Positions 1 to 64,000 of a stretch of DNA of 64,000 bases are shown in pieces. The DNA lies in contig JAYKYS010000004.1 in the NCBI GenBank assembly GCA_036924285.1, positions 1,860,001 to 1,924,000 of the forward strand, written 5' to 3'. Within the stretch, counting starts at the first letter, position 1. Each line of letters starts with the position of its first letter. The notes under the pieces were generated by a model, which was not told the origin of the DNA, did not search any database, and saw only the letters and a list, made by a program, of their open reading frames with translations. This stretch comes from Asterella californica. Its lineage: Eukaryota; Streptophyta; Marchantiopsida; Marchantiales; Aytoniaceae. A program made the position numbers and the translations under genes.

Positions 1-825
1 TACACTTTTCTACAAAAGAATTGGTACCGACTTGGAGTATCTTTGATGCCATCTCGCTACCCCAGGACTTAGAGGGCCGCAACCGAATTCGTACTAATTA
101 CCCCGCCAACCCGAAGGTGAGAGGTCCATTTCGAAACCCGGTGGTAATCTCCCTCTAGCATCCACACTAGGTGACTGCACTAGTGCAGGGGTAGACGGAG
201 GCGTCCCGCATTCACGGTACGTTTAAGGGACATCTAGTGTCCCGCCCCTAGGCAACTTGGTGCCCCTCATATTCTCCCGAAGGGGCCAGCCTACTCCAAG
301 CCGGTTGTGAGTCTGAAGGGATTTGATCCGGAGACCTCCTCCCTACAAGTTTCTCAGCTACACCACGGAAGCTGATCTCACAACTGGTTTTGAAGACCAG
401 TTTCTAAGCTAATATGCTAGAAAGCTGCGGTATTTCGTCTTTTCTTTGCTAACACGAAATGCCATAACTTTCTCTAGACGTGCTCTTTTTGTACATTTCA
501 AATTTTAAACAAATACTACAGACTACAATCTACATGAGAAAAATCTAAAAAGTATTTTTCGAACTCACTCTGATTTATGGTAAATTTCCCGGTATCAGAA
601 ATCTTGTAGAAGAACTCCAAGTAACTTTTTGCCTGCAACTCCGTTTGCAACTTTTGAACATACCATGGTGATCAGCGCGACGAGACCTACGCCGTGGTGT
701 TTTCAGATTTTTGAATGCTCACTTCCTCCAGAATCGGCTTCTCTGAGGTTTTAACTTCACTCAAAGAGACTAACTTCAAACTGAGAGGTGAATTATTCAC
801 TATGTGGAATAATTCACATCACGAC
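1..825. other. Unclassified left flank
   Basis: No coding frame here is convincing. The first ~400 bases are GC-richer than what follows and include a tRNA-like stretch (listed separately); the rest is AT-rich. A short imperfect hairpin with 11-bp arms (GTGAATTATTC and its complement) lies near 787-816. Similarity to the second B element begins near position 826, so this stretch is not recognisable B sequence and marks where the B1 element is truncated on its left. Confidence 0.5.
301..387 (-). repeat. tRNA-like sequence, possible SINE head
   Basis: On the minus strand, TGGTGTAGCTGAG (complement of about 354-366) resembles a pol III A box, and GGATCAAATCCC (complement of about 318-329) resembles a B box, spaced roughly as in a tRNA. 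The unit is flanked by near-perfect 11-bp inverted arms at 301-311 and 377-387 that could act like an acceptor stem. I could not fit a complete cloverleaf or an anticodon. A tRNA-derived SINE head or a decayed tRNA gene are both possible. Confidence 0.3.
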
Positions 826-1784
826 AACGTGCCTCTGAGCCACGAGGTGCGTCAGTGGAGTTGGATCCACAACGCGGGGAGGCTGGTAGACAGACCAGGC
901 TTCCCCAGTCGTTCATGTTATCGGAGGCGTTGAGGATCACATCTATGGTTCCTAAACGGCCTATCGATGGTGCAGTAGAGTTGGAGGCATCGACATCCAG
1001 GAGTGGGTGTGATGTGAGTCCACTTTCGACGTCTGTGGATGTGACGTCGAACCCGATGTTGGAGGCGACTACAGCAGTTTTGCGAGTCCCACTATTCTCA
1101 GCCACAGATATGAGGACATTGGGAGTCAACTTGGTTCCAGTGTTCCAGTTGGCGGCCACGCTCAGTGAGAGCGAGGATATAGTTACCTCTAGTGCTGAAG
1201 TAGTTCAGCGAGAGGCGGTAGACGTGTCCATGGAGTCGAGGATCAGGAAAGCTACCAGTGGTACTTGGCAAGCGGCGGCTGCTAGGTTAGATGAGTTACC
1301 AGCTAGACCGGCGATTGACCGTGCTGGTTTGGCACCAAGTGTGGTGTTGTTGGGCAACAGAAGTGGTATCTTCTGTTTGGTGGCACCTTCAGGGAAAGTG
1401 TATCGACCCCAGAAGGTCTTGTTAGACTCTGGAGCCCAAGCGTTGATGTTGGGAAAGGCGGCGTGTATTGGTTTGGGTCTGAAGAAGTCCGAGATAGAGA
1501 GATGTCCATTCCAGTTGCAGACATCGCTAGGGGGATCAGGAGGTACGGCTCTACACATGACACGTGAGATGTTGACGGTGAGAGTTCGGCCAGATCACCC
1601 CACGGATGGCTCTATGGTGAGAACCAAGGCCATCGTTACAGCCGCAGAGTCTTATTATGTATTGCTTGGAGGTGCTGTGTTGTACCCTATGGGGTTCGTG
1701 ATCGACTATTGAGCGGAGACAGCATCTTACAGACCAGGTTGGCAGTCCGATGAGGGACGAGTGAGCCGCTTACCAGTGCGGTTC
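826..1784 (+). pseudogene. Retroelement B1: gag tail and retropepsin fragment
   Basis: The open frame at 855-1712 encodes the region before the aspartic protease and the protease core of Ty3 family B. The active-site triad DSG is in the context VLLDSGAQALMLG (Asp codon 1425-1427, residue 191 of the frame). Retropepsins cleave the gag-pol polyprotein. The gag domain and zinc knuckle seen in the second B copy are missing, so the fragment is 5'-truncated at about 826. The frame ends in TGA at 1710-1712 where B2 has TGG, a nonsense change. Coding is then cut at 1784 by insertion of a family A element, whose solo LTR remains. The continuation of B resumes at 2700 and, as a second copy, at 12477. 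Confidence 0.82.
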
Positions 1785-2699
1785 TGTAACGACTTATGTT
1801 ACACATAGGAAGTTTGTCTATTAGTAAGGTGTTTAGTTATAACTAAGTGTTGAGAATGTTTATTTGCTGCCAAAGTACTTTAAGGAGGTATCAAGTTAGT
1901 CATGACTAGCTAAAAGTTAGTTCTGGTTAAACTTAGCTGTACTTTTGGCAGAATTCAGATATTTGCTAAAGAGTGAGCACTATTATCTTGTCCTCTTGTC
2001 TAAAAGGTAGAAAAGAGGTGGAAAGTATCCCTTATCTCCTTTTTGACTTGATATGAGTGGTTGGATTAAAGTTGTGGACTTTGTGGGCATTAAAAACAAG
2101 AAGAGATTCTACATGTTTCCTTTTTAGTGGTCCTAGTGTAGAGAGGGGGTGGAAATTCGAGATTCCTTGAGAATATTCTAGAATCCTTCTAGAAGTTGTT
2201 GACTTTGAAGGAATAAGCCCATGTGAAAAGGTAAGAAGCCCATGTGATTAATACTTTTACCTTAAGTAATATCTTAGTAAAACTCGGTAAAAGTAGTTAC
2301 GGTTGAGTTACCAGAGGGTACCAAAGTAAAAACCTAGAATGTATAAATAGAGGAGTAGAGAAGAGCTCCTCATCCTTGTTTTCACATTGTCGTAATGACA
2401 ACTTGAGTAATATAGAGAGTGTGGGATATTTTTAGCATGTGAGAACTTGAGAGACGTCGTTAGAATGGAGGATTTTAGTTGATGTGTTTAAGGAGAATTT
2501 TTAGTTGATAAGTTTGTGGGTGTATGAATGAGTGAACTTAGCATTTTTTCCTTCAAGATTCATGGTGTGCTTCCATCAAAGCCATCAGAGGTGACCCCTA
2601 AGTGAGAGACAGGCCCGACATTTGCAAATTCATCGGTGACGATCGTGGAGGTTGAGAGATCGGGGAGGTAGTTGATCGATGGATCGTGGAAGGTTTACA
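1785..2699 (+). repeat. Family A solo LTR
   Basis: A 915-bp LTR starting TGTAACGAC and ending TTTACA, matching four other LTRs in the window. It carries TATAAATAG at 2342-2350. It is flanked on both sides by GTTC (1781-1784 and 2700-2703), a 4-bp target duplication inside B. The uninterrupted B2 copy near 60660-60690 shows only one corresponding site. No internal A sequence is attached, so this looks like a solo LTR left by LTR-LTR recombination. Confidence 0.93.
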
Positions 2700-3427
2700 G
2701 TTCAGTGCTAGAGTTGGGACAACGGAGCCTACACCAGGGACGATCACATCCGTTGCAGGGTTCAGTTCGATCATCACTTGGCCGAGCGAGTTGTTGGAGG
2801 GCAATGCCCATTCGGAGGATAATCCGATCTTTGAGGAGGTGGAGGACATGCCTAGCATGTCTACTAGCACCATCTGCCTTGGATGTTCCACTCTGGAGTT
2901 CGAGTGGAGAGTTACAACAGTATGCTGATCAGTTGGTGTAGCAGGCTTGGAGTGAAGCCTTTGTACCACCAGTAGATGAACAAAGGGTTGTTCCTGCTAC
3001 TGACCCTGTGACCTTATCACCGTTGGATACGACTCCTATTGTGTGGCAGTATCCAGAGGAGGGTGTATGTGTGCTGGAGCTGTTTGAGAGATCAGTGCAG
3101 GTTTGGCTGCGGTATTGCAGACAGGCATACAAGTACAGCAATACTTGTATGTGGAGAGAGATGAGATTGCGAGACGCATCTCATTGCGACATGTGGCACG
3201 TTTGGTGCAGAAATATTCTGAGTTGTTGCCCATATCATCTGTTAGAGGATACCAGCAAGCATTACCGTCGAATATTTCGCTGCTGGGGGCGTAAGATCTT
3301 ACGTTTGTTGGTACCATTCACTTGGTGATAGCCGGATGGCCATGTCAAGGTCACACGCGTGCTGGGAGAGGTCAGGATTTACATGACCCGCGATCTAGGA
3401 TGTTCTGAGAGATGTCACGGATCTTAC
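2700..3427 (+). pseudogene. Retroelement B1: duplicated linker and DNMT N-terminal half
   Basis: This 728-bp stretch duplicates 12477-13205. It encodes the linker after the protease and then the start of the cytosine-5 methyltransferase domain. It retains motif II as YVERD (near 3148-3162) and the catalytic motif IV as GWPCQGHTRAG, with the Cys codon at 3343-3345. The longer copy has Lys in motif II and Ser before the catalytic Cys, so this fragment preserves the better residues. A 1-nt deletion in motif I (near 3089) breaks the frame. The stretch stops abruptly at about 3427 and joins a family A pol tail, so motifs VI-X are absent. Confidence 0.85.
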
Positions 3428-3740
3428 GAGCGAGCTCAGGCGTATCAAAAGAAGAGTTACGACAAACGGTTGGGCAAGAGGGAGGTAAAACCTTTTCAAG
3501 TCGGAGATTGGGTTATGTTGTATGATGCTATCAGATTCAAGAGGGCTAGGAAGAAGTTTCTTCCGAGATATTTTGGTCCTTTTGTTGTAGATAAGGTGTG
3601 GAGCAACTTCACATATGAACTTCAGGAGCTGGGAGGAAGGAGATTCGATCGGGTAAATCATGACAAGTTGAAGTTGTTTCATCGACGAAAGTTCTCTCTT
3701 CACTTCGAGGACGGAGTGAACATTTAGTCCGGAGGTAAAA
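3428..3740 (+). pseudogene. Family A pol 3' tail fragment
   Basis: It matches the last ~310 bp of family A pol before the 3' LTR (compare 11250-11560). It encodes the integrase C-terminal region with the GPY/F-type motif RYFGPFVVDKVW and then the polypurine tract. The frame is open to the stop at 3725-3727. On the left it joins B sequence directly; on the right it runs into the LTR at 3741. No A integrase core precedes it, so it is a recombination scar and not an insertion of its own. Confidence 0.85.
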
Positions 3741-4640
3741 TATAACGACCTATGTTACACATAGGAAGTTTGTCTATTAGTAAGTGTTGAGAATGTTTAT
3801 TTGCTGCCAAAGTACTTTAAGGAGGTATCAAGTTAGTCATGACTATCTAAAAGTTAGTTATGGTTAAACTTAGCTGTACTTTTGACAGAATTCAGATATT
3901 TGCTAAAGAGTGAGTACTACTATCTTGTCATCTTGTCTAAAAGATAGAAAGGAGGTGGAAAGTATCCCTTATCTCCATTTTGACTTGATATTAGTGGTTG
4001 GATTAAGTTGTGGACTTTCTGGGCATTAAAAACAAGAAGAGATTCCACATGTTTCCTTTTTAGTGGGTCCTAGTGTAGAGAGGGGGTGGAAATTCGAGAT
4101 TCTTTGAGAATATTCTAGAATCCTTCTAGAAGTTGTTGACTTTGAAGGAATAAGCCCATGTGAAAAGGTAAGAAGCCCATGTGATTAATGCTTTTACCTT
4201 AAGTAATATCTTAGTAAAACCCGGTAAAAGTAGTTACGGTTGAGTTACCGGAGGGTACCAAAGTAAAAACCTAGAATGTATAAATAGAGGAGTAGAGAAG
4301 AGCTCCTCATCCTTGTTTTCACATTGTCGTAATGACAACTTGAGTAATATAGAGAGTGTGAGATATTTTTAGCATGTGAGAACTTGAGAGACGTCGTTAG
4401 AATGCAGGATTTTAGTTGATGTGTTTAAGGAGATTTTTAGTTGATAAGTTTGTGGGTGTATGAATGAGTGAACTTAGCATTTTTTCCTTCAAGATTCATG
4501 GTGTGCTTCCATCAAAGCCATCAGAGGTGACCCCTGAGTGAGAGATAGGTCCGACATTTGCAGATTCATCGGTGGTGATCGTGGAGGTTGAGAGATCGGG
4601 GGGGGGGGTAGTTGATCGATGAGATCGTGGAAGGTTTACA
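3741..4640 (+). repeat. A1 5' LTR
   Basis: A 900-bp LTR beginning TATAACGACC (TG changed to TA) and ending TTTACA just before the primer site. Relative to the other LTRs it lacks ~17 bp (GTGTTTAGTTCTAACTA) near 3783, probably lost between short TAAG repeats. Confidence 0.93.
4279..4287 (+). promoter_or_regulatory. TATA box of A1 5' LTR
   Basis: TATAAATAG sits in the same place in all five LTRs, about two thirds of the way into the LTR, as expected for the pol II promoter driving the genomic RNA. Confidence 0.6.
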
Positions 4641-4644
4641 TTTT

Positions 4645-4661
4645 TGGTTCCGTTGCCGAGA
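4645..4661 (+). other. Primer-binding site, tRNA-Glu type (A1)
   Basis: TGGTTCCGTTGCCGAGA follows the LTR after four T residues. It complements the 3' end of plant tRNA-Glu as I recall it (ending CCCGGCAACGGAACCA) with one mismatch. Copy A2 has no mismatch. Reverse transcription would be primed here. Confidence 0.7.
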
Positions 4662-4685
4662 CCTCACTTGAAGGGATCATTAAAA

Positions 4686-4856
4686 ATGTTTAGAGTTCAG
4701 TTCTATATTAGACAAAAAGAGATTATGAGAAAACACATGGAGAGAACATTGGGAGGAGAGAGAGCTAACGCGATGTTAGCAACATTAGAACCTTTCGTGT
4801 ACCGCGTAGTGATATATGACGCGTTCGAAGTCATTCTTTACATCTTGTTTACTTAG
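4686..4856 (+). CDS. Small leader ORF, 56 codons (A1)
   Basis: The first ORF after the primer site (MFRVQFYIRQK...) ends at the same codon in A2 (16622-16792) and is uninterrupted in both copies. It is rich in charged residues in its first half and hydrophobic at the end (VILYILF). I recognise no domain. Its survival in both copies, while gag-pol is broken several times, may simply reflect short length. Confidence 0.35.
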   Translation: MFRVQFYIRQKEIMRKHMERTLGGERANAMLATLEPFVYRVVIYDAFEVILYILFT

Positions 4857-4939
4857 AAAGGGTTTGAGGAGAGTTGAAAGAGGGTGCAACAAGAGTTCTA
4901 GAGAAAAGAGGAGAGAAAAGTTATTAGAGGAGAGAAATT

Positions 4940-5400
4940 TGAGAGTTGAAGAATTTTGTTCTCTGGAAAAAGTTTACAGTCAGTGTCAGATTTTCTGTGA
5001 ATTTTATTTTCCTGAGAAACTTTCCAGTGTTTTAGATTGGCTAATAACCTATCTAGGACAAAAACAAACATAGGAAAAAGTGGTTTAGAGAAGGAGCAAT
5101 GAATTTTCAAAGTTGAGGGGGTTTATTCGTGAGAGTTGAGGAATTCTGTTCTCTGGAAAAAGTTTACAGTCAGTGTCAGATTTTCTGTGAATTTTATTTT
5201 CCTGAGAAACTTTCCAGTGTTTTAGAGTGGCTGATATGCTATCCAGGAAAAAAGAAATCATGAGAAGATGAGGTCTGAAGAGGGAGAAAGAATTTTTCAA
5301 AGTGGAGGGGGTTGACAACCATGAGGGAAGTGAAAATATACAAATTTCAGTTCTCTGAAAATTTATACAGTCATCACCATCTCTTCTGATTAGGGAAGTT
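4940..5400 (+). repeat. ~190-bp tandem repeat in A1 leader
   Basis: A unit beginning near GTTCTCTGGAAAAAGTTTAC is repeated with a period of 190 bp (4961, then 5151) and a third, diverged copy near 5353. The same three-unit array is present in A2. Short ORFs read across it are repeat-derived and not called. Confidence 0.8.
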
Positions 5401-5527
5401 TTTGTTGAAACTTCATGATTTAGTAGCTTGGAGGTTGAGCTACTGGAGACCATAAAAATCTTGGAGAGATCTCTTACCAACTAAGAGATATACGTCTCGA
5501 CATACAAGGAGGTCTTGAAGATACTTC

Positions 5528-5845
5528 ATGGGGAATCCAGTTCGAGTGCCGAGGTGGAAGAAGAGACGTTTAGGAGTTCGAACAGAGACGGAGAAGCCCA
5601 AGTTAAGTATAGATGAGTTACGAACACGCATCTATAGCACTTGGGGTGCCCTCTTTACCCTATACGAAGAAGCTTCCGCGACCATTGGCATAGATTTGAA
5701 GAAAGCCGAGTTTAAAGCATCATTCATTGTGGAGGCCACAAATGCTCCTGGTGAAGTAGAGTTGGATCCTTACAAGAGTGAGTTCAAGATGTCTGTTGTG
5801 ATTAGTACAAACGATGGTGAGGAGGATCATATCTTCGATAGTTAA
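5528..5845 (+). CDS. Leader ORF, 105 codons (A1), unknown
   Basis: A basic N-terminus (WKKRRLGVRTETEKPK) is followed by a mixed, acidic C-terminus ending GEEDHIFDS. A2 has the same ORF, same length, at 17463-17780 with only a few amino-acid changes, so the ORF belongs to the element. It lies between the leader repeats and the zinc-knuckle ORF. No known domain is recognised. It could be a separate small product or an exon of a spliced leader protein. Confidence 0.5.
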   Translation: MGNPVRVPRWKKRRLGVRTETEKPKLSIDELRTRIYSTWGALFTLYEEASATIGIDLKKAEFKASFIVEATNAPGEVELDPYKSEFKMSVVISTNDGEEDHIFDS

Positions 5846-5983
5846 TTTTAGATTAGATTTTATTTCGTGTATAGCATGTATAATACACGATTTCCAATAT
5901 AAAGCTCGGAAGAGTTAAGAAAGTGATGCAGAATTATTTTCCTCTATGATATTTTGTCCACTTAATGGTTGAGAAGGTGCAAC

Positions 5984-6460
5984 ATGAGTGGAAATTCAAA
6001 AGATTGGAAAGTTAGACTTAGAAACCTTCCTCAAGGTTTAGATGTCATAGTAAGTGTCTGAGAAAGTTCGAGAGAGATTATCGTCGAGTTTGAAAACCCT
6101 AGTACTAAACCTCAAGTAGAATCTCCGAGGAGAAGAGTAGAAACTGACTTGTGGTGTTATTTCTGTAGAGGGTTGGGACATAAAGTAGTGAATTGTCCAA
6201 CTAGAATCAGAACCGAGAGAGCTAAAGGGAAGCGGGAGTTTACTGATTTAAGTCTTCGAGTGGGTCCATCGTCACCAACGCCAATTCATCTTCTAAGAGA
6301 AGATCCTTGTCCAAGTTGTGGAGTGGGTGATTTATCAAGAGGACACAAGTGCGTCGATGTGGCCGCTCTACTTACGTCAGTAGTCGAGAAGTTGGACGAG
6401 ACTCAAAGAGCTGAGACGGAGAAGTTGTCGACTTCAAAAGAGGACTCGACTGAGTTGTGA
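5984..6460 (+). pseudogene. Leader zinc-knuckle ORF with one stop (A1)
   Basis: The frame starts MSGNSKDWKVRLRNLPQG and contains a CX2CX4HX4C knuckle (CYFCRGLGHKVVNC) and a second Cys/His cluster (CPSCGVGDLSRGHKC). A TGA at 6059-6061 interrupts it where A2 has GGA. A2 in turn has a TAG where A1 has TGG, so each copy is intact where the other is broken. The protein is separate from gag, which has its own knuckle. A nucleic-acid-binding accessory protein is the natural inference. Its stop overlaps the start of the next ORF (TGATG). Confidence 0.6.
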
Positions 6461-6624
6461 TGGAGATTGTCATTCGGATGGTGGAGAAAACAGTGATGCG
6501 ACTCAGGCTCATGATTACCTTGGGAGAAGAGATGGCACAAGAGGTGTTGTTACAACCATTTCCTTTCATTTTACCTATGGTAGATTATTCGCGAATGGAA
6601 TTGATGATGTTCGTACTCTTTTAG
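6460..6624 (+). CDS. 54-codon ORF overlapping the zinc-knuckle ORF (A1)
   Basis: The ATG overlaps the preceding stop in the sequence TGATG. The product (MEIVIRMVEKTVMRLRLM...) is amphipathic and ends in a hydrophobic stretch with VDYSRMELMMF. It is intact and of equal length in A2 (18395-18559). The stop-start overlap would suit termination-reinitiation. No domain is recognised. Confidence 0.35.
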   Translation: MEIVIRMVEKTVMRLRLMITLGEEMAQEVLLQPFPFILPMVDYSRMELMMFVLF

Positions 6625-6673
6625 CGAGTAGTTATTACACAAAAATTAGAAAAATAGAAAGAATAGTTACAAG

Positions 6674-9600
6674 ATGGAGAAGTTACCAGTGTTTCATGGG
6701 AAGGACAATGAAGATGTAGAACCATTTGTACGAGACTTCAAAAGGGGTTGCATCGGAAACAACGTGAGAAGGAAGGAAGAATGAGTGTTGTTACTGCTAG
6801 AGTTTTTAGAAGATTTTGCTCTTACGTGGTATGAAGTTGAGTGAAGAGTCAGACACCTGGTGCAGTTGAGGACACATGGGAGACGTTGAGTAATGCACTC
6901 ATCGAAGAATTTCTTCCAGAAGAGAGTTATGAGAAGCTCATGGTGGAGCTTACTCATTTGAAGCAACGTGACGACGAGAAAGTTCGGCAATATGCCGAAA
7001 GGGTGGATAAGTTGGAGCAACGGTTTCGGACGGTCCTACGGAAGAGTGGAGACAATGTGGAGCTAACGATGGCAGAGATTGGAGCAGTGCTGACCAAGAA
7101 CTTGGTGGGAGGGTTGAGACCTTCAATTCGAACCCAAGTGAGGTACGAGAAGCCAGCAACCAAAGCGGAGGTCATCAAGATTGCGACAAATATGGAAGAG
7201 AGTTTGGATGAAGGAGATATCATCCAACCTCATCATGCTGCTCTGGTGTCGACTCCGACTCCTGGTGTAGCCACAACGACCGCACCTGCACCATCACAAT
7301 TGGTGATTGCTTCAACGTCAACTCCTACTCCAACGGTGGTGCCAAGACCGTTTGTCCCAACAACGATGTCTACTGCCACCTCTGATTTTCATGCCGAGCT
7401 GAACAGCATCACCGACACTCTTGCGAATCTCAAGATAAATGTGGTGTAGTTACGAGAATCGAGAAACAAAGGTGGAGGAGGAGGTCAAAGAGGTTACGAC
7501 AACAATCCCAACCGAGGAAATCAAGGTAACTTTGGAGGCAACCAAGGTAACTTTGGAGGAATCACTTGTTGGACGTGTGGAGGTTCTCTTTTCCAGCGAA
7601 ATTGTCCTAACAACGGAGCAAGAAGTGCCGAAGCTGTCAGAATGAATGTGGGTGGAGGAAATCCATCACAAGGACGAGACAAGGGGGTGGCTACTATCGA
7701 TGTCGTGCGAGATCCCACCTACGAGAAAGGAGAGAGTTTAAACTCTTCTCATGCACCGGTGGAGCTTTTAGCTCAAGAAAAGAAAAGAACTTGATTTTCT
7801 GATGAACCGGTTTTCATGGAGGAGTTAGCTAGTAGAAGTACTCGTTCGAGTAATGTTTCGAGTACACCAAGGGAGCCAAGAAGGAAGCTGGGGATGGCGG
7901 ATTTCACCATTTCATCTTCCCAAGCGGGATATGATGTGGTTGAAGATGTGGGTGCTCAGAAAGCCAACATCATTATTGGACAACTGATCGCACTTAATCC
8001 CAGCTTACGAAGGGAACTCAGAGGAGGACTGAGTTATAAGAGAAGCAAGAAGAAGAAACCCAAAAGCAAGACATCAAAGTCTGTGGGAGTTGATGTGGTG
8101 GATGTGCATGCTTCAGAGGTATGCACTAGGGCTTCAAAGATTGAAGTCCGGTTGAATGATCACTACGTCTCTGACGTATTGGTGGATGGAGGGTCGGATG
8201 TAAACGCCATATCGGAGAGGTTGATGAAGAAGTTGGGGATGGAACCAACTCGCCCGGCTAGCATTGTCGTGGGGATGGCTAACAAGCAACGGGTAAGATC
8301 TCTTGGTGTGTTAGAGAAGGTGGTCGTGTCTGTGATGGGAGTTCAAACATTGATGTCCTTTCAAGTGTTAAAGGACTCTAGTTATGATTTGCTCCTAGGT
8401 AGGCCTTGGTTGAGAGCTGTGCACACCACTGATAGGTGGCACAAGGGATACTTACGGATTGGACCTAGAGAGCATAGAGTGATAGGGGTGTTGGAGTTGT
8501 GACTTCTGACTCTGATAGACCCACTAGTGACTATTGGGAATCTGATACGGAGGACGATCAAAGTGTCTCAAAAGTAGATACTGGAGATTCTTACAATCAA
8601 GAATCCTCGTCTGAGGACGAAGGATTTGGTCGAGATGAATCATTACATCAGCTTAGTGCTATTGACTTATTGCCTCGACCAGCAGTGGAGAAAGATCCTG
8701 GCAAAGAAGAGTTGAGTGAGGCAGAGATTGTGAGAAGACTCTCTACCCTGAAGTTTGGTATCAATGTCACTCAAGAGGAGAAAAGTAGATTCCTAGATAT
8801 ATTTCGAAAATATATCCATGTGTTTGCTTTCAGCTACAAGGATTTGAAGGAGGTGACTCTCGAGACTCATCGAATCGAATTGGAGGAGAACGCAAGACCA
8901 GTTCGACAGAAGCAGAGAAGGGTCAATCCTACAACATCGATGATGGTCAAGGAGGAGATAGACAAGTTGAGGGAGGCGAGTTTCATCTACGAGATGGAGA
9001 ACTCAGAATGGGTTTCACCCATTGTGATTGTCAAGAAGAAGAATGGTAAGCTGCGAGTGTGCATAGACTATAAGAAGTTGAATGCAGTTACCAAGAAGGA
9101 TTATTATCCTCTACCATTTATAGATGAGATTTTGGAGGAAGTTGCTGGTCATGAGTGGTACAGCTTTGGTGATGGTTATAGTGGATACAACCAGATCAAG
9201 ATAGCACAGGAGTACCAGCAGTTGACTACTTTCACTACTCCTTGGGGAACATTTGCATTTCGAGTGATGTCATTCGGACTGTGTAATGCTCCGGCCATGT
9301 TTCAGAGGTTCATGAACAAGGTGTTCGAACTATTCATAGGAAAGTTTGTTCGTGATTTCATTGATGATTTTTGTGTGTACGGAAGAAAGGAGGACCACTT
9401 TGATCATGTGATCAAAGTTCTGCAGCGGTTGGAGCAAGCTAACGCTTCTCTGAATCCAGAGAAGTGCATCTTTGGCTGCGAAAAAGGTTTGCTGTTAGGA
9501 CACATCATTTCCAAGAAGGGGATTGCGGTAGATCTTGAGAAGGTGAAGAAGATTGTGGATCTTCCATTTCCAATCAACTTGACAAAATTGAGACAGATTC

Positions 9601-11548
9601 TTGGGATGGTTGGATATTATCGTAGGTTTGTCTTTTCCTTCTCAAACAAAGCAATAGCTTTGACTATGTACATGAAGAAGGGAGTTGAGTTTGACTTGAT
9701 AGTGCATGATCAGAAGGCAAAGAAAACATTTGAGGAGCTGAAAAAGGCATTGGTGACAGCTCCTATACTTGCTAAACCTGAGTGGAGTAAAGCATTTATT
9801 CTGTATACGGATGCCTCCAATGTAGCTATCGGGTGTACATTAAGTCAGTTAGATGAAGATGGGCATGATCATCCTATAACTTATGCTAGTAGGCAGATGG
9901 TGCCTGCGGAGAAGAATTACTCCGTGACTGAACGAGAAGGATTAGCGGTGATCTTTGGATTGAAGAAATTTCGACATTACTTGCTAGGAGGGAAATTTTC
10001 CATAGTCACGGATCACAAGGCTTTAAAGTATATCTTTAATAAGCCTAATGCCGAAGGTCGTATTGCCCGTTGGAAGATCTTTCTAACAGAATACGATTAC
10101 GTGATTGAAGATAGCCAAGGAAAAAGCATGCGAATGCTGATCTTTTGTCGAGGGCTTATGATGATGAGGGAGAAGAACCGTTTGATGATTCATTTCCAGA
10201 CGAGCATCTGATGACCATCACAAGCATCGAGGAGATACCGGACGAGTACAAAGAAATCTGGAGTTTTCTTGCAGATGGCTCTTTTCCAGAAGGTATGCAT
10301 ACCCGAGAACGTAACGCGTTGATCAAGAGATGCAAACCTTACACCATGGTGGAGGGAATTCTGTTTCATCAAGGAGCAGATGGGTTACTAAGGAGAGCAG
10401 TTGGTTAGAAGGAGACATTCAAACTAATGCACGAGTTTCACGACGGAACTGTTTACGGAGGTCACTTTGTTGGTAAGATAATAGCCTTCAAGATTTTGGA
10501 TGTGGGTTACCACTGGAGAGGGATTTTCAAAGAGTGTTTAGACTATTGCAAAACTTGCGACGTATGTCAAGCATTTGCTCTGAAGTCTACTAGAACACCT
10601 CCTTTAAGATCAATTCCAGTATTAGGGCCGTTTGAGAAATGGGGTATTGACTTTGTAGGTCCTCTTAATAAGACACCTCGAGGCAATAGATACATTGTAG
10701 TCGCCACTGACTATTGTACCAAGTGGGTAGAGGCTAGACCTTTGAGAGAGACCAATGAAACAGAAGTCGATAGATTCTTATGGGAGAGGATCATCACAAG
10801 ATTTGGATGTCCATTAGAGTTGGTTTCGGATAGAGGAGGAGAGTTTATAGGGAGCATGACTACTGCTATGCTACAACACTTTTCTATCAAGCCACGAGTA
10901 ACGACCTCATACAAACCAAATGCTAATGGTCTTGCGGAGAAGACCAATCTTACACTTTGTATGATGCTCGTCAAAGATGCTGGTGTTGAGACTGCAAAAC
11001 ATACTTGGGATAAGAGACTACATGTCATCTTATGGGAGTATCGAACGACAACAAAGACTTCTACTGGGTACTCTCCATTTTGACTGGTTTATGGAGTGGA
11101 GTCCAAGTTGTCGATCCAATTCGAATTGGATACTTTTCAAACCATTCAACGAAAGTTGAAGAGGTCGAGGAGAGAAGACGTGGTCAAGTCAAGAAGGGAG
11201 CAACTCATGGAGTTGGAAGAGACCCGAGCGGTAGCAATGATCCGGATGGAACGAGCTCAGGCGGATCAAAAGAAGAGTTACGACAAATGTTTGGGCAAGA
11301 GGGAGGTAAAACCTTTTCAAGTCGGAGATTGGGTTATGTTGTATGATGCTATCAGATTCAAGAGGGCTAGGAAGAAGTTTCTTCCGAGATATTTTGGTCC
11401 TTTTGTTGTAGATAAGGTGTGGAGCAACTTCACATATGACCTTCAGGAGTTGCGAGGAAGGAGATTCGATCGGGTCAACCATGACAAGTTGAAGCTGTTT
11501 CATCGACGAAAGTTCTCTCTTCACTCCGAGGACGGAGCGAAAATTTAG
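6674..11548 (+). pseudogene. Broken gag-pol polyprotein of A1
   Basis: Originally one frame, judged from A2. Domains in order: gag (6674-7560), knuckle CWTCGGSLFQRNC (about 7563-7600), protease with VLVDGGSDVNAI (near 8180), RT with FIDDFCVYG (near 9355), RNase H with ILYTDAS (near 9800) and integrase with an HHCC finger and the D,D,E residues in GIDFVGP, VSDRGGEF and ANGLAEKTN (10430-11080), then a GPF motif and no chromodomain. Lesions visible against A2: TGA at 6782, 1-nt loss near 6836, TAG at 7447, TGA at 7792, a 10-nt deletion near 8486, 1-nt loss near 10110, TAG at 10406 and TGA at 11081. The element cannot make a full polyprotein. Confidence 0.92.
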
Positions 11549-11551
11549 TCC

Positions 11552-11560
11552 GGGGTAAAA
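11552..11560 (+). other. Polypurine tract of A1
   Basis: GGGGTAAAA lies immediately upstream of the 3' LTR and just after the gag-pol stop. It is the expected second-strand primer; A2 has one more G. Confidence 0.5.
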
Positions 11561-12476
11561 TGTACCGACCTATGTTACACATAGGAAGTTTGTCTATTAG
11601 TAAGGTGTTTAGTTCTAACTAAGTGTTGAGAATGTTTATTTGCTGCCAAAGTACTTTAAGGAGGTATCAAGTTAGTCATGACTAGCTAAAAGTTAGTTAT
11701 GGTTAAACTTAGCTGTACTTTTGGCAGAATTCAGATATTTGCTAAAGAGTGAGCACTACTATCTTGTCATCTTGTCTAAAAGGTAGAAAGGAGGTGGAAA
11801 GTATCCCTTATCTCCATTTTGACTTGATATTAGTGGTTGGATTAAAGTTGTGGACTTTGTGGGCATTAAAAACAAGAAGAGATTCCACATGTTTCCTTTT
11901 TAGTGGGTCCTAGTGTAGAGGGGGGGTGGAAATTCAAGATTCTTTGAGAATATTCTAGAATCCTTCTAGAAGTTGTTGACTTTGAAGGAATAAGCCCATG
12001 TGAAAAGGTAAGAAGCCCATGTGATTAATGCTTTTACCTTAAGTAATATCTTAGTAAAACCCGGTAAAAGTAGTTACGGTTGAGTTACCGGAGGGTACCA
12101 AAGTAAAAACCTAGAATGTATAAATAGAGGAGTAGAGAAGAGCTCCTCATCCTTGTTTTCACATTGTCGTAATGACAACTTGAGTAATATAGAGAGTGTG
12201 AGATATTTTTAGCATGTGAGAACTTGAGAGACGTCGTTAGAATGGAGGATTTTAGTTGATGTGTTTAAGGAGATTTTTAGTTGATAAGTTTGTGGGTGTA
12301 TGAATGAGTGAACTTAGCATTTTTTCCTTCAAGATTCATGGTGTGCTTCCATCAAAGCCATCAGAGGTGACCCTTGAGTGAGAGACAGGCCCGACATTTG
12401 CAGATTCATCGATGACGATCGTGGAGGTTGAGAGATCGAGAGGATAGTTGATCGATGAGATCGTGGAAGGTTTACA
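11561..12476 (+). repeat. A1 3' LTR
   Basis: A 916-bp LTR starting TGTACCGACC and ending TTTACA, with TATAAATAG at 12119-12127. It is followed by GTTCAGTGC of the B element, exactly the sequence that follows the solo LTR at 2700. Confidence 0.93.
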
Positions 12477-14041
12477 GTTCAGTGCTAGAGTTGGGACAAC
12501 GGAGCCTACACCAGGGACGATGACATCCGTTGCAGGGTTCAGTTCGATCATCACTTGGCCGAGCGAGTTGTTGGAGGGCAATGCCCATTCGGAGGATACT
12601 CCGATCTTTGAGGAGGTGGAGGACATGCCTAGCATGTCTACTAGCACCATCTGCCTTGGATGTTCCACTCTGGAGTTCGAGTGGAGAGTTGCAGCAGTAT
12701 GCTGATTAGTTGGTGCAGCAGGCTTGGAGTGAAGTCTTTGTACCACCAGTAGATGAACAAAGGGTTGTTCCTGCTACTGGCCCTGTGACCTTATCACCGT
12801 TGGATACGACTCCTATTGTGTGGCAGTATCCAGAGGAGGGTGTATGTGTGCTGGAGCTGTTTGGAGAGATCAGCACAGGTTTGGCTGCGGTATTGCAGGC
12901 AGGCATACAAGTATAGCAATACTTGTATGTGAAGAGAGATGAGATTGCGAGACGCATCTCATTGCAACATGTGGCACGTTTGGTGCAGAGATATTCTGAG
13001 TTGTTGCCCATATCATCTGTTAGAGGATACCAGCAAGCATTACCGTCGGATATTTCGCTGCTGGGGGCGCAGGATCTTACGTTTGTTGGCACCATTCACT
13101 TGGTGATAGCCGGATGGTCATGTCAAGGTCACACGCGTGCTGCGAGAGATCAGGGTTTACATGACCCACGATCTAGGATGTTCTGGGAGATGTTACGGAT
13201 CTTACGACATCTCCAGATGCATCAGGTGGATTCTCCAGCGTACATCTTGGAGAACGTTCCTTTGTTGGGTGATGCTCGTACACAGATGATGGCGAGTGTG
13301 CACCAAGTGCGATCTTGGGTTGGACTAGCAGTGTTGTTGGATGCAGCGAGAGTAGGATCTCGTGCACATCATCCACGGTTGTGATGGACGAACTTGTTAC
13401 CGAGAGAGGTGCTTAAGCGCACACACGATGGAGTGAGACGGCCAGCGCATTTCACGGTTGATAGCATCTTGGATGCAGGACGACGATCTCAAGTAGTGAG
13501 AGTCGTCGATAGGTCACCCATGGCAGTGGTGAACCTAGTGGGACGGTCCATGGTAGCGTTACCCACTTTGGTAAGCTTTCCAGCGTCACATGCTTACAGA
13601 GATGGAGGACATGGGCTTGTGTGGGATGCTCAATTAGGGCAGTTGGTGGAGCCCAATGTCGATGAGAGAGAGCGAGCGATGTGTTTCGCTACGGGTACGA
13701 CAGCAGTAGCTTTGGTGTCAGAGGCTTCACGTCGTCAAGTATTGAGCCAAGCAATGGACTTGAATTGCTTGACATGGATTGTTAGCCTTGGATTTGCTGA
13801 GCAACGTCGGATGCGATCGACGAGTGTTACTGCTCGAGCACTCTTGAGCTCTTTGTCTATCGAGTCGGTGGAGGCAAAGGCTGGGGGCGAGGCACGTGGA
13901 GTTCGTCATCCTTGGACATCATGGGATGTCATAGGAGAGAGTGTGGAGCTTGCAGCTAGAACTGCAGAGGTTTTATGCACAGTAGCGGTGGAGGTTGTTG
14001 ATGGTGAGCAGAAGGAAACTGCTCCAAAAGCTGCAAGATAG
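12477..14041 (+). pseudogene. Retroelement B1: C5-cytosine DNA methyltransferase domain
   Basis: After a ~370-bp linker, one frame (12710-14041) encodes a full DNMT fold order. Motif I is VLELFGEISTGL (about 12846-12881) and motif II is YVKRD. Motif IV is GWSCQGHTRA (Cys codon 13121-13123) and motif VI is ENV (13250-13258). Motif VIII is SRAHHPRL-WTN, a variable region follows, motif IX is ERERAMCFATGTT, and motif X is SRRQVLSQAMDLNCLTWIV (near 13730-13790). C5-MTases transfer methyl from AdoMet to cytosine through the motif IV Cys. Motif I and the following GIQV recall the DNMT3 group. Lesions: TAG at 12914, TGA at 13382 (TGG in B2), Pro to Ser before the catalytic Cys and Glu to Lys in motif II. 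The domain lies between the protease (826-1712) and RT (14072 on) of the same element. Confidence 0.88.
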
Positions 14042-14047
14042 CAGTCA
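14039..14047 (+). promoter_or_regulatory. Candidate leaky stop between DNMT and RT (B1)
   Basis: TAG at 14039-14041 is followed by CAGTCA, fitting the readthrough consensus UAG-CAR-YYA known from plant-virus leaky stops. The upstream DNMT and downstream RT are in the same frame. B2 has the identical nonamer in frame at 62227-62235. Simple inherited nonsense mutation (CAG to TAG) is the alternative. Confidence 0.4.
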
Positions 14048-15530
14048 ACGACTTCGTCTTCTATCTCTAGCATGGTGACAGAGGATACTTGGGAGCCGGA
14101 GATTGGACCCAAGCTTATAGGAGAGGAGAGACGAAGAGTTCAAAGATTCCTGAAGAGCTACAGGAATTGTTTTGCCTTCAGTATGAAGGATTTGGGTACC
14201 TTGAAGGGACCTGGTATACGGATCGACTTGGCTAATGACACGCCAATCTTTCGACGTCCTTACAGGTACAGTGACATGGAGAGAGCCTTGATCCAGAGTC
14301 GGACTCAAGACTTGTTGGAGGCTGAGTTGGTGGAGATGTCGCATGGAGAGTATGCATCTGCCACAGTTATGCCAACCAAGAAGGATATGTATGGCAACTA
14401 CACGGATAGACGGATGTGTGGGGACTACCGTCCTATCAATCGACAGACGAAGTCCGATAAGTATGCCATGCCGACATCTGAGGAGATCTTTGATGCAGTG
14501 GGGCATGTGAAGGTCTTCAGTACTTTGGATCTTCGAGTAGGGTATCATTAGTTGCCAGTGAGAGAAGAAGATAAGTCCAAGACAGCATTCTGGGGAATTG
14601 ACTCTCACGGCAAAGATTGTTTGTATCAGTGGCGGTTCTTATCATTTGGGTTGAAGAACGCCCCTGCTGAGTTCCAAAGGGTGATGGACAGAATCCTAGC
14701 AGGATTGGATTTTGTCAGATGTTATATTGACGACATCTTAGTCTATAGTGCTACAGTGGAAGAGCACGAGAGACACTTACGGGATGTGTTTGAGCGGTTG
14801 AGAGCTCATGGGTTGAAGTTACACCTTGAGAAGTGTAAGTTCTTCCAGGAGTTGGTAGAGTATCTGGGTCACACCATCTATCCAGGTGGGTTGGGTGTTC
14901 AACAGACGAAGGTTGAGGCTATTGCACGTATCTCACGCCCCACAGATGTGAGTCGAGTTCGAGCATTTGTTGGTTTGGTGAACTTTTATCGTCGATACGT
15001 GAAGAGATTTAGTGCAATTGCGAAGCCGTTGACCAAGCTGATGAAGGTGGACCAGGCAGTGGAGAGATGAGCAGGAGCGAGCTTTTGTAGAGCTCAAGGA
15101 TAGGTTGACATCTGCTCCCACTTTGAGGAGACCCGTTAGGGGCGTCCTTTCCAACTGCACACCGATTGGAGTATGTTGGGACTTGGAGCAGTGCTGACTC
15201 AGCATGATGATGAGAAAAAAGGAGTTCGTGATGGCGTATGCCAGTCGCTCCAACAATTCAGCGGAGGTGAGGTATAGTTCGTATGAGGGAGAGTGTTTGG
15301 CGGCAGTGTGGGCTGTTGCACACTTTCGATGTTATCTGTTTGGGAACCCCTTTACTCTCATCACTGATCACCAGCCGCTCAAGTGGTTGATGGAGTCCGA
15401 CAAGCTTACAGAGAAGCTTGCACGATGGGCTCTGATCTTACAGGAGTATGACTTCCAAGTAATACATAGACCTGGAGTTGCAAACCTAGATGCCGATGGG
15501 TTGAGTCACAACTCGTGCACGAGTCAGTAG
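14042..15530 (+). pseudogene. Retroelement B1: reverse transcriptase and RNase H
   Basis: In frame with the DNMT. RT landmarks: CGDYRPINRQT, FSTLDLRVGYH, FGLKNAPAEFQR and the catalytic YIDD (14723-14734), then LEKCKFF and GLVNFYRRYV. RNase H follows with HTDWSMLGLGAVL, YEGECLA, TDHQPL and DADGLS, ending at 15530. A TAG at 14549-14551 replaces the Gln usual after GYH; B2 shares it. A frameshift near 15060 separates RT from RNase H. The YIDD box and integrase context indicate a Ty3 lineage different from family A. Some 130 bp of B continue to 15660, where A2 is inserted. Confidence 0.88.
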
Positions 15531-15660
15531 GATCAGACTGGGGCTCGATGGCATGACAAGGTTGATGAGGAGATAGTGCCAGGGTGGCATGCATCTGCCT
15601 TTCTTTATGTGTTGGCCATGAACTCTAGTATGGAGGGCCAAGTCGTATCTTTTTCTGGTC

Positions 15661-16575
15661 TGTAACGACCTATGTTACACATAGGAAGTTTGTCTATTAG
15701 TAAGGTGTTTAGTTCTAACTAAGTGTTGAGAATGTTTATTTGCTGCCAAAGTACTTTTAGGAGGTATCAAGTTAGTCATGACTAGCTAAAAGTTAGTTAT
15801 GGTTAAACTTAGCTGTACTTTTGGCAGAATTCAGATATTTGCTAAAGAGTGAGCACTACTATCTTGTCATCTTGTCTAAAAGGTAGAAAGGAGGTGGAAA
15901 GTATCCCTTATCTCCTTTTTGACTTGATAATAGTGGTTGGATTAAAGTTGTGGACTTTGTGGGCATTAAAAACAAGAAGAGATTCCACATGTTTCCTTTT
16001 TAGTGGGTCCTAGTGTAAAGGGGGGGTGGAAATTCGAGATTCCTTGAGAATATTCCAGAATCCTTCTAGAAGTTGTTGACTTTGAAGGAATAAGCCCATG
16101 TGAAAAGGTAAAAAGCCCATGTGATTAATGCTTTTATCTTAAGTAATATCTTAGTAAAACCCGGTAAAAGTAGTTACGGCTGAGTTACCGAGGGTACCAA
16201 AGTAAAAACCTAGAATGTATAAATAGAGGAGTAGAGAAGAGCTCCTCATCCTTGTTTTCACATTGTCGTAATGACAACTTGAGTAATATAGAGAGTATGG
16301 GATATTTTAGCATGTGAGAACTTGAGAGACGTCGTTAGAATGGAGGATTTTAGTTGATGTGTTTAAGGAGAATTTTTAGTTGATAAGTTTGTGGGTGTAT
16401 GAATGAGTGAACTTAGCATTTTTTCCTTCAAGATTCATGGTGTGCTTCCATCAAAGCCATCAGAGGTGACCCCTAAGTGAGAGACAGGCTCGACATTTGC
16501 AGATTCATCGGTGACGATCGTGGAGGTTGAGAGATCGGGGGGGTAGTTGATCGATAGGACCACGGAGGGTTTACA
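15661..16575 (+). repeat. A2 5' LTR
   Basis: A 915-bp LTR, TGTAACGACC to TTTACA. A perfect 17-bp palindrome, CCTATGTTACACATAGG, lies at 15669-15685 near its outer end, and is present in most LTRs of the family. Confidence 0.95.
16218..16226 (+). promoter_or_regulatory. TATA box of A2 5' LTR
   Basis: TATAAATAG at the position conserved among all LTRs; the copy in the 3' LTR is at 24065-24073. Confidence 0.6.
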
Positions 16576-16579
16576 TTTT

Positions 16580-16596
16580 TGGTTCCGTTGCCGGGA
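16580..16596 (+). other. Primer-binding site, tRNA-Glu type (A2)
   Basis: TGGTTCCGTTGCCGGGA matches the complement of the plant tRNA-Glu 3' end, as recalled, over all 17 bases. It begins four bases after the LTR end. Confidence 0.75.
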
Positions 16597-16621
16597 CCTC
16601 ACTTGAAGGGATCGTTGAATG

Positions 16622-16792
16622 ATGTTTAGAGTTCAGTTCTATATTCGACAAAAGGAGATTATGAGAGAGCACATGGAGAGAACGTTGGGAGGAGAGAGAG
16701 CTAACGCGATGTTAGCAACGTTAGAACCTTTCGTGTATCCCGTAATGATATATGACGCGTTCGAAGTCATTCTTTACATCTTGTTCACTTAG
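16622..16792 (+). CDS. Small leader ORF, 56 codons (A2)
   Basis: Same start, stop and length as the A1 ORF at 4686-4856, with three visible amino-acid changes (Lys/Glu, Arg/Pro, Val/Met). Function unknown. Confidence 0.35.
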   Translation: MFRVQFYIRQKEIMREHMERTLGGERANAMLATLEPFVYPVMIYDAFEVILYILFT

Positions 16793-16879
16793 AAAGAGTT
16801 TGAGGAGAGTTGAAAGAGAGTGCGACAAGAGTTGTAGAGAAAGGAGGAGAGAAAAGTTATTAGAGGAGATAAATTTATG

Positions 16880-17320
16880 AGTTTAGAAATTCTGCTCTCT
16901 GGAAAATTTGTACAGTCGCTGTCAACTTTTCTGTGAATTTTATTTTCCTGTGAAACTTTCCAATGTTTTAGATTGGCTGATAACCTATCTAGGACAAAAA
17001 AAATCATAGGAAAAGGTGGTCTAGAGAGGGAGCAATGAATTTTCAAAGTTGAGGGGGTCTATTCGTGAGAGTTGAGGAATTCAGTTATCTGAAAAAACTT
17101 TACAGTCATTGTCAGATTTTCTGTGAATTTTATTTTCCTGAGAAACTTTCCAATGTTTTAGAGTGGCTGATAAGCTATCCAAGACAAAAGAAATCATGAG
17201 AAGATGAGGTCTGAAGAGAGAGAAAGAATTTTTCAGAGTGGAGGGGGTTGACAACCATGAGGGAAGTGAAAATATACAAATTTCAGTTCTCTGAAATTTG
17301 TACAGTCATCACCATCTCTT
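16880..17320 (+). repeat. ~190-200-bp tandem repeat in A2 leader
   Basis: Three diverged units, each with a (T/C)TCTG(G)AAAA...ACAGTCA core near 16900, 17090 and 17290, matching the A1 leader array. Confidence 0.75.
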
Positions 17321-17462
17321 CTAATTAGGGAAGTTTCTGTTGAAACTTCATGATTTAGTAGCTTGGAGGTTGAGCTACTGGAGACCACAAAAATCTTGGA
17401 GAGATCTCTTACCAACTAAGAGATATACGTTTCGGCATACAAGGAGGTCTCGAAGATACTTC

Positions 17463-17780
17463 ATGGGGAATCCAGTTCGAATGACGAGGTGGAAGAAGAG
17501 ACGTTTAGGAGTTCGAACAGAGACGGAGAAGCCCAAGTTGAGTATAGATGAGTTACGAACCCGCATCTATAGCACTTGGGGTGCCCTCTTTACCCTATAC
17601 GAAGAAGCTTCCGCGACCATTGGCACAGATTTGAAGAAAGCCGAGTTTAAAGCATCATTCATTGTGGAGGCCACGAATGCTCCAGGTGAAGTAGAGTTGG
17701 ATCCTTACAAGAGTGAGTTCAAGATGTCTGTTGTGATTAGTACAAACGATGGTGAGGAGGATCATATCTTTGATAGTTAA
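17463..17780 (+). CDS. Leader ORF, 105 codons (A2), unknown
   Basis: Counterpart of A1 5528-5845: same length, basic start and acidic end. Differences between the copies are few and no stop has appeared in either copy. Confidence 0.5.
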   Translation: MGNPVRMTRWKKRRLGVRTETEKPKLSIDELRTRIYSTWGALFTLYEEASATIGTDLKKAEFKASFIVEATNAPGEVELDPYKSEFKMSVVISTNDGEEDHIFDS

Positions 17781-17918
17781 TTTTAGATTAGATTTTATTT
17801 CGTGTATAGCATGTATAATACACGATTTCCAATATAAAGCTCGGAAGAGTTAAGAAAGTGATGTAGAATTATTTTCCTCTATGATATTTTGTCCACTTAA
17901 TGGTTGAGAAGGTGCAAC

Positions 17919-18395
17919 ATGAGTGGAAATTCAAAAGATTAGAAAGTTAGACTTAGAAACCTTCCTCAAGGTTTAGATGTCATAGTAAGCGTCGGAGAAA
18001 GTTCGAGAGAGATTATCGTCGAGTTTGAAAACCCTAGTACTAAACCTCAAGTAGAATCTCCGAGGAGAAGAGTAGAAACCGACTTGTGGTGTTATTTCTG
18101 TAGAGGGTTGGGACACAAAGTAGTGAATTGTCCAACTAGAATCAGAACCGAGAGAGCTAAAGGGAAGCGGGAGTTTACTGATTTAAGTCTTCGAGTGGGT
18201 CCATCGTCACTAGCGCCAATTCATCTTCTAGGCGAAGATCCTTGTCCAAGTTGTGGAGTGGGTGATCTATCAAGAGGACACAAGTGCGTCGATGTGGTCG
18301 TTCTACTTACGTCAGTAGTCGAGAAGTTGGACGAGACTCAAAGAGCTGAGACGAAGAAGTTGTCGACTTCAAAAGAGGACTCGGCTGAGTTGTGA
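17919..18395 (+). pseudogene. Leader zinc-knuckle ORF with one stop (A2)
   Basis: Counterpart of A1 5984-6460. TAG at 17940-17942 (TGG in A1) breaks it near the N-terminus; the rest, including the CX2CX4HX4C knuckle and second Cys/His cluster, is open from 18084. Confidence 0.6.
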
Positions 18396-18559
18396 TGGAG
18401 ATCGTCATTCGGATGGTGGAGAAGACGGTGATGCGACTCAAGCTCATGATTACCTTGGGAGAAGAGATGGCACAAGAGGTGTTGTTACAACCATTTCCTT
18501 TCATTTTACCTATGGTAGATTATTCGCGAATGGAATTGGTGATGTTCGTACTCTTTTAG
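18395..18559 (+). CDS. 54-codon ORF overlapping the zinc-knuckle ORF (A2)
   Basis: Same TGATG overlap and same length as A1 6460-6624. Only a few codons differ between copies. Unknown function. Confidence 0.35.
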   Translation: MEIVIRMVEKTVMRLKLMITLGEEMAQEVLLQPFPFILPMVDYSRMELVMFVLF

Positions 18560-18608
18560 CGAGTAGTTATTGCACAAAAATTAGAAAAATAGAAAGAATA
18601 GTTACAAG

Positions 18609-21600
18609 ATGGGGAAGTTACCAGTGTTTCATGGGAAGGACAATGAAGATGTAGAACCATTTGTACGAGACTTCAAAAGGGGTTGCATCGGAAACAACGT
18701 GAGAAGGAAGGAAGAATGGGTGTTGTTACTGCCGGAGTTTTTAGAAGATTTTGCTCTTACGTGGTATGAAGACCAAGTGAAGAGCCAGACACCTGGTGCA
18801 GTCGAGGACACATGAGAGACGTTGAGTAATGCACTCATCGAAGAATTTCTTCCAAAAGAGAGTTATGAGAAGCTCATGGTGGAGCTTACTCATTTGAAGC
18901 AACGGGACGACGAGAAAGTTCGGCAATATGCCGAAAGGGTGGATAAGTTGGAGCAACGGTTTCGAACGGTCCTACGGAAGAGTGGAGACAATGTGGAGTT
19001 AACAATGACGGGGATTGGAGCAGTGTTGACCAAGAACTTGGTGGGAGGGTTGAGGCCTTCAATTCGAACCCAAGTGAGGTACGAGAAGCCAACAACCAAA
19101 GCGGAGGCCATCAAGATAGCGACAAATATGGAAGAGAGTTTGGATGAAGGAGATATCATCCAACCTCATCATGCTGCTCTGGTGTCAACTCCGACTCCTG
19201 GTGTAGTCACAACGATCGCACCTGCACCATCACAATTGGTGGTTGCTTCAACGTCAGCTCCTACTCCAACGGTGGTGCCAAGACCGTTTGTCCCAACAAC
19301 GATGTCTACTGCCACCTCTGATTTTCATGCCGAGCTGAAGAGCATCACCGATACTCTTGCGGATCTCAAGATAAACGTGGTGCAGTTACGAGAATGGAGG
19401 AACAAAGGTGGAGGAGGAGGTCAAAGAGGTTACGACAACAATCCCAACCGAGGAAATCAAGGTAACTTTGGAGGCAACCAAGGTAACTTTGGAGGAATCA
19501 CTTGTTGGACGTGTGGAGGTTCTCATTTCTAGCGAAATTGTCCTAACAACGGAGCAAGAGGTGCCGAAGCTGTCAGAATGAATGTGGATGGAGGAAATCC
19601 ATCACAAGGACGAGACAAGGGGGTGGCTACTATCGATGTCGTGCGAGATCCCATCTACGAGAAAGGAGAGAGTTCAAACTCTTCTCATGCACCGGTGGAG
19701 CTTTTAGCTCAAGAAAGGAAAAGAACTAGATTTTCTGATGAATCGGTTTTCATGGAGGAATCAACTAGTAGAAGTAGTCGTTCGAGTAATGTTTCGAGTA
19801 CACCAAGGGAGCCAAGAAGGAAGCTGGGGATGGCAGATTTCACCATTTCATCTTCCCAAGCGGGATATGATGTGGTTGAAGATGTGGGTGCTCAGAAAGC
19901 CAACATCACTATTGGACAACTAATCGCACTTAATCCCAGCTTACGAAGAGAACTCAGAGGAGGACTGAGTTCTAAGAGAAGCAAGAAGAAGAAACCCAAG
20001 AGCAAGACATCAAAGTCTGTGGGAGTTGGTGTGGTGGATGTGCATGCTTCAGAGGTATGCACTAGGGCTTCAAAGATTGAAGTCCGGTTGAATGGTCACT
20101 ACGTCTCTGACGTATTGGTGGATGGAGGGTCGGCTGTAAACGCAATATCGGAGAGGTTGATGAAGAAGTTGGGGATGGAACCAACTCGCCCGGCTAGCAT
20201 TGTCGTGGGGATGGCTAACAAGCAACAGGTAAGACCTCTTGGTGTGTTAGAGAAGGTGGTCGTGTCTGTGATGGGAGTTCAAACGTTGATGTCCTTTCAA
20301 GTGTTAAAGGACTCTAGTTATGATTTGCTCCTAGGTAGGCCTTGGTTGAGAGCTGTGCACACCACTGATAGGTGGCACAAGGGATACTTACGGATTGGAC
20401 CTAGAGATCATAGAGTGATAGTTCCTCTCTCGGGTGTTGGAGTTGTGACTTCTGACTCTGATAGACCCACTAGTGACTACTGGGAATCTAATACGGAGGA
20501 CGATCAGAGTGTCTCGGAAATAGATACCGGAGATTCTTACGATCAAGAATCCTCGTCTGAGGACGAAGGATTTGGTCGAGATGAATCATTACATCAGCTT
20601 AGTGCTATTGACTTGTTGTCTCGACCAGCAGTGGAGAAAGATCCTGACAAAGAAGAGTTGAGTGAGGCAGAGATTGTGAGAAGACTCTCTACCCTGAAGT
20701 TTGGTATCAATGTCACTCAAGAAGAGAAAAGTAGATTCCTAGATATATTTCGAAAATAAATCCATGTGTTTGCTTTCAGCTACAAGGATTTGAAGGAGGT
20801 GACTCTCGAGACTCATCGAATCGAATTGGAGGAGCACGCAAGACCAGTTCGACAGAAGCAGAGAAGGATCAATCCCACAACGGCAATGATGGTCAAGGAG
20901 GAGATAGACAAGTTGAAGGAGGCGAGTTTCATCTATGAGGTGGAGAACTCAGAATGGGTTTCACCCATTGTGATTGTCAAGAAGAAGAATGATAAGCTGA
21001 GAGTGTGCATAGACTATAAGAAGCTGAATGCAGTTACCAAGAAGGATTATTATCCTCTACCATTTATAGATGAGATTTTGGAGGAAGTTGCTGGTCATGA
21101 GTGGTACAGCTTTGGTGATGGTTATAGTGGGTATAACCAGATCAAGATAGCACAGGAGTACCAACAGTTGACTACTTTCACTACTCCTTGGGGAACATTT
21201 GCATTTCGGATGACGCCATTCGGATTGTGTAATGCTCCGGCCACGTTTCAAAGGTTCATGAACAAGGTGTTTGAACCATTCATAGGGAAGTTTGTTCGGG
21301 ATTTCATTGACGATTTCTGTGTATACGGACGAAAGGAGGACCACTTTGATCATGTGATCAAAGTTTTGCAGCGGTTGGAGCAAGCCAACGCTTCTCTAAA
21401 TCCAGAGAAGTGCATCTTTGGCTGCGAAGAAGGTCTGCTGTTAGGGCACATCATTTCCAAGAATGGGATTGCGGTAGATCCTGAGAAGGTGAAGAAGATT
21501 GTGGATCTTCCATTTCCGATCAACTTGACAAAGTTGAGGCAGTTTCTTGGCATGGTTGGATATTATCGTAGGTTTGTCTTTTCCTTCTCAAACAAAGCAA

Positions 21601-23494
21601 TAGCTTTGACTATGTATATGAAGAAGGGAGTTGAGTTTGACTTGATAGTGCATGATCAGAAGGCAAAAGAAGCATTTGAGGAGCTGAAGAAGGCATTGGT
21701 GACAGCTCCTATACTTGTTAAACCTGAGTGGAGTAAAGCATTTATTCTGTATACGGATGCCTCCAATGTAGCAATCGGATGTACATTAAGTCAGCTAGAT
21801 GGAGATGGGCATGATCATCCTATAGCTTATGCTAGTAGGCAGATGGTTCCAGCGGAGAAGAATTACTCCGTGACTGAACGAGAAGGATTAGCGGTGATCT
21901 TTGGATTGAAGAAATTTCGACACTACTTGCTAGGAGGGAAATTTTCCATAGTCACAGATCACAAGGCTTTACAGTATATCTTTAATAAGCCTAATGCCGA
22001 AGATCGTATTACACGTTGGAAGATCCTTCTAACAGAATACGATTATGTGATCGAAGATAGACCAGGGAAGAAGCATGCGAATGCTCATCTTTTGTCAAGG
22101 GCTTATGATGATGAGGGAGAAGAACCGTTTGATGATTCATTTCCAGACGAGCATCTGATGACCATCACAAGCATCGAGGAGATACCGGACGAGTACAAGG
22201 AAATCTGGAGTTTTCTTGTAGATGGCTCTTTTCCAGAAGGTATGCATACCCGAGAACGTAACGCGTTGATCAAGAGATGCAAACCTTACACCATGGTGGA
22301 GGGAATTCTGTTTCATCAAGGAGCAGATGGGTTACTAAGGAGAGCAGTTGGTCAGAAGGAGGCATTCAAGCTAATGCACGAGTTTCACGACGAAACTGTT
22401 TGCGGAGGTCACTTTGCTGGTAAGATAACAGCCTTCAAGATTTTGGATGCGGGTTATCACTGGAGAGGGATTTTCAAAGAGTGTTTAGACTATTGCAAAA
22501 CTTGTGACGTATGTCAAGCATTTGCTCTAAAGTCTACTAGAACACCTCCGTTAAGATCAATTCCAGTATTAGGGCCGTTTGAGAAATGGGGTATTGACTT
22601 TGTAGGTCCTCTTAATAAGACACCTCGAGGCAATAGATACATTGTAGTCGCCACTGACTATTGTACCAAGTGGGTAGAGGCTAGACCTTTGAGAGAGACC
22701 AATGAAACAGAAGTCGGTAGATTCTTATGGGAGAGGATCATCACGAGATTTGGATGTCCGTTAGAGTTGGTCTCAGATAGAGGAGGAGAGTTTGTAGGGA
22801 GCATGACTACTGCTATGTTACAACACTTTTCTATCAAGCCACGAGTAACGACCTCATACAAACCAAATGCTAATGGTCTTGCGGAGAAGACCAATCTTAC
22901 ACTTTGTATGATGCTCGCCAAAGATGCTGGTGTTGAAACTGCGAAACATACTTGGGATAAGAGGCTACATGCCATCTTATGGGAGTACCGAACGACAACA
23001 AAGACTTCTATTGGATACTCCCCATTTCGACTGGTTTATGGAGTGGAGTCCAAGTTGCCGATCCAATTTGAATTGGATACTTTTCAAACTATTCAACGAA
23101 AGTTGAAGAGGTCTAGAGGAGAAGACGTGGTCAGATCAAGAAGGGAGCAACTCATGGAGTTGGAAGAGACCCGAGCGGTAGCAATGATCCGGATGGAACG
23201 AGCTCAGGCGTATCAAAAGAAGAGTTACGACAAACGGTTGGGCAAGAGGGAGTTAAAACCTTTTCAAGTTGGAGATTGGGTTATGTTGTATGATGCTATC
23301 AGATTCAAGAGGCTAGGAAGAAGTTTCTTCCGAGATATTTTGGTCCTTTTGTTGTAGATAAGGTGTGGAGCAACTTCACATATGACCTTCAGGAGCTGAG
23401 AGGAAGGAGATTTGATCGAGTAAATCATGACAAGTTGAAGTTGTTTCATCGACGAAAGTTCTCTCTTCACTCCGAGGACGGAGCGAAAATTTAG
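18609..23494 (+). pseudogene. Near-complete gag-pol polyprotein of A2
   Basis: A single ~1.6-kilocodon frame with four stops and one frameshift. Gag starts MGKLPVFHGKDNEDVEPF, and TGA at 18813 (TGG in A1) interrupts it. The knuckle CWTCGGSHF-RNC has a TAG at its Gln (near 19530). Protease has VLVDGGSAVNAI (Asp near 20121). TAA at 20757 (TAT in A1) precedes an intact 863-codon stretch (20766-23357) covering RT (FIDDFCVYG near 21303), RNase H (ILYTDAS, near 21747) and integrase (GGHF...CDVCQ; D,D,E; 22370-23000). A 1-nt deletion near 23312 shifts the frame at the GPF motif. The order and the RT/integrase motifs resemble Athila/Tat elements. Confidence 0.93.
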
Positions 23495-23497
23495 TCC

Positions 23498-23507
23498 GGG
23501 GGTAAAA
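23498..23507 (+). other. Polypurine tract of A2
   Basis: GGGGGTAAAA, immediately upstream of the 3' LTR. Confidence 0.5.
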
Positions 23508-24427
23508 TGTAACGACCTATGTTACACATAGGAAGTTTGTCTATTAGTAAGGTGTTTAGTTCTAACTAAGTGTTGAGAATGTTTATTTGCTGCCAAAGTA
23601 CTTTCAGGAGGTATCAAGTTAGTCATGACTAGCTAAAAGTTAGTTATGGTTAAACTTAGCTGTACTTTTGGCAGAATTCAGATATTTGCTAAAGAGTGAG
23701 TACTACTATCTTGTCATCTTGTCTAAAAGGTAGAAAGGAGGTGGAAAGTATCCCTTATCTCCTTTTTGACTTGATATTAGTGGTTGGATTAAAGTTGTGG
23801 ACTTTGTGGGCATTAAAAACAAGAAAAGATTCCACATGTTTCCTTTTTAGTGGGTCCTAGTGTAGAGGGGGGGTGGAAATTCGAGATTCCTTGAGAATAT
23901 TCTAGAATCCTTCTAGAAGTTGTTGACTTTGAAGGAATAAGCCCATGTGAAAAGGTAAAAAGCCCATGTGATTAATGCTTTTACCTTAAGTAATATCTTA
24001 GTAAAACCCGGTAAAAGTAGTTACGGCTGAGTTACCGAGGGTACCAAAGTAAAAACCTAGAATGTATAAATAGAGGAGTAGAGAAGAGCTCCTCATCCTT
24101 GTTTTCACATTGTCGTAATGACAACTTGAGTAATATAGAGAGTATGGGATATTTTTAGCATGTGAGAACTTGAGAGACGTCGTTAGAATGGAGGATTTTA
24201 GTTGATGTGTTTAAGGAGATTTTTAGTTGATAAGTTTGTGGGTGTATGAATGAGTGAACTCAGCATTTTCCCTTCAAGTTCATGGTGTGCTTCCATCAAA
24301 GCCATCAGAGGTGACTCCTGAGTGAGAGATAGGCCCGACATGTTGCAGATTCGTGGACGACGATCGTGGAGGTTGAGAGATCGGGGGGGGGGGGGTAGTT
24401 GATCGATAGGACCACGGAGGGTTTACA
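23508..24427 (+). repeat. A2 3' LTR
   Basis: A 920-bp LTR, TGTAACGACC to TTTACA, differing from its 5' partner at roughly 20 sites by eye. A run of G near 24384-24394 is expanded relative to other copies. Confidence 0.94.
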
Positions 24428-25680
24428 AGTCAGAGAGTAGATGATGAGTCTCCAGATCCTGAGGGTGGAGATGGTTATCCAGACCAGCGAGATATCCATG
24501 ATGATGTGACCGTGATGGAGTATCTAAGTACTGGTGTGGTAGTAGGCGCAGTAAGTGCCAAGGAGCGAGATCGTGTCCTTCAACGAGCGAAGAGATTTTG
24601 GCGAGAAGGACGACATGTACTTCGAGTGTGGGGTGATGGGAGGGTACGGATAGTGCCACATCCATCCTAGAGGGCACAGTTAGTACGACATGCCCATGAG
24701 GAGTTGGGACATTTTGGAGTGAAGCGTACGCATAGCTTACTCCAAGAACAGTATTGGTGGCGTGGTATGCACGTCGATGTGCAAAAGTTTGTTGCACGAT
24801 GTGTGGTTTGTGATCGAGTACAAGCATCATTTAATGCTCCTACTCCACAGTTACACTCCTTATCGATTATGGGGTTGGGTTACCGTTGGAGTTTGGATTT
24901 TGCGGGACCCTTACCGTTGACCGTACTTCACCACTGGTATGTGTTGGTGATGGTGGAGCACTTCTCCAAGTGGATTGACTTGGTGGCATTATCAGACAAG
25001 GCGAGTGAAAGGACATCGTACGTGTTCTTAGATCGAGTGCTGAGTCGTTTTGGAGCACCAGCTGAAGTGCTGACAGACCAAGGTACAGAGTTCCTTGATG
25101 AGTTTCAGGCCTTGTGTGATCAGGCGCTGATTGATCATCGGACTACATCTCGAGATCATCCTGAGGCGAATGGTTTGGCGGAGAGGGTAGTTCAAACGGT
25201 GAAGAGAGGATTGCGCAAGTATGGCTTGCAGAAGGGCCACTTGGGAGACTGGGATGTGCAGTTACCATGGTTGGCTATGGGTTATCGTTTCGGCCGACAA
25301 GCGTCTTTGGCTTCCTTCTCATCGTATTTTCTATTGTATGGCCGAGATCCAGATCTACCTTCGGCCATTCGTCGTGATTCTGCTGAGGTGCTGGACCTTC
25401 ATGATCCGGATATGTGGGTGAGAGCATGTTCTCTACGAGCAGAGACATTTCGGAGAGTTATGCCTATGGCTTTTGAGAACCTAGCGATTGTCAAGCATAG
25501 AGACACGTTGCGATATACGACTATCCGAGGAGGAGGTTATCGTCCGTCGATTCGCAGGTTTCATCTTGGCGATTATATCTATCTACAGCAGACTGCACCG
25601 ACGACATTGGACGTGACCGCATGGCGCACTATTTTACGAGTGCGTGAGGTGTTTGTGGTGCCCACAAATTACAGGGTTCA
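24428..25680 (+). pseudogene. Retroelement B1: integrase
   Basis: The frame resumes after the A2 insertion. A stop lies at 24668, then 24704-25726 is open. The HHCC finger (HAHEELGHFG...CVVCDR), the catalytic Asp in SLDFAGPL, Asp in LTDQGTEFLDEF and Glu in ANGLAERV are all present, followed by FLLYGRDPDLP and a C-terminal region (RFHLGDYIYLQQ). No chromodomain is visible. B similarity appears to end near 25680, where AT-rich sequence and then the GAAGAC-rich segment begin; no B 3' LTR is seen. Confidence 0.88.
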
Positions 25681-27463
25681 CGAATTTTTGAAATTTTTAA
25701 GATTAATAACTTGTTTGTATAACTGAAGAAGCGTTGTTACTTAAGATTACGTCTTCCTTAGCAGGAAGACGATCTTACGAACTTTTTGTAATAAGAAGTT
25801 GACTTCTTCGGAAGACGACCGTCTTCCGGGAAACGTCTTCTCGGCAGTGTCTTCGGAAGATGGAAGACGGCGGAAGACACGCATCTTCCAGAAGACGGCA
25901 ACCGCGAAAGCTTAAACCTGATAAAAGAGTGGGTGTACCTACTAGGTAACACCAAGGACGTAGGTAGGTCAGGTAGGTCATCTAGGGTCGAAACCCCTAA
26001 ACTGCGGGGAAGATGCGCAAGAAGCGCATTAGCAGATTTCCGACTTCCTGCAGCAGGAGCGTTTCTTGATTGAGAAGTTCGATTCGAGGGTGAGCCTTGA
26101 GTGAGGAGACAGCGAGGTGAAATCGAGTGAGGATTATGATCGATTCGAAACTAGCAAGAAGGCGAGATCGAATTGCTGAAGCGCAAGAAGCATAATAGGT
26201 GGAAGACGTTTTCTGTGAGCAACCGGAAGCTGACATTGGAGGGTGACTGAAGTGGAATCGAAGGTGGAATTGAGGCATAGCCAGAAGCTGACAGCGGAAG
26301 CAGCCTTGTGGGGTCGCACTGGAGCTGGAACCCGAACCAGAAGCGCGCAGAAGATCGAAGATAGCTCGGGAAGTCAACAGAAGACAGTAGAGGTTCTTCC
26401 CATGTTCTCTCCTTTGTTGGTATCCCCCGCGCTTCTCCAGTGGTTTGCAGGCAGCCTGATCGATCGATTCTCCCATCCCCATTTTCCTATTATGACAATG
26501 GACGCGGAAGCGCTGCCCAATTTCTGTCAGACATCTTCTTGCTTCTTCCCGAGTTCAATTCGAGCTTCCCTACTCCTAGCCCTCAAATTGGAGATCCCAG
26601 CTATCAATTTTCCTACCCTACCATCCCTCTACTCCCGAAACCTTGAACAGAAGACGCTTCGGAAGATTGGAACATCTTCGGAAGACTATCTTCGGAAGAC
26701 GCTTCAGTAGCTTGACTGTCTTCGGAAGTCGACTGTACCCAATTCGTATCAAGAGTGGATTTGCTTTGCTTTTGTGATAAGAGAGGCTTGGTACAAATTC
26801 CGAGTGGCTTGGTGAGTTGTTTGTTATTTCGAGAGGTTGGAAGACGGGAACTAGGCCTGTGCCTCCCAGTCTTCCAAGCTTCTCAAATCCACATCTTCCT
26901 AGAGAGACTAGAAGACTGGAAAGGCTGGCAAAATGCACGAGAAGACGTGAGGGTGCATTTTGGGTCTCTTCTATCCGATCCATAGCAGCTCATTCCTTCT
27001 TCTTCCCGAACTTAGGAGAGAGTCGTGAGAAGTCTTGCTGGCAGAATCTGGAGAGAATGGTCGAGGGTCATGTCTTCCCACCGAGCAGCAAGCTTCTTCT
27101 GAGTGTGTATGAGAGGTGAGAAGTCAGAAGAACATAGTGCAATTGTCTTGAGTCTGTTGTGAGGATAGATTGCGCGTAGGAAGAAGAAGACAGGTGAGAC
27201 CAATGAAGGGAAGCCTGACTTTGGGAGGTCTTCCGGGAAAGACATTAAATCGGAAACTGTTCCAGGTGTCTTCTCAGAGGTCACTGTCACCGCAGGAGCT
27301 CGCAACCATCTTCTGAACCTATTATGCACTCTACGTTTCGCAAATCTTGTATCTTCTGATAGGAAGTAGGATGTAATGCAAGGTGGGTTGTCTTCTTGGT
27401 AATCCATGCGAGGCCTTGCTTAGATAGGATTGTTTAGATATAGCTCGGAAGACGAGAGCTATC

Positions 27464-27529
27464 TAGAATCCCGGAAGACGGAGTAGCTGTTAGAATAACT
27501 GTTAGAATCCCGGAAGACGGAGTAGCTGT
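27464..27529 (+). repeat. 27-bp direct repeat, two copies
   Basis: Identical copies at 27464-27490 and 27503-27529, period 39 bp, each containing CCCGGAAGACGG. Confidence 0.85.
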
Positions 27530-27647
27530 CTTCTGGAAGACTAGTTTCGTCTTCTGAGAAGTAGAAGCTAGACTGTGGGCACTTGGGAAGGATTGAGCCT
27601 TCAGCTCACAGTGAGTACGTGTGGTTTAGTGCAACAGATCTTCCAGT

Positions 27648-28577
27648 ATGTTAATGCATCCTCGAGGGTTGGTGTTACCGGTAGCAGAGTTGGCCGAGGC
27701 CACACCCTTCCTCAAGGAGTTGGGTCTCGATTTCTTCCTATGGGATTGGAACCTCGCAGACCAGGGACTTCTGGAGGAGGTGTGGGCAGCGTTACCACCC
27801 CGCAACCGTGTACCTGCGAAGGCAGGAGTAGCTCGAGGAAGACCATCTTCCTGGACTGAAGATTGGTGGCGCAGGACCTTCCACAGGTCAGAATCCGAGG
27901 ACCGAGGGTATTGGCTCGAGAAGAAGATCTTGCCCAGGATCGTGAGTGAGTGGCATGTGCCCGGAAGCACAACTTGTCTCTTCTTGGAGGACAGGCAGGG
28001 GAGGAACGGGTGGAAGATCGAATCTTATCGGGAGCCGAAGAAGCGACTTCTAGAGAAGCTGTTTTTGCATCTCTTTCCCAAGGAGAAAGCGCAGAAGACA
28101 AGGTACCTGGGAGATCAGGACGTGGAGTTCCTGGAAGCAGTGGGGGATGAAGGAGTGCCCGTCAACTGGGGCTCATTCTTCCACATTTATGTACAGGCGG
28201 AGCTAGCGTACTTAGGTATCCCGGCAGGAGGACACTTGACACCTTTCCTCTGTTACTTGTACGTAGCCATGGGAGATCTCAGGGGAGATCAGTTGACGAA
28301 GTATGAGCCAACAGGGCAACAGGAGGCGAAGGAGGAGACCTCAGAAGACAATGATCGAGCAGCAGCCGCAACTCCCCCTCCCACTCTGATGTCGCAGCTG
28401 AGGCCCGACTCTCATCAGAAGACGCTTCTGGTGCGAGAAGACGAGTCTAGTGGGTCGAAAGACGCCACGCCTCCGAGGAAGATGGGTCCTAGAAGTGTAC
28501 CTAGGAAGACCATCTTTCTCATTCATTCGGGATCGGAGTCTGACTCACCGGAGGAATCCAAATTTAATTCAAGATAA
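27648..28577 (+). CDS. Hypothetical protein, 309 codons
   Basis: The longest ORF outside the retroelements and the only one in the GAAGAC-rich segment. It starts MLMHPRGLVLPVAELAEATP. The N-terminal two thirds are globular with many Trp and aromatic residues (WTEDWWRRTF, VNWGSFFHIYVQAELAYLG, FLCYLYVAMG). The last ~90 residues are polar and low in complexity (QQEAKEETSEDNDRAAAA, ESDSPEESK) and look disordered. It ends abruptly where AT-rich DNA begins, so the C-terminus may be truncated. The pattern NWGSFF...FLCYLYVAMG vaguely recalls gag-like or plant transposon-associated proteins, but I cannot assign a family. It could also be an exon of a larger element gene. Confidence 0.45.
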   Translation: MLMHPRGLVLPVAELAEATPFLKELGLDFFLWDWNLADQGLLEEVWAALPPRNRVPAKAGVARGRPSSWTEDWWRRTFHRSESEDRGYWLEKKILPRIVSEWHVPGSTTCLFLEDRQGRNGWKIESYREPKKRLLEKLFLHLFPKEKAQKTRYLGDQDVEFLEAVGDEGVPVNWGSFFHIYVQAELAYLGIPAGGHLTPFLCYLYVAMGDLRGDQLTKYEPTGQQEAKEETSEDNDRAAAATPPPTLMSQLRPDSHQKTLLVREDESSGSKDATPPRKMGPRSVPRKTIFLIHSGSESDSPEESKFNSR

Positions 28578-29790
28578 AATCATTCAAATTATAAATAAGA
28601 TCATACCATTGATGTTGGAACTGCTCTCAAGCATGACATATACTTTCCTTACAAGTGTGGTAGTCCAAACTGGCATATATCTTCCATAAATCTTTTTGTT
28701 GCACATCTAAGTTGTTCCAAGAAGAACAAGCTGTTGAGTTTGTACTAACATTATGATGAGAGTGCATTCGCTTGACAAAGTAGAGGTGAAAAAACATCTT
28801 TGTTTCACGACAAGAAATCCCACCTTCTTTTCCAATCTCTGTCTTCTTTTGAATTAAACTTAACTGAATGTTAGTTATGCAAATGTATAGCAATTAGAGT
28901 TTACTTTACTGTTCATTCAAAGAGAATCTACGGCTGTAATTAATTAGCTCGTTGGTTCAGATACGCTTAAGCAAAAACATGCATATAAAAGTTCATGGCT
29001 TCCTAGAATATTTCTTTTACCGTTAAGCAGTCACGAAACCACAAAAAATACCCGTAACTGAAAACTTTTTTACTTTTTACCTTCTCATTTGGCAATGAAA
29101 TATGACAGAGGAGATTGATTGAAAGCTATTAAGAGCTTTACATTTTGTGTTTTATTAGGGTGTATGAAATTTTAGGTTTCAATATTAAGTTTTCCAGAAC
29201 GTGATTTAAAGATTTCATCCTTCGAGTCTCCTCGGGGTAGCTTTTGAAGTACTCGTGTTTACATATATATGCAATTTTGATACTTTTTGATAATCTTTGA
29301 CAAGACGTTAGTCCGCTCAAACTGGATGTCAGTTGTCATGGATGTATCAGTTTTCCTCAGCAGTATATTCCTTTTTGAAAGTTTGGCACGTCTCCATCTA
29401 ACGAACCAAGTTAGTAATGAAAGATTTCATCATTGAGTCGAAACTGGATCGTCTTTACCACCTATTGCTTTCGGCCGAAATTACAAAGCAAGCGAAAGAA
29501 GCATATTGACTTTTATCCTATTCATACCCTTTTTTGTGGTTTAAGTATATTTTATCCTCACATACCTCTTATTAGAAAAAGCAAAACTATAATATGCCAT
29601 GATAATTTCCCTTCTTTGTCTCCAACTTTTCACCTATGAAACCTATTACTGGTACATTAAACCCTTGGCACGAGTATAAAAGCCTGAAAAGCAATATACC
29701 TTTCTCTCACAATGTACTTTAAGTTGCAGAGAATTAGAAACGCCCCTTCTACTGCCTCTTCAGAGAACCATGAGAGAATCATCATCTCCA
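28578..29790. other. AT-rich intergenic DNA
   Basis: No ORF above ~90 codons and no recognisable motif. The composition changes sharply from the preceding GC-richer segment at about 28560. Confidence 0.6.
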
Positions 29791-29796
29791 GTGCAT

Positions 29797-30336
29797 AGTG
29801 GGGAAAGAAATCATAAGTTGTTAACTCCGTTGGCTGTCGCTTTTGTAGCGGTATTGTCTGGAAACGGAAAAAAACCAGGAGCGAGTTTCAGCAGCCAAAA
29901 AATGTCTTTTATTTCGAAACGCCTTCTAGGTTGGAGCGAGAGGATGCTTGTATAACCGTCGTTGCATTCGGGAAAAAAGAGAAGAAGTTGGCAAGTCCTT
30001 TGCATGCCGTCTTTCTAGCAATAACGTCTACAAGCTGGGTGACAAGTTGGACTGACACTTATTGACGGGAAAAGAAAATCACAAGTTGCGAACTTGTATG
30101 ACTGCCGCCTTTGTAGCGGTAACGTTTGGAAACGAGGTAAAAACAGGACGCGAGTTTTGACAGCCAGCAAATGTCTTTTCTTTCGAGACGCCTTGTAGGT
30201 TGGACCGAGGGGATGCTTGTATGGCCGTCGTTGCATTCAGGAAAGAAGAGAACAAGTTGGCAAGTCCGTTGCTTGCCGTCTTTGTAGCGGTAACGTGTAC
30301 AAATTGGGTGGCAAATTGGGCTGCCACTAATTGATG
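29797..30336 (+). repeat. ~268-bp tandem repeat, two units
   Basis: TTGTAGCGGT-containing blocks recur at 29843 and 30111 (period 268), and the second half-block near 30013 and 30282 (period ~269). Each unit contains two related half-units with CAAGTTG...GCCG...TAGC motifs. Confidence 0.8.
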
Positions 30337-30370
30337 CTTGTTTGAGAACGCGTTGTAGGTCGGATCGAGG

Positions 30371-30506
30371 GGATGCTTCGATGGCCGTGCTTATTGTCAC
30401 GCATCGTTTTGCTCCTTCATTTGCGTACTTCGTCGAAGGGATGCTTCCATGGCCGTGCTTATTGTCATGCATCGTTTTGGTCCTTCGTTTGCATCACTCG
30501 TCGTTC
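30371..30506 (+). repeat. 68-bp tandem repeat, two units
   Basis: Units begin GGATGCTTCGATGGCCGTGC (30371) and GGATGCTTCCATGGCCGTGC (30439) and are about 90% alike by eye. The overlapping ORFs in this area are repeat artefacts. Confidence 0.8.
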
Positions 30507-31155
30507 GTTTTGTTGCTGCTCTAGGTTCGAGCGAGAGGATGCTCGGTTGCGCATGATTTTTCTCACCTATATTGGGAGACGCGTGCTATCGATCTTGTGC
30601 AGATCCTTGGTTTTCGTGCTCCATGAGCCACCACTTCTTGCACGAAAGAGGTGGTGGCTGACGATGTGAGACCGGTGATGAGATGGAATGGGACTGACAC
30701 TCGTATTGTTTCTTCTCGCTGCTGCGTTCGTTGCCGTCTTCTTTTCATGTTTCTTGCTACCGCTGGTGCGTGAGTTGCAGCGGTAGACGATTTCGGCGGT
30801 TGTCGAGAAAGCGGTGGTGGACTACGATGTCGGCCACGACGGGAGGCTGCCTGGTTTCTTCACATGCCTGTTGCGTTGTTGCTGTCCCTACTTTCTTGAC
30901 CTGCTTGCCATCTTCGATCCTTCACGGGAGACAGTCTTCGGACCTATACGCCTTTTCTTCACTGCTTTGCTTTTCACATTACTGCTGCGTCTGTCACGAT
31001 TTTCCGTTGCAGATGTCATCGTAAGCGGATGAGCGGGAGATACGGATGCCGATCGTACGTGCTTCTCACTCCGCTTCTTTTTCTGCACAGTCTGCTTTGC
31101 TCCTCTGCAGCATCCGATGTTTCATTGACGATGGTGCGTCAGTTGGCGGCAGCAG

Positions 31156-31305
31156 GCGATTTCGCAGATGGGACCCGGGGGTGCTCGATAACACCTGATG
31201 CGACGGGACGGGAGTTGACGGCAGATCTCATCACCTCTTCTTCTGGACGATGGCGATTTCGCAGGTGAGAACCGGGGCTGTTCAAGAAGTCGGGATGCGA
31301 CGAGA
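31156..31305 (+). repeat. ~94-bp diverged tandem repeat
   Basis: GGCGATTTCGCAG followed by a GATGCGACG(G/A)GACG block occurs at 31156 and 31250. A weaker relative lies near 30788. The whole of 30340-31690 is otherwise without a credible gene. Confidence 0.6.
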
Positions 31306-31689
31306 CGAGACATCGACAAAAAAGAGAGGAAACCAAGACGAGAGGTGGACTTGTTCCTCCTTAGCACGTTCCGCTGCAAGTAATGAGAGCGTTCAACGCC
31401 CAACTGAGACATCTGCAATTGATATAGTGTACGCTGCAGCCATGTTGTATACGCATGTTTTCACAGCATGGAACGATGGCTTGTGCTTTCACATCATCTG
31501 TCATTCTTTCTGTCACCTCTCTCTACGTACTTTCATTTACATCGTACAAGCCGTCTCATCCAGATCCACATTCTTTCATTTTCTCTCTTGCTTCAAGTGT
31601 TGGCAATGTCTCCCGATTGTGAACACGTTGAGACCATGATGAAAAATCCAATTGCCTTGACGTATCATTTCCTTCTACTCCCTCTAGCG

Positions 31690-31755
31690 CTCTAGTTGTA
31701 CCCTGCAGCCCTATGATTGTACCCTGCAGCCCTCTAGTTGTACCCTGCAGTCCTC
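31690..31755 (+). repeat. 21-bp tandem repeat, three units
   Basis: TTGTACCCTGCAG recurs at 21-bp spacing (GTACCCTGCAG at 31698, 31719 and 31740). Confidence 0.85.
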
Positions 31756-31940
31756 TCATATCTCCATCTCCCTCCGCCCAATCGTCTCTCACTCCACTGC
31801 TTGAACCCTCCTCCACTGTTCTACATACAATAGAGCCATTTTGTCGGCATAATTGCCAACTCGGTCGCTTTGCTGTCGCATCCATTCCACCTTCTTATCT
31901 CGTGTTGCCTAGTAGATTGCTTTCTTTTTCTTAAACCGAT

Positions 31941-32381
31941 TTGTATATCAGTAGAAGTTACATTTTTATCGACTTCCGCTTTTGCTTGAAACCTCCAGAT
32001 TTTCTCCTCCCTGCCCTAGATTATGTAAAAATCAGCTATGCTTTCTCAAGACGCAGCCAATGCTACCAGTGTATCAAAGGGCGTTACTTGTATGTAGAAT
32101 CCGACGAGTTGTGGCTCGTCCTCAAGGATAGTCGAACCGTTACTTTTTGTTATCTTAAATATTATCGTAAGGAGGATGAGCTCATTAAGCCGATGGTATC
32201 ATCTATATACAAACAGAAGACCTTGAGCTACGTCTGCACCGTGTTCAACACACGACTTTATAGAATAAGGTGCAAACATCGACCATTTCCATCGGACGCA
32301 AATGCGATAAGCTGCTCGCACGATCCGTGCGAGCAAGTCTGTTCCTCGTTCGAAGAAATCAAACCCTCTAAAAACGCTTGA
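31941..32381 (+). CDS. Unrecognised ORF, 146 codons
   Basis: An open frame with many Tyr and Cys residues (for example KYYRKEDELI, CSHDPCEQVC). No domain or homologue is recognised, there is no obvious splice structure, and the surroundings are repeat-rich. It may be a chance ORF or a relic exon. Confidence 0.15.
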   Translation: MYISRSYIFIDFRFCLKPPDFLLPALDYVKISYAFSRRSQCYQCIKGRYLYVESDELWLVLKDSRTVTFCYLKYYRKEDELIKPMVSSIYKQKTLSYVCTVFNTRLYRIRCKHRPFPSDANAISCSHDPCEQVCSSFEEIKPSKNA

Positions 32382-32940
32382 GGTCACAGTAACTGTTGTG
32401 TAGACTGATGGAGACCTTGACCTTATTTGTTGAGGCTTGTTGTGTAAATTCTTACAGAAAGAGTGTAATAATGATGTTATCTCAATTGAGAGAGGGAGTG
32501 CTTTGCTACATATCCATGTTTAGGGAGTGTTTTGTTTGCAAGCAAGTAGCCCATAGATGTGAAAAACTGTTTGATATTAATCTTATGTTGGAAAGGGACT
32601 AACAGACCTTTGGGAGGGGAAGTGTGCGTCAAGAAATTACCTTCATACTTTTGTCGGTATGATCAGCTACTGCATGAAAGATCAATCTGAGGTACACCAT
32701 CGTTGTTCCGTGAGAACATAACTGATGCTATGCTCATAGACGAATAAGAACTTTTCACTCTGTTGGATGCTACAGACACAAAAAACAGGATGGAGCTGAA
32801 CGCGAACAACATACTGCAACGGGCGTTGCAGTTCAATAAATTTAAGAGCCGCCACCTACTCGACAGCACACTGTGAACTTTGCTGAGGTCCATGGTTCAA
32901 TAAGGAAAGTATTCTCCATCCTGGAAGTGGTTAATGAGAA

Positions 32941-33402
32941 ATGGAATACAACGAGCTCGTAGTGAAGCGCTGTGGAAGTCCATCGTGTATCCATAGACTA
33001 TTATCATTAAGAATACAGACATTATCTTCTTTAAATCACCAAGACAGAAGGAGATATTTCACCAATATTCCTGCTGAAGATGAAGAACGGCTCCTCAGTT
33101 TATCTTCTCCCATAATGAACAGCGACGCTCCACTATTCGAAATAGTCCGGACCTTCCTTGAATATATGCCGCTCTGTTCTGCTTTGCTTCGAGAGACATC
33201 TTCCAGGCGTGCTGCTGAAATATTGTACAGATTCAAAATCGTCTACACTGCTTTCGCTTGTTTTTTATGTCTCTCATTTTTGCTTACATGCGTACGTAGA
33301 AGTGACCGACAAGCCTGGAGCCGCGTCAGGAGAGCAGGACTGAAGCGTCCAAGAAGTCGGGAGGTGCATCAGCAGAGGAGGAGTGAAGTGAGGCGGAGCT
33401 GA
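32941..33402 (+). CDS. Unrecognised ORF, 153 codons
   Basis: It has a Leu/Ser-rich N-terminal half, a hydrophobic segment near residues 100-115 (VYTAFACFLCLSFLLTCV) and a strongly basic tail (RRAGLKRPRSREVHQQRR). The layout would fit a small tail-anchored-like protein, but nothing supports expression and no family is recognised. Confidence 0.2.
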   Translation: MEYNELVVKRCGSPSCIHRLLSLRIQTLSSLNHQDRRRYFTNIPAEDEERLLSLSSPIMNSDAPLFEIVRTFLEYMPLCSALLRETSSRRAAEILYRFKIVYTAFACFLCLSFLLTCVRRSDRQAWSRVRRAGLKRPRSREVHQQRRSEVRRS

Positions 33403-33677
33403 GGAGGCTATTGAGAACAAAGACGGGACCCTTGGACGACAAGACTACCTCAACCACATATTATATGCTTATTAGGCGTAAGAGCATGTAGTATGTCAAT
33501 GTACAAACCCCTACAACAAGTATATACTGTGTTGCAGACAGACGAAGACGTTGATATGGATATTTAAAGTTTCAGTTGGATTCAGTGGAATCGTGTCAGT
33601 TTTCGCGCTTATCGTTCAGCATCGCTGCAACGAGCTGTTAGTTTTGAATGGTTCACCTCTTACGGCTTTCTTTCGAG

Positions 33678-33870
33678 GCCGAAACCGAGGAAAACAATAC
33701 TTTCTTCCAATGTGTTGGACGTTATTTAAACCCAAATATTGAAATGATGAAGTAGGAACGGATTTATGCTTTCTATCTGTATACGATCCGCCGAAACCGA
33801 GGAAAATAATGCTTTCGTCGAATGTGCTCCAGGTTGTTCAAATCAAAATATTGAAATGGTGAAGTTGTTT
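33678..33870 (+). repeat. 112-bp tandem duplication
   Basis: GCCGAAACCGAGGAAAA starts at 33678 and again at 33790. Similarity continues ~80 bp to AATATTGAAATG(A/G)TGAAGT in both. Confidence 0.8.
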
Positions 33871-35875
33871 TATGGTTTGTACGTGATAAGCGTCCAAGTT
33901 GGACTCGACTTGGACTGGAGATAAGCGAAGAAACATACAAGTTTGTAGTGTATTAAAATGTTCTCAAAGTAGAACGGTGTCCAAAAGAATTTGGTGCCCA
34001 GTAAGAAACATACAAGCCGGAAAGGAAAATGTTAAGGCCGGCAGCTTATGATAGACACAAGCGAGAAAGAAAGTCTGATAATAACGGCAGCACCACGAAA
34101 CCTCTTTTCTCGCTGCCGAGCAGTCCGATAACAATACTTAAATAGAGGAAAGAAACTGAGACATGTTAAAAAACCGACGAGAAAAGGGAAGCAGCAACTC
34201 TTGTTCTCAGTGTATTGCAGCTAGATAAGAGAAGCAACTAAATCTCCGCGAGGAACGTACTTGGAAGAGGTATCGTCCAAGGAACGTACTTTGACGAAGG
34301 TAGGTGGAAGGTAATGAGTATGCTTTGAGATGAATTACAAAGGGTAAAACTCATGAAGAACTTTAATTCATTACTTCGAAACTTTCATTCGCAAATGAAG
34401 GATATATCATATTTCATGAAAATCATTCTGTGCTTATCCGTTAAATTTGCTGTTCTCTGAAAATGAACCCAGAAACGAGGTCCTTGTGTTACTCGGAGTT
34501 CTTAAAGGCACATCGGGGTTTAACTCCCAAAGACATTAGCTAAAATATATCATGATTTCGACTATATGATCACCTTACATATTTATCCTCTTGAAAAATA
34601 GATCATTGAACATTTTATTATGGTATGACAGCCGGCTGAAGTTATACAGTTGGAGGCGCATTGTTATGGATTTCACTTATTATCTTTCTGAGACAGATTT
34701 CGCAGTCTCTGGATGGTTAATATGTAAAATCAAAATTTTCTATATAACAGTTACAACTTTTCTGATAACAGATACTGAAGAAAAGTTCACTTATCTCAAA
34801 TAGCAACACGGGTTGTGATCTTAACAGAGCTTCTTCTGAAGAGTCTTACGAGATTCAATTTTACGTCTAGACGTGCATCTACTAGTAGTGCGTTATTTTT
34901 ATTAGCTTTGTACCATAGTTATGTGATATTTTTTAATATTTTTGTGTTGTTAGGAGACCTCCACCTCCCTTAGACCCATTGATAATAATTGTCAATATGT
35001 AAGGAGGTACGAACTTCTGCTAGAACATGTACAGTTGTGAGGGTAAACTCTTCTCAGAAGTATGCTAGATAATTATATTTTGAAATTGACTAATTCTTAC
35101 ATTGAGCTAATCATAACAGAAAAGAGAGATAGAGAAAATGAGTGAGTTAAACCAAGCTTGCATGTTTTCATGTGTATCCAAATAAGAAAATAATTTGATT
35201 TTTCTGTATGTTTAGTCTTTTTATCTTATTTTGTGTGAACAGAGAAAACATGTTTTAAGATTTGTACACTTAAAAAACGTTTGTGTTAGGAGGCTTACCT
35301 TGCCTTAACCCTTAACTCTACTTCCAGACCTCGGTTTGGGGTGTTTGAGGTACGATGGAGAGGGTTTTTGGAAGGCTTGTCAGTTTAGGGATTTGGAGTG
35401 AAATGTAAACACCAAAATTGGAGTGGGTTTGCAATTGTAAATAAAGAGCACATTTGCACTTAGCACACAGTTTTTGCTTGGTTACACGTTCTTTTATACG
35501 CTTCTTTCCCACGAGAGATATCCATAGCCATGAACCTCATGTTTTCCTGAACAACTTTAATGTACAAAATTCATACGATACGATAGTGAGAGATCATTTG
35601 AGAGAAGACATCATATGGAGCATTAGATATAACCTCCACTAAGTTGTCTCCCCTCTAGGTGATTATATAGGTTGAGAGACCACCCGATGATGAACGTTTA
35701 AGGAGTGTAGAGTGACATACAAGAGATGACACTAGTTGAAAGATGACATATCACACTTAGGCTTGGGCTTTGGATACTTCATCGTCTCTTGGATAGTTTG
35801 TTGGAGGAGGTTGAGGATTACGGAAGACCTAGATGTTCAACCGCATCCATCTCATCCAATCGGAGGATGACTTAG
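33871..35875. other. Intergenic, no gene seen
   Basis: AT-rich. TGTTAGGAG occurs near 34950 and again near 35285 in similar TTTGTG contexts, which could be ends of decayed elements. No ORF is supported. Confidence 0.5.
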
Positions 35876-36075
35876 TGATAGCTCAAGAGAGCCAGAGAAT
35901 AGTTCAAGAGGAGAGAGTTAATTTGCTAGAGGTCCAACTTCAGGCTTAGGACGAGCAGCAGAGAGAGAAGGATAGGCTGCACCATGTGGAGGAGGTCTAC
36001 GGCGAAGACATGATCATATACCTTATCTTAGATGCAGAGGCCCATATGAAGTATGCTCAGGGATTTCACTTACAT
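35876..36075 (+). pseudogene. Coding relic, coiled-coil type
   Basis: One frame reads as a charged, heptad-like sequence (VIAQESQRIVQEERVNLLEV, then DEQQREKDRLHHVEEV) with a single TAG at about 35948. Gln/Glu/Leu-rich coding of this kind is unlikely by chance in the AT-rich surroundings. It ends where a ~225-bp very AT-rich block starts at 36076. Coding-like but badly broken sequence resumes at about 36310-37060. Origin unknown; retroelement gag or a host coiled-coil gene are both possible. Confidence 0.35.
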
Positions 36076-39000
36076 CTATTTTATAATATCACATGCGAGT
36101 CAAGTCATAAATCAAATACTCTATTTTATTTTTCCATTTAAGTATAAAATAAAAGATATTTTTTAGTAAAAACATCACTTTTGAGTATTTCATAAATTTT
36201 TTTTATTTTAAAACTTCAAATATATTTATAGAATATATTATTTTACTTTTTCCAAACAAATATACTATATTTTACTTACACATATGTTTAACAAATTTTA
36301 CTAGTGAACCCTCGAGGAAGCATGTTAGGAGCACCAGACGCTTACTCGTCCATCATTACACTAGGCTGCTTGGATGAAAAAGATCAAGGCCTTCGAGATA
36401 TGGTGAGCACCATCACAATTCTTACGTAGTTATAGATTCAGGAGGCATTACAACATGAATCAAACATATGTCCACCTTACTGGATGGGTTAGCAATCATG
36501 TACTAGTTGGGTGGTGAGATACAAGAGAGTGTCATTCATGGGTTGTATTTATCTTCAAAGTAACCACTAGAGGACCGAACGTTGTAGTATGAGCAACTAA
36601 AAGACATGGACGTTGAGTCATATGCCATATCATCTACGGTGCTTTCTAAGATAGAGACGACCAACCAGTTGACAATGGTCCTCGAGCATCTATTCGTCAG
36701 ACACATTAGTCGTTGTAGTATGTAATCATGAACTTGAAAAGATCGCTGAGTGTATGTTAAGATATAGAAGTGGAAGTTGTCTTAACGTCCTTTGACTATA
36801 AGCTGAGCCAACTACTTGTCGTAAGAGGTTGATGGTCAAAGCACTATTGGTTACTTTAAGTAACCCTCTATGTCTGAAGCATAAGAGGGTGTCTAAGATA
36901 TTAATATACTTGAATATGATTCATAGTGGTTTACTCAGACAGAAAACTCGTCGTCGAGTGCTGTCAATGGTTTTTTCTAGGTTTCAAGATGGAAGTCAAG
37001 AATGTTATGTAGATAAGAATACAAGTAATGACGACCATAAGGAAAGAAATTTAGGACCTTAAGACCTTATGACAGAAGGTTGATCATAAGTATGAGACGA
37101 CTGATCATAGTGAAGAGAAAGTAATCACTTAGTGAGTGGATTGACTACTTGTCGAGAAATTCTCTCTGTTAAGACGTAGATACAATCAAGTCGATTCCAA
37201 TCCTACAGAAAAATGATACTTTTTATGCTAACATGATGTAAAAAACAATATTTTTTGTTACATTTCTTAAATGACAACTTGAGAAGCGGAGCTTGAGGAG
37301 TTTCAACAAATGTGTATTAGGCTCATACGTTTTTCATGAAATGGAGAACATAAAGACTTCAAATGAACTTTTGCTACATATATTTGTTCACAATGATTTT
37401 GATCTCATTTCAAAGAGTTTTCTAATAAACTTAAGAACACAACAAACATGAGTTAGTTGGAGCTATATTGATGACAATATAGTCTTTTAAAGTTTGGTAT
37501 GTATATTTTAGCGAAGGCAAAAAGTGCAAGACTCACCTATTGTACATTTAAAGAGAAGAGAATGTGAGAGTAAAAACTCTACTAAGCTTTATTTTATGTA
37601 TAGAAATTGGATCGGAGTGAGCAAACAAGGTACCGTTAGGAAGCTTTTCTTGTGAGATTTCTAACCGCTTTCGTAATAATTAAAATCTATATGTCAATTT
37701 GAATGTACAAACAAAATAATATATTTTGATAAAATAAATTTGTATTTATGATATAAGTTAGTCTTATGTTTTATGATATTCCTCAATCTATTCCTAATTT
37801 AAAGTTGTCCACAACAGTTTTGTGCTCGCCCTCAAACCCTTATGACAAGAAACAATACGACAATGAGTAGTTGTATCAAAATGAATCAACTTTTGCTCGA
37901 AACAAGAAAACTTCTAAATCTCTAATGATCAATGTTTTCTCTCTAAGGATTGACATGCACTTAAAACTTTTCCAGTCAAGGCTCTTCTCAGTTGAATAGA
38001 CTGAATATGCATGCAGCATGAGCTTCTTGGGAACTTTTGCCCGCTTTCTATTATCGCAAAGACATTGATATGTATGAAAACTCTTATACTAAGTTCACAT
38101 AGAATGTCAATTTTTCTGGAAATATTAAATGGTTACCGTATTGAAAATACGAGAAGATTGGACTATAACTCATAAAGAGAGCACAAAGAAATGCACTTTT
38201 ACAAGTAAATATCCGAGAGGCTGCTCACAAATTCATCATCTGTAATTGTAATTTATTATCTAACCCTTATCAACATACAGGTTAGGTAATAAATTAAACC
38301 TTTGCATATTTATGAGATGAATATGCAAGTATGAAAGGAAGACTGAATATAATATACTCTTACTATAGTGATAACTTCTAGATGAACATACTGGTGATAA
38401 GTTATATTGTCTCATGCAACCAAAGAATAACCATAAGACTATCTGTGTATACACAGCTGGAGATAAGAAACTCTTCCAAATCTATAAGACTTGCTGTATT
38501 GTGTATTGGTCATATGATTCCGGTATGGCCAACCATATCATACATAACAATCCTTGACGTTCATCTTCAATCTCTGCATGTGGTTAGCAATTGAAGAGTC
38601 TTCTGGCCGGCAAGCAATGAACAGAAAAGTCCAGAAAACGTAAACAAAACATCTATCTTTGAAATATGGTGTAGTTGATCAATTCTAAAGATGCTTTTCA
38701 TGAACTGAGAAACTAATTAACATTTCACATTATTAATAATCATCACTAATTTTCAGTTTTCTTATCCTACTACATATTCCGCTGGATCATGAAAGAACTT
38801 GTCTCGAAAAATATCAATGATATTTGTAACCACTAAGCAAAATTATTATTTATGACTGAATTTGTTAATATATATCCGAATCCAGTTGCAATGAACATCA
38901 ATATGCTCCTACAGGATGGGAAAATAACTCCAATTTTCAACCTCCATTTATAGAAAACTTAAAAAAACAGCAATTTTATAATTAATACTAAAGTAGATAT

Positions 39001-39294
39001 TTGTAATTGATTTCAAGTTCGATAAAGATATGACATTCTACGTGTTTGAGAACCCACACAACTTCTCAGAATAACTAAATTAATAATATAATCATACTCA
39101 TTACTATGATGTTTATAAATGAAATAACCTCTAGGGATATACTATGCATTATTGTGTGTATGTGGTCAAACCAGAAGCATTTTGATTAAAAAAGTAATAT
39201 TTATGTTTGTTTGAAGATTGAGATATTTACTTTATTAGGAGATAGTATATTACAACTACACTCACCCCTCTGTTTCTAAGATTCAAAAACACGC
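36076..39294. other. AT-rich DNA with decayed coding traces
   Basis: 36076-36300 is extremely AT-rich. 36310-37060 shows short open stretches with many stops and frameshifts and no recognised motif. 37060-39294 is AT-rich with no supported gene. Confidence 0.5.
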
Positions 39295-39480
39295 GACCCA
39301 ATGAATAGCAAACGGATGGGAAGACCCCATCAAGCCTCACAAGGGAAAGAAAGGACCCGAAGGGCCAAGCAACAACCACCCCGAAGGGAAGAACATCGGG
39401 GCTAAGCCCCGCTATCAGTAGCTCTAAAATCTCTGTTTCTGTAGCTCTGTTTTCTGTTTCTGTAGCTCTGTTTCTAGAAC
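39295..39480. other. GC-rich island with repeated stem-loop motif
   Basis: About 125 bp of GC-rich sequence (AAGGACCCGAAGGGCC, ATCGGGGCTAAGCCCCGC) stands out in AT-rich DNA. It includes a 28-bp motif at 39311-39338 that recurs at 54409-54436 and contains the stem-loop GATGGG-AAGAC-CCCATC. It is followed by imperfect CTGTTTCTGTAGCTCTG repeats (39430-39475). An organelle-derived insertion or a transposon end are possibilities. Confidence 0.4.
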
Positions 39481-41473
39481 TTATATAGCTTATAACTCAC
39501 AAATAACTTTAATATTTACTGTCAACAAAGTATATGTTAAATGTACTATTGATTATTTTAAGTTATATCTAACTCTTGTATGTTATATTACTAATTTGTT
39601 TGATGACGTGTTGTATAACTTACATATGAATTGGTTAAACTTATTTTAGAGCAAATACTTTCATAAATTTTAGATGGTTTGTATATTATATACTTTACTT
39701 GAATTTCAATTGGCGAAGAATGATACTAAAAGAAAAACGGCAAGGGAAATCGACGATAGATTATGAGAGCAAAGATTGATAAATTATAACAATTTCATGA
39801 ATTGGTGATATATTTTAGGAAAACATAATAACCAATATAAAAAAGACAAAAAGACTTATGAGCTACAATAAATACAGTGATTTATTAGAAGTTGAAGCTT
39901 CTATTTCATATACAAGTTGTCATAAGACTTTAATGTTTGCTTTTCATCCTAGTAAGACTATGATAACTTGTTCTATATAACACGTATGAAACTCAACAAT
40001 ATATTTGTTACATTTCCTCCTCAAGTTTGATGATGTGATGTAACATAATCTATCTAATTTCTATTCATCCAACCAGTCTACATTTCTCTTGAACCCAGAA
40101 AATCTAACTTGCATACAACATATGTTTTCCTTAAAATTCCTGAAGGATATGCATTTATGTATTGAGACAATAAAAACTCGATCAATCTTTTAAAATAAAA
40201 ATAACTTCAAAATACCCGAAATCGTAACATTGATGGGTAGAAGATGAATGTTATGATACAAAGATGCATTTTCAATATAATTTAAGTCTTGATAAGTATT
40301 TCACAAAGATGGAAGACAGTTGTAGAGAGTTTTTGTGTTTGTTGCAACAGCTTTTATTCAAAAAAAAAAAGAAAAAAATAAAATCATTCAGTTTATAATT
40401 ATATAACTTGAAAGCATCAAATCATATATTACTGTTTGTTATATGATCAAATCTTAAATTTTATTCTATTTTGACGTCACTATGTGTTACTGCTAACTTA
40501 TGTGAATGCATATATATTCTCGGCGACTAAATGGATGCAGTAAGTCAGAGTCTACTGTAGTTACAATCGATGTCTTCAAAAGTTGCACTGATTGTAGATA
40601 ATTTATGCTTGATGAATGTGAGTGTGGACTAAATTTGATATTTGTGCACTCTTTCTTTGACAGGAATCTGTCATATGAGGCTTACGGCCGGCGACGTCTT
40701 GGACGTCCCTATCTTTTACGGTCGATGTTTGAAACCCTCTAATTACGTCAGGAAGACATCTGCATCCGTCCTTGGTCAGAAAGAACTGGGAACATTCCCG
40801 TCGTCCGAACGGAAGGGACGTATATTTTGGGGCACGCTGAAAACACCAAAGACCGGTGCCAAAGAACTGATTCTTTCTTCAATGAGAAGGGAGGGTTAGT
40901 TTCGTTGTTAGAACTCACTAAATGTTCTGGATTTGAGAAGTTATGTCTAGTGAAGAACAGAGTTCTGGATCACTTTTGGCAACGGCGATCTAAAAGCTGG
41001 GTTTTGCTTGGAAAGGTCCTCAAGTAAGCAAGTGTGAAGTTTCTGGTGCAGACAAGATTGTCAAATATCACATGTAAGTGTGGGCAATGATGGCAAAGAA
41101 CGTCGAGAGAAGATCCCGGAAAAGTCCGTGAACGCTACAGTTCGTGTCGGCCCCGTTTCTTCGGATCTGCAAACCAAGCGAAGGAAGGACTAGCAAATAC
41201 AGTTGAATGAGATGGAATGCTGCAGAGCGTAGAGCACCAGGTAGACAGAGCGAGAAAGGTACCGATCTCTGGGGGCGCACAGGGAAGGAAACATTTGACG
41301 GGTTCGGTATCGCGGCTGCTGGTCATCATTTGGATCCGTAATCGAGGAGAAAGGAAAGAGCTTCGAGGGCAGGAAGCAAGGAACCGATGGAAAACAATTG
41401 TCCCTATAGTGATTGATTGGATGATTGGAACGTCCAAGGAGCAGGAAGGAAGGACCGAAGGACATGGTACAGA
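39481..41473. other. Upstream region of the RELCH-like gene
   Basis: AT-rich to about 40640, then composition rises toward that of the gene. An 85-codon ORF at 40642-40899 has no recognised domain and may lie in 5' UTR or promoter sequence. A confident TATA box or transcription start could not be placed. Confidence 0.45.
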
Positions 41474-44400
41474 ATGACCATGGAGTCCGAGAAGTCTAGC
41501 ACACGTAACGTGGTGATCGATTTCTTACTGCAGGAGCACTATCATCTCACGGCCTTTGAGCTCTATCATGAGCTTCTGGAAGATGGACAGGGTGCAGCTG
41601 CGACCAAGCTGCACTCATTCTTCTCTGACACAGAAATGTTTCCCTCCGACCAGATGCGGACTCTACAAGGTGAGGTGTTTGGGCGTGATCTCTTCTCGGT
41701 CTTCATCGTCTTTGCTTCTGATTCGTGGCGAATTTTTGCTTATGACTTCGGGTGCTGCTGTAACTTTGCTAATCTGCTGCACGAAGGAGGCAGTCCGCGC
41801 ATATTCTGCTTTCGACTTAGTGATACGCTGACTCGAGCGATAGCTGAGAGGCCAGATAGGATCCAGAGGAAGTTTTGGTTCCACCTAGTGTCAGTAACCA
41901 CTATGGACCTAGGAAGCTCTCTGCTGCTGTGTTCTGTACGTACTGCTAAATTCTACCAAATAAGGTGTTTCAGGAACCCCGGTATTCTACCAATGAAGTG
42001 TCAACCATCAGGAAATCATGAGAAATACGTTATAGCTATTTTTCGGAGGTTTTCTTGTCCGTCATTGTTTGGTGCTGGTCGTCTTCTACCGGAATTGTTT
42101 CTCGTTGGATTTTGGACTTTTGATGTTTTAGATGCCAAACAAATTGGTTCTTCTTAAAATTTACAAACTATCACTCGAATTCAGAGAGAAAGGAAACAGG
42201 CGACCCTTGGCGCCTACAAATGAGCACTTTGGTTCAAAGAAAGCTCGAAGCTTTCTAATGATCATATACTTAACGCAGGTATTGATGCTCAGCAACTGGC
42301 TGATGAAATGGAAGCAGCCATTGAGAGAGCAGCTGTTACCGAGTATGAGCTGAGGTTGGCTCGAGAAGACATACGAAGTCTCCAAGAGAAATTAGAGAGG
42401 AATACAGAAAATGCCGCTGTTGCATCAGGTATGAACGTTTCTAAGTAAATTCCACTTCGGCTTTATATATCTTGCCTATAGACATGTCCCGTCGAAATTG
42501 GTGGGTATCATGTATACAAACTTGGATCGATTGGAGTTTTTCTCACTGCTTTGGCAGCCTTGTTTATAACTCACCCTTGCAACGGAAATCAAGAGCAAGG
42601 CACCGAGCCTGTTAGTGTAGGCGAAGTCTCCTGAAGTGACATTTTTTGTCATGAGATGTTACACGTTCTGGAATAAGTGAATTCGCTTTCAGCCTTGACC
42701 TCAACTTCTTTTGTAGTGGAAGAGCAAGATGCTTCTCCGTCGAGGAAAAGAAGCTGCAGAGATCTAGGGCCGCTCGGAGATGGAGACAGAAACGATTTAA
42801 ATTGTGCGGTAAAGGAGTATCTGGTAGCGGCAGGCTACAAATTGACTGCGATGACATTCTATGAAGAGGTAAGAGTGGATTACAATGGTCTTGGATAAAA
42901 CCAAGTTCATAATTCTCAGCTTAGCTTAAAGCTTCCAGATGGACTTTTGGGTATGAAGCGAATTTGCGCTTTTTCACTATCATGTTGTCTCATCGGTTCT
43001 CTTAGACCGGCCAAGATCCACTTTCGGTCTAAAAGAAGTAACATGATTATAGTTATATCCTGTGAAGATATTCTTGTTAACCCCTGGTCGTCCTGGTTAC
43101 TCTATACCTTCTTTTCGTCTCTAAGTGTTGTGGTAGCTTTTAAGTGGAAGTGGCGCTGACTAAATTTCCGTCTCCTGTATCTTATTCCTGTTCTGTATAC
43201 CGTCACTGAGAGAATAGCGCCTTCTATGTGGGGATTCTATCATCTGTTGTACTTTACTTACATAATCCAGTTCAGGTTGGGGAAGATATGAATCACTGGC
43301 GAAATCAAGCTGCACATGTTCCTGATGCGCTGCGACGATATTATCTTTCTTTTCTTGCTTCAACTGTTGACGCAGCAGAGGTATTCGGATTACCTCACCT
43401 CCTTGCTTTTGTGAGAATGCCAGCGGTTCATTCCTCGGAAGGAGTCGTCCTATGAAATAATTATACTCCCGCCGAAATTGATTCTTGTGAATTTCAGGAG
43501 AGATCATTGCTGCTATCGGAGAATGCGTCACTTTTGAAAGACAAGGAAGCATCCGAGAAGGAAATTTCTTCTCTTACAAGGTCGCTGGAGATCATCAGGA
43601 AGGAGGCTAAGGAGAAAGATAGACAGGTGTCATGAGCTCCCTAACTCCTTTCAAAATCGACAATATTCTTTCAGTAGGCAGACAAATTCTCAGCTTTGAA
43701 GCAAAGATACGGAATATGGAAAGATTGGCCTCGATCAGGAAGAAAGCAGAAATATGGTACATTTATTTGCTTAGCGATATCCTGGCCTGGAGGCTTTGGC
43801 TCTCTTGAATCCTCATTAGAGTAGTAAGGAAGCACTATGACGACGATTTATTTTTTCTGCTGAGGAGGAGTAGTGGTAGGTCGATGGATATTATATTGCA
43901 AATGGTTGCAACCAGATTGACTTATTACCTAGGTTGTTTTGACAGATCCGCCAGCTGAAGGAGTCTCTAGAACAGGCCCAAAAGGAGCTCAATGTCCAGA
44001 GGGCGGAAATGACTTCATTGAAACTTGAGTTGGAATCCGTGATTTCTGGTCGAGTTCAAGAAAGGTCTCAGTTAGCAGAAAATTTGCCTTCTCTGGAGGA
44101 AGGACAAACAGATGTCGATGACAAACCAGCTGATCGGATCACTGGGGAGAATGTAGCCAGTGAAAGTCCGATGATTCAGTTTGGACCTACGTCTTCCACG
44201 ACAGATATCAACAAAGATACCGTGACCTTGTTGGAATCTCTTGCAAACGGCCCTGAAAGCAGAGAGGAAGAAGGATACCAAAATATGCTGACCTCTGACG
44301 AAGTTGATTCTCACGGAAGCAGAAGAGAATCGGTAGACGAAGTGAAGCATGACACCGTGAGTAAAACTGTAAATAGGTCATAGACCTTCGGTTTTGTGGC

Positions 44401-47400
44401 CCATACAGGCCAACAGAGTAACCTGTATTCAGTTTTTACGGTAGGCCTGCTGCCTGTAAGCAATGTACTAACTACATTAGTGACAGAACTTCGCCTGTTT
44501 ATTGGGTGAATCACATCGCATTTATGACTAACAGGCGTCTTATCCTGGGTGAGTTTCAGGAGCTGCAGACTGTGCAAGTACTCGCCGAAACATTGCCAAA
44601 AATTGTGCCTTACGTTCTGATCAATCATCGTGAGGTGTGTCTTTCGCTATACGTACTTTTCGGTCAAGAAGTACCTCTGTAATTGTGTTCTGCTCGGTAT
44701 GTAATTATATGCAACGGTTTCTTAACATCTTGATGCGTGCGGAAAAGAACTTTATCGATTCAGATATAGACAATTTTTGCTTAAATTCAGCTCCTCTTTT
44801 CTTCTCGCTATGCACTTCTCTGGAGTTTAAGCATCGTCCAGCCAGGGCGCGGGGTCTATGGTCGCAAGGCTACGGCATGCAATTCTTTATGAGTACATCT
44901 TCTCTGGTGTCAGCTTTTCTCCTTCTTCTCTGGTAGCTGTCGCTTTCTGCTTTCTTGTGTTCTCAACCCATCCTTGTTTCTAGCACCGTCAGCCAGGGCT
45001 CGGGGTGTATGGTCGAAAAGCTAGGCGTGCAATTCTCAGTGAGTGCATCTTTTCTGGAGTTAATTCACGGGCTACCTTAAATGTTTATGTGGGTAGTTCG
45101 TGCATCGACCTGCTAACCATTTATAGGCCGACATATACTGTCTGTCTATGTGCATCTGAGGAGGTTGTTAACATTTATCCTTTTTTCTAGACTATCTTTT
45201 CACTGACGATTCTTCATTTACTTCTTTTCTTGCTAAGTGTATGTTTAGTATCGGCCGTGAGTAGTATTGGAATGTGGTAGCCGGGGTTACGCTGCGTTTA
45301 GATTAGTCTGCATCTCATATTATACAAGTTGGTATATTTGTGTTAAATACGAGGGGTCCTGTTTTCTACACATACCCAACTTCCAACCACGTATACCGGT
45401 ATATATTCGTCCATGAGAATGCCGTTCGAATCAAGAACCAAACACACGTATAACGGTATATGCAACCTTTTTATGGTTCATATGTGTAACTGTTGCATAG
45501 ACGCACAAATTCGGTTGTTTCCCTGAACCAACGAATGGAAGTAAATGCAAAAATGAATACATGACTGCAGCTTCTGTTGATTTCGGCACTAATTTTGGTG
45601 GTTCGTTGGACGTTCTACCAATTATTGAAGGAGCTTCTGCCACTGATAATGTGTGCGATAGAGCGTCATCCAGAGCATACTGTACGAGATATGCTTACGC
45701 ACACTCTTTTCAATCTAATAAAGAAACCTGATGAGCAACAACGACGGGTCATTATGGATGTGAGTGCCAGCGACCGAGTTGATTGTTTTTAGAACCATTG
45801 AATCATCTCGTTTTGCTTGTTCATGCTACGTTTTGGAGGTTCTCTGTGTGAGTGAAAGCGACGGAGTGTGTATGCAAGAAATATTACCAGAATAGAAAGA
45901 GTGCTTCGAAGCTAAAGTCAAGCATTCATAGATTCGTTTGTGGATTAATTTATTACTATCTGAGAGAATATTTCTTAGTAGCTCGGGACCTTTCTTGTAG
46001 ATCTGCTTATAATTGAAGCCAAGATGTTGTAAACAGGCATGTGTATCTTTAGCGAAGAGCGTTGGTGTCATCCGTTCAGAAACAGAGTTGCTGCCTCAGT
46101 GCTGGGAACAGGTTAGTTCCTCGTGGTGGTTATTGGCCGTTTTTCGGAGGTAGTTTCAGGTGTTTCCTTCTCTGATTGCGGGAAGGCTAATATATATCAA
46201 CCGCTACTTTGATTACTATCTAGAGTTATGTTCTTGCAGTACAGCTGTGTCTGTTCTTAACAAGTCAGAGGGTACTAGTGATCATTAATGACAAAATGTG
46301 ATTATGTAATACAGATCAATCACAAGTACGAGGAGCGAAGAATTCTAGTGGCCCAATCGTGCGGAGAATTGGGGCAGTTTGTAAGAGCAGAGATGCGCCC
46401 GTCTCTGATTCTTTCCATCATTCAACAGTTAATTGAGGATGAGGCTACGGTGGTGCGAGAAGCTGCTGCTCAGAACCTAGCCCTTCTGCTGCCGCTTTTC
46501 CCCGACTTGGACAAGTTTTTCAAGGTCAGCCTTGCTAAGGGAGCAAACATGGAGCAGAATACTGCCTTCTCCAAAAGATGGGTGGCAAAGTAAGCACCTA
46601 GTTGCAATGTCAAAGAATGTGAATCATCTGTGCTCTCAGTCGGTAGTATCAGCACGAACCTGCATTCCGGTATCACGAATATAGTTTTGAGTCCGTGCAG
46701 AAACTGGCCTTTGGCGACTTCTTACTATCCAGGGGCACTTCGGTGTCCAGGTTGTTTTTAATCCTTATTGTGCGCGTACGGACCTGAAAATTTGTGAACC
46801 TAACTGGAGTACTCTTGCCGGATGTAGGTGGAGGAGCTTGTGTTTCAGCTGGTTTGTGATCCAGCCGGTATTGTGGTTGACGCCAGTCTGGGACAGCTGA
46901 TTCCAGCCGTAGTTATCTGGGCTAAACCTGAGAAGCAGCTTATTCACCATCTTTTGAGCGCCCTCCTCTCTCGTCTTCTTGGTTCAGTACAAGTAAGACA
47001 TGCCTGTTCCTTGCACCTGTTCCTTGCACAGGTGCATATTCCGGGAAGGATTTCTGCCGTTCATGGTTGAAAGGGGTTGAGTTTTAGACAAGCGGAATGT
47101 TGCCAGAAGTTGAGGTTTCATTTTAAGCTCGAGTCCTGTAGCCCTGTCCATGTTAGGAAAGACGATAAAGGAGCCATTTCGCTCGTGAAGTAAGTTTCTG
47201 AAATCTGAACTGGCTTTTTGCAGCGTTGTCCTCCTGTATCAGGTGTGCAAGATTCCCTGGAGTTTCAGCTTCGTACCTTGGCGGAAAGAGAACGATGGGT
47301 TGCGGATGTCTTGTTGCGATTGTTGACTCAACTAGTACCGGAAGTGCGGCGTATTGCTATGGAAAGTTGCCCATTTCCAGATATTCTTTCTGAAGAAGAC

Positions 47401-50400
47401 GAGGATGCCTTCTTCTCTGATGAATTGTTGGGCCTGTACGCAAGGTGAGAGAATTTAGGTCAAGGTGATATTTGAACTGCTGTTGAAAATTATCTTGGTT
47501 GTTCGTGCGTAATTCGTTTCTTGCTACGTAAGAAGTGGAGATGTGTTAGTCTAGAAGTAACGAGTATCCTTTATGGATCTCAGTTCTCCTTTGGTGAACT
47601 ATCATCGGAATGCCATGCGTCTTAATCATGAAGGCTTTTTTATATCTCCCACGCTCCCGAAGGAACAAGGGTATTCACTTATCTCTAATGCGGTGGAAGA
47701 TGCGATCATGGTAGATTTAACTTAATAAAGGCTCTTCTGGTTTTGTAGGGCAAACATTGAGTGGCCTGATTTTGATTGGCTACCGGAAGATTGCTTCCCA
47801 GCTTTGTTACACCTGGCTTGTATGCTCCCACCGAGAGAAGAAGGTCTGCGTTCACGATTGGCCAAGGTGTGTTAGGTTTGTCAGCTACTGCTCTCCGTAA
47901 ATTCTACTGACGGTTTGGGTACCCGCCGATTTTAACATTTCCATCTCTTTGTTTTCTTGTTTCGATGTAGATGTGTATCCATAAAATTATGAATGTAGAC
48001 GTGTCCAAAACGCAATCGTGTAATTTGACGAGCTTAAGCTCTTCGTGGCTTTTAGTTGAAGCTTTTCGTGCTACTCATCTTCTGCTAACTGTCTATACCC
48101 AAGTACTGGTTAGATTCTTATAGAGATTTCTATGGTGGCTTGTGACTAGGTATTTCTGCCAATAGGGTGCTGAATGTGTTATTAACCTTTCCAGTCCATT
48201 CTGCACAGCTGCTCCTGAGTGCGAGCAACCTGTTTGGCGAGGCGTACTTGATGTCCGTTATGCTTCCCATTTTCCTGATGGCTGCGGGTGATTACGCTGA
48301 TACGTCACACTTATCATCCCGGCTCGCAAATAGGATCAAGGGTAAGACGTTCAGTACTCGATCGACATGTAATTTGGGGCGTGGTTGCATATCCGTAGTG
48401 ATTGAGTTGCCGTTACGATCTCGCAACCTGCGGAGATAGGTAGCTTGTTCATTGGTACCCGGCGAACAGTTTCCAGTATTTCATGTGAGTATCCCAGTTG
48501 ATATACTTGGATATGTTAACAGTTAGAGGGTACCTTAGTGTGTTTGGTCCGGTAGCTATTCCGTACAACAACTATGTGTCGTTATAGTGTTTCGCTGGTT
48601 CTTTCCTTCATTGGTTACCTCAATTGTACAATACTCGTTTTTGCACCGCGCTACTAACTTTCATACGAGCAAATACCTGCATGCTGAAGTGTGGATACCT
48701 GCATCCCGGCATGTTTCTGATGATTAGGTACTGAGTGCACATCACCTACTCATAACCTAATCCGGGTTTAGTGAATTTTGAGCTGAAGTCTGATCGACTG
48801 GCTTCTGGAAAATGGACCTATGCTTCTTGTTTACTCTGTGTTTCCGTCATTAGTGTTATAACTAGATGCACATCATCTCTTGCTTTCTTCATTATGAATG
48901 AGGTTCTACACTCCACTCGCACGTGTCGCCATAACTCTTGGCAAACTGTTTGTTTGCCCATAATGTGCTTAAATTCGCGTTCTTTCCGGTGCGGATTTTG
49001 AATGTATATCTTGTTCCAGCTGAGCGTAGCAAAGATCCTAATTTTTTGCTCAGGTCCTTGCCTGTTATGTGAGGTGGCTTACCAACAGGCTATCCATGTT
49101 TCACTCGCTCAGTTATGCTTCTTCTTTCTGCTCACCTTCTCCATTCACTTCTTGTCCTAAGCTTGGTATGTGTTAGCCCCAGATATTCCGGACTCGATGC
49201 ACAGCATCAGCATCATATGAGTTTCCAAATACATTCATTCGGATTAATTTTGTCCTTTCCATGCTAACTCCCTAGAAGATACGATTCACCTGTTCTTGGT
49301 GAATGTATGCGCAGTTTCAGACATCGGATTTTTAGATGCATCATTTAGTTCATCATACGCTAGATTAGTTTGCACTTCATCTAGTACGTGTCATCTTTGT
49401 TGTTCTTCTACACCAGGGGCCCTGTTTCTGGGAAGGCGCAAAGAGCACCTTTCTGGAAATTTGCTGTCCAGATATTTTCGGTAACGTAGTGAACAAGTTT
49501 AGCGTACAACTCACCCTTTCATTCTTCTTGCTCTGTACTTCTCTGGCACACCCTCCGGTTAGAAAATATTTCGCTAACTCCAGTCGGCATTGTTAGCGCA
49601 CATGCGGCCCCTAATTGCTTCTAATCGCTAACTTCGCTTGACAGTTTAGCGCACATTCGGCTCCTGTTGGATACTTACTATGTACTTGGCCCCGTATTTC
49701 CCTCTAGAGAGTGGTCCTTGATAAAATCTGCCATTATCGACGTATGAATATATGTACTTGGCCCCGTAAATACCTCTGTACTAGAGAGTGGTCCTTGATA
49801 AAATCTACCATTCTCGACGTATGAATATATATGTACTTCTCGGGGTTTGCATTTCGGGTTACCGATAGTGTATGTGAGTAGTTTATGCATTGCGCTGCTA
49901 TGCAAGTAGGCGGAAATGTACTAGCATATACCGGCTTATGTAATGTATGGGCATTTCTGAAATACACTATTGTTCGCATTTAGATCATTGGGCCTTTATG
50001 GATTCCCGTGGCATCAATGTTCACTGTTAACATTGAGTCGGTTTCACACTGGGCATCTCCAACTGCTCTTGCTGGATGTGGAACAAAAGCCACTTTATTA
50101 GCTTCGTTTTACAATTTGACCTTGGTTTGCAGGTTTTAAGCCTTTGACGCCGAGAGCAGAGCAGTTGGCTCGAACTTGTGTGTTACCTCTACTTCTCGCT
50201 GGAGTTTACGGTGCGCCAAATATGAAAGAAGGTTATCTTGCCGAATACTTGAAGAATTTAGTGCTGCAGTCGAGTGTCAAGCAAGGGGCATGGACACCTG
50301 TTCATACACCTGAGCTGATCGACGCAGTGAGATTCCTCTGGTATGATACAGCGAACTCCATGATAGGTTTTAAGTCATCTCTGAAACTCCTCTGTTTGTG

Positions 50401-52583
50401 CCTCTTTCTCTTGGGTCAGTCATATACTCGTCGGCAATGTGGTATGTATTGAGTAGTGCTCTGGTCTGTTATCAGCGGTCAAGACTCAGTTCCGGTCCTC
50501 TTCACCATCGCCAATCCTTTATACGCACAGCTACTGAAGCTTCCAAAGGCCCCGTCTTGCAGAGATAGCACGAGTTGGTCCGGTCTAGGCTAAAGACTAG
50601 AGGTGAAAATTTGCAACTGAAGGACTGCTCTTTCATTGTTTTGAGGATGTGAATAGTCTTCGATATGAAAAGACGGGCCAGATCAAGATAGTCTGGAATG
50701 AGAACCCCTACGGTTCTTGATTCATGGTTTAGACTGATGTGCCTAGCGTCGTCATTGTTTCCGTGCAGCACATTTGAGCAGCAACACAACGTAATTGTTG
50801 GCGTTTTATGGGAGCTTGTCGTGAATCCGAGTGCAAATGTCAAGTCTACAGCGGCTGTTCTTTTCAAAGCACTTGTAAGCCTTTTTATAACGTGACTGCT
50901 GATTAATGTACGCGTTTTGTATGTAATCAGTTAAGCTGGAGCCTTTCCGTTTGATTCCGTTGCTTTGGTGGCTAGGGACTGAGCAAGTTACTCGTCAGCC
51001 CCTTTGTCCTTGTGCTTGCTAGCCTGAAGTTCGCACCGTCATATATGCGTGCAGGTTCCTTACGTGGACTTAAAACTAGCTCAACAGCAGGTTCTACCGG
51101 CTTTAGTGACCCTGGGATCGGATCCAAATTTGGATGTCAAATATTCCAGCATTGATGCTTTTGGCGCAGTTGCACAACACTTCAAAGATGAAACGGTGAG
51201 TCTAAGAAACGGTTCCAAGGGTGATGGAAGCGGACCTTTGTGGTGCAGCGGTGGGTCGGACAATGATGCAGCGGGCGACATTAAATCCCGCTGATTCATC
51301 GCCGAAAGTTGTCGCACTGATTTTTGACATTATTTGTTTAATCGTTCGCTATGCGTTTTCCTTTTTGGTTCAGTATAGTTTCGTTACTCTTGTAGATTTT
51401 TATTTGGTGACACTTGTGCGGTGTTTGGTGTTGCACCTTCAGGTTGTTTCCCACCATTAGGGTCAGGGTCACTTGTCCAAAGGGTAAATCAAGCACCGCC
51501 TTTGGGTAGGATCTGTTCTTTCTATTTTTTAGCATCGTTTCATGCAAAGCCTCCTGCTGACGATGCATTATTGATCTTACACTGTTCAGGTCGTTGACAA
51601 AATTCGGGTACAAATGGATGCCTTTATTGACGACGGAGATCATGAAGGAACAGTCGCAGTTATGCGCGCTCTTGCAGCCGCTGTACCTCAAACAACACAG
51701 AGTCTTCGAGATTATATCCTTTTGCATTTGTCCTATCGCAAGTTGTCAAGTTAGTTGCGTAGTGTCTTCCCGTTTACGTGTTCATCACCGAAAGGGATTA
51801 ACTTGTATCCTAACAACGTACCCACTGCTTGTATGTAGCAAGAGCTGAAGAACGGTGCCTTAGCTTCGAGCAGGGTCGTCTATTTCATTGCATGAGTTTC
51901 ATCGGGCTGCAGTCTGTTGGTTTGAGATGATCGTTCAGTATGTGATACTTGACTTCAAGATTACATTTGTTGCAAAAGCTTGCCATGCTGTCTGGGGCAA
52001 CAACCCAGGGAACAACTCTGATACGCAGGCGGGAAAAAGTGGATGTCTTCTGTGAGGCTATTCGTGCACTTGACGCTACTGGTATGTCCCTGATGCCTTG
52101 GAATTACTTCAGGCCTGTATCTGATATTACTCAAATTGTCCTACTGTTTCGCAAATTTCGCAAGTCAAAGACTAGGCTAGTTTCTGGAACCGTTGTTCTT
52201 ATGTTGGCGAATTTGAGTGCTGAGTCGGATCTTCGGTTGCAGAAATATCTCCAGGCAATGTGAAAGATCTTCTCCTTCCTACTATACAAAACCTGCTGAA
52301 AGATACGGATGCGCTGGATCCCGCTCACAAGGAGGCCCTGGAAGTCATGCAGAGAGAGAGATCTGGCAGCCGTTTGGAGACTCTGGGCAAACATTTGAAG
52401 AAGACGTCGATGGGAGGTCTATTCGGCGAAGGTGGGTACCTAAGTGCTCCAGGTTCTCCCAGCAGCGCGTCAGCATCAGCTCCTGAAAGTCCCCAGCCTA
52501 CGCCCCCACAGCAGCCCGAAGAAGGTCGGCTAAAACGCATGATGCGAGCAAATTTTGGAGAAATGATTAGAGGCAAAAGTTAG
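41474..52583 (+). CDS. RELCH/KIAA1468-like LisH and HEAT-repeat protein, 20 exons
   Basis: Exons: 41474-41669, 42279-42428, 42717-42868, 43276-43380, 43498-43626, 43946-44356, 44560-44634, 45631-45759, 46037-46111, 46315-46524, 46828-46992, 47224-47444, 47749-47866, 48209-48341, 50133-50340, 50769-50874, 51055-51195, 51590-51729, 51960-52081, 52255-52583. All introns are GT-AG and phases join into 1104 codons. LisH 1 (FLLQEHYHLTAFELYHELL) is near residues 11-43, a coiled coil at 66-115, LisH 2 (NCAVKEYLVAAGYKLTAMTF) at about 142-166, a second coiled coil at 202-300 and HEAT-type repeats from 382. Conserved plant-family segments include PKIVPYVLINHRE, ELLPQCWEQI, HVPDALRRYY, DAVRFLC and LDPAHKEALE. 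Human RELCH links Rab11 and OSBP in sterol transfer from recycling endosomes; the plant role is not established. The ATG at 41480 (ACCATGG) is an alternative start. The 51729/51960 junction is least certain. Confidence 0.93.
44835..45063 (+). repeat. Duplicated ~80-bp block in intron 7
   Basis: CAGCCAGGGC(G/T)CGGGGT(C/G)TATGGTCG starts near 44838 and 44990 (period ~152), with similarity extending to GAGT(A/G)CATCTT(C/T)TCTGG. Confidence 0.75.
49681..49826 (+). repeat. 72-bp tandem repeat in intron 14
   Basis: TGTACTTGGCCCCGTA at 49681 and 49753, each followed by GAGAGTGGTCCTTGATAAAA and CGACGTATGAATATA. Intron 14 (1791 bp) is the longest of the gene and also holds a short TTAGCGCACAT(G/T)CGGC duplication near 49595 and 49645. 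Confidence 0.85.
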
Positions 52584-55179
52584 AAGTAGACGGGTCTAAG
52601 AATCGCTTTGACGATTACTGACGGTGGGAAAATGGACATCCACCGGGTGGTGAAAAAACATGTTTCATGTTAGTTGTATTGACAGAACTCCTTTCTCATA
52701 GCACGGTGACTTGCACGATGAACATGCTCTGAGGGGACTATGAGGAGTTGATGCTCTTTTGTAATTCTAGTTCTTACTGTGAAGCGAGAACAAGTTCTGT
52801 CAGTGTGAGATAATCTTAACTTAGGGTTGGACACACTACGTTCTTCAGATCCAGACTTATTCCGGTTGATCTGACCAAGGCTGTCTATGACGCTTCTGAT
52901 GTGTAATCATACATGTGGTACTATGCCTTTCAGTGGAAGTAGCTGTTCTGGGTCTATCCCCGCCTGCTCTTATTGTATTCTTCATCTGATTAATAACTCC
53001 AACATGGGACACCTTTTTTGTCTCTGGGTCTTGAAATCAAAAGATTATGTATTTTCTTTTTCTTCGGATATTTTGAAGCATTGTATCGGGTAAAGGAAAA
53101 GCCACCTTAGGTCTTTTACTTGCCCGATAGAACATCCGGGAAGACCACGGAGCTTTTGCTCTTTTCGAGATCTTTTAAGAATGGATCAGTAAGGTTTTGA
53201 CGTGTTGTGCAGGTGTTTATCTAGTCTTTGTACTTCGGGACACTCTGCATGGAAACAAGTGAGGCCCACAACTTGTGCCAGTGTGCACTGTGCCCTACTT
53301 TAACACGGTCTTCTGTGAAGTTCTGTCCACCGTGACCTGATGGATAGACGCTACTGTTTGATACTGACAAGATTCCATGACTTCTCATAGCATTGGATCA
53401 ATTTGGATCGGAAGATTGGACTGACAAGTCAGAAGTGGACACTACATGCAGCACTGTTTTGATTCAGATGGATCACATGCCCATCCCGCGGATCTGCCAC
53501 GCCCCCAACCAGATCTTGTCCTTTTGGAGAAGAATAATCACCCACCCCGAGTTGTTAGGAGATACTACAGCAGGAAAGAGACGAGGTGTGAACGGCGGTC
53601 AACCTAAATCATCTGTCGAGGCAAATGTGATGAGAGGTAGAAGTAAAAGTACCTGAGGAGGAGATGAAACAGGACTCCTCAGCGACAACACTTAAAACGT
53701 GAACTGACGCAAGGGATACTTGAGGAAGAATCAGCTTAGGTATGAGGAAAAGGGTCCTAGGGAGTTAGAGACAAGTGGCAGCTATACAGACTCGTAAGAA
53801 CTCTCTCCGCACGTGCTGACGTACATAACCTCTTCCTCTTTTTGCTTTCCTCTACAGTAACGTGTTCCACCTGTCCCTCTGCAAAGCCACTACGAAAAGG
53901 ACTTTGTGATGCAAAGATTGACGGCATGCGTCACTGACACTACTCTAAACATATAGCCAAAAGCTAGCTTTGCCCTTCTCAACCAGAATCAGCCAAGTGC
54001 AGGGACCGCGAATGGCGGAAAGTCATCGTACTGTCTCTTACCGATTTCTTGGATCATTTATTGGATCGTTCTTCAAGTACGAACGACCGTAACGTACAAG
54101 AAGTCTAGAGCTGAAGTGAGAGAAGGGAACAGCACGAAAAGGTCAGGAGAAAACCCCTTGTGTCGAATACACAGAGAAAAGAAAAAGAAAAAGTGATGAA
54201 AGATGGAACCACCTTAGAAAACTAAGTCATTAAAGAACTACATCCCGCTTGTTATTTGCACGTCTTTTAGAGTCTCTGCCCACTACACCGGTTGTTAAGC
54301 TTATCGCATCTATCTGAACGTGGGAAGGTTCACACGGAGTACAGTAGTTTGTGTCTCGATTTGTGTGCGTACATTGTTTCTCTTCGGAAGGAAAACGCGA
54401 ACCAATGAAAACGGATGGGAAGACCCCATCAAGCCTCTTGTTTCTCTTCCCATCAGGCCGGTTTTCTCTTTGGGTTTGAGGCCTCACATGTTTAGGAGAT
54501 GTTCATTTCGTGCGAATGTCACTGGTCCTGGAAGATGTGGCCTCGTCCGCCAGAGGTACATGTCTAGTTTAGCCAGGCTGGATTGCAAAAATCCGAAGCT
54601 ATTACGGGCCCTCCGAACCCCACTTCGAAGAGAGAAACAAAGTGAATTGCCAACAAGTGAGGGACGTCTTTGTGTTTTGAGACGAGGTTTGCGCTGAATA
54701 GACTATCGAAATGAGAAACTTGCCATTTTCTGTTAATCGATGCCAACATACTGATGTGAATTTACATCAACGTTGGGCAGCTCGCCATATCCTAATCCAC
54801 TTGCTTTGATCACGTGATGAACCCAAATAGTCAGGCCAAGAGAAGCAGAAACGAAGATGTGTGTCCATGAATCAAGAAGGAAAAACTAGACGTCCAAAGG
54901 ACTGGAAAACGAACATTAAAGAAGATCTGAACTGAAAATCAATCGAGTCATGTATGACATAAAATCAAATGCAGTTGTGAGAGAACTTCGATCAAATCAC
55001 TAAACTACGAAGACAATTTAGCAATCAAGCAGGTGAAGGTATAAATTTAACATGTTGTCATTATCATCATCAAAGTAGAATGGAAAACAGAATATAGTTC
55101 TCGGTCATCCTCCGAGCAGCAAAATGTAGTAAGTGGTTCTCTAGCATCTGCAACGTCTTGAGTGATCGTCCATTATTTG
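52584..55179. other. 3' flank of the RELCH-like gene
   Basis: The 3' UTR must start here; no clear polyadenylation signal could be singled out. ORFs at 53393-53656 and 54320-54697 show no domain, splice pattern or similarity and are not called. Confidence 0.45.
54409..54436 (+). repeat. 28-bp motif shared with 39311-39338
   Basis: Exact match over AACGGATGGGAAGACCCCAT and the following CAAGCCTC. Upstream similarity (CGCGA(C/A)CCAATGA) extends ~20 bp further. It contains the stem-loop GATGGG-AAGAC-CCCATC. Confidence 0.7.
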
Positions 55180-56060
55180 GTACAGCAGGTTCTCGAACCA
55201 CTGGATCAACCGGCTCAAGTTCCAGTCTGCACGCTTAATCAAAATGTTGTGAAGAATGTTGTGAAGAATGCAACAACAAGTGACAAGTGCTGGGGCCTAG
55301 TCAACTAAAGATATAATGCTAGTATCCAAGATTCATCATTTTTGTTTTAGTAATCCAAAAGCTTGTTTGCTACCACATGTCTCAAACGTGTGCATCCTTG
55401 AAAACCTGCTATGTACTGTTGGTCGAAGGACGAAGGTTGTATAGTGTCACCATACAACTAAAATCACCTAAAAGATATGGTTCAATGGATAATCATCGTT
55501 TATCCTAAGCAAAAGTATTGACCTGAACTAACTCACTTAAAAGAGGAATTCCACAAGAGTCTCTTGTGTTAAATGATATCCGTTGCATACCGTATATATC
55601 AAGGAATATTTATGACTATCGACTATCTTTTGCATGAGAAACGAGTAAAAACTTTTCTGGTTGTAATAATCAACTACCAGCTCACGCCGTGGAAGAGCCT
55701 TTATCCTGATATGGGTGACATTGATGATACTTTCACAACTGGACAACCCACATAAAGAATAAAATCCATTGGTCATCTCTTGCAGTTAAGTACTAGATGG
55801 AATCCCAAATGTCTCTGTTCTAGCACATACACTATGACATGAATTCCTTGTTGTACATTCTTTTTGTTGATGACTTGCTTATTCCAAACAATCTTCCTAT
55901 CAAAAAATATGTCAAACCATGTGCTAGGCGATAAATTATTATCACCAGCTGCTTCTTTGAGAGAAACAGCTCTTCGGAACAATGTATCAGTATGCTCTAG
56001 ATCGGGTCCAACTTGCTCCCAAAACAAAAAGAAGAGCTTTTCTACATCCACACTCGCCTA
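55180..56060 (-). pseudogene. PIF/Harbinger (HARBI1-like, DDE_Tnp_4) transposase relic
   Basis: Read on the minus strand. 56051 down to 55773 gives FWEQVGPDLEHTDTLFRRAV, the usual N-terminal pattern (VGP..., DT.FR.AI). 55776 down to 55537 gives ESIINVTHIRIKALPRRELV and VDYYNQKSFYSFLMQKIVDS, which matches the first catalytic block (usually IDGTHI...DYFNRKGF...VVD) with Asp-Gly changed to Asn-Val. Then AFGLLKQK (usually ERAFGLLK) lies near 55350, and CCCILHNILIKRADWN (usually CCLLHN) near 55230-55290. Stops and frameshifts separate the blocks and the catalytic Asp is lost, so it is inactive. Such nucleases cut and paste PIF/Harbinger DNA transposons. Terminal inverted repeats were not found by eye. 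Confidence 0.7.
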
Positions 56061-56501
56061 GCTTCCTCATACATCTTCATCAGGCAGTGATCGAACCACA
56101 CACCAGTGCTGTGTTTCACTCATCATCGCACCTCTCTCTTATCAATACAATACAACATAGATAACAGTGAAGTGAAAACTTCATATCTCGCCTAGGTCTG
56201 CACCAAGCTTAAGAAGTCACATTTTACTTCTTGGATACAGAGAGTGTGGCTTGCCCACTATATACTCAAACATCGACTATACTAACACGTTCTGAAGGTC
56301 CATTAAGCAGAAGTAACAATTCCCGCAATGAACTTGATCTACCTACAAGCACTACAAGAAGTGAAAATATGCATGGAGATAGGTCCAACCACTCTCAATT
56401 CTGGTTCACTGAGTTGACCAGCGACTTGATCAAATGTCCTCACCATGACCTCGAGCACTGTGAGATAAATTGACAATCTCGTGAGATTCACTAACGGTTT
56501 T

Positions 56502-57003
56502 TGTTAGAAACACGTGCAAGGAAAAATAAGAGATTTTAAATTATTTTTAGCAAAAATTTAAAACTGATAAATCTAAAATATACTATTTTTTATCTTTAAA
56601 TTTTAAACAGAAATATACTATTCTGTATGTCACGTCAGTTTAGCACCTTGGTTAGGTTGACCAAGTGAATAGTGGTTAGTCCCGGTAGGGCCATTAGTGC
56701 CGTTAGGGCAGGTTCTTGGGCTAGCCCTACTAAGGATATACTTCGCAGGTAGGGCTTGTAGACTTATTCTATAAGCCTCTTAGTCTCTGATGTCAAATAA
56801 TAGTTCTCGAGTTGAGCCTTCAAGCTCTTGGCTATGATGGATAGTCTTGGTGAACGTAATCTGGATTCTCTGATGCACAGAGTGGATTTGACTCGACTTT
56901 AGTGTTTGTGTAGTGCCGGTTGACATGATGGAGTAAGTAAAGATCGTTATTACACGAATCTACGAGGTCTGACTGAGAGCTTTCAGGTCGTGGATTACTG
57001 CCA
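56502..57003 (+). repeat. Putative 5' LTR of B2
   Basis: It starts TGTTAGAAACACGTGCAAGG and ends ATTACTGCCA. Just after follows TGGTATCTTCAGAG (57005 on), a weak match to the initiator-Met primer site TGGTATCAGAG with a 3-nt insertion. The 3' partner LTR would be beyond the window, so this cannot be confirmed. Confidence 0.35.
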
Positions 57004-58572
57004 GTGGTATCTTCAGAGTGTGCAGATTGTTGATATATTTGATTTGCAGATGTGCGTGTGCGCGAAGTGGTTTTTTTTGGTCGTGTGTTTGATTGCTGTG
57101 CGGATTAGTAGTGTGTGGACTTATTCTTGGTCGAATTTGTGGTGAGATAGTGCGGAAGCGCTGCTGAAATTTCTCGTGACAGGTTTTTTGGAGTCAATTT
57201 GAGATAGACAGATGTGCATCGGTGGATGTCGGATAGACGTTGGTCAGCAATTTCTGACGATGATGAGTTCAGTAGGTGCCGTGATGAGAAGACGATTTCA
57301 ACACACCAAAAATCATCCGATTTGATGAAGCATTGAGAGAGTTACAAGTGAAAGAAGGTTGCGGGTTGTCTAAAATCTGACGTAAATCCGTCCGCACATG
57401 TATCTATGATAGATTTCGACCTTTTCGAGTTGTTCGACCTTCTGAAGTGCTGTTTGGGATGTTTTTCGAAGAGCTTTGGCGAGGCTTCGAGGCTTCGAGG
57501 TGCGTGAGTGCAGAGACAGAGGCGGAGTCAACAAGCCAGCTTGCTAGCGTGCGTAAGCTAAGCCCAATTTCATTGATGTGAGAGTGAGTAAAATCATGTC
57601 ACCTATCTCAACATTATTCATGAAGAATGTGCTTAACTGTTTAGCTCTTAGCTTTGGCTTTACCACTAGACCAATAACTCTTGGTGTCTTCTAAGGATGC
57701 ATGCAAGTATTACGGACTTGTTTAAGATAATAGGAGATCTTTTCACACGTTCCTAGAGGAGTGGTAGGGCGATCACATAGTACTAGAAGGAAGTTGTCGT
57801 TGTGGTAGCGTTTGTCTATACCGTAGAGACGCGTATGGAGACAATTGATGATAGTTGTCTTGGATGAGCTAGTAGAGCTACCACATAGAGGGAGCTACTA
57901 GAGATGTGGACATCTAGTTAGTAATCTTAGGTACAGGTTATGACAACTGGTTGTCATATATTGTGCATGTGATCACCGAAGAGAAGACGTCAGTCCGGAT
58001 GAGGTTGAGTTTATCTTTTGTGTATGTTTGAGTGTGGAAGGTTATCGTTTGGACTTCTTGTGGTTGGAATCCCTCCATTTCTACTTCCTGTTGTGCGCCG
58101 AGTTTGCTTGTGTTGACGTTTGATTTCCGGAGTGAGTTCACTCCAGTGTGCTATCAGTAGTGAGACTGGAGTTGCGGACCAATCAGACTATCTCTTCTCT
58201 CACGGTGAGGTTGGACGTGCGACCAACAGATCGTGAGAGGCTGTCTGTGGTGATGACAGGTATAAGTTATCTTTATCTTGACCGTCTTAGTAAGAGATAG
58301 GTGAGCTTAGTTGGAGCGGGGTTAGGCAGGTTAACGACGTGTGGTGACGAGGTCTCGACACTCTAGTTAGAGCTTAGTGTTCTGATTGATAGGGGGTTGT
58401 CATCACGGAGGTCCACGAGAGTTCTGGCGGAGATTCAGCTGCAGTAAGCAATGGATTCACACGGAGTGATGTGAGGTACAAACGAGTAACACCGGTCTCA
58501 TCGGCAGACACCGATTCAGACAAGGACGTGGTTGGAGGTACATATAGTGTCGCCATACCGTTGTTGTGAGAC

Positions 58573-59280
58573 ATGGACAAGATTTATGAGGTCACGAAAG
58601 GACCTCGACGATACTCGGATACGGTGGGTATCATTGAGCTGGATGACTTCATCCAAGAGTTCGATAGTTGGTGCGATTTGCAACAGATGCGAAACCCACG
58701 ACTATTCACACCTTTCATGACGTGGAAGGATTTGTTCCAACACTTGGAGGGACCGTCTATGGACGATTACCATGAATTCAGACGAGATTACAACATGGAG
58801 ATTGAGTTGTGGAGACCACATTGATCTCTCAACTATGTTTCTATTACTACTGGCGTAGTTTCAGGAGGCATCGCATCTACGAGTTCGGGTGTCAAGAGCA
58901 ATGGTACATCCACGAGTGACGGAGTACCTACTACCAACGGTGCGTTCACTAGTAGTGGAGCAAGCGGTAGTAGAGCGGGATACCACTAGGGTTTAACCTT
59001 GTGGTTCAGTTCTTCCAGTGTTTGAGAAAGACGTATCAAGGTGTGCACACCGACAAGTTGAGGGGTCTGTAAGAGTTCCAGCGGAAAACTGGAGAGAGCC
59101 TACACGAGGTGTTTACTCGTATGAGGCGATTGATCAGCATGTCCAAGGGGTGACAGAAGCACAACCAGTCCAGACTTAGTGGATAGAAGCTCATGCCGTC
59201 CTTCTCTAGTCAACAGCAAGCGGATCCTTGCTGGACGTGTGATGGTCCTCATCAGCAGAAGGACTGCTCATAGAGAAAAG
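58573..59280 (+). pseudogene. B2 gag with zinc knuckle
   Basis: 58573-58824 opens MDKIYEVTKGPRRYSD and has features of a retrotransposon gag (TWKDLFQHLEGPSMDDYHEF). After stops and a shift, EFQRKTGESLHEVFTRMRRL (about 59070-59130) is a typical retrotransposon gag segment. CWTCDGPHQQKDC (about 59226-59265) is a CX2CX3HX4C knuckle. Family B's gag is seen only here; it is missing from B1. Confidence 0.7.
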
Positions 59281-59550
59281 ATGGTTATGATACGTATGAG
59301 ACGTCTCAAGCGGTGCCTAGGCAGTGTGAGCATTGAGAGCGACCAAGTCACAATAGTGATCATTGTTTTGATCTCCACCTCGAGCTACAGCAAGGGAAGG
59401 CTGAGCATGGACGAGGCGGAGGAGCGTGGTGATCGAGTTGGAGATAGAGGTCCAGCACTCGAGAGAGGATCATTCCGTCCACCGTCCACTACGATGTCAG
59501 ATACGGGTATGGCTGCTCGGATTGAGCAGTTGTAGCACAAGATAGCTAGT

Positions 59551-60599
59551 ATGGCTATGACTCACAGAGATCTAGTTCGAGAACAGAGACTTCCACAAAC
59601 CATGAAGTCAAAGTCAACTCCTTCTCCTCCTTACGGAGGAGAAGGAGTTGACTTTGACTTCATGGTTTGTGTGGCACAGATTGAGGCATCTGCGGCAGTG
59701 ACTCAGAGTGCAGTACGTGCCTCTGAGCCAGGGGATGCATCGGTGCAGTTGGATCCACAACGCGGAGAGGTTGATAGACATGACAATCTTTCTCAGTCAT
59801 TCACGCTATCGGAGGTGTTGAAGACCATGTCTATGATTCTTAAACGACCTACCGATGATGTGATGAAGTTGGAGATATCGACATCCATGAGTGGGTGTGA
59901 TGCGAGTCAACCCTCGACGTTTGTGGATGCGACATCAAATCTGATGTTGGAGGCGGCTACATCAGTTCTGTGAGCCTCACTATTTTCAGCCACGGATATG
60001 ATGACATTGGGAGTCAGCTTGGCTCCAGTGTTCCAGGTAGCAGCCATGCTCAATGAGAGCGAGGATGTAGTTACCTCTAGTGTTGAGGTGCTTCAGCGAG
60101 AGGCGGTAGATATGTCCATGGAATCGAGGATCAAGACAGCTACCAGTGGTACTTGGCAAGCGACGACTGTCAAGTTAAATGAGTTACTAGTTAGGTCGGC
60201 AATTGATCGTGATGGTTTGGCACTAGGTGTGGTGTTGTTGGACAACAGAAGTGATATCTTCTGTTTGGTGACACCTTCAGAGAATGTGTATCGATCGCAG
60301 AAAGTCTTGTTAGATTCTAGAGTCTAACCGTTGATGTTGGGAAAAGAGGAGTGCATTAGTTTGGATCTGAGGAAGTCCGAGGTGGAGAGATGTCCATTCC
60401 AGCTGCAGATATCTCTAGGAGGATAAGAGGGTACAACTCTACACATGACATACGAGGTGCTGACGATGAGAGTTCGACCATATCATCTCACAGATGACTT
60501 GATGATGAAGACCAAAGTCATCATTACGACCGCGGAGTCTTATGACGTATTGGTTGGAAGTGTTGTGTATGTCTTATGAGATTCGTGATCGACTATTGG
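59551..60599 (+). pseudogene. B2 gag tail and retropepsin
   Basis: Two open stretches (59551-59973 and 59998-60327) align with the B1 frame 855-1712. The active site reads LLDSRV instead of LLDSGA and is followed by a stop, so the protease is dead. The end of the domain reads FVIDYWTE, showing that the TGA at 1710 in B1 replaced a Trp codon. Confidence 0.75.
59594..59671. repeat. Perfect palindrome, 37-bp arms, 4-nt loop
   Basis: The left arm 59594-59630 and right arm 59635-59671 are exact reverse complements around the loop TTAC. The arms contain AAGTCAAAGTCAACTCC and its complement. It lies inside the gag tail frame, which still reads through it. Neighbouring sequence is heavily mutated, but the arms show no mismatch. 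Confidence 0.97.
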
Positions 60600-62229
60600 A
60601 CAGAGACAACATCTTATAGACTAGGTTGGCAGTCCGATGAAGAACGAGTGAGTCGCTTATCAGTGCGATTTAGTTTCAAAGTTGAGACAACAGAGCCTAC
60701 ACCAGGGACAATGACATCCGTTGCAAAGTTCAGTTCGGTCATCACTTGGCCGGACGAGTTGTTAGAGGACAATGCTCATGCGGAGGATACTCCGATCCTT
60801 GAGGAGGTGGGGGACATGCCTAACATGAATACGGTAGTATCATCTGCCTTGGATGTTCCACTTTGGAGTTTGAGTGGAGAGTTGTAGCAGTATGATCATC
60901 GGTTGGTGTAGTAGGCTTGGAGTGCTTTGTACCGCCAATAGAAGAACAAAGGATTGTTCTTGATATTGTTAGTGTGATCTTATCACCGTTGGATACGACT
61001 CTCATTGTATGACAGTATCCAGAGGAATATGTGTATGTGCTAGAGCTGTTTGGAGAGATCAGTATAGGTTTGAGTACGATATTGTAAGTAGGCATACGAA
61101 TACAGCGATACTTGTATGTAGAGGGAGATGAGATTGCGAGACGTATCTCATTGCGTCATGTGACACACTTGATGTAGAGATATCTTGAGTTGTTGTCCAT
61201 ATCAGCTGTCAGAGAATACCAGCAAGCATTATCATCAGATATGATAATGCTTGCTGTTTGAGGCGCAAGATCTCATGATTGTTGATCCCATTCACTTGGT
61301 GATAGCCGAGTGATCATGTCAAGGTCACACGCGTGTTGGAAGAGGTCTGGGTTTACACGACCTGCGATCTAGTATGTTGTGGACGATGTTACGGATCTTA
61401 CGATATCTCTAGATGCATCAGATGGATTCTCTAGGTACATCTTGGAGAACATTCTTTTGTTAGGTGATGCTCGTACATAGATGATGACGAGTGTGCATCA
61501 AGTGCGGTCTTGGTTTGGACCGGCAGTGTTGTTGGATGCAACGAGAGTGGGATCTCGTGCACATCATCCACGGTTGTGGTGGACGAACTTGTTATCGAGG
61601 GAGGTGCTCAAGCGCGCACATGATGCAATGAGACGATCAGCGCACCTCACAGTTGATGATGTCTTATATGCAAAGCGACGATCTCAAGTAATGAGAGTCG
61701 TCGATAGGTCATCCATGGCAGGATGAACCTAGTGGGACAATCTATGACAACATTGTCCACGTTGGTGAACTTTAGCGTCATATGCTTACAGAGATGGAGG
61801 ACCTGGGGTTGTGAGAGATACTCAGTTACAGTAATTGTGGAGTCCAATGCCGATGAGAGAGAGCGAGCGATGGATTTCTCTACGAGTACGATGACAGTAG
61901 CTTTGATGTCGAAGGTTTCACATCGTCAAGTGTTGGGTCAAGCAATGGACTTGAACTACTTGACATGGATTGTTAACTTTGGATTGGCTGAGCAGCGTTG
62001 GATGCGATCGACGAGTGTTACTGCGCAAACACTGAGCTCTTGTCTATCAGATTGGTGGATGCAAAGGCTTAGAGCGAGACGTGTAGAGTTCGACAATCCT
62101 TGGACATCATGGGATGCATTAGGAGAGAATGTGGAGCTTGCAGCTAGGATAGCAGGAGTTTTTCACACAATGGAGGTGGAGGTTGTTGATAGTGAACAGA
62201 AGGAAACTGCTCTAGAGGCTGCAAGATAG
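60600..62229 (+). pseudogene. B2 DNA methyltransferase domain, decayed
   Basis: It aligns with 12477-14041 throughout. Motif I is LFGEIS (near 61043) and motif II YVEGDE (near 61110). The catalytic Cys codon at 61317-61319 is kept in SCQGHTR, preceded by a stop. The ENI remnant of motif VI is near 61445. Motif VIII is SRAHHPRLWWTN (intact, near 61554-61589). The open frame 61723-62229 covers ERERAMDFSTSTM and RQVLGQAMDLNYLTWIV, where motif X keeps the Gly lost in B1. Numerous stops and shifts precede 61481. The frame ends at the UAG-CAGUCA site shared with B1. Confidence 0.8.
61220..61256. repeat. Perfect palindrome, 16-bp arms, 5-nt loop
   Basis: CAGCAAGCATTATCAT at 61220-61235 pairs with 61241-61256 around CAGAT. 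The corresponding B1 sequence (13031-13060) is only an imperfect hairpin, so the right arm looks rewritten using the left arm as template. Confidence 0.9.
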
Positions 62230-62235
62230 CAGTCA
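62227..62235 (+). promoter_or_regulatory. Candidate leaky stop between DNMT and RT (B2)
   Basis: TAGCAGTCA, in frame with the DNMT upstream and the RT-region ORF downstream, identical to 14039-14047 in B1. Confidence 0.4.
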
Positions 62236-63700
62236 ACGACTTCGTCTTCTACCTCTAGCATGGTGACAGAAGATACTTGAGAGTCGGAGATTGGACCCAA
62301 GCTTATAAGAGAAGAGAGACGAAGAGTTCAGAGATTCCTGAAGAGCTACAAGAATAATTGTACTTTTAGTATGAAAGATTTGTGTACCTCGAAAAGACCA
62401 AGTATACTGATCGACTTGACTAGTGACACGTCAATCTTTCGAAGTCCCTACATGTACAATAACATGGAGAGAGCCTTGATCCAGAGTAGGACTCAAGACT
62501 TGTTGGAGGTTGGGTTGGTGGAGATGTCGCATGAAGAGTATGCATCTGTCATAGTTATGCTAGCAAAGATATGTATTACAACTACAAGAATAGACGGATG
62601 TGTGGAGACTATCGTCCTATCAATTGAGAGACGAAGTCTCATAAGTATGTCATGATGACATCTGAGGAAATCTTTGATTCAGTGGGGCATGTGAAGGTCT
62701 TCAATACTTTGGTCCTTCGAGCAGGGTATCATTAGTTGCCGGTGAGAGGATAAATCCAAGACAACATTCTAAGGAATTGACTCTCACGGCAAGGATTGTG
62801 TATATCAGTGACGGTTCTTATCATTTGGTTGAAGAACGTCTCTATCGAGTTCCAAAAAAGATGGACATGATCCTAGCAGGACTGGATTTTGTTCAATGTT
62901 ATATTGATGACATCTTAGTCTATTGTGCTACAATGGAGGAGCACAAGAGACACTTACGAGATGTGTTCGAACGGTTGAGAGCTCATGGGTTGAAGTTACA
63001 CTTTGGGAACTGTAAGTTCTTCCATGAGTTGATAGAGTATCTGGGCCACACCATCTATCCAAGTGGGTTGGGTGTTCAACAGATGAAGATTGAGATTATT
63101 GCACATATCTCATGTCCCACATATACGAGTCAAGTTCGGGTTTTCTTGGTTTGGTGAACTTCTATCATCGATACGTGAAGGAGTTTAGTACAATTGCAAA
63201 GCCATTGACCAAGCTTATGAAGTGGACCAGGAGTGGCAGCGGAGAGATGTGTAGGAGCAATTTTTGTAGAGCTCAAGGATAGGTTGACATCTGCTCTCAT
63301 CTTGAGGAGATCCGTTAGGGTGAGTCCCTTTCAACTGCAATTGGAGTATGTTAGGACTTGGAGCAGTGCTGACTCAACATGATGATGAGAAAAATGAGTC
63401 CGTGATGAAATATGCTAGTCGCTCCAACAATTCGACGAAGATGAGATATAGTTCGTATGAGGAAGAGTGTTTGACAGCAGTGTAGGTTGTTGCACACTTC
63501 TGATGTTATATGTTTGAGAACTCCTTTACTCTCATCATTGATCACTAGCCGCTCAAGTGGTTGATGGAGTTGATAAGCTTACAAAAAAGCTTACATGATG
63601 GGCTCTGATCTTATAAGAGTATGCTTCCAGGTAGTGCATAGACATGGAGTTGCAAACCTAGATGTCGATAGGTTGAAATACATGCACGAGTCAACATGAT
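62230..63700 (+). pseudogene. B2 reverse transcriptase and RNase H, decayed
   Basis: RT blocks are recognisable: ALIQSRTQDLLE (62475 on), GYH followed by the same TAG as B1 (near 62733), CYIDDILVY with catalytic YIDD intact (62900-62911), and EYLGHTIYPSGLG. Frameshifts lie near 62750, 63150 and 63230. RNase H remnants (SRSNNS, PLKWLM) extend to about 63700. Confidence 0.75.
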
Positions 63701-63739
63701 CAAACTAGAGCTCGATGGCATGACGAGGACAATATTGAT

Positions 63740-64000
63740 GACGTGGTATGCACATCCGATGTGTAGTAGTTTGTCGCACGATGTGTGGTTTGTGATCGAG
63801 TACGAGCATCATTTAATGCTCCTACTCCACAGTTACATCCCTTCTCAGTTATGGGATCTGGTTATCATTGGAGCTTGGATTTTACGGGATCCTTATCGTT
63901 GACTATACGTCACCTCCGGTATGTGTTGGTGATGATAGAGCACTTCTCCAAGTGGATTGAGTTGATGACATTACTGGACAAGACGAGTGAAGGGACATCA
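63740..64000 (+). pseudogene. B2 integrase, 5' part, cut by window end
   Basis: Matches 24760-25018 of B1: CVVCDRV of the zinc finger, then the first catalytic Asp (WSLDFTG) and EHFSKWIEL. The HH part of the finger is deleted. The rest lies outside the window. Confidence 0.75.

Follow-up and report, generated by a model that had tools for sequence, protein, structure and literature searches.

The 64,000-nucleotide stretch of DNA analyzed here (Asterella californica contig JAYKYS010000004.1, positions 1,860,001 to 1,924,000; hereafter, the window) contains a decayed cytosine-5 DNA methyltransferase (DNMT) domain at 12827 to 13810 on the forward strand, inside a Ty3/Gypsy-type element termed element B. 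Two copies of B are present, and copy 1 is broken into parts by nested insertions of a different Gypsy element, termed element A. The features are listed below; L018 is an open-frame copy of B from the same genome.

827..1787, forward strand: B copy 1, end of gag and protease (DSGA at 1419); matches L018 3333-4293
2700..3429, forward strand: duplicated B piece with the front of the DNMT; matches L018 4287-5019 and adjoins an A-element repeat
12477..15660, forward strand: B copy 1, protease-DNMT linker, DNMT, UAG, RT and RNase H; matches L018 4287-7477 at 95.8%
near 12851, forward strand: motif I of the copy 1 DNMT
13112..13129, forward strand: motif IV of the copy 1 DNMT, GWSCQG
13244, forward strand: motif VI (ENV) of the copy 1 DNMT
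13349, forward strand: motif VIII of the copy 1 DNMT
13664, forward strand: motif IX (ERERAM) of the copy 1 DNMT
13742, forward strand: motif X of the copy 1 DNMT
14039..14041, forward strand: in-frame TAG followed by CAG TCA, between DNMT and RT of copy 1; a putative readthrough stop
14072..15067, forward strand: B copy 1, RT part; RVT_1 match at E 8.1e-25 on 14552-15067, stop at 14549
15661..24428, forward strand: nested Gypsy element A, sitting in the integrase part of B
24429..25653, forward strand: B copy 1, integrase part; matches L018 7475-8699
57532..63996, forward strand: B copy 2, older and decayed, in three pieces at 80.6-88.6% to L018; the end of the window cuts the copy
61016..61998, forward strand: DNMT of B copy 2, split into two pieces that overlap and differ in frame (55-56% identity)
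62227..62229, forward strand: TAG CAG TCA in B copy 2, identical to the copy 1 stop

The limits of the copy 1 DNMT were set by tblastn with the domain of an open-frame copy, which aligned to 12827-13810 at 92% identity. As the original prediction had claimed, motifs of C5 methyltransferases stand in order in a single frame (12458+3n), and motifs I, IV, VI, VIII, IX and X were located. When the predicted coding region, 12710-14041, was checked against profiles, a match to the Pfam DNA_methylase family (PF00145) was obtained above the cut-off, from the middle fragment only: 12923-13381 searched alone gave an E value of 1.2e-6 and 28.7 bits (cut-off, 22), and 12710-12913 and 13394-14038 searched singly gave no DNMT match. 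A search of NCBIfam returned just a dcm match at 33.3 bits, far under its cut-off of 100.65. Stops interrupt the domain at 12914 and 13382 and lie upstream of it at 12521 and 12707, and motif IV reads SCQ in copy 1 whereas PCQ is found in all 16 open-frame copies described below, the longer motif being AGWPCQG or AGWPCQD throughout. Motif X is followed by the TAG at 14039-14041 and then by RT, all in the same frame. The predicted collinearity with RT thus holds downstream, but the two domains are separated by a conserved in-frame UAG. Likewise, of the predicted order protease-DNMT-RT, the latter part stands in copy 1, but the protease lies apart at 827-1787; the segment with the DNMT begins exactly at 12477, and a nested Gypsy element separates it from the protease.

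Two nested A copies lie within window positions 1785-24428, with terminal repeats near 1785, 3722, 11561, 15661 and 23508; RT and integrase profiles matched on the other copy of element A, and a search for a DNMT in nested element A gave no match. The nested A copies and the duplicated B piece at 2700-3429 are the product of nested insertion plus later recombination. A second, independent B copy with a DNMT had also been predicted. Copy 2 is collinear with L018 over 59179-63728 (gag end to RT) at 84% identity, but it carries stops and frameshifts, and its DNMT lies in two pieces (61016-61846 and 61723-61998). Both B copies in the window are dead. About 600 bases upstream of copy 2, at 56628-56897, lies a piece of the A repeat of element B (see below) at 70% identity, which is probably the A1 repeat of that copy.

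Intact copies of element B were sought throughout the genome (516.7 Mb), in which 1250 candidates for PF00145 yielded 123 scored hits, a number that includes host genes. By eye, at least 4 of these 123 matches are host genes, one of DNMT3 type (L029) and three of DRM type (L027, L028 and L030); L027 and L028 (G000:C526:5098800-5136500) are separated by about 30 kb, have opposite orientations and appear very similar. An open frame of 1367-1381 amino acids was found in 16 of the 123, and 18 ten-kb loci, these 16 copies and two more, were read. Frame 1 comprises zinc knuckles, an LLDSGA protease motif and the DNMT, the knuckles and LLDSGA having been identified by eye in the translation and Pfam having given no gag or protease match. 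A second frame, open over 1038-1041 amino acids in 10 of the 16 (L012, L013, L016-L018 and L020-L024), matched Pfam profiles for RT, RNase H, integrase and a PHD finger (PHD E value, 6.8e-11). The domain order is thus that of Ty3/Gypsy elements: Gag knuckles, aspartic protease, RT, RNase H and integrase. The DNMT stands at the same place in all 16 open-frame copies, and the same order in Marchantia proteins further bears out the earlier claim that it belongs to the element and is not a chance insertion of a host gene. Across the 16 copies, pN/pS of the DNMT is 0.19, similar to that of the protease, and the domain is under purifying selection; these conservation counts lean to intact copies, since the open-frame set was ranked on profile score and its members are close kin. 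In the same set of 16, mean pS is 0.016 over the 76 codons that precede the UAG, versus 0.057-0.076 elsewhere in ORF1, and pN/pS over these codons is above 1. An RNA signal before the UAG, considered on account of this low synonymous change, was dropped, as the sliding divergence profile had no clear dip.

The ends of the element are arranged as A1 - gag-protease-DNMT - UAG - RT-RNaseH-integrase-PHD - B1-A2-B2. A1 is 294 bp long and begins with TG, B1 is 108 bp long, a GC stands between B1 and A2, and B2 ends with CA. The 3' end carries the B1-A2-B2 array in 15 of the 18 loci (A2 is shortened in L009); of the others, L017 has one B and neither L010 nor L011 has any. A B repeat beside A1 was absent from all 18 upstream pieces, 17 of which show A1. 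A 4-bp target duplication is exact in 12 of the 15 copies read at both ends, and the remaining 3 match at three of four bases; that of L015 was read by eye, and its match stops two bases short of the element end. In 6 of the 14 measured copies (L010 and L011 have no A2, and L009 and L017 were outside the run), A1 matches A2 at every base, indicating that some insertions are recent. L017 (G000:C526:31055650-31065649) lacks A2 and B2, yet an exact target duplication flanks its A1...B; loss of A2-B2 through recombination between B1 and B2 after insertion would explain this. An ordinary two-LTR layout was ruled out by the repeats (A1...B1-A2-B2) and the duplications. Split direct repeats are typical of DIRS-like elements, which have a tyrosine recombinase in place of a DDE integrase and are not known to make a target duplication. 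Element B has such split repeats, but rve and H2C2 profiles matched it, no tyrosine recombinase was in the Pfam list, and membership in the DIRS group was ruled out by the DDE integrase and the 4-bp duplication. The original assignment to Ty3 retrotransposons therefore stands in the Gypsy-type domains, with the DNMT between protease and RT, and requires amendment in that the repeats are split direct repeats rather than ordinary LTRs. We hold the identity and anatomy of the element with very high confidence.

DNMT3 was the best match to the DNMT domain both by sequence and by fold, DNMT3A/3B being best among the matches listed for an AlphaFold2 model with a pLDDT of 93. DNMT2 was much weaker by sequence (E value, 0.0076) and was not among the best 50 fold matches listed. 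The Cys-Gln and Glu-Asn pairs are invariant across an alignment of 29 sequences. These results, from comparison and modeling, support a DNMT3-like C5 cytosine methyltransferase that is a candidate enzyme. In a tree of 58 DNMTs, the 25 element rows formed one clade with support of 100/100, separate from 9 host DNMT3, 2 DRM, 1 animal DNMT3 and 21 environmental proteins; the tree is unrooted and has long branches, both of which limit inference on the donor. The predicted element with a methyltransferase is supported by profile, fold and genome copies, and by the single clade in the tree. The host DNMT3 gene, L029 (two open frames joined by eye), matched DNMT3A in the PDB at an E value of 2.7e-14, and its nearest relatives were from Riccia fluitans (61%) and Riccia sorocarpa (58%). 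This placement among liverworts, with the Marchantia relatives of the element itself, agrees with the land-plant setting that had been proposed.

A search with the DNMT region of ORF1 returned 43 relatives at an E value of 0.001 (7997 candidates scored), many without an organism name. Relatives from Marchantia polymorpha reached 76% identity over 91% of the query, and one from Sphagnum fallax had 50% identity, in a gene model that lacks the CQG of motif IV. A second search, from relative P0036, gave 113 rows including itself, among which the green algae Monoraphidium neglectum and Cymbomonas tetramitiformis were named. The Klebsormidium element was not recognized among the 43 ORF1 relatives or the 113 P0036 rows, most rows being nameless. 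Placement of the DNMT was counted in 140 pooled element proteins, many of them fragments and all chosen by their DNMT, so that relatives without a DNMT are unseen. It directly follows the protease match in 36 (7 of which extend into RT, RNase H or integrase), precedes RT in 2 more, follows RT or RNase H in 89 (69 with the full order RT-RH-DNMT-INT-PHD) and is indeterminate in 13. Trees of RT-RH and of DNMT from 45 elements (5 protease-side, one of them on a long branch, and 40 integrase-side thinned from 78) each split the two placements once, with SH-aLRT values of 98 and 95. Because both trees do so, the DNMT seems to travel with the element and to have moved along the polyprotein a single time; with 5 protease-side rows, this sequence comparison is a modest test. 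Among the relatives, several that bear no species label (P0031, P0032, P0033, P0035, P0037 and P0041) have AGWECQ rather than AGWPCQ at motif IV, with glutamate for proline before the catalytic cysteine, and this counts against the methylation model set out below. A G-patch domain (PF01585) is listed in the DNMT-bearing proteins P0164, P0171, P0193 and P0245, and the DNMT-bearing P0232 has a chromodomain (PF00385) beside its PHD finger. P0225, a relative with the algal type of element, carries the label of a Minisyncoccia bacterium MAG; it most likely stems from a eukaryotic contig that was binned wrongly.

Forty-five copies were examined at the site of the stop between DNMT and RT, both window copies included; L062, L065 and L070 could not be aligned, and TAG is present in all 42 alignable copies. 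UAG CARYYA is the type I readthrough context of plant viruses, as described in the text of PMC5382211, and UAG CAG UCA fits it exactly, being of the tobamovirus type in all 42 copies. Fifteen positions around the UAG are invariant in the 42 copies (shuffled-position chance, 0.003, the copies not being independent), and the frame continues straight past the TAG in 17 of 17 loci listed. Judged by this context, the UAG is probably read through by a minority of ribosomes, so that protease and DNMT may be made at the level of Gag, with less RT and integrase. Alternatively, the UAG might simply end Gag-PR-DNMT, with RT-IN made from its own start through reinitiation or from a spliced or internal RNA. 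An in-frame ATG stands 11 codons past the UAG, and several Marchantia gene models likewise end before RT; yet the exact type I context, the invariant positions and the uninterrupted frame past the TAG all argue for readthrough, and we consider separate translation unlikely.

Starting from readthrough, the observations can be joined into one explanation comprising a Gag-level DNMT, methylated cDNA and tolerated insertion, which as a whole we regard as evenly poised between right and wrong. Most ribosomes would stop at the UAG and yield Gag-PR-DNMT, and a minority would read through it and add RT-RNaseH-IN-PHD. The DNMT would be packed into the particle at the level of Gag and would methylate the element's own double-stranded cDNA before integration. 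The integrase would insert this cDNA with a 4-bp duplication, perhaps steered by its C-terminal PHD finger, and the new copy would arrive with 5mC, either hidden from sensing or as a quiet and tolerable insertion. The closest solved relatives of the PHD finger by sequence include MLL3, CHD4, DPF2/3, KDM5A/B and PHF21A; several of these fingers read the unmodified H3 tail, and the finger may for this reason steer the integrase. Methylation of cDNA before integration was proposed for DIRS elements by de Mendoza and colleagues in the main text of PMC5890265, and by analogy the DNMT of element B may methylate its own cDNA, a step that we hold tentatively, at somewhat less than an even chance.

A mark of self-methylation was sought in the decayed B copies, and none specific to them was found. 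The proportions of C-to-T change in CG/CHG/CHH were 0.062/0.072/0.038 and 0.173/0.260/0.143 in the dead B pieces and 0.034/0.094/0.063 in the short B piece at 2681-3430, CG and CHG exceeding CHH in two of these three pieces; in element A, which had no DNMT match, they were 0.071/0.081/0.031. Since element A decays in like manner, the host's own methylation would explain the CG and CHG decay. The DNMT might instead act in trans on host loci or competing elements, shifting silencing toward the element's benefit or toward tolerance. The many copies and the possible Gag-level output would supply enough enzyme, and such action is speculated upon for Symbiodinium in the main text of PMC5890265; against it, the similar decay of dead B copies and element A is what ordinary plant methylation would produce, and we think action in trans improbable. 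We give no greater weight to retention of the domain as a nucleic-acid binder or RNA methyltransferase, for which DNA methylation would not be the task. The domain does sit beside Gag and protease, and the main text of PMC5890265 describes a KnitGypsy domain inactive on yeast DNA and raises RNA methylation for LINE DNMTs. However, the catalytic motifs are retained in 16 of 16 open-frame copies, the Cys-Gln and Glu-Asn pairs are invariant in the alignment of 29, and the matches by sequence and fold favor DNMT3 over DNMT2. Landing of a host methyltransferase gene in one element by chance, or a chance match, has a negligible probability, as the shared position in independent open-frame copies and in Marchantia, algal and environmental relatives speaks against it, and so does the fully supported clade apart from host DNMT3 and DRM.

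Methylation of the element's own cDNA within the particle could also be set in a wider frame, doubtful in our estimation, in which a green-algal and bryophyte Gypsy lineage would have gained a DNMT3-like enzyme once and moved it once. The particle would methylate the cDNA and the integrase, with its H3-reading PHD finger, would pick chromatin tolerant of a pre-methylated copy, together a write-and-read kit, and in liverworts the place of the enzyme on the Gag side of a leaky stop would raise its dose. If this is true, the element imports its own epigenetic state rather than awaiting that of the host. A 2019 paper (PMC6338049) called methylase transposons absent from land plants, a statement that in its wider form is contradicted by the recent insertions described here and by the relatives in Marchantia polymorpha. 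As the latter is a genetic model, the question of how a DNA methyltransferase serves a retrotransposon becomes directly testable. In a literature search that covered freely available journal papers, none of the matches listed described such elements from liverworts or mosses, and the available text of PMC12730594, PMC9861306 and PMC11244446 added nothing on bryophytes. As far as searched, novelty lies in a host among land plants with recent insertions, in the position of the DNMT on the Gag side of a conserved UAG of readthrough type, in the PHD finger, in the demonstration of a 4-bp duplication alongside split repeats, and in the connection to a broader clade of algae and bryophytes.

The kind of element is already known. 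Retrotransposon DNMTs in dinoflagellates and charophyte algae, cited in the original prediction, are described for Symbiodinium and Klebsormidium nitens in the main text of PMC5890265 (de Mendoza and colleagues, 2018), and KnitGypsy-Dnmt3 of the latter is a Gypsy element with an intron-free Dnmt3-type DNMT under purifying selection and with repeats of DIRS-type arrangement. According to that text, its DNMT3 within a Gypsy polyprotein and its DIRS-type repeats are shared with element B, but its DNMT lies in the Pol ORF, whereas that of element B lies in the Gag-PR frame before the conserved UAG. Element B further differs in its liverwort rather than charophyte host and in that a C-terminal PHD finger and a 4-bp duplication are shown; the words PHD, Marchantia and Physcomitrella are absent from the running main text of PMC5890265. 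The same text states that yeast showed no methylation with the KnitGypsy-Dnmt3 domain, a result that its authors call inconclusive, and that the SymbioDIRS DNMTs gave de novo CG methylation in yeast. As presented there, SymbioDIRS-Dnmt3 and SymbioLINE-Dnmt of Symbiodinium are retrotransposons with a DNMT too, but of DIRS and LINE rather than Gypsy type. Within the Asterella genome, the host gene L029 also has a DNMT3-type domain, but it is split over two open frames and belongs to a separate clade, and its relatives in Riccia, Sphagnum, Diphasiastrum and Selaginella carry an extra DUF3444 and form a clade apart with full support. Finally, in chromodomain Gypsy elements (chromoviruses), the integrase bears a C-terminal chromatin-reading domain; element B differs from these in having a PHD finger in place of the chromodomain and, in addition, a DNMT.
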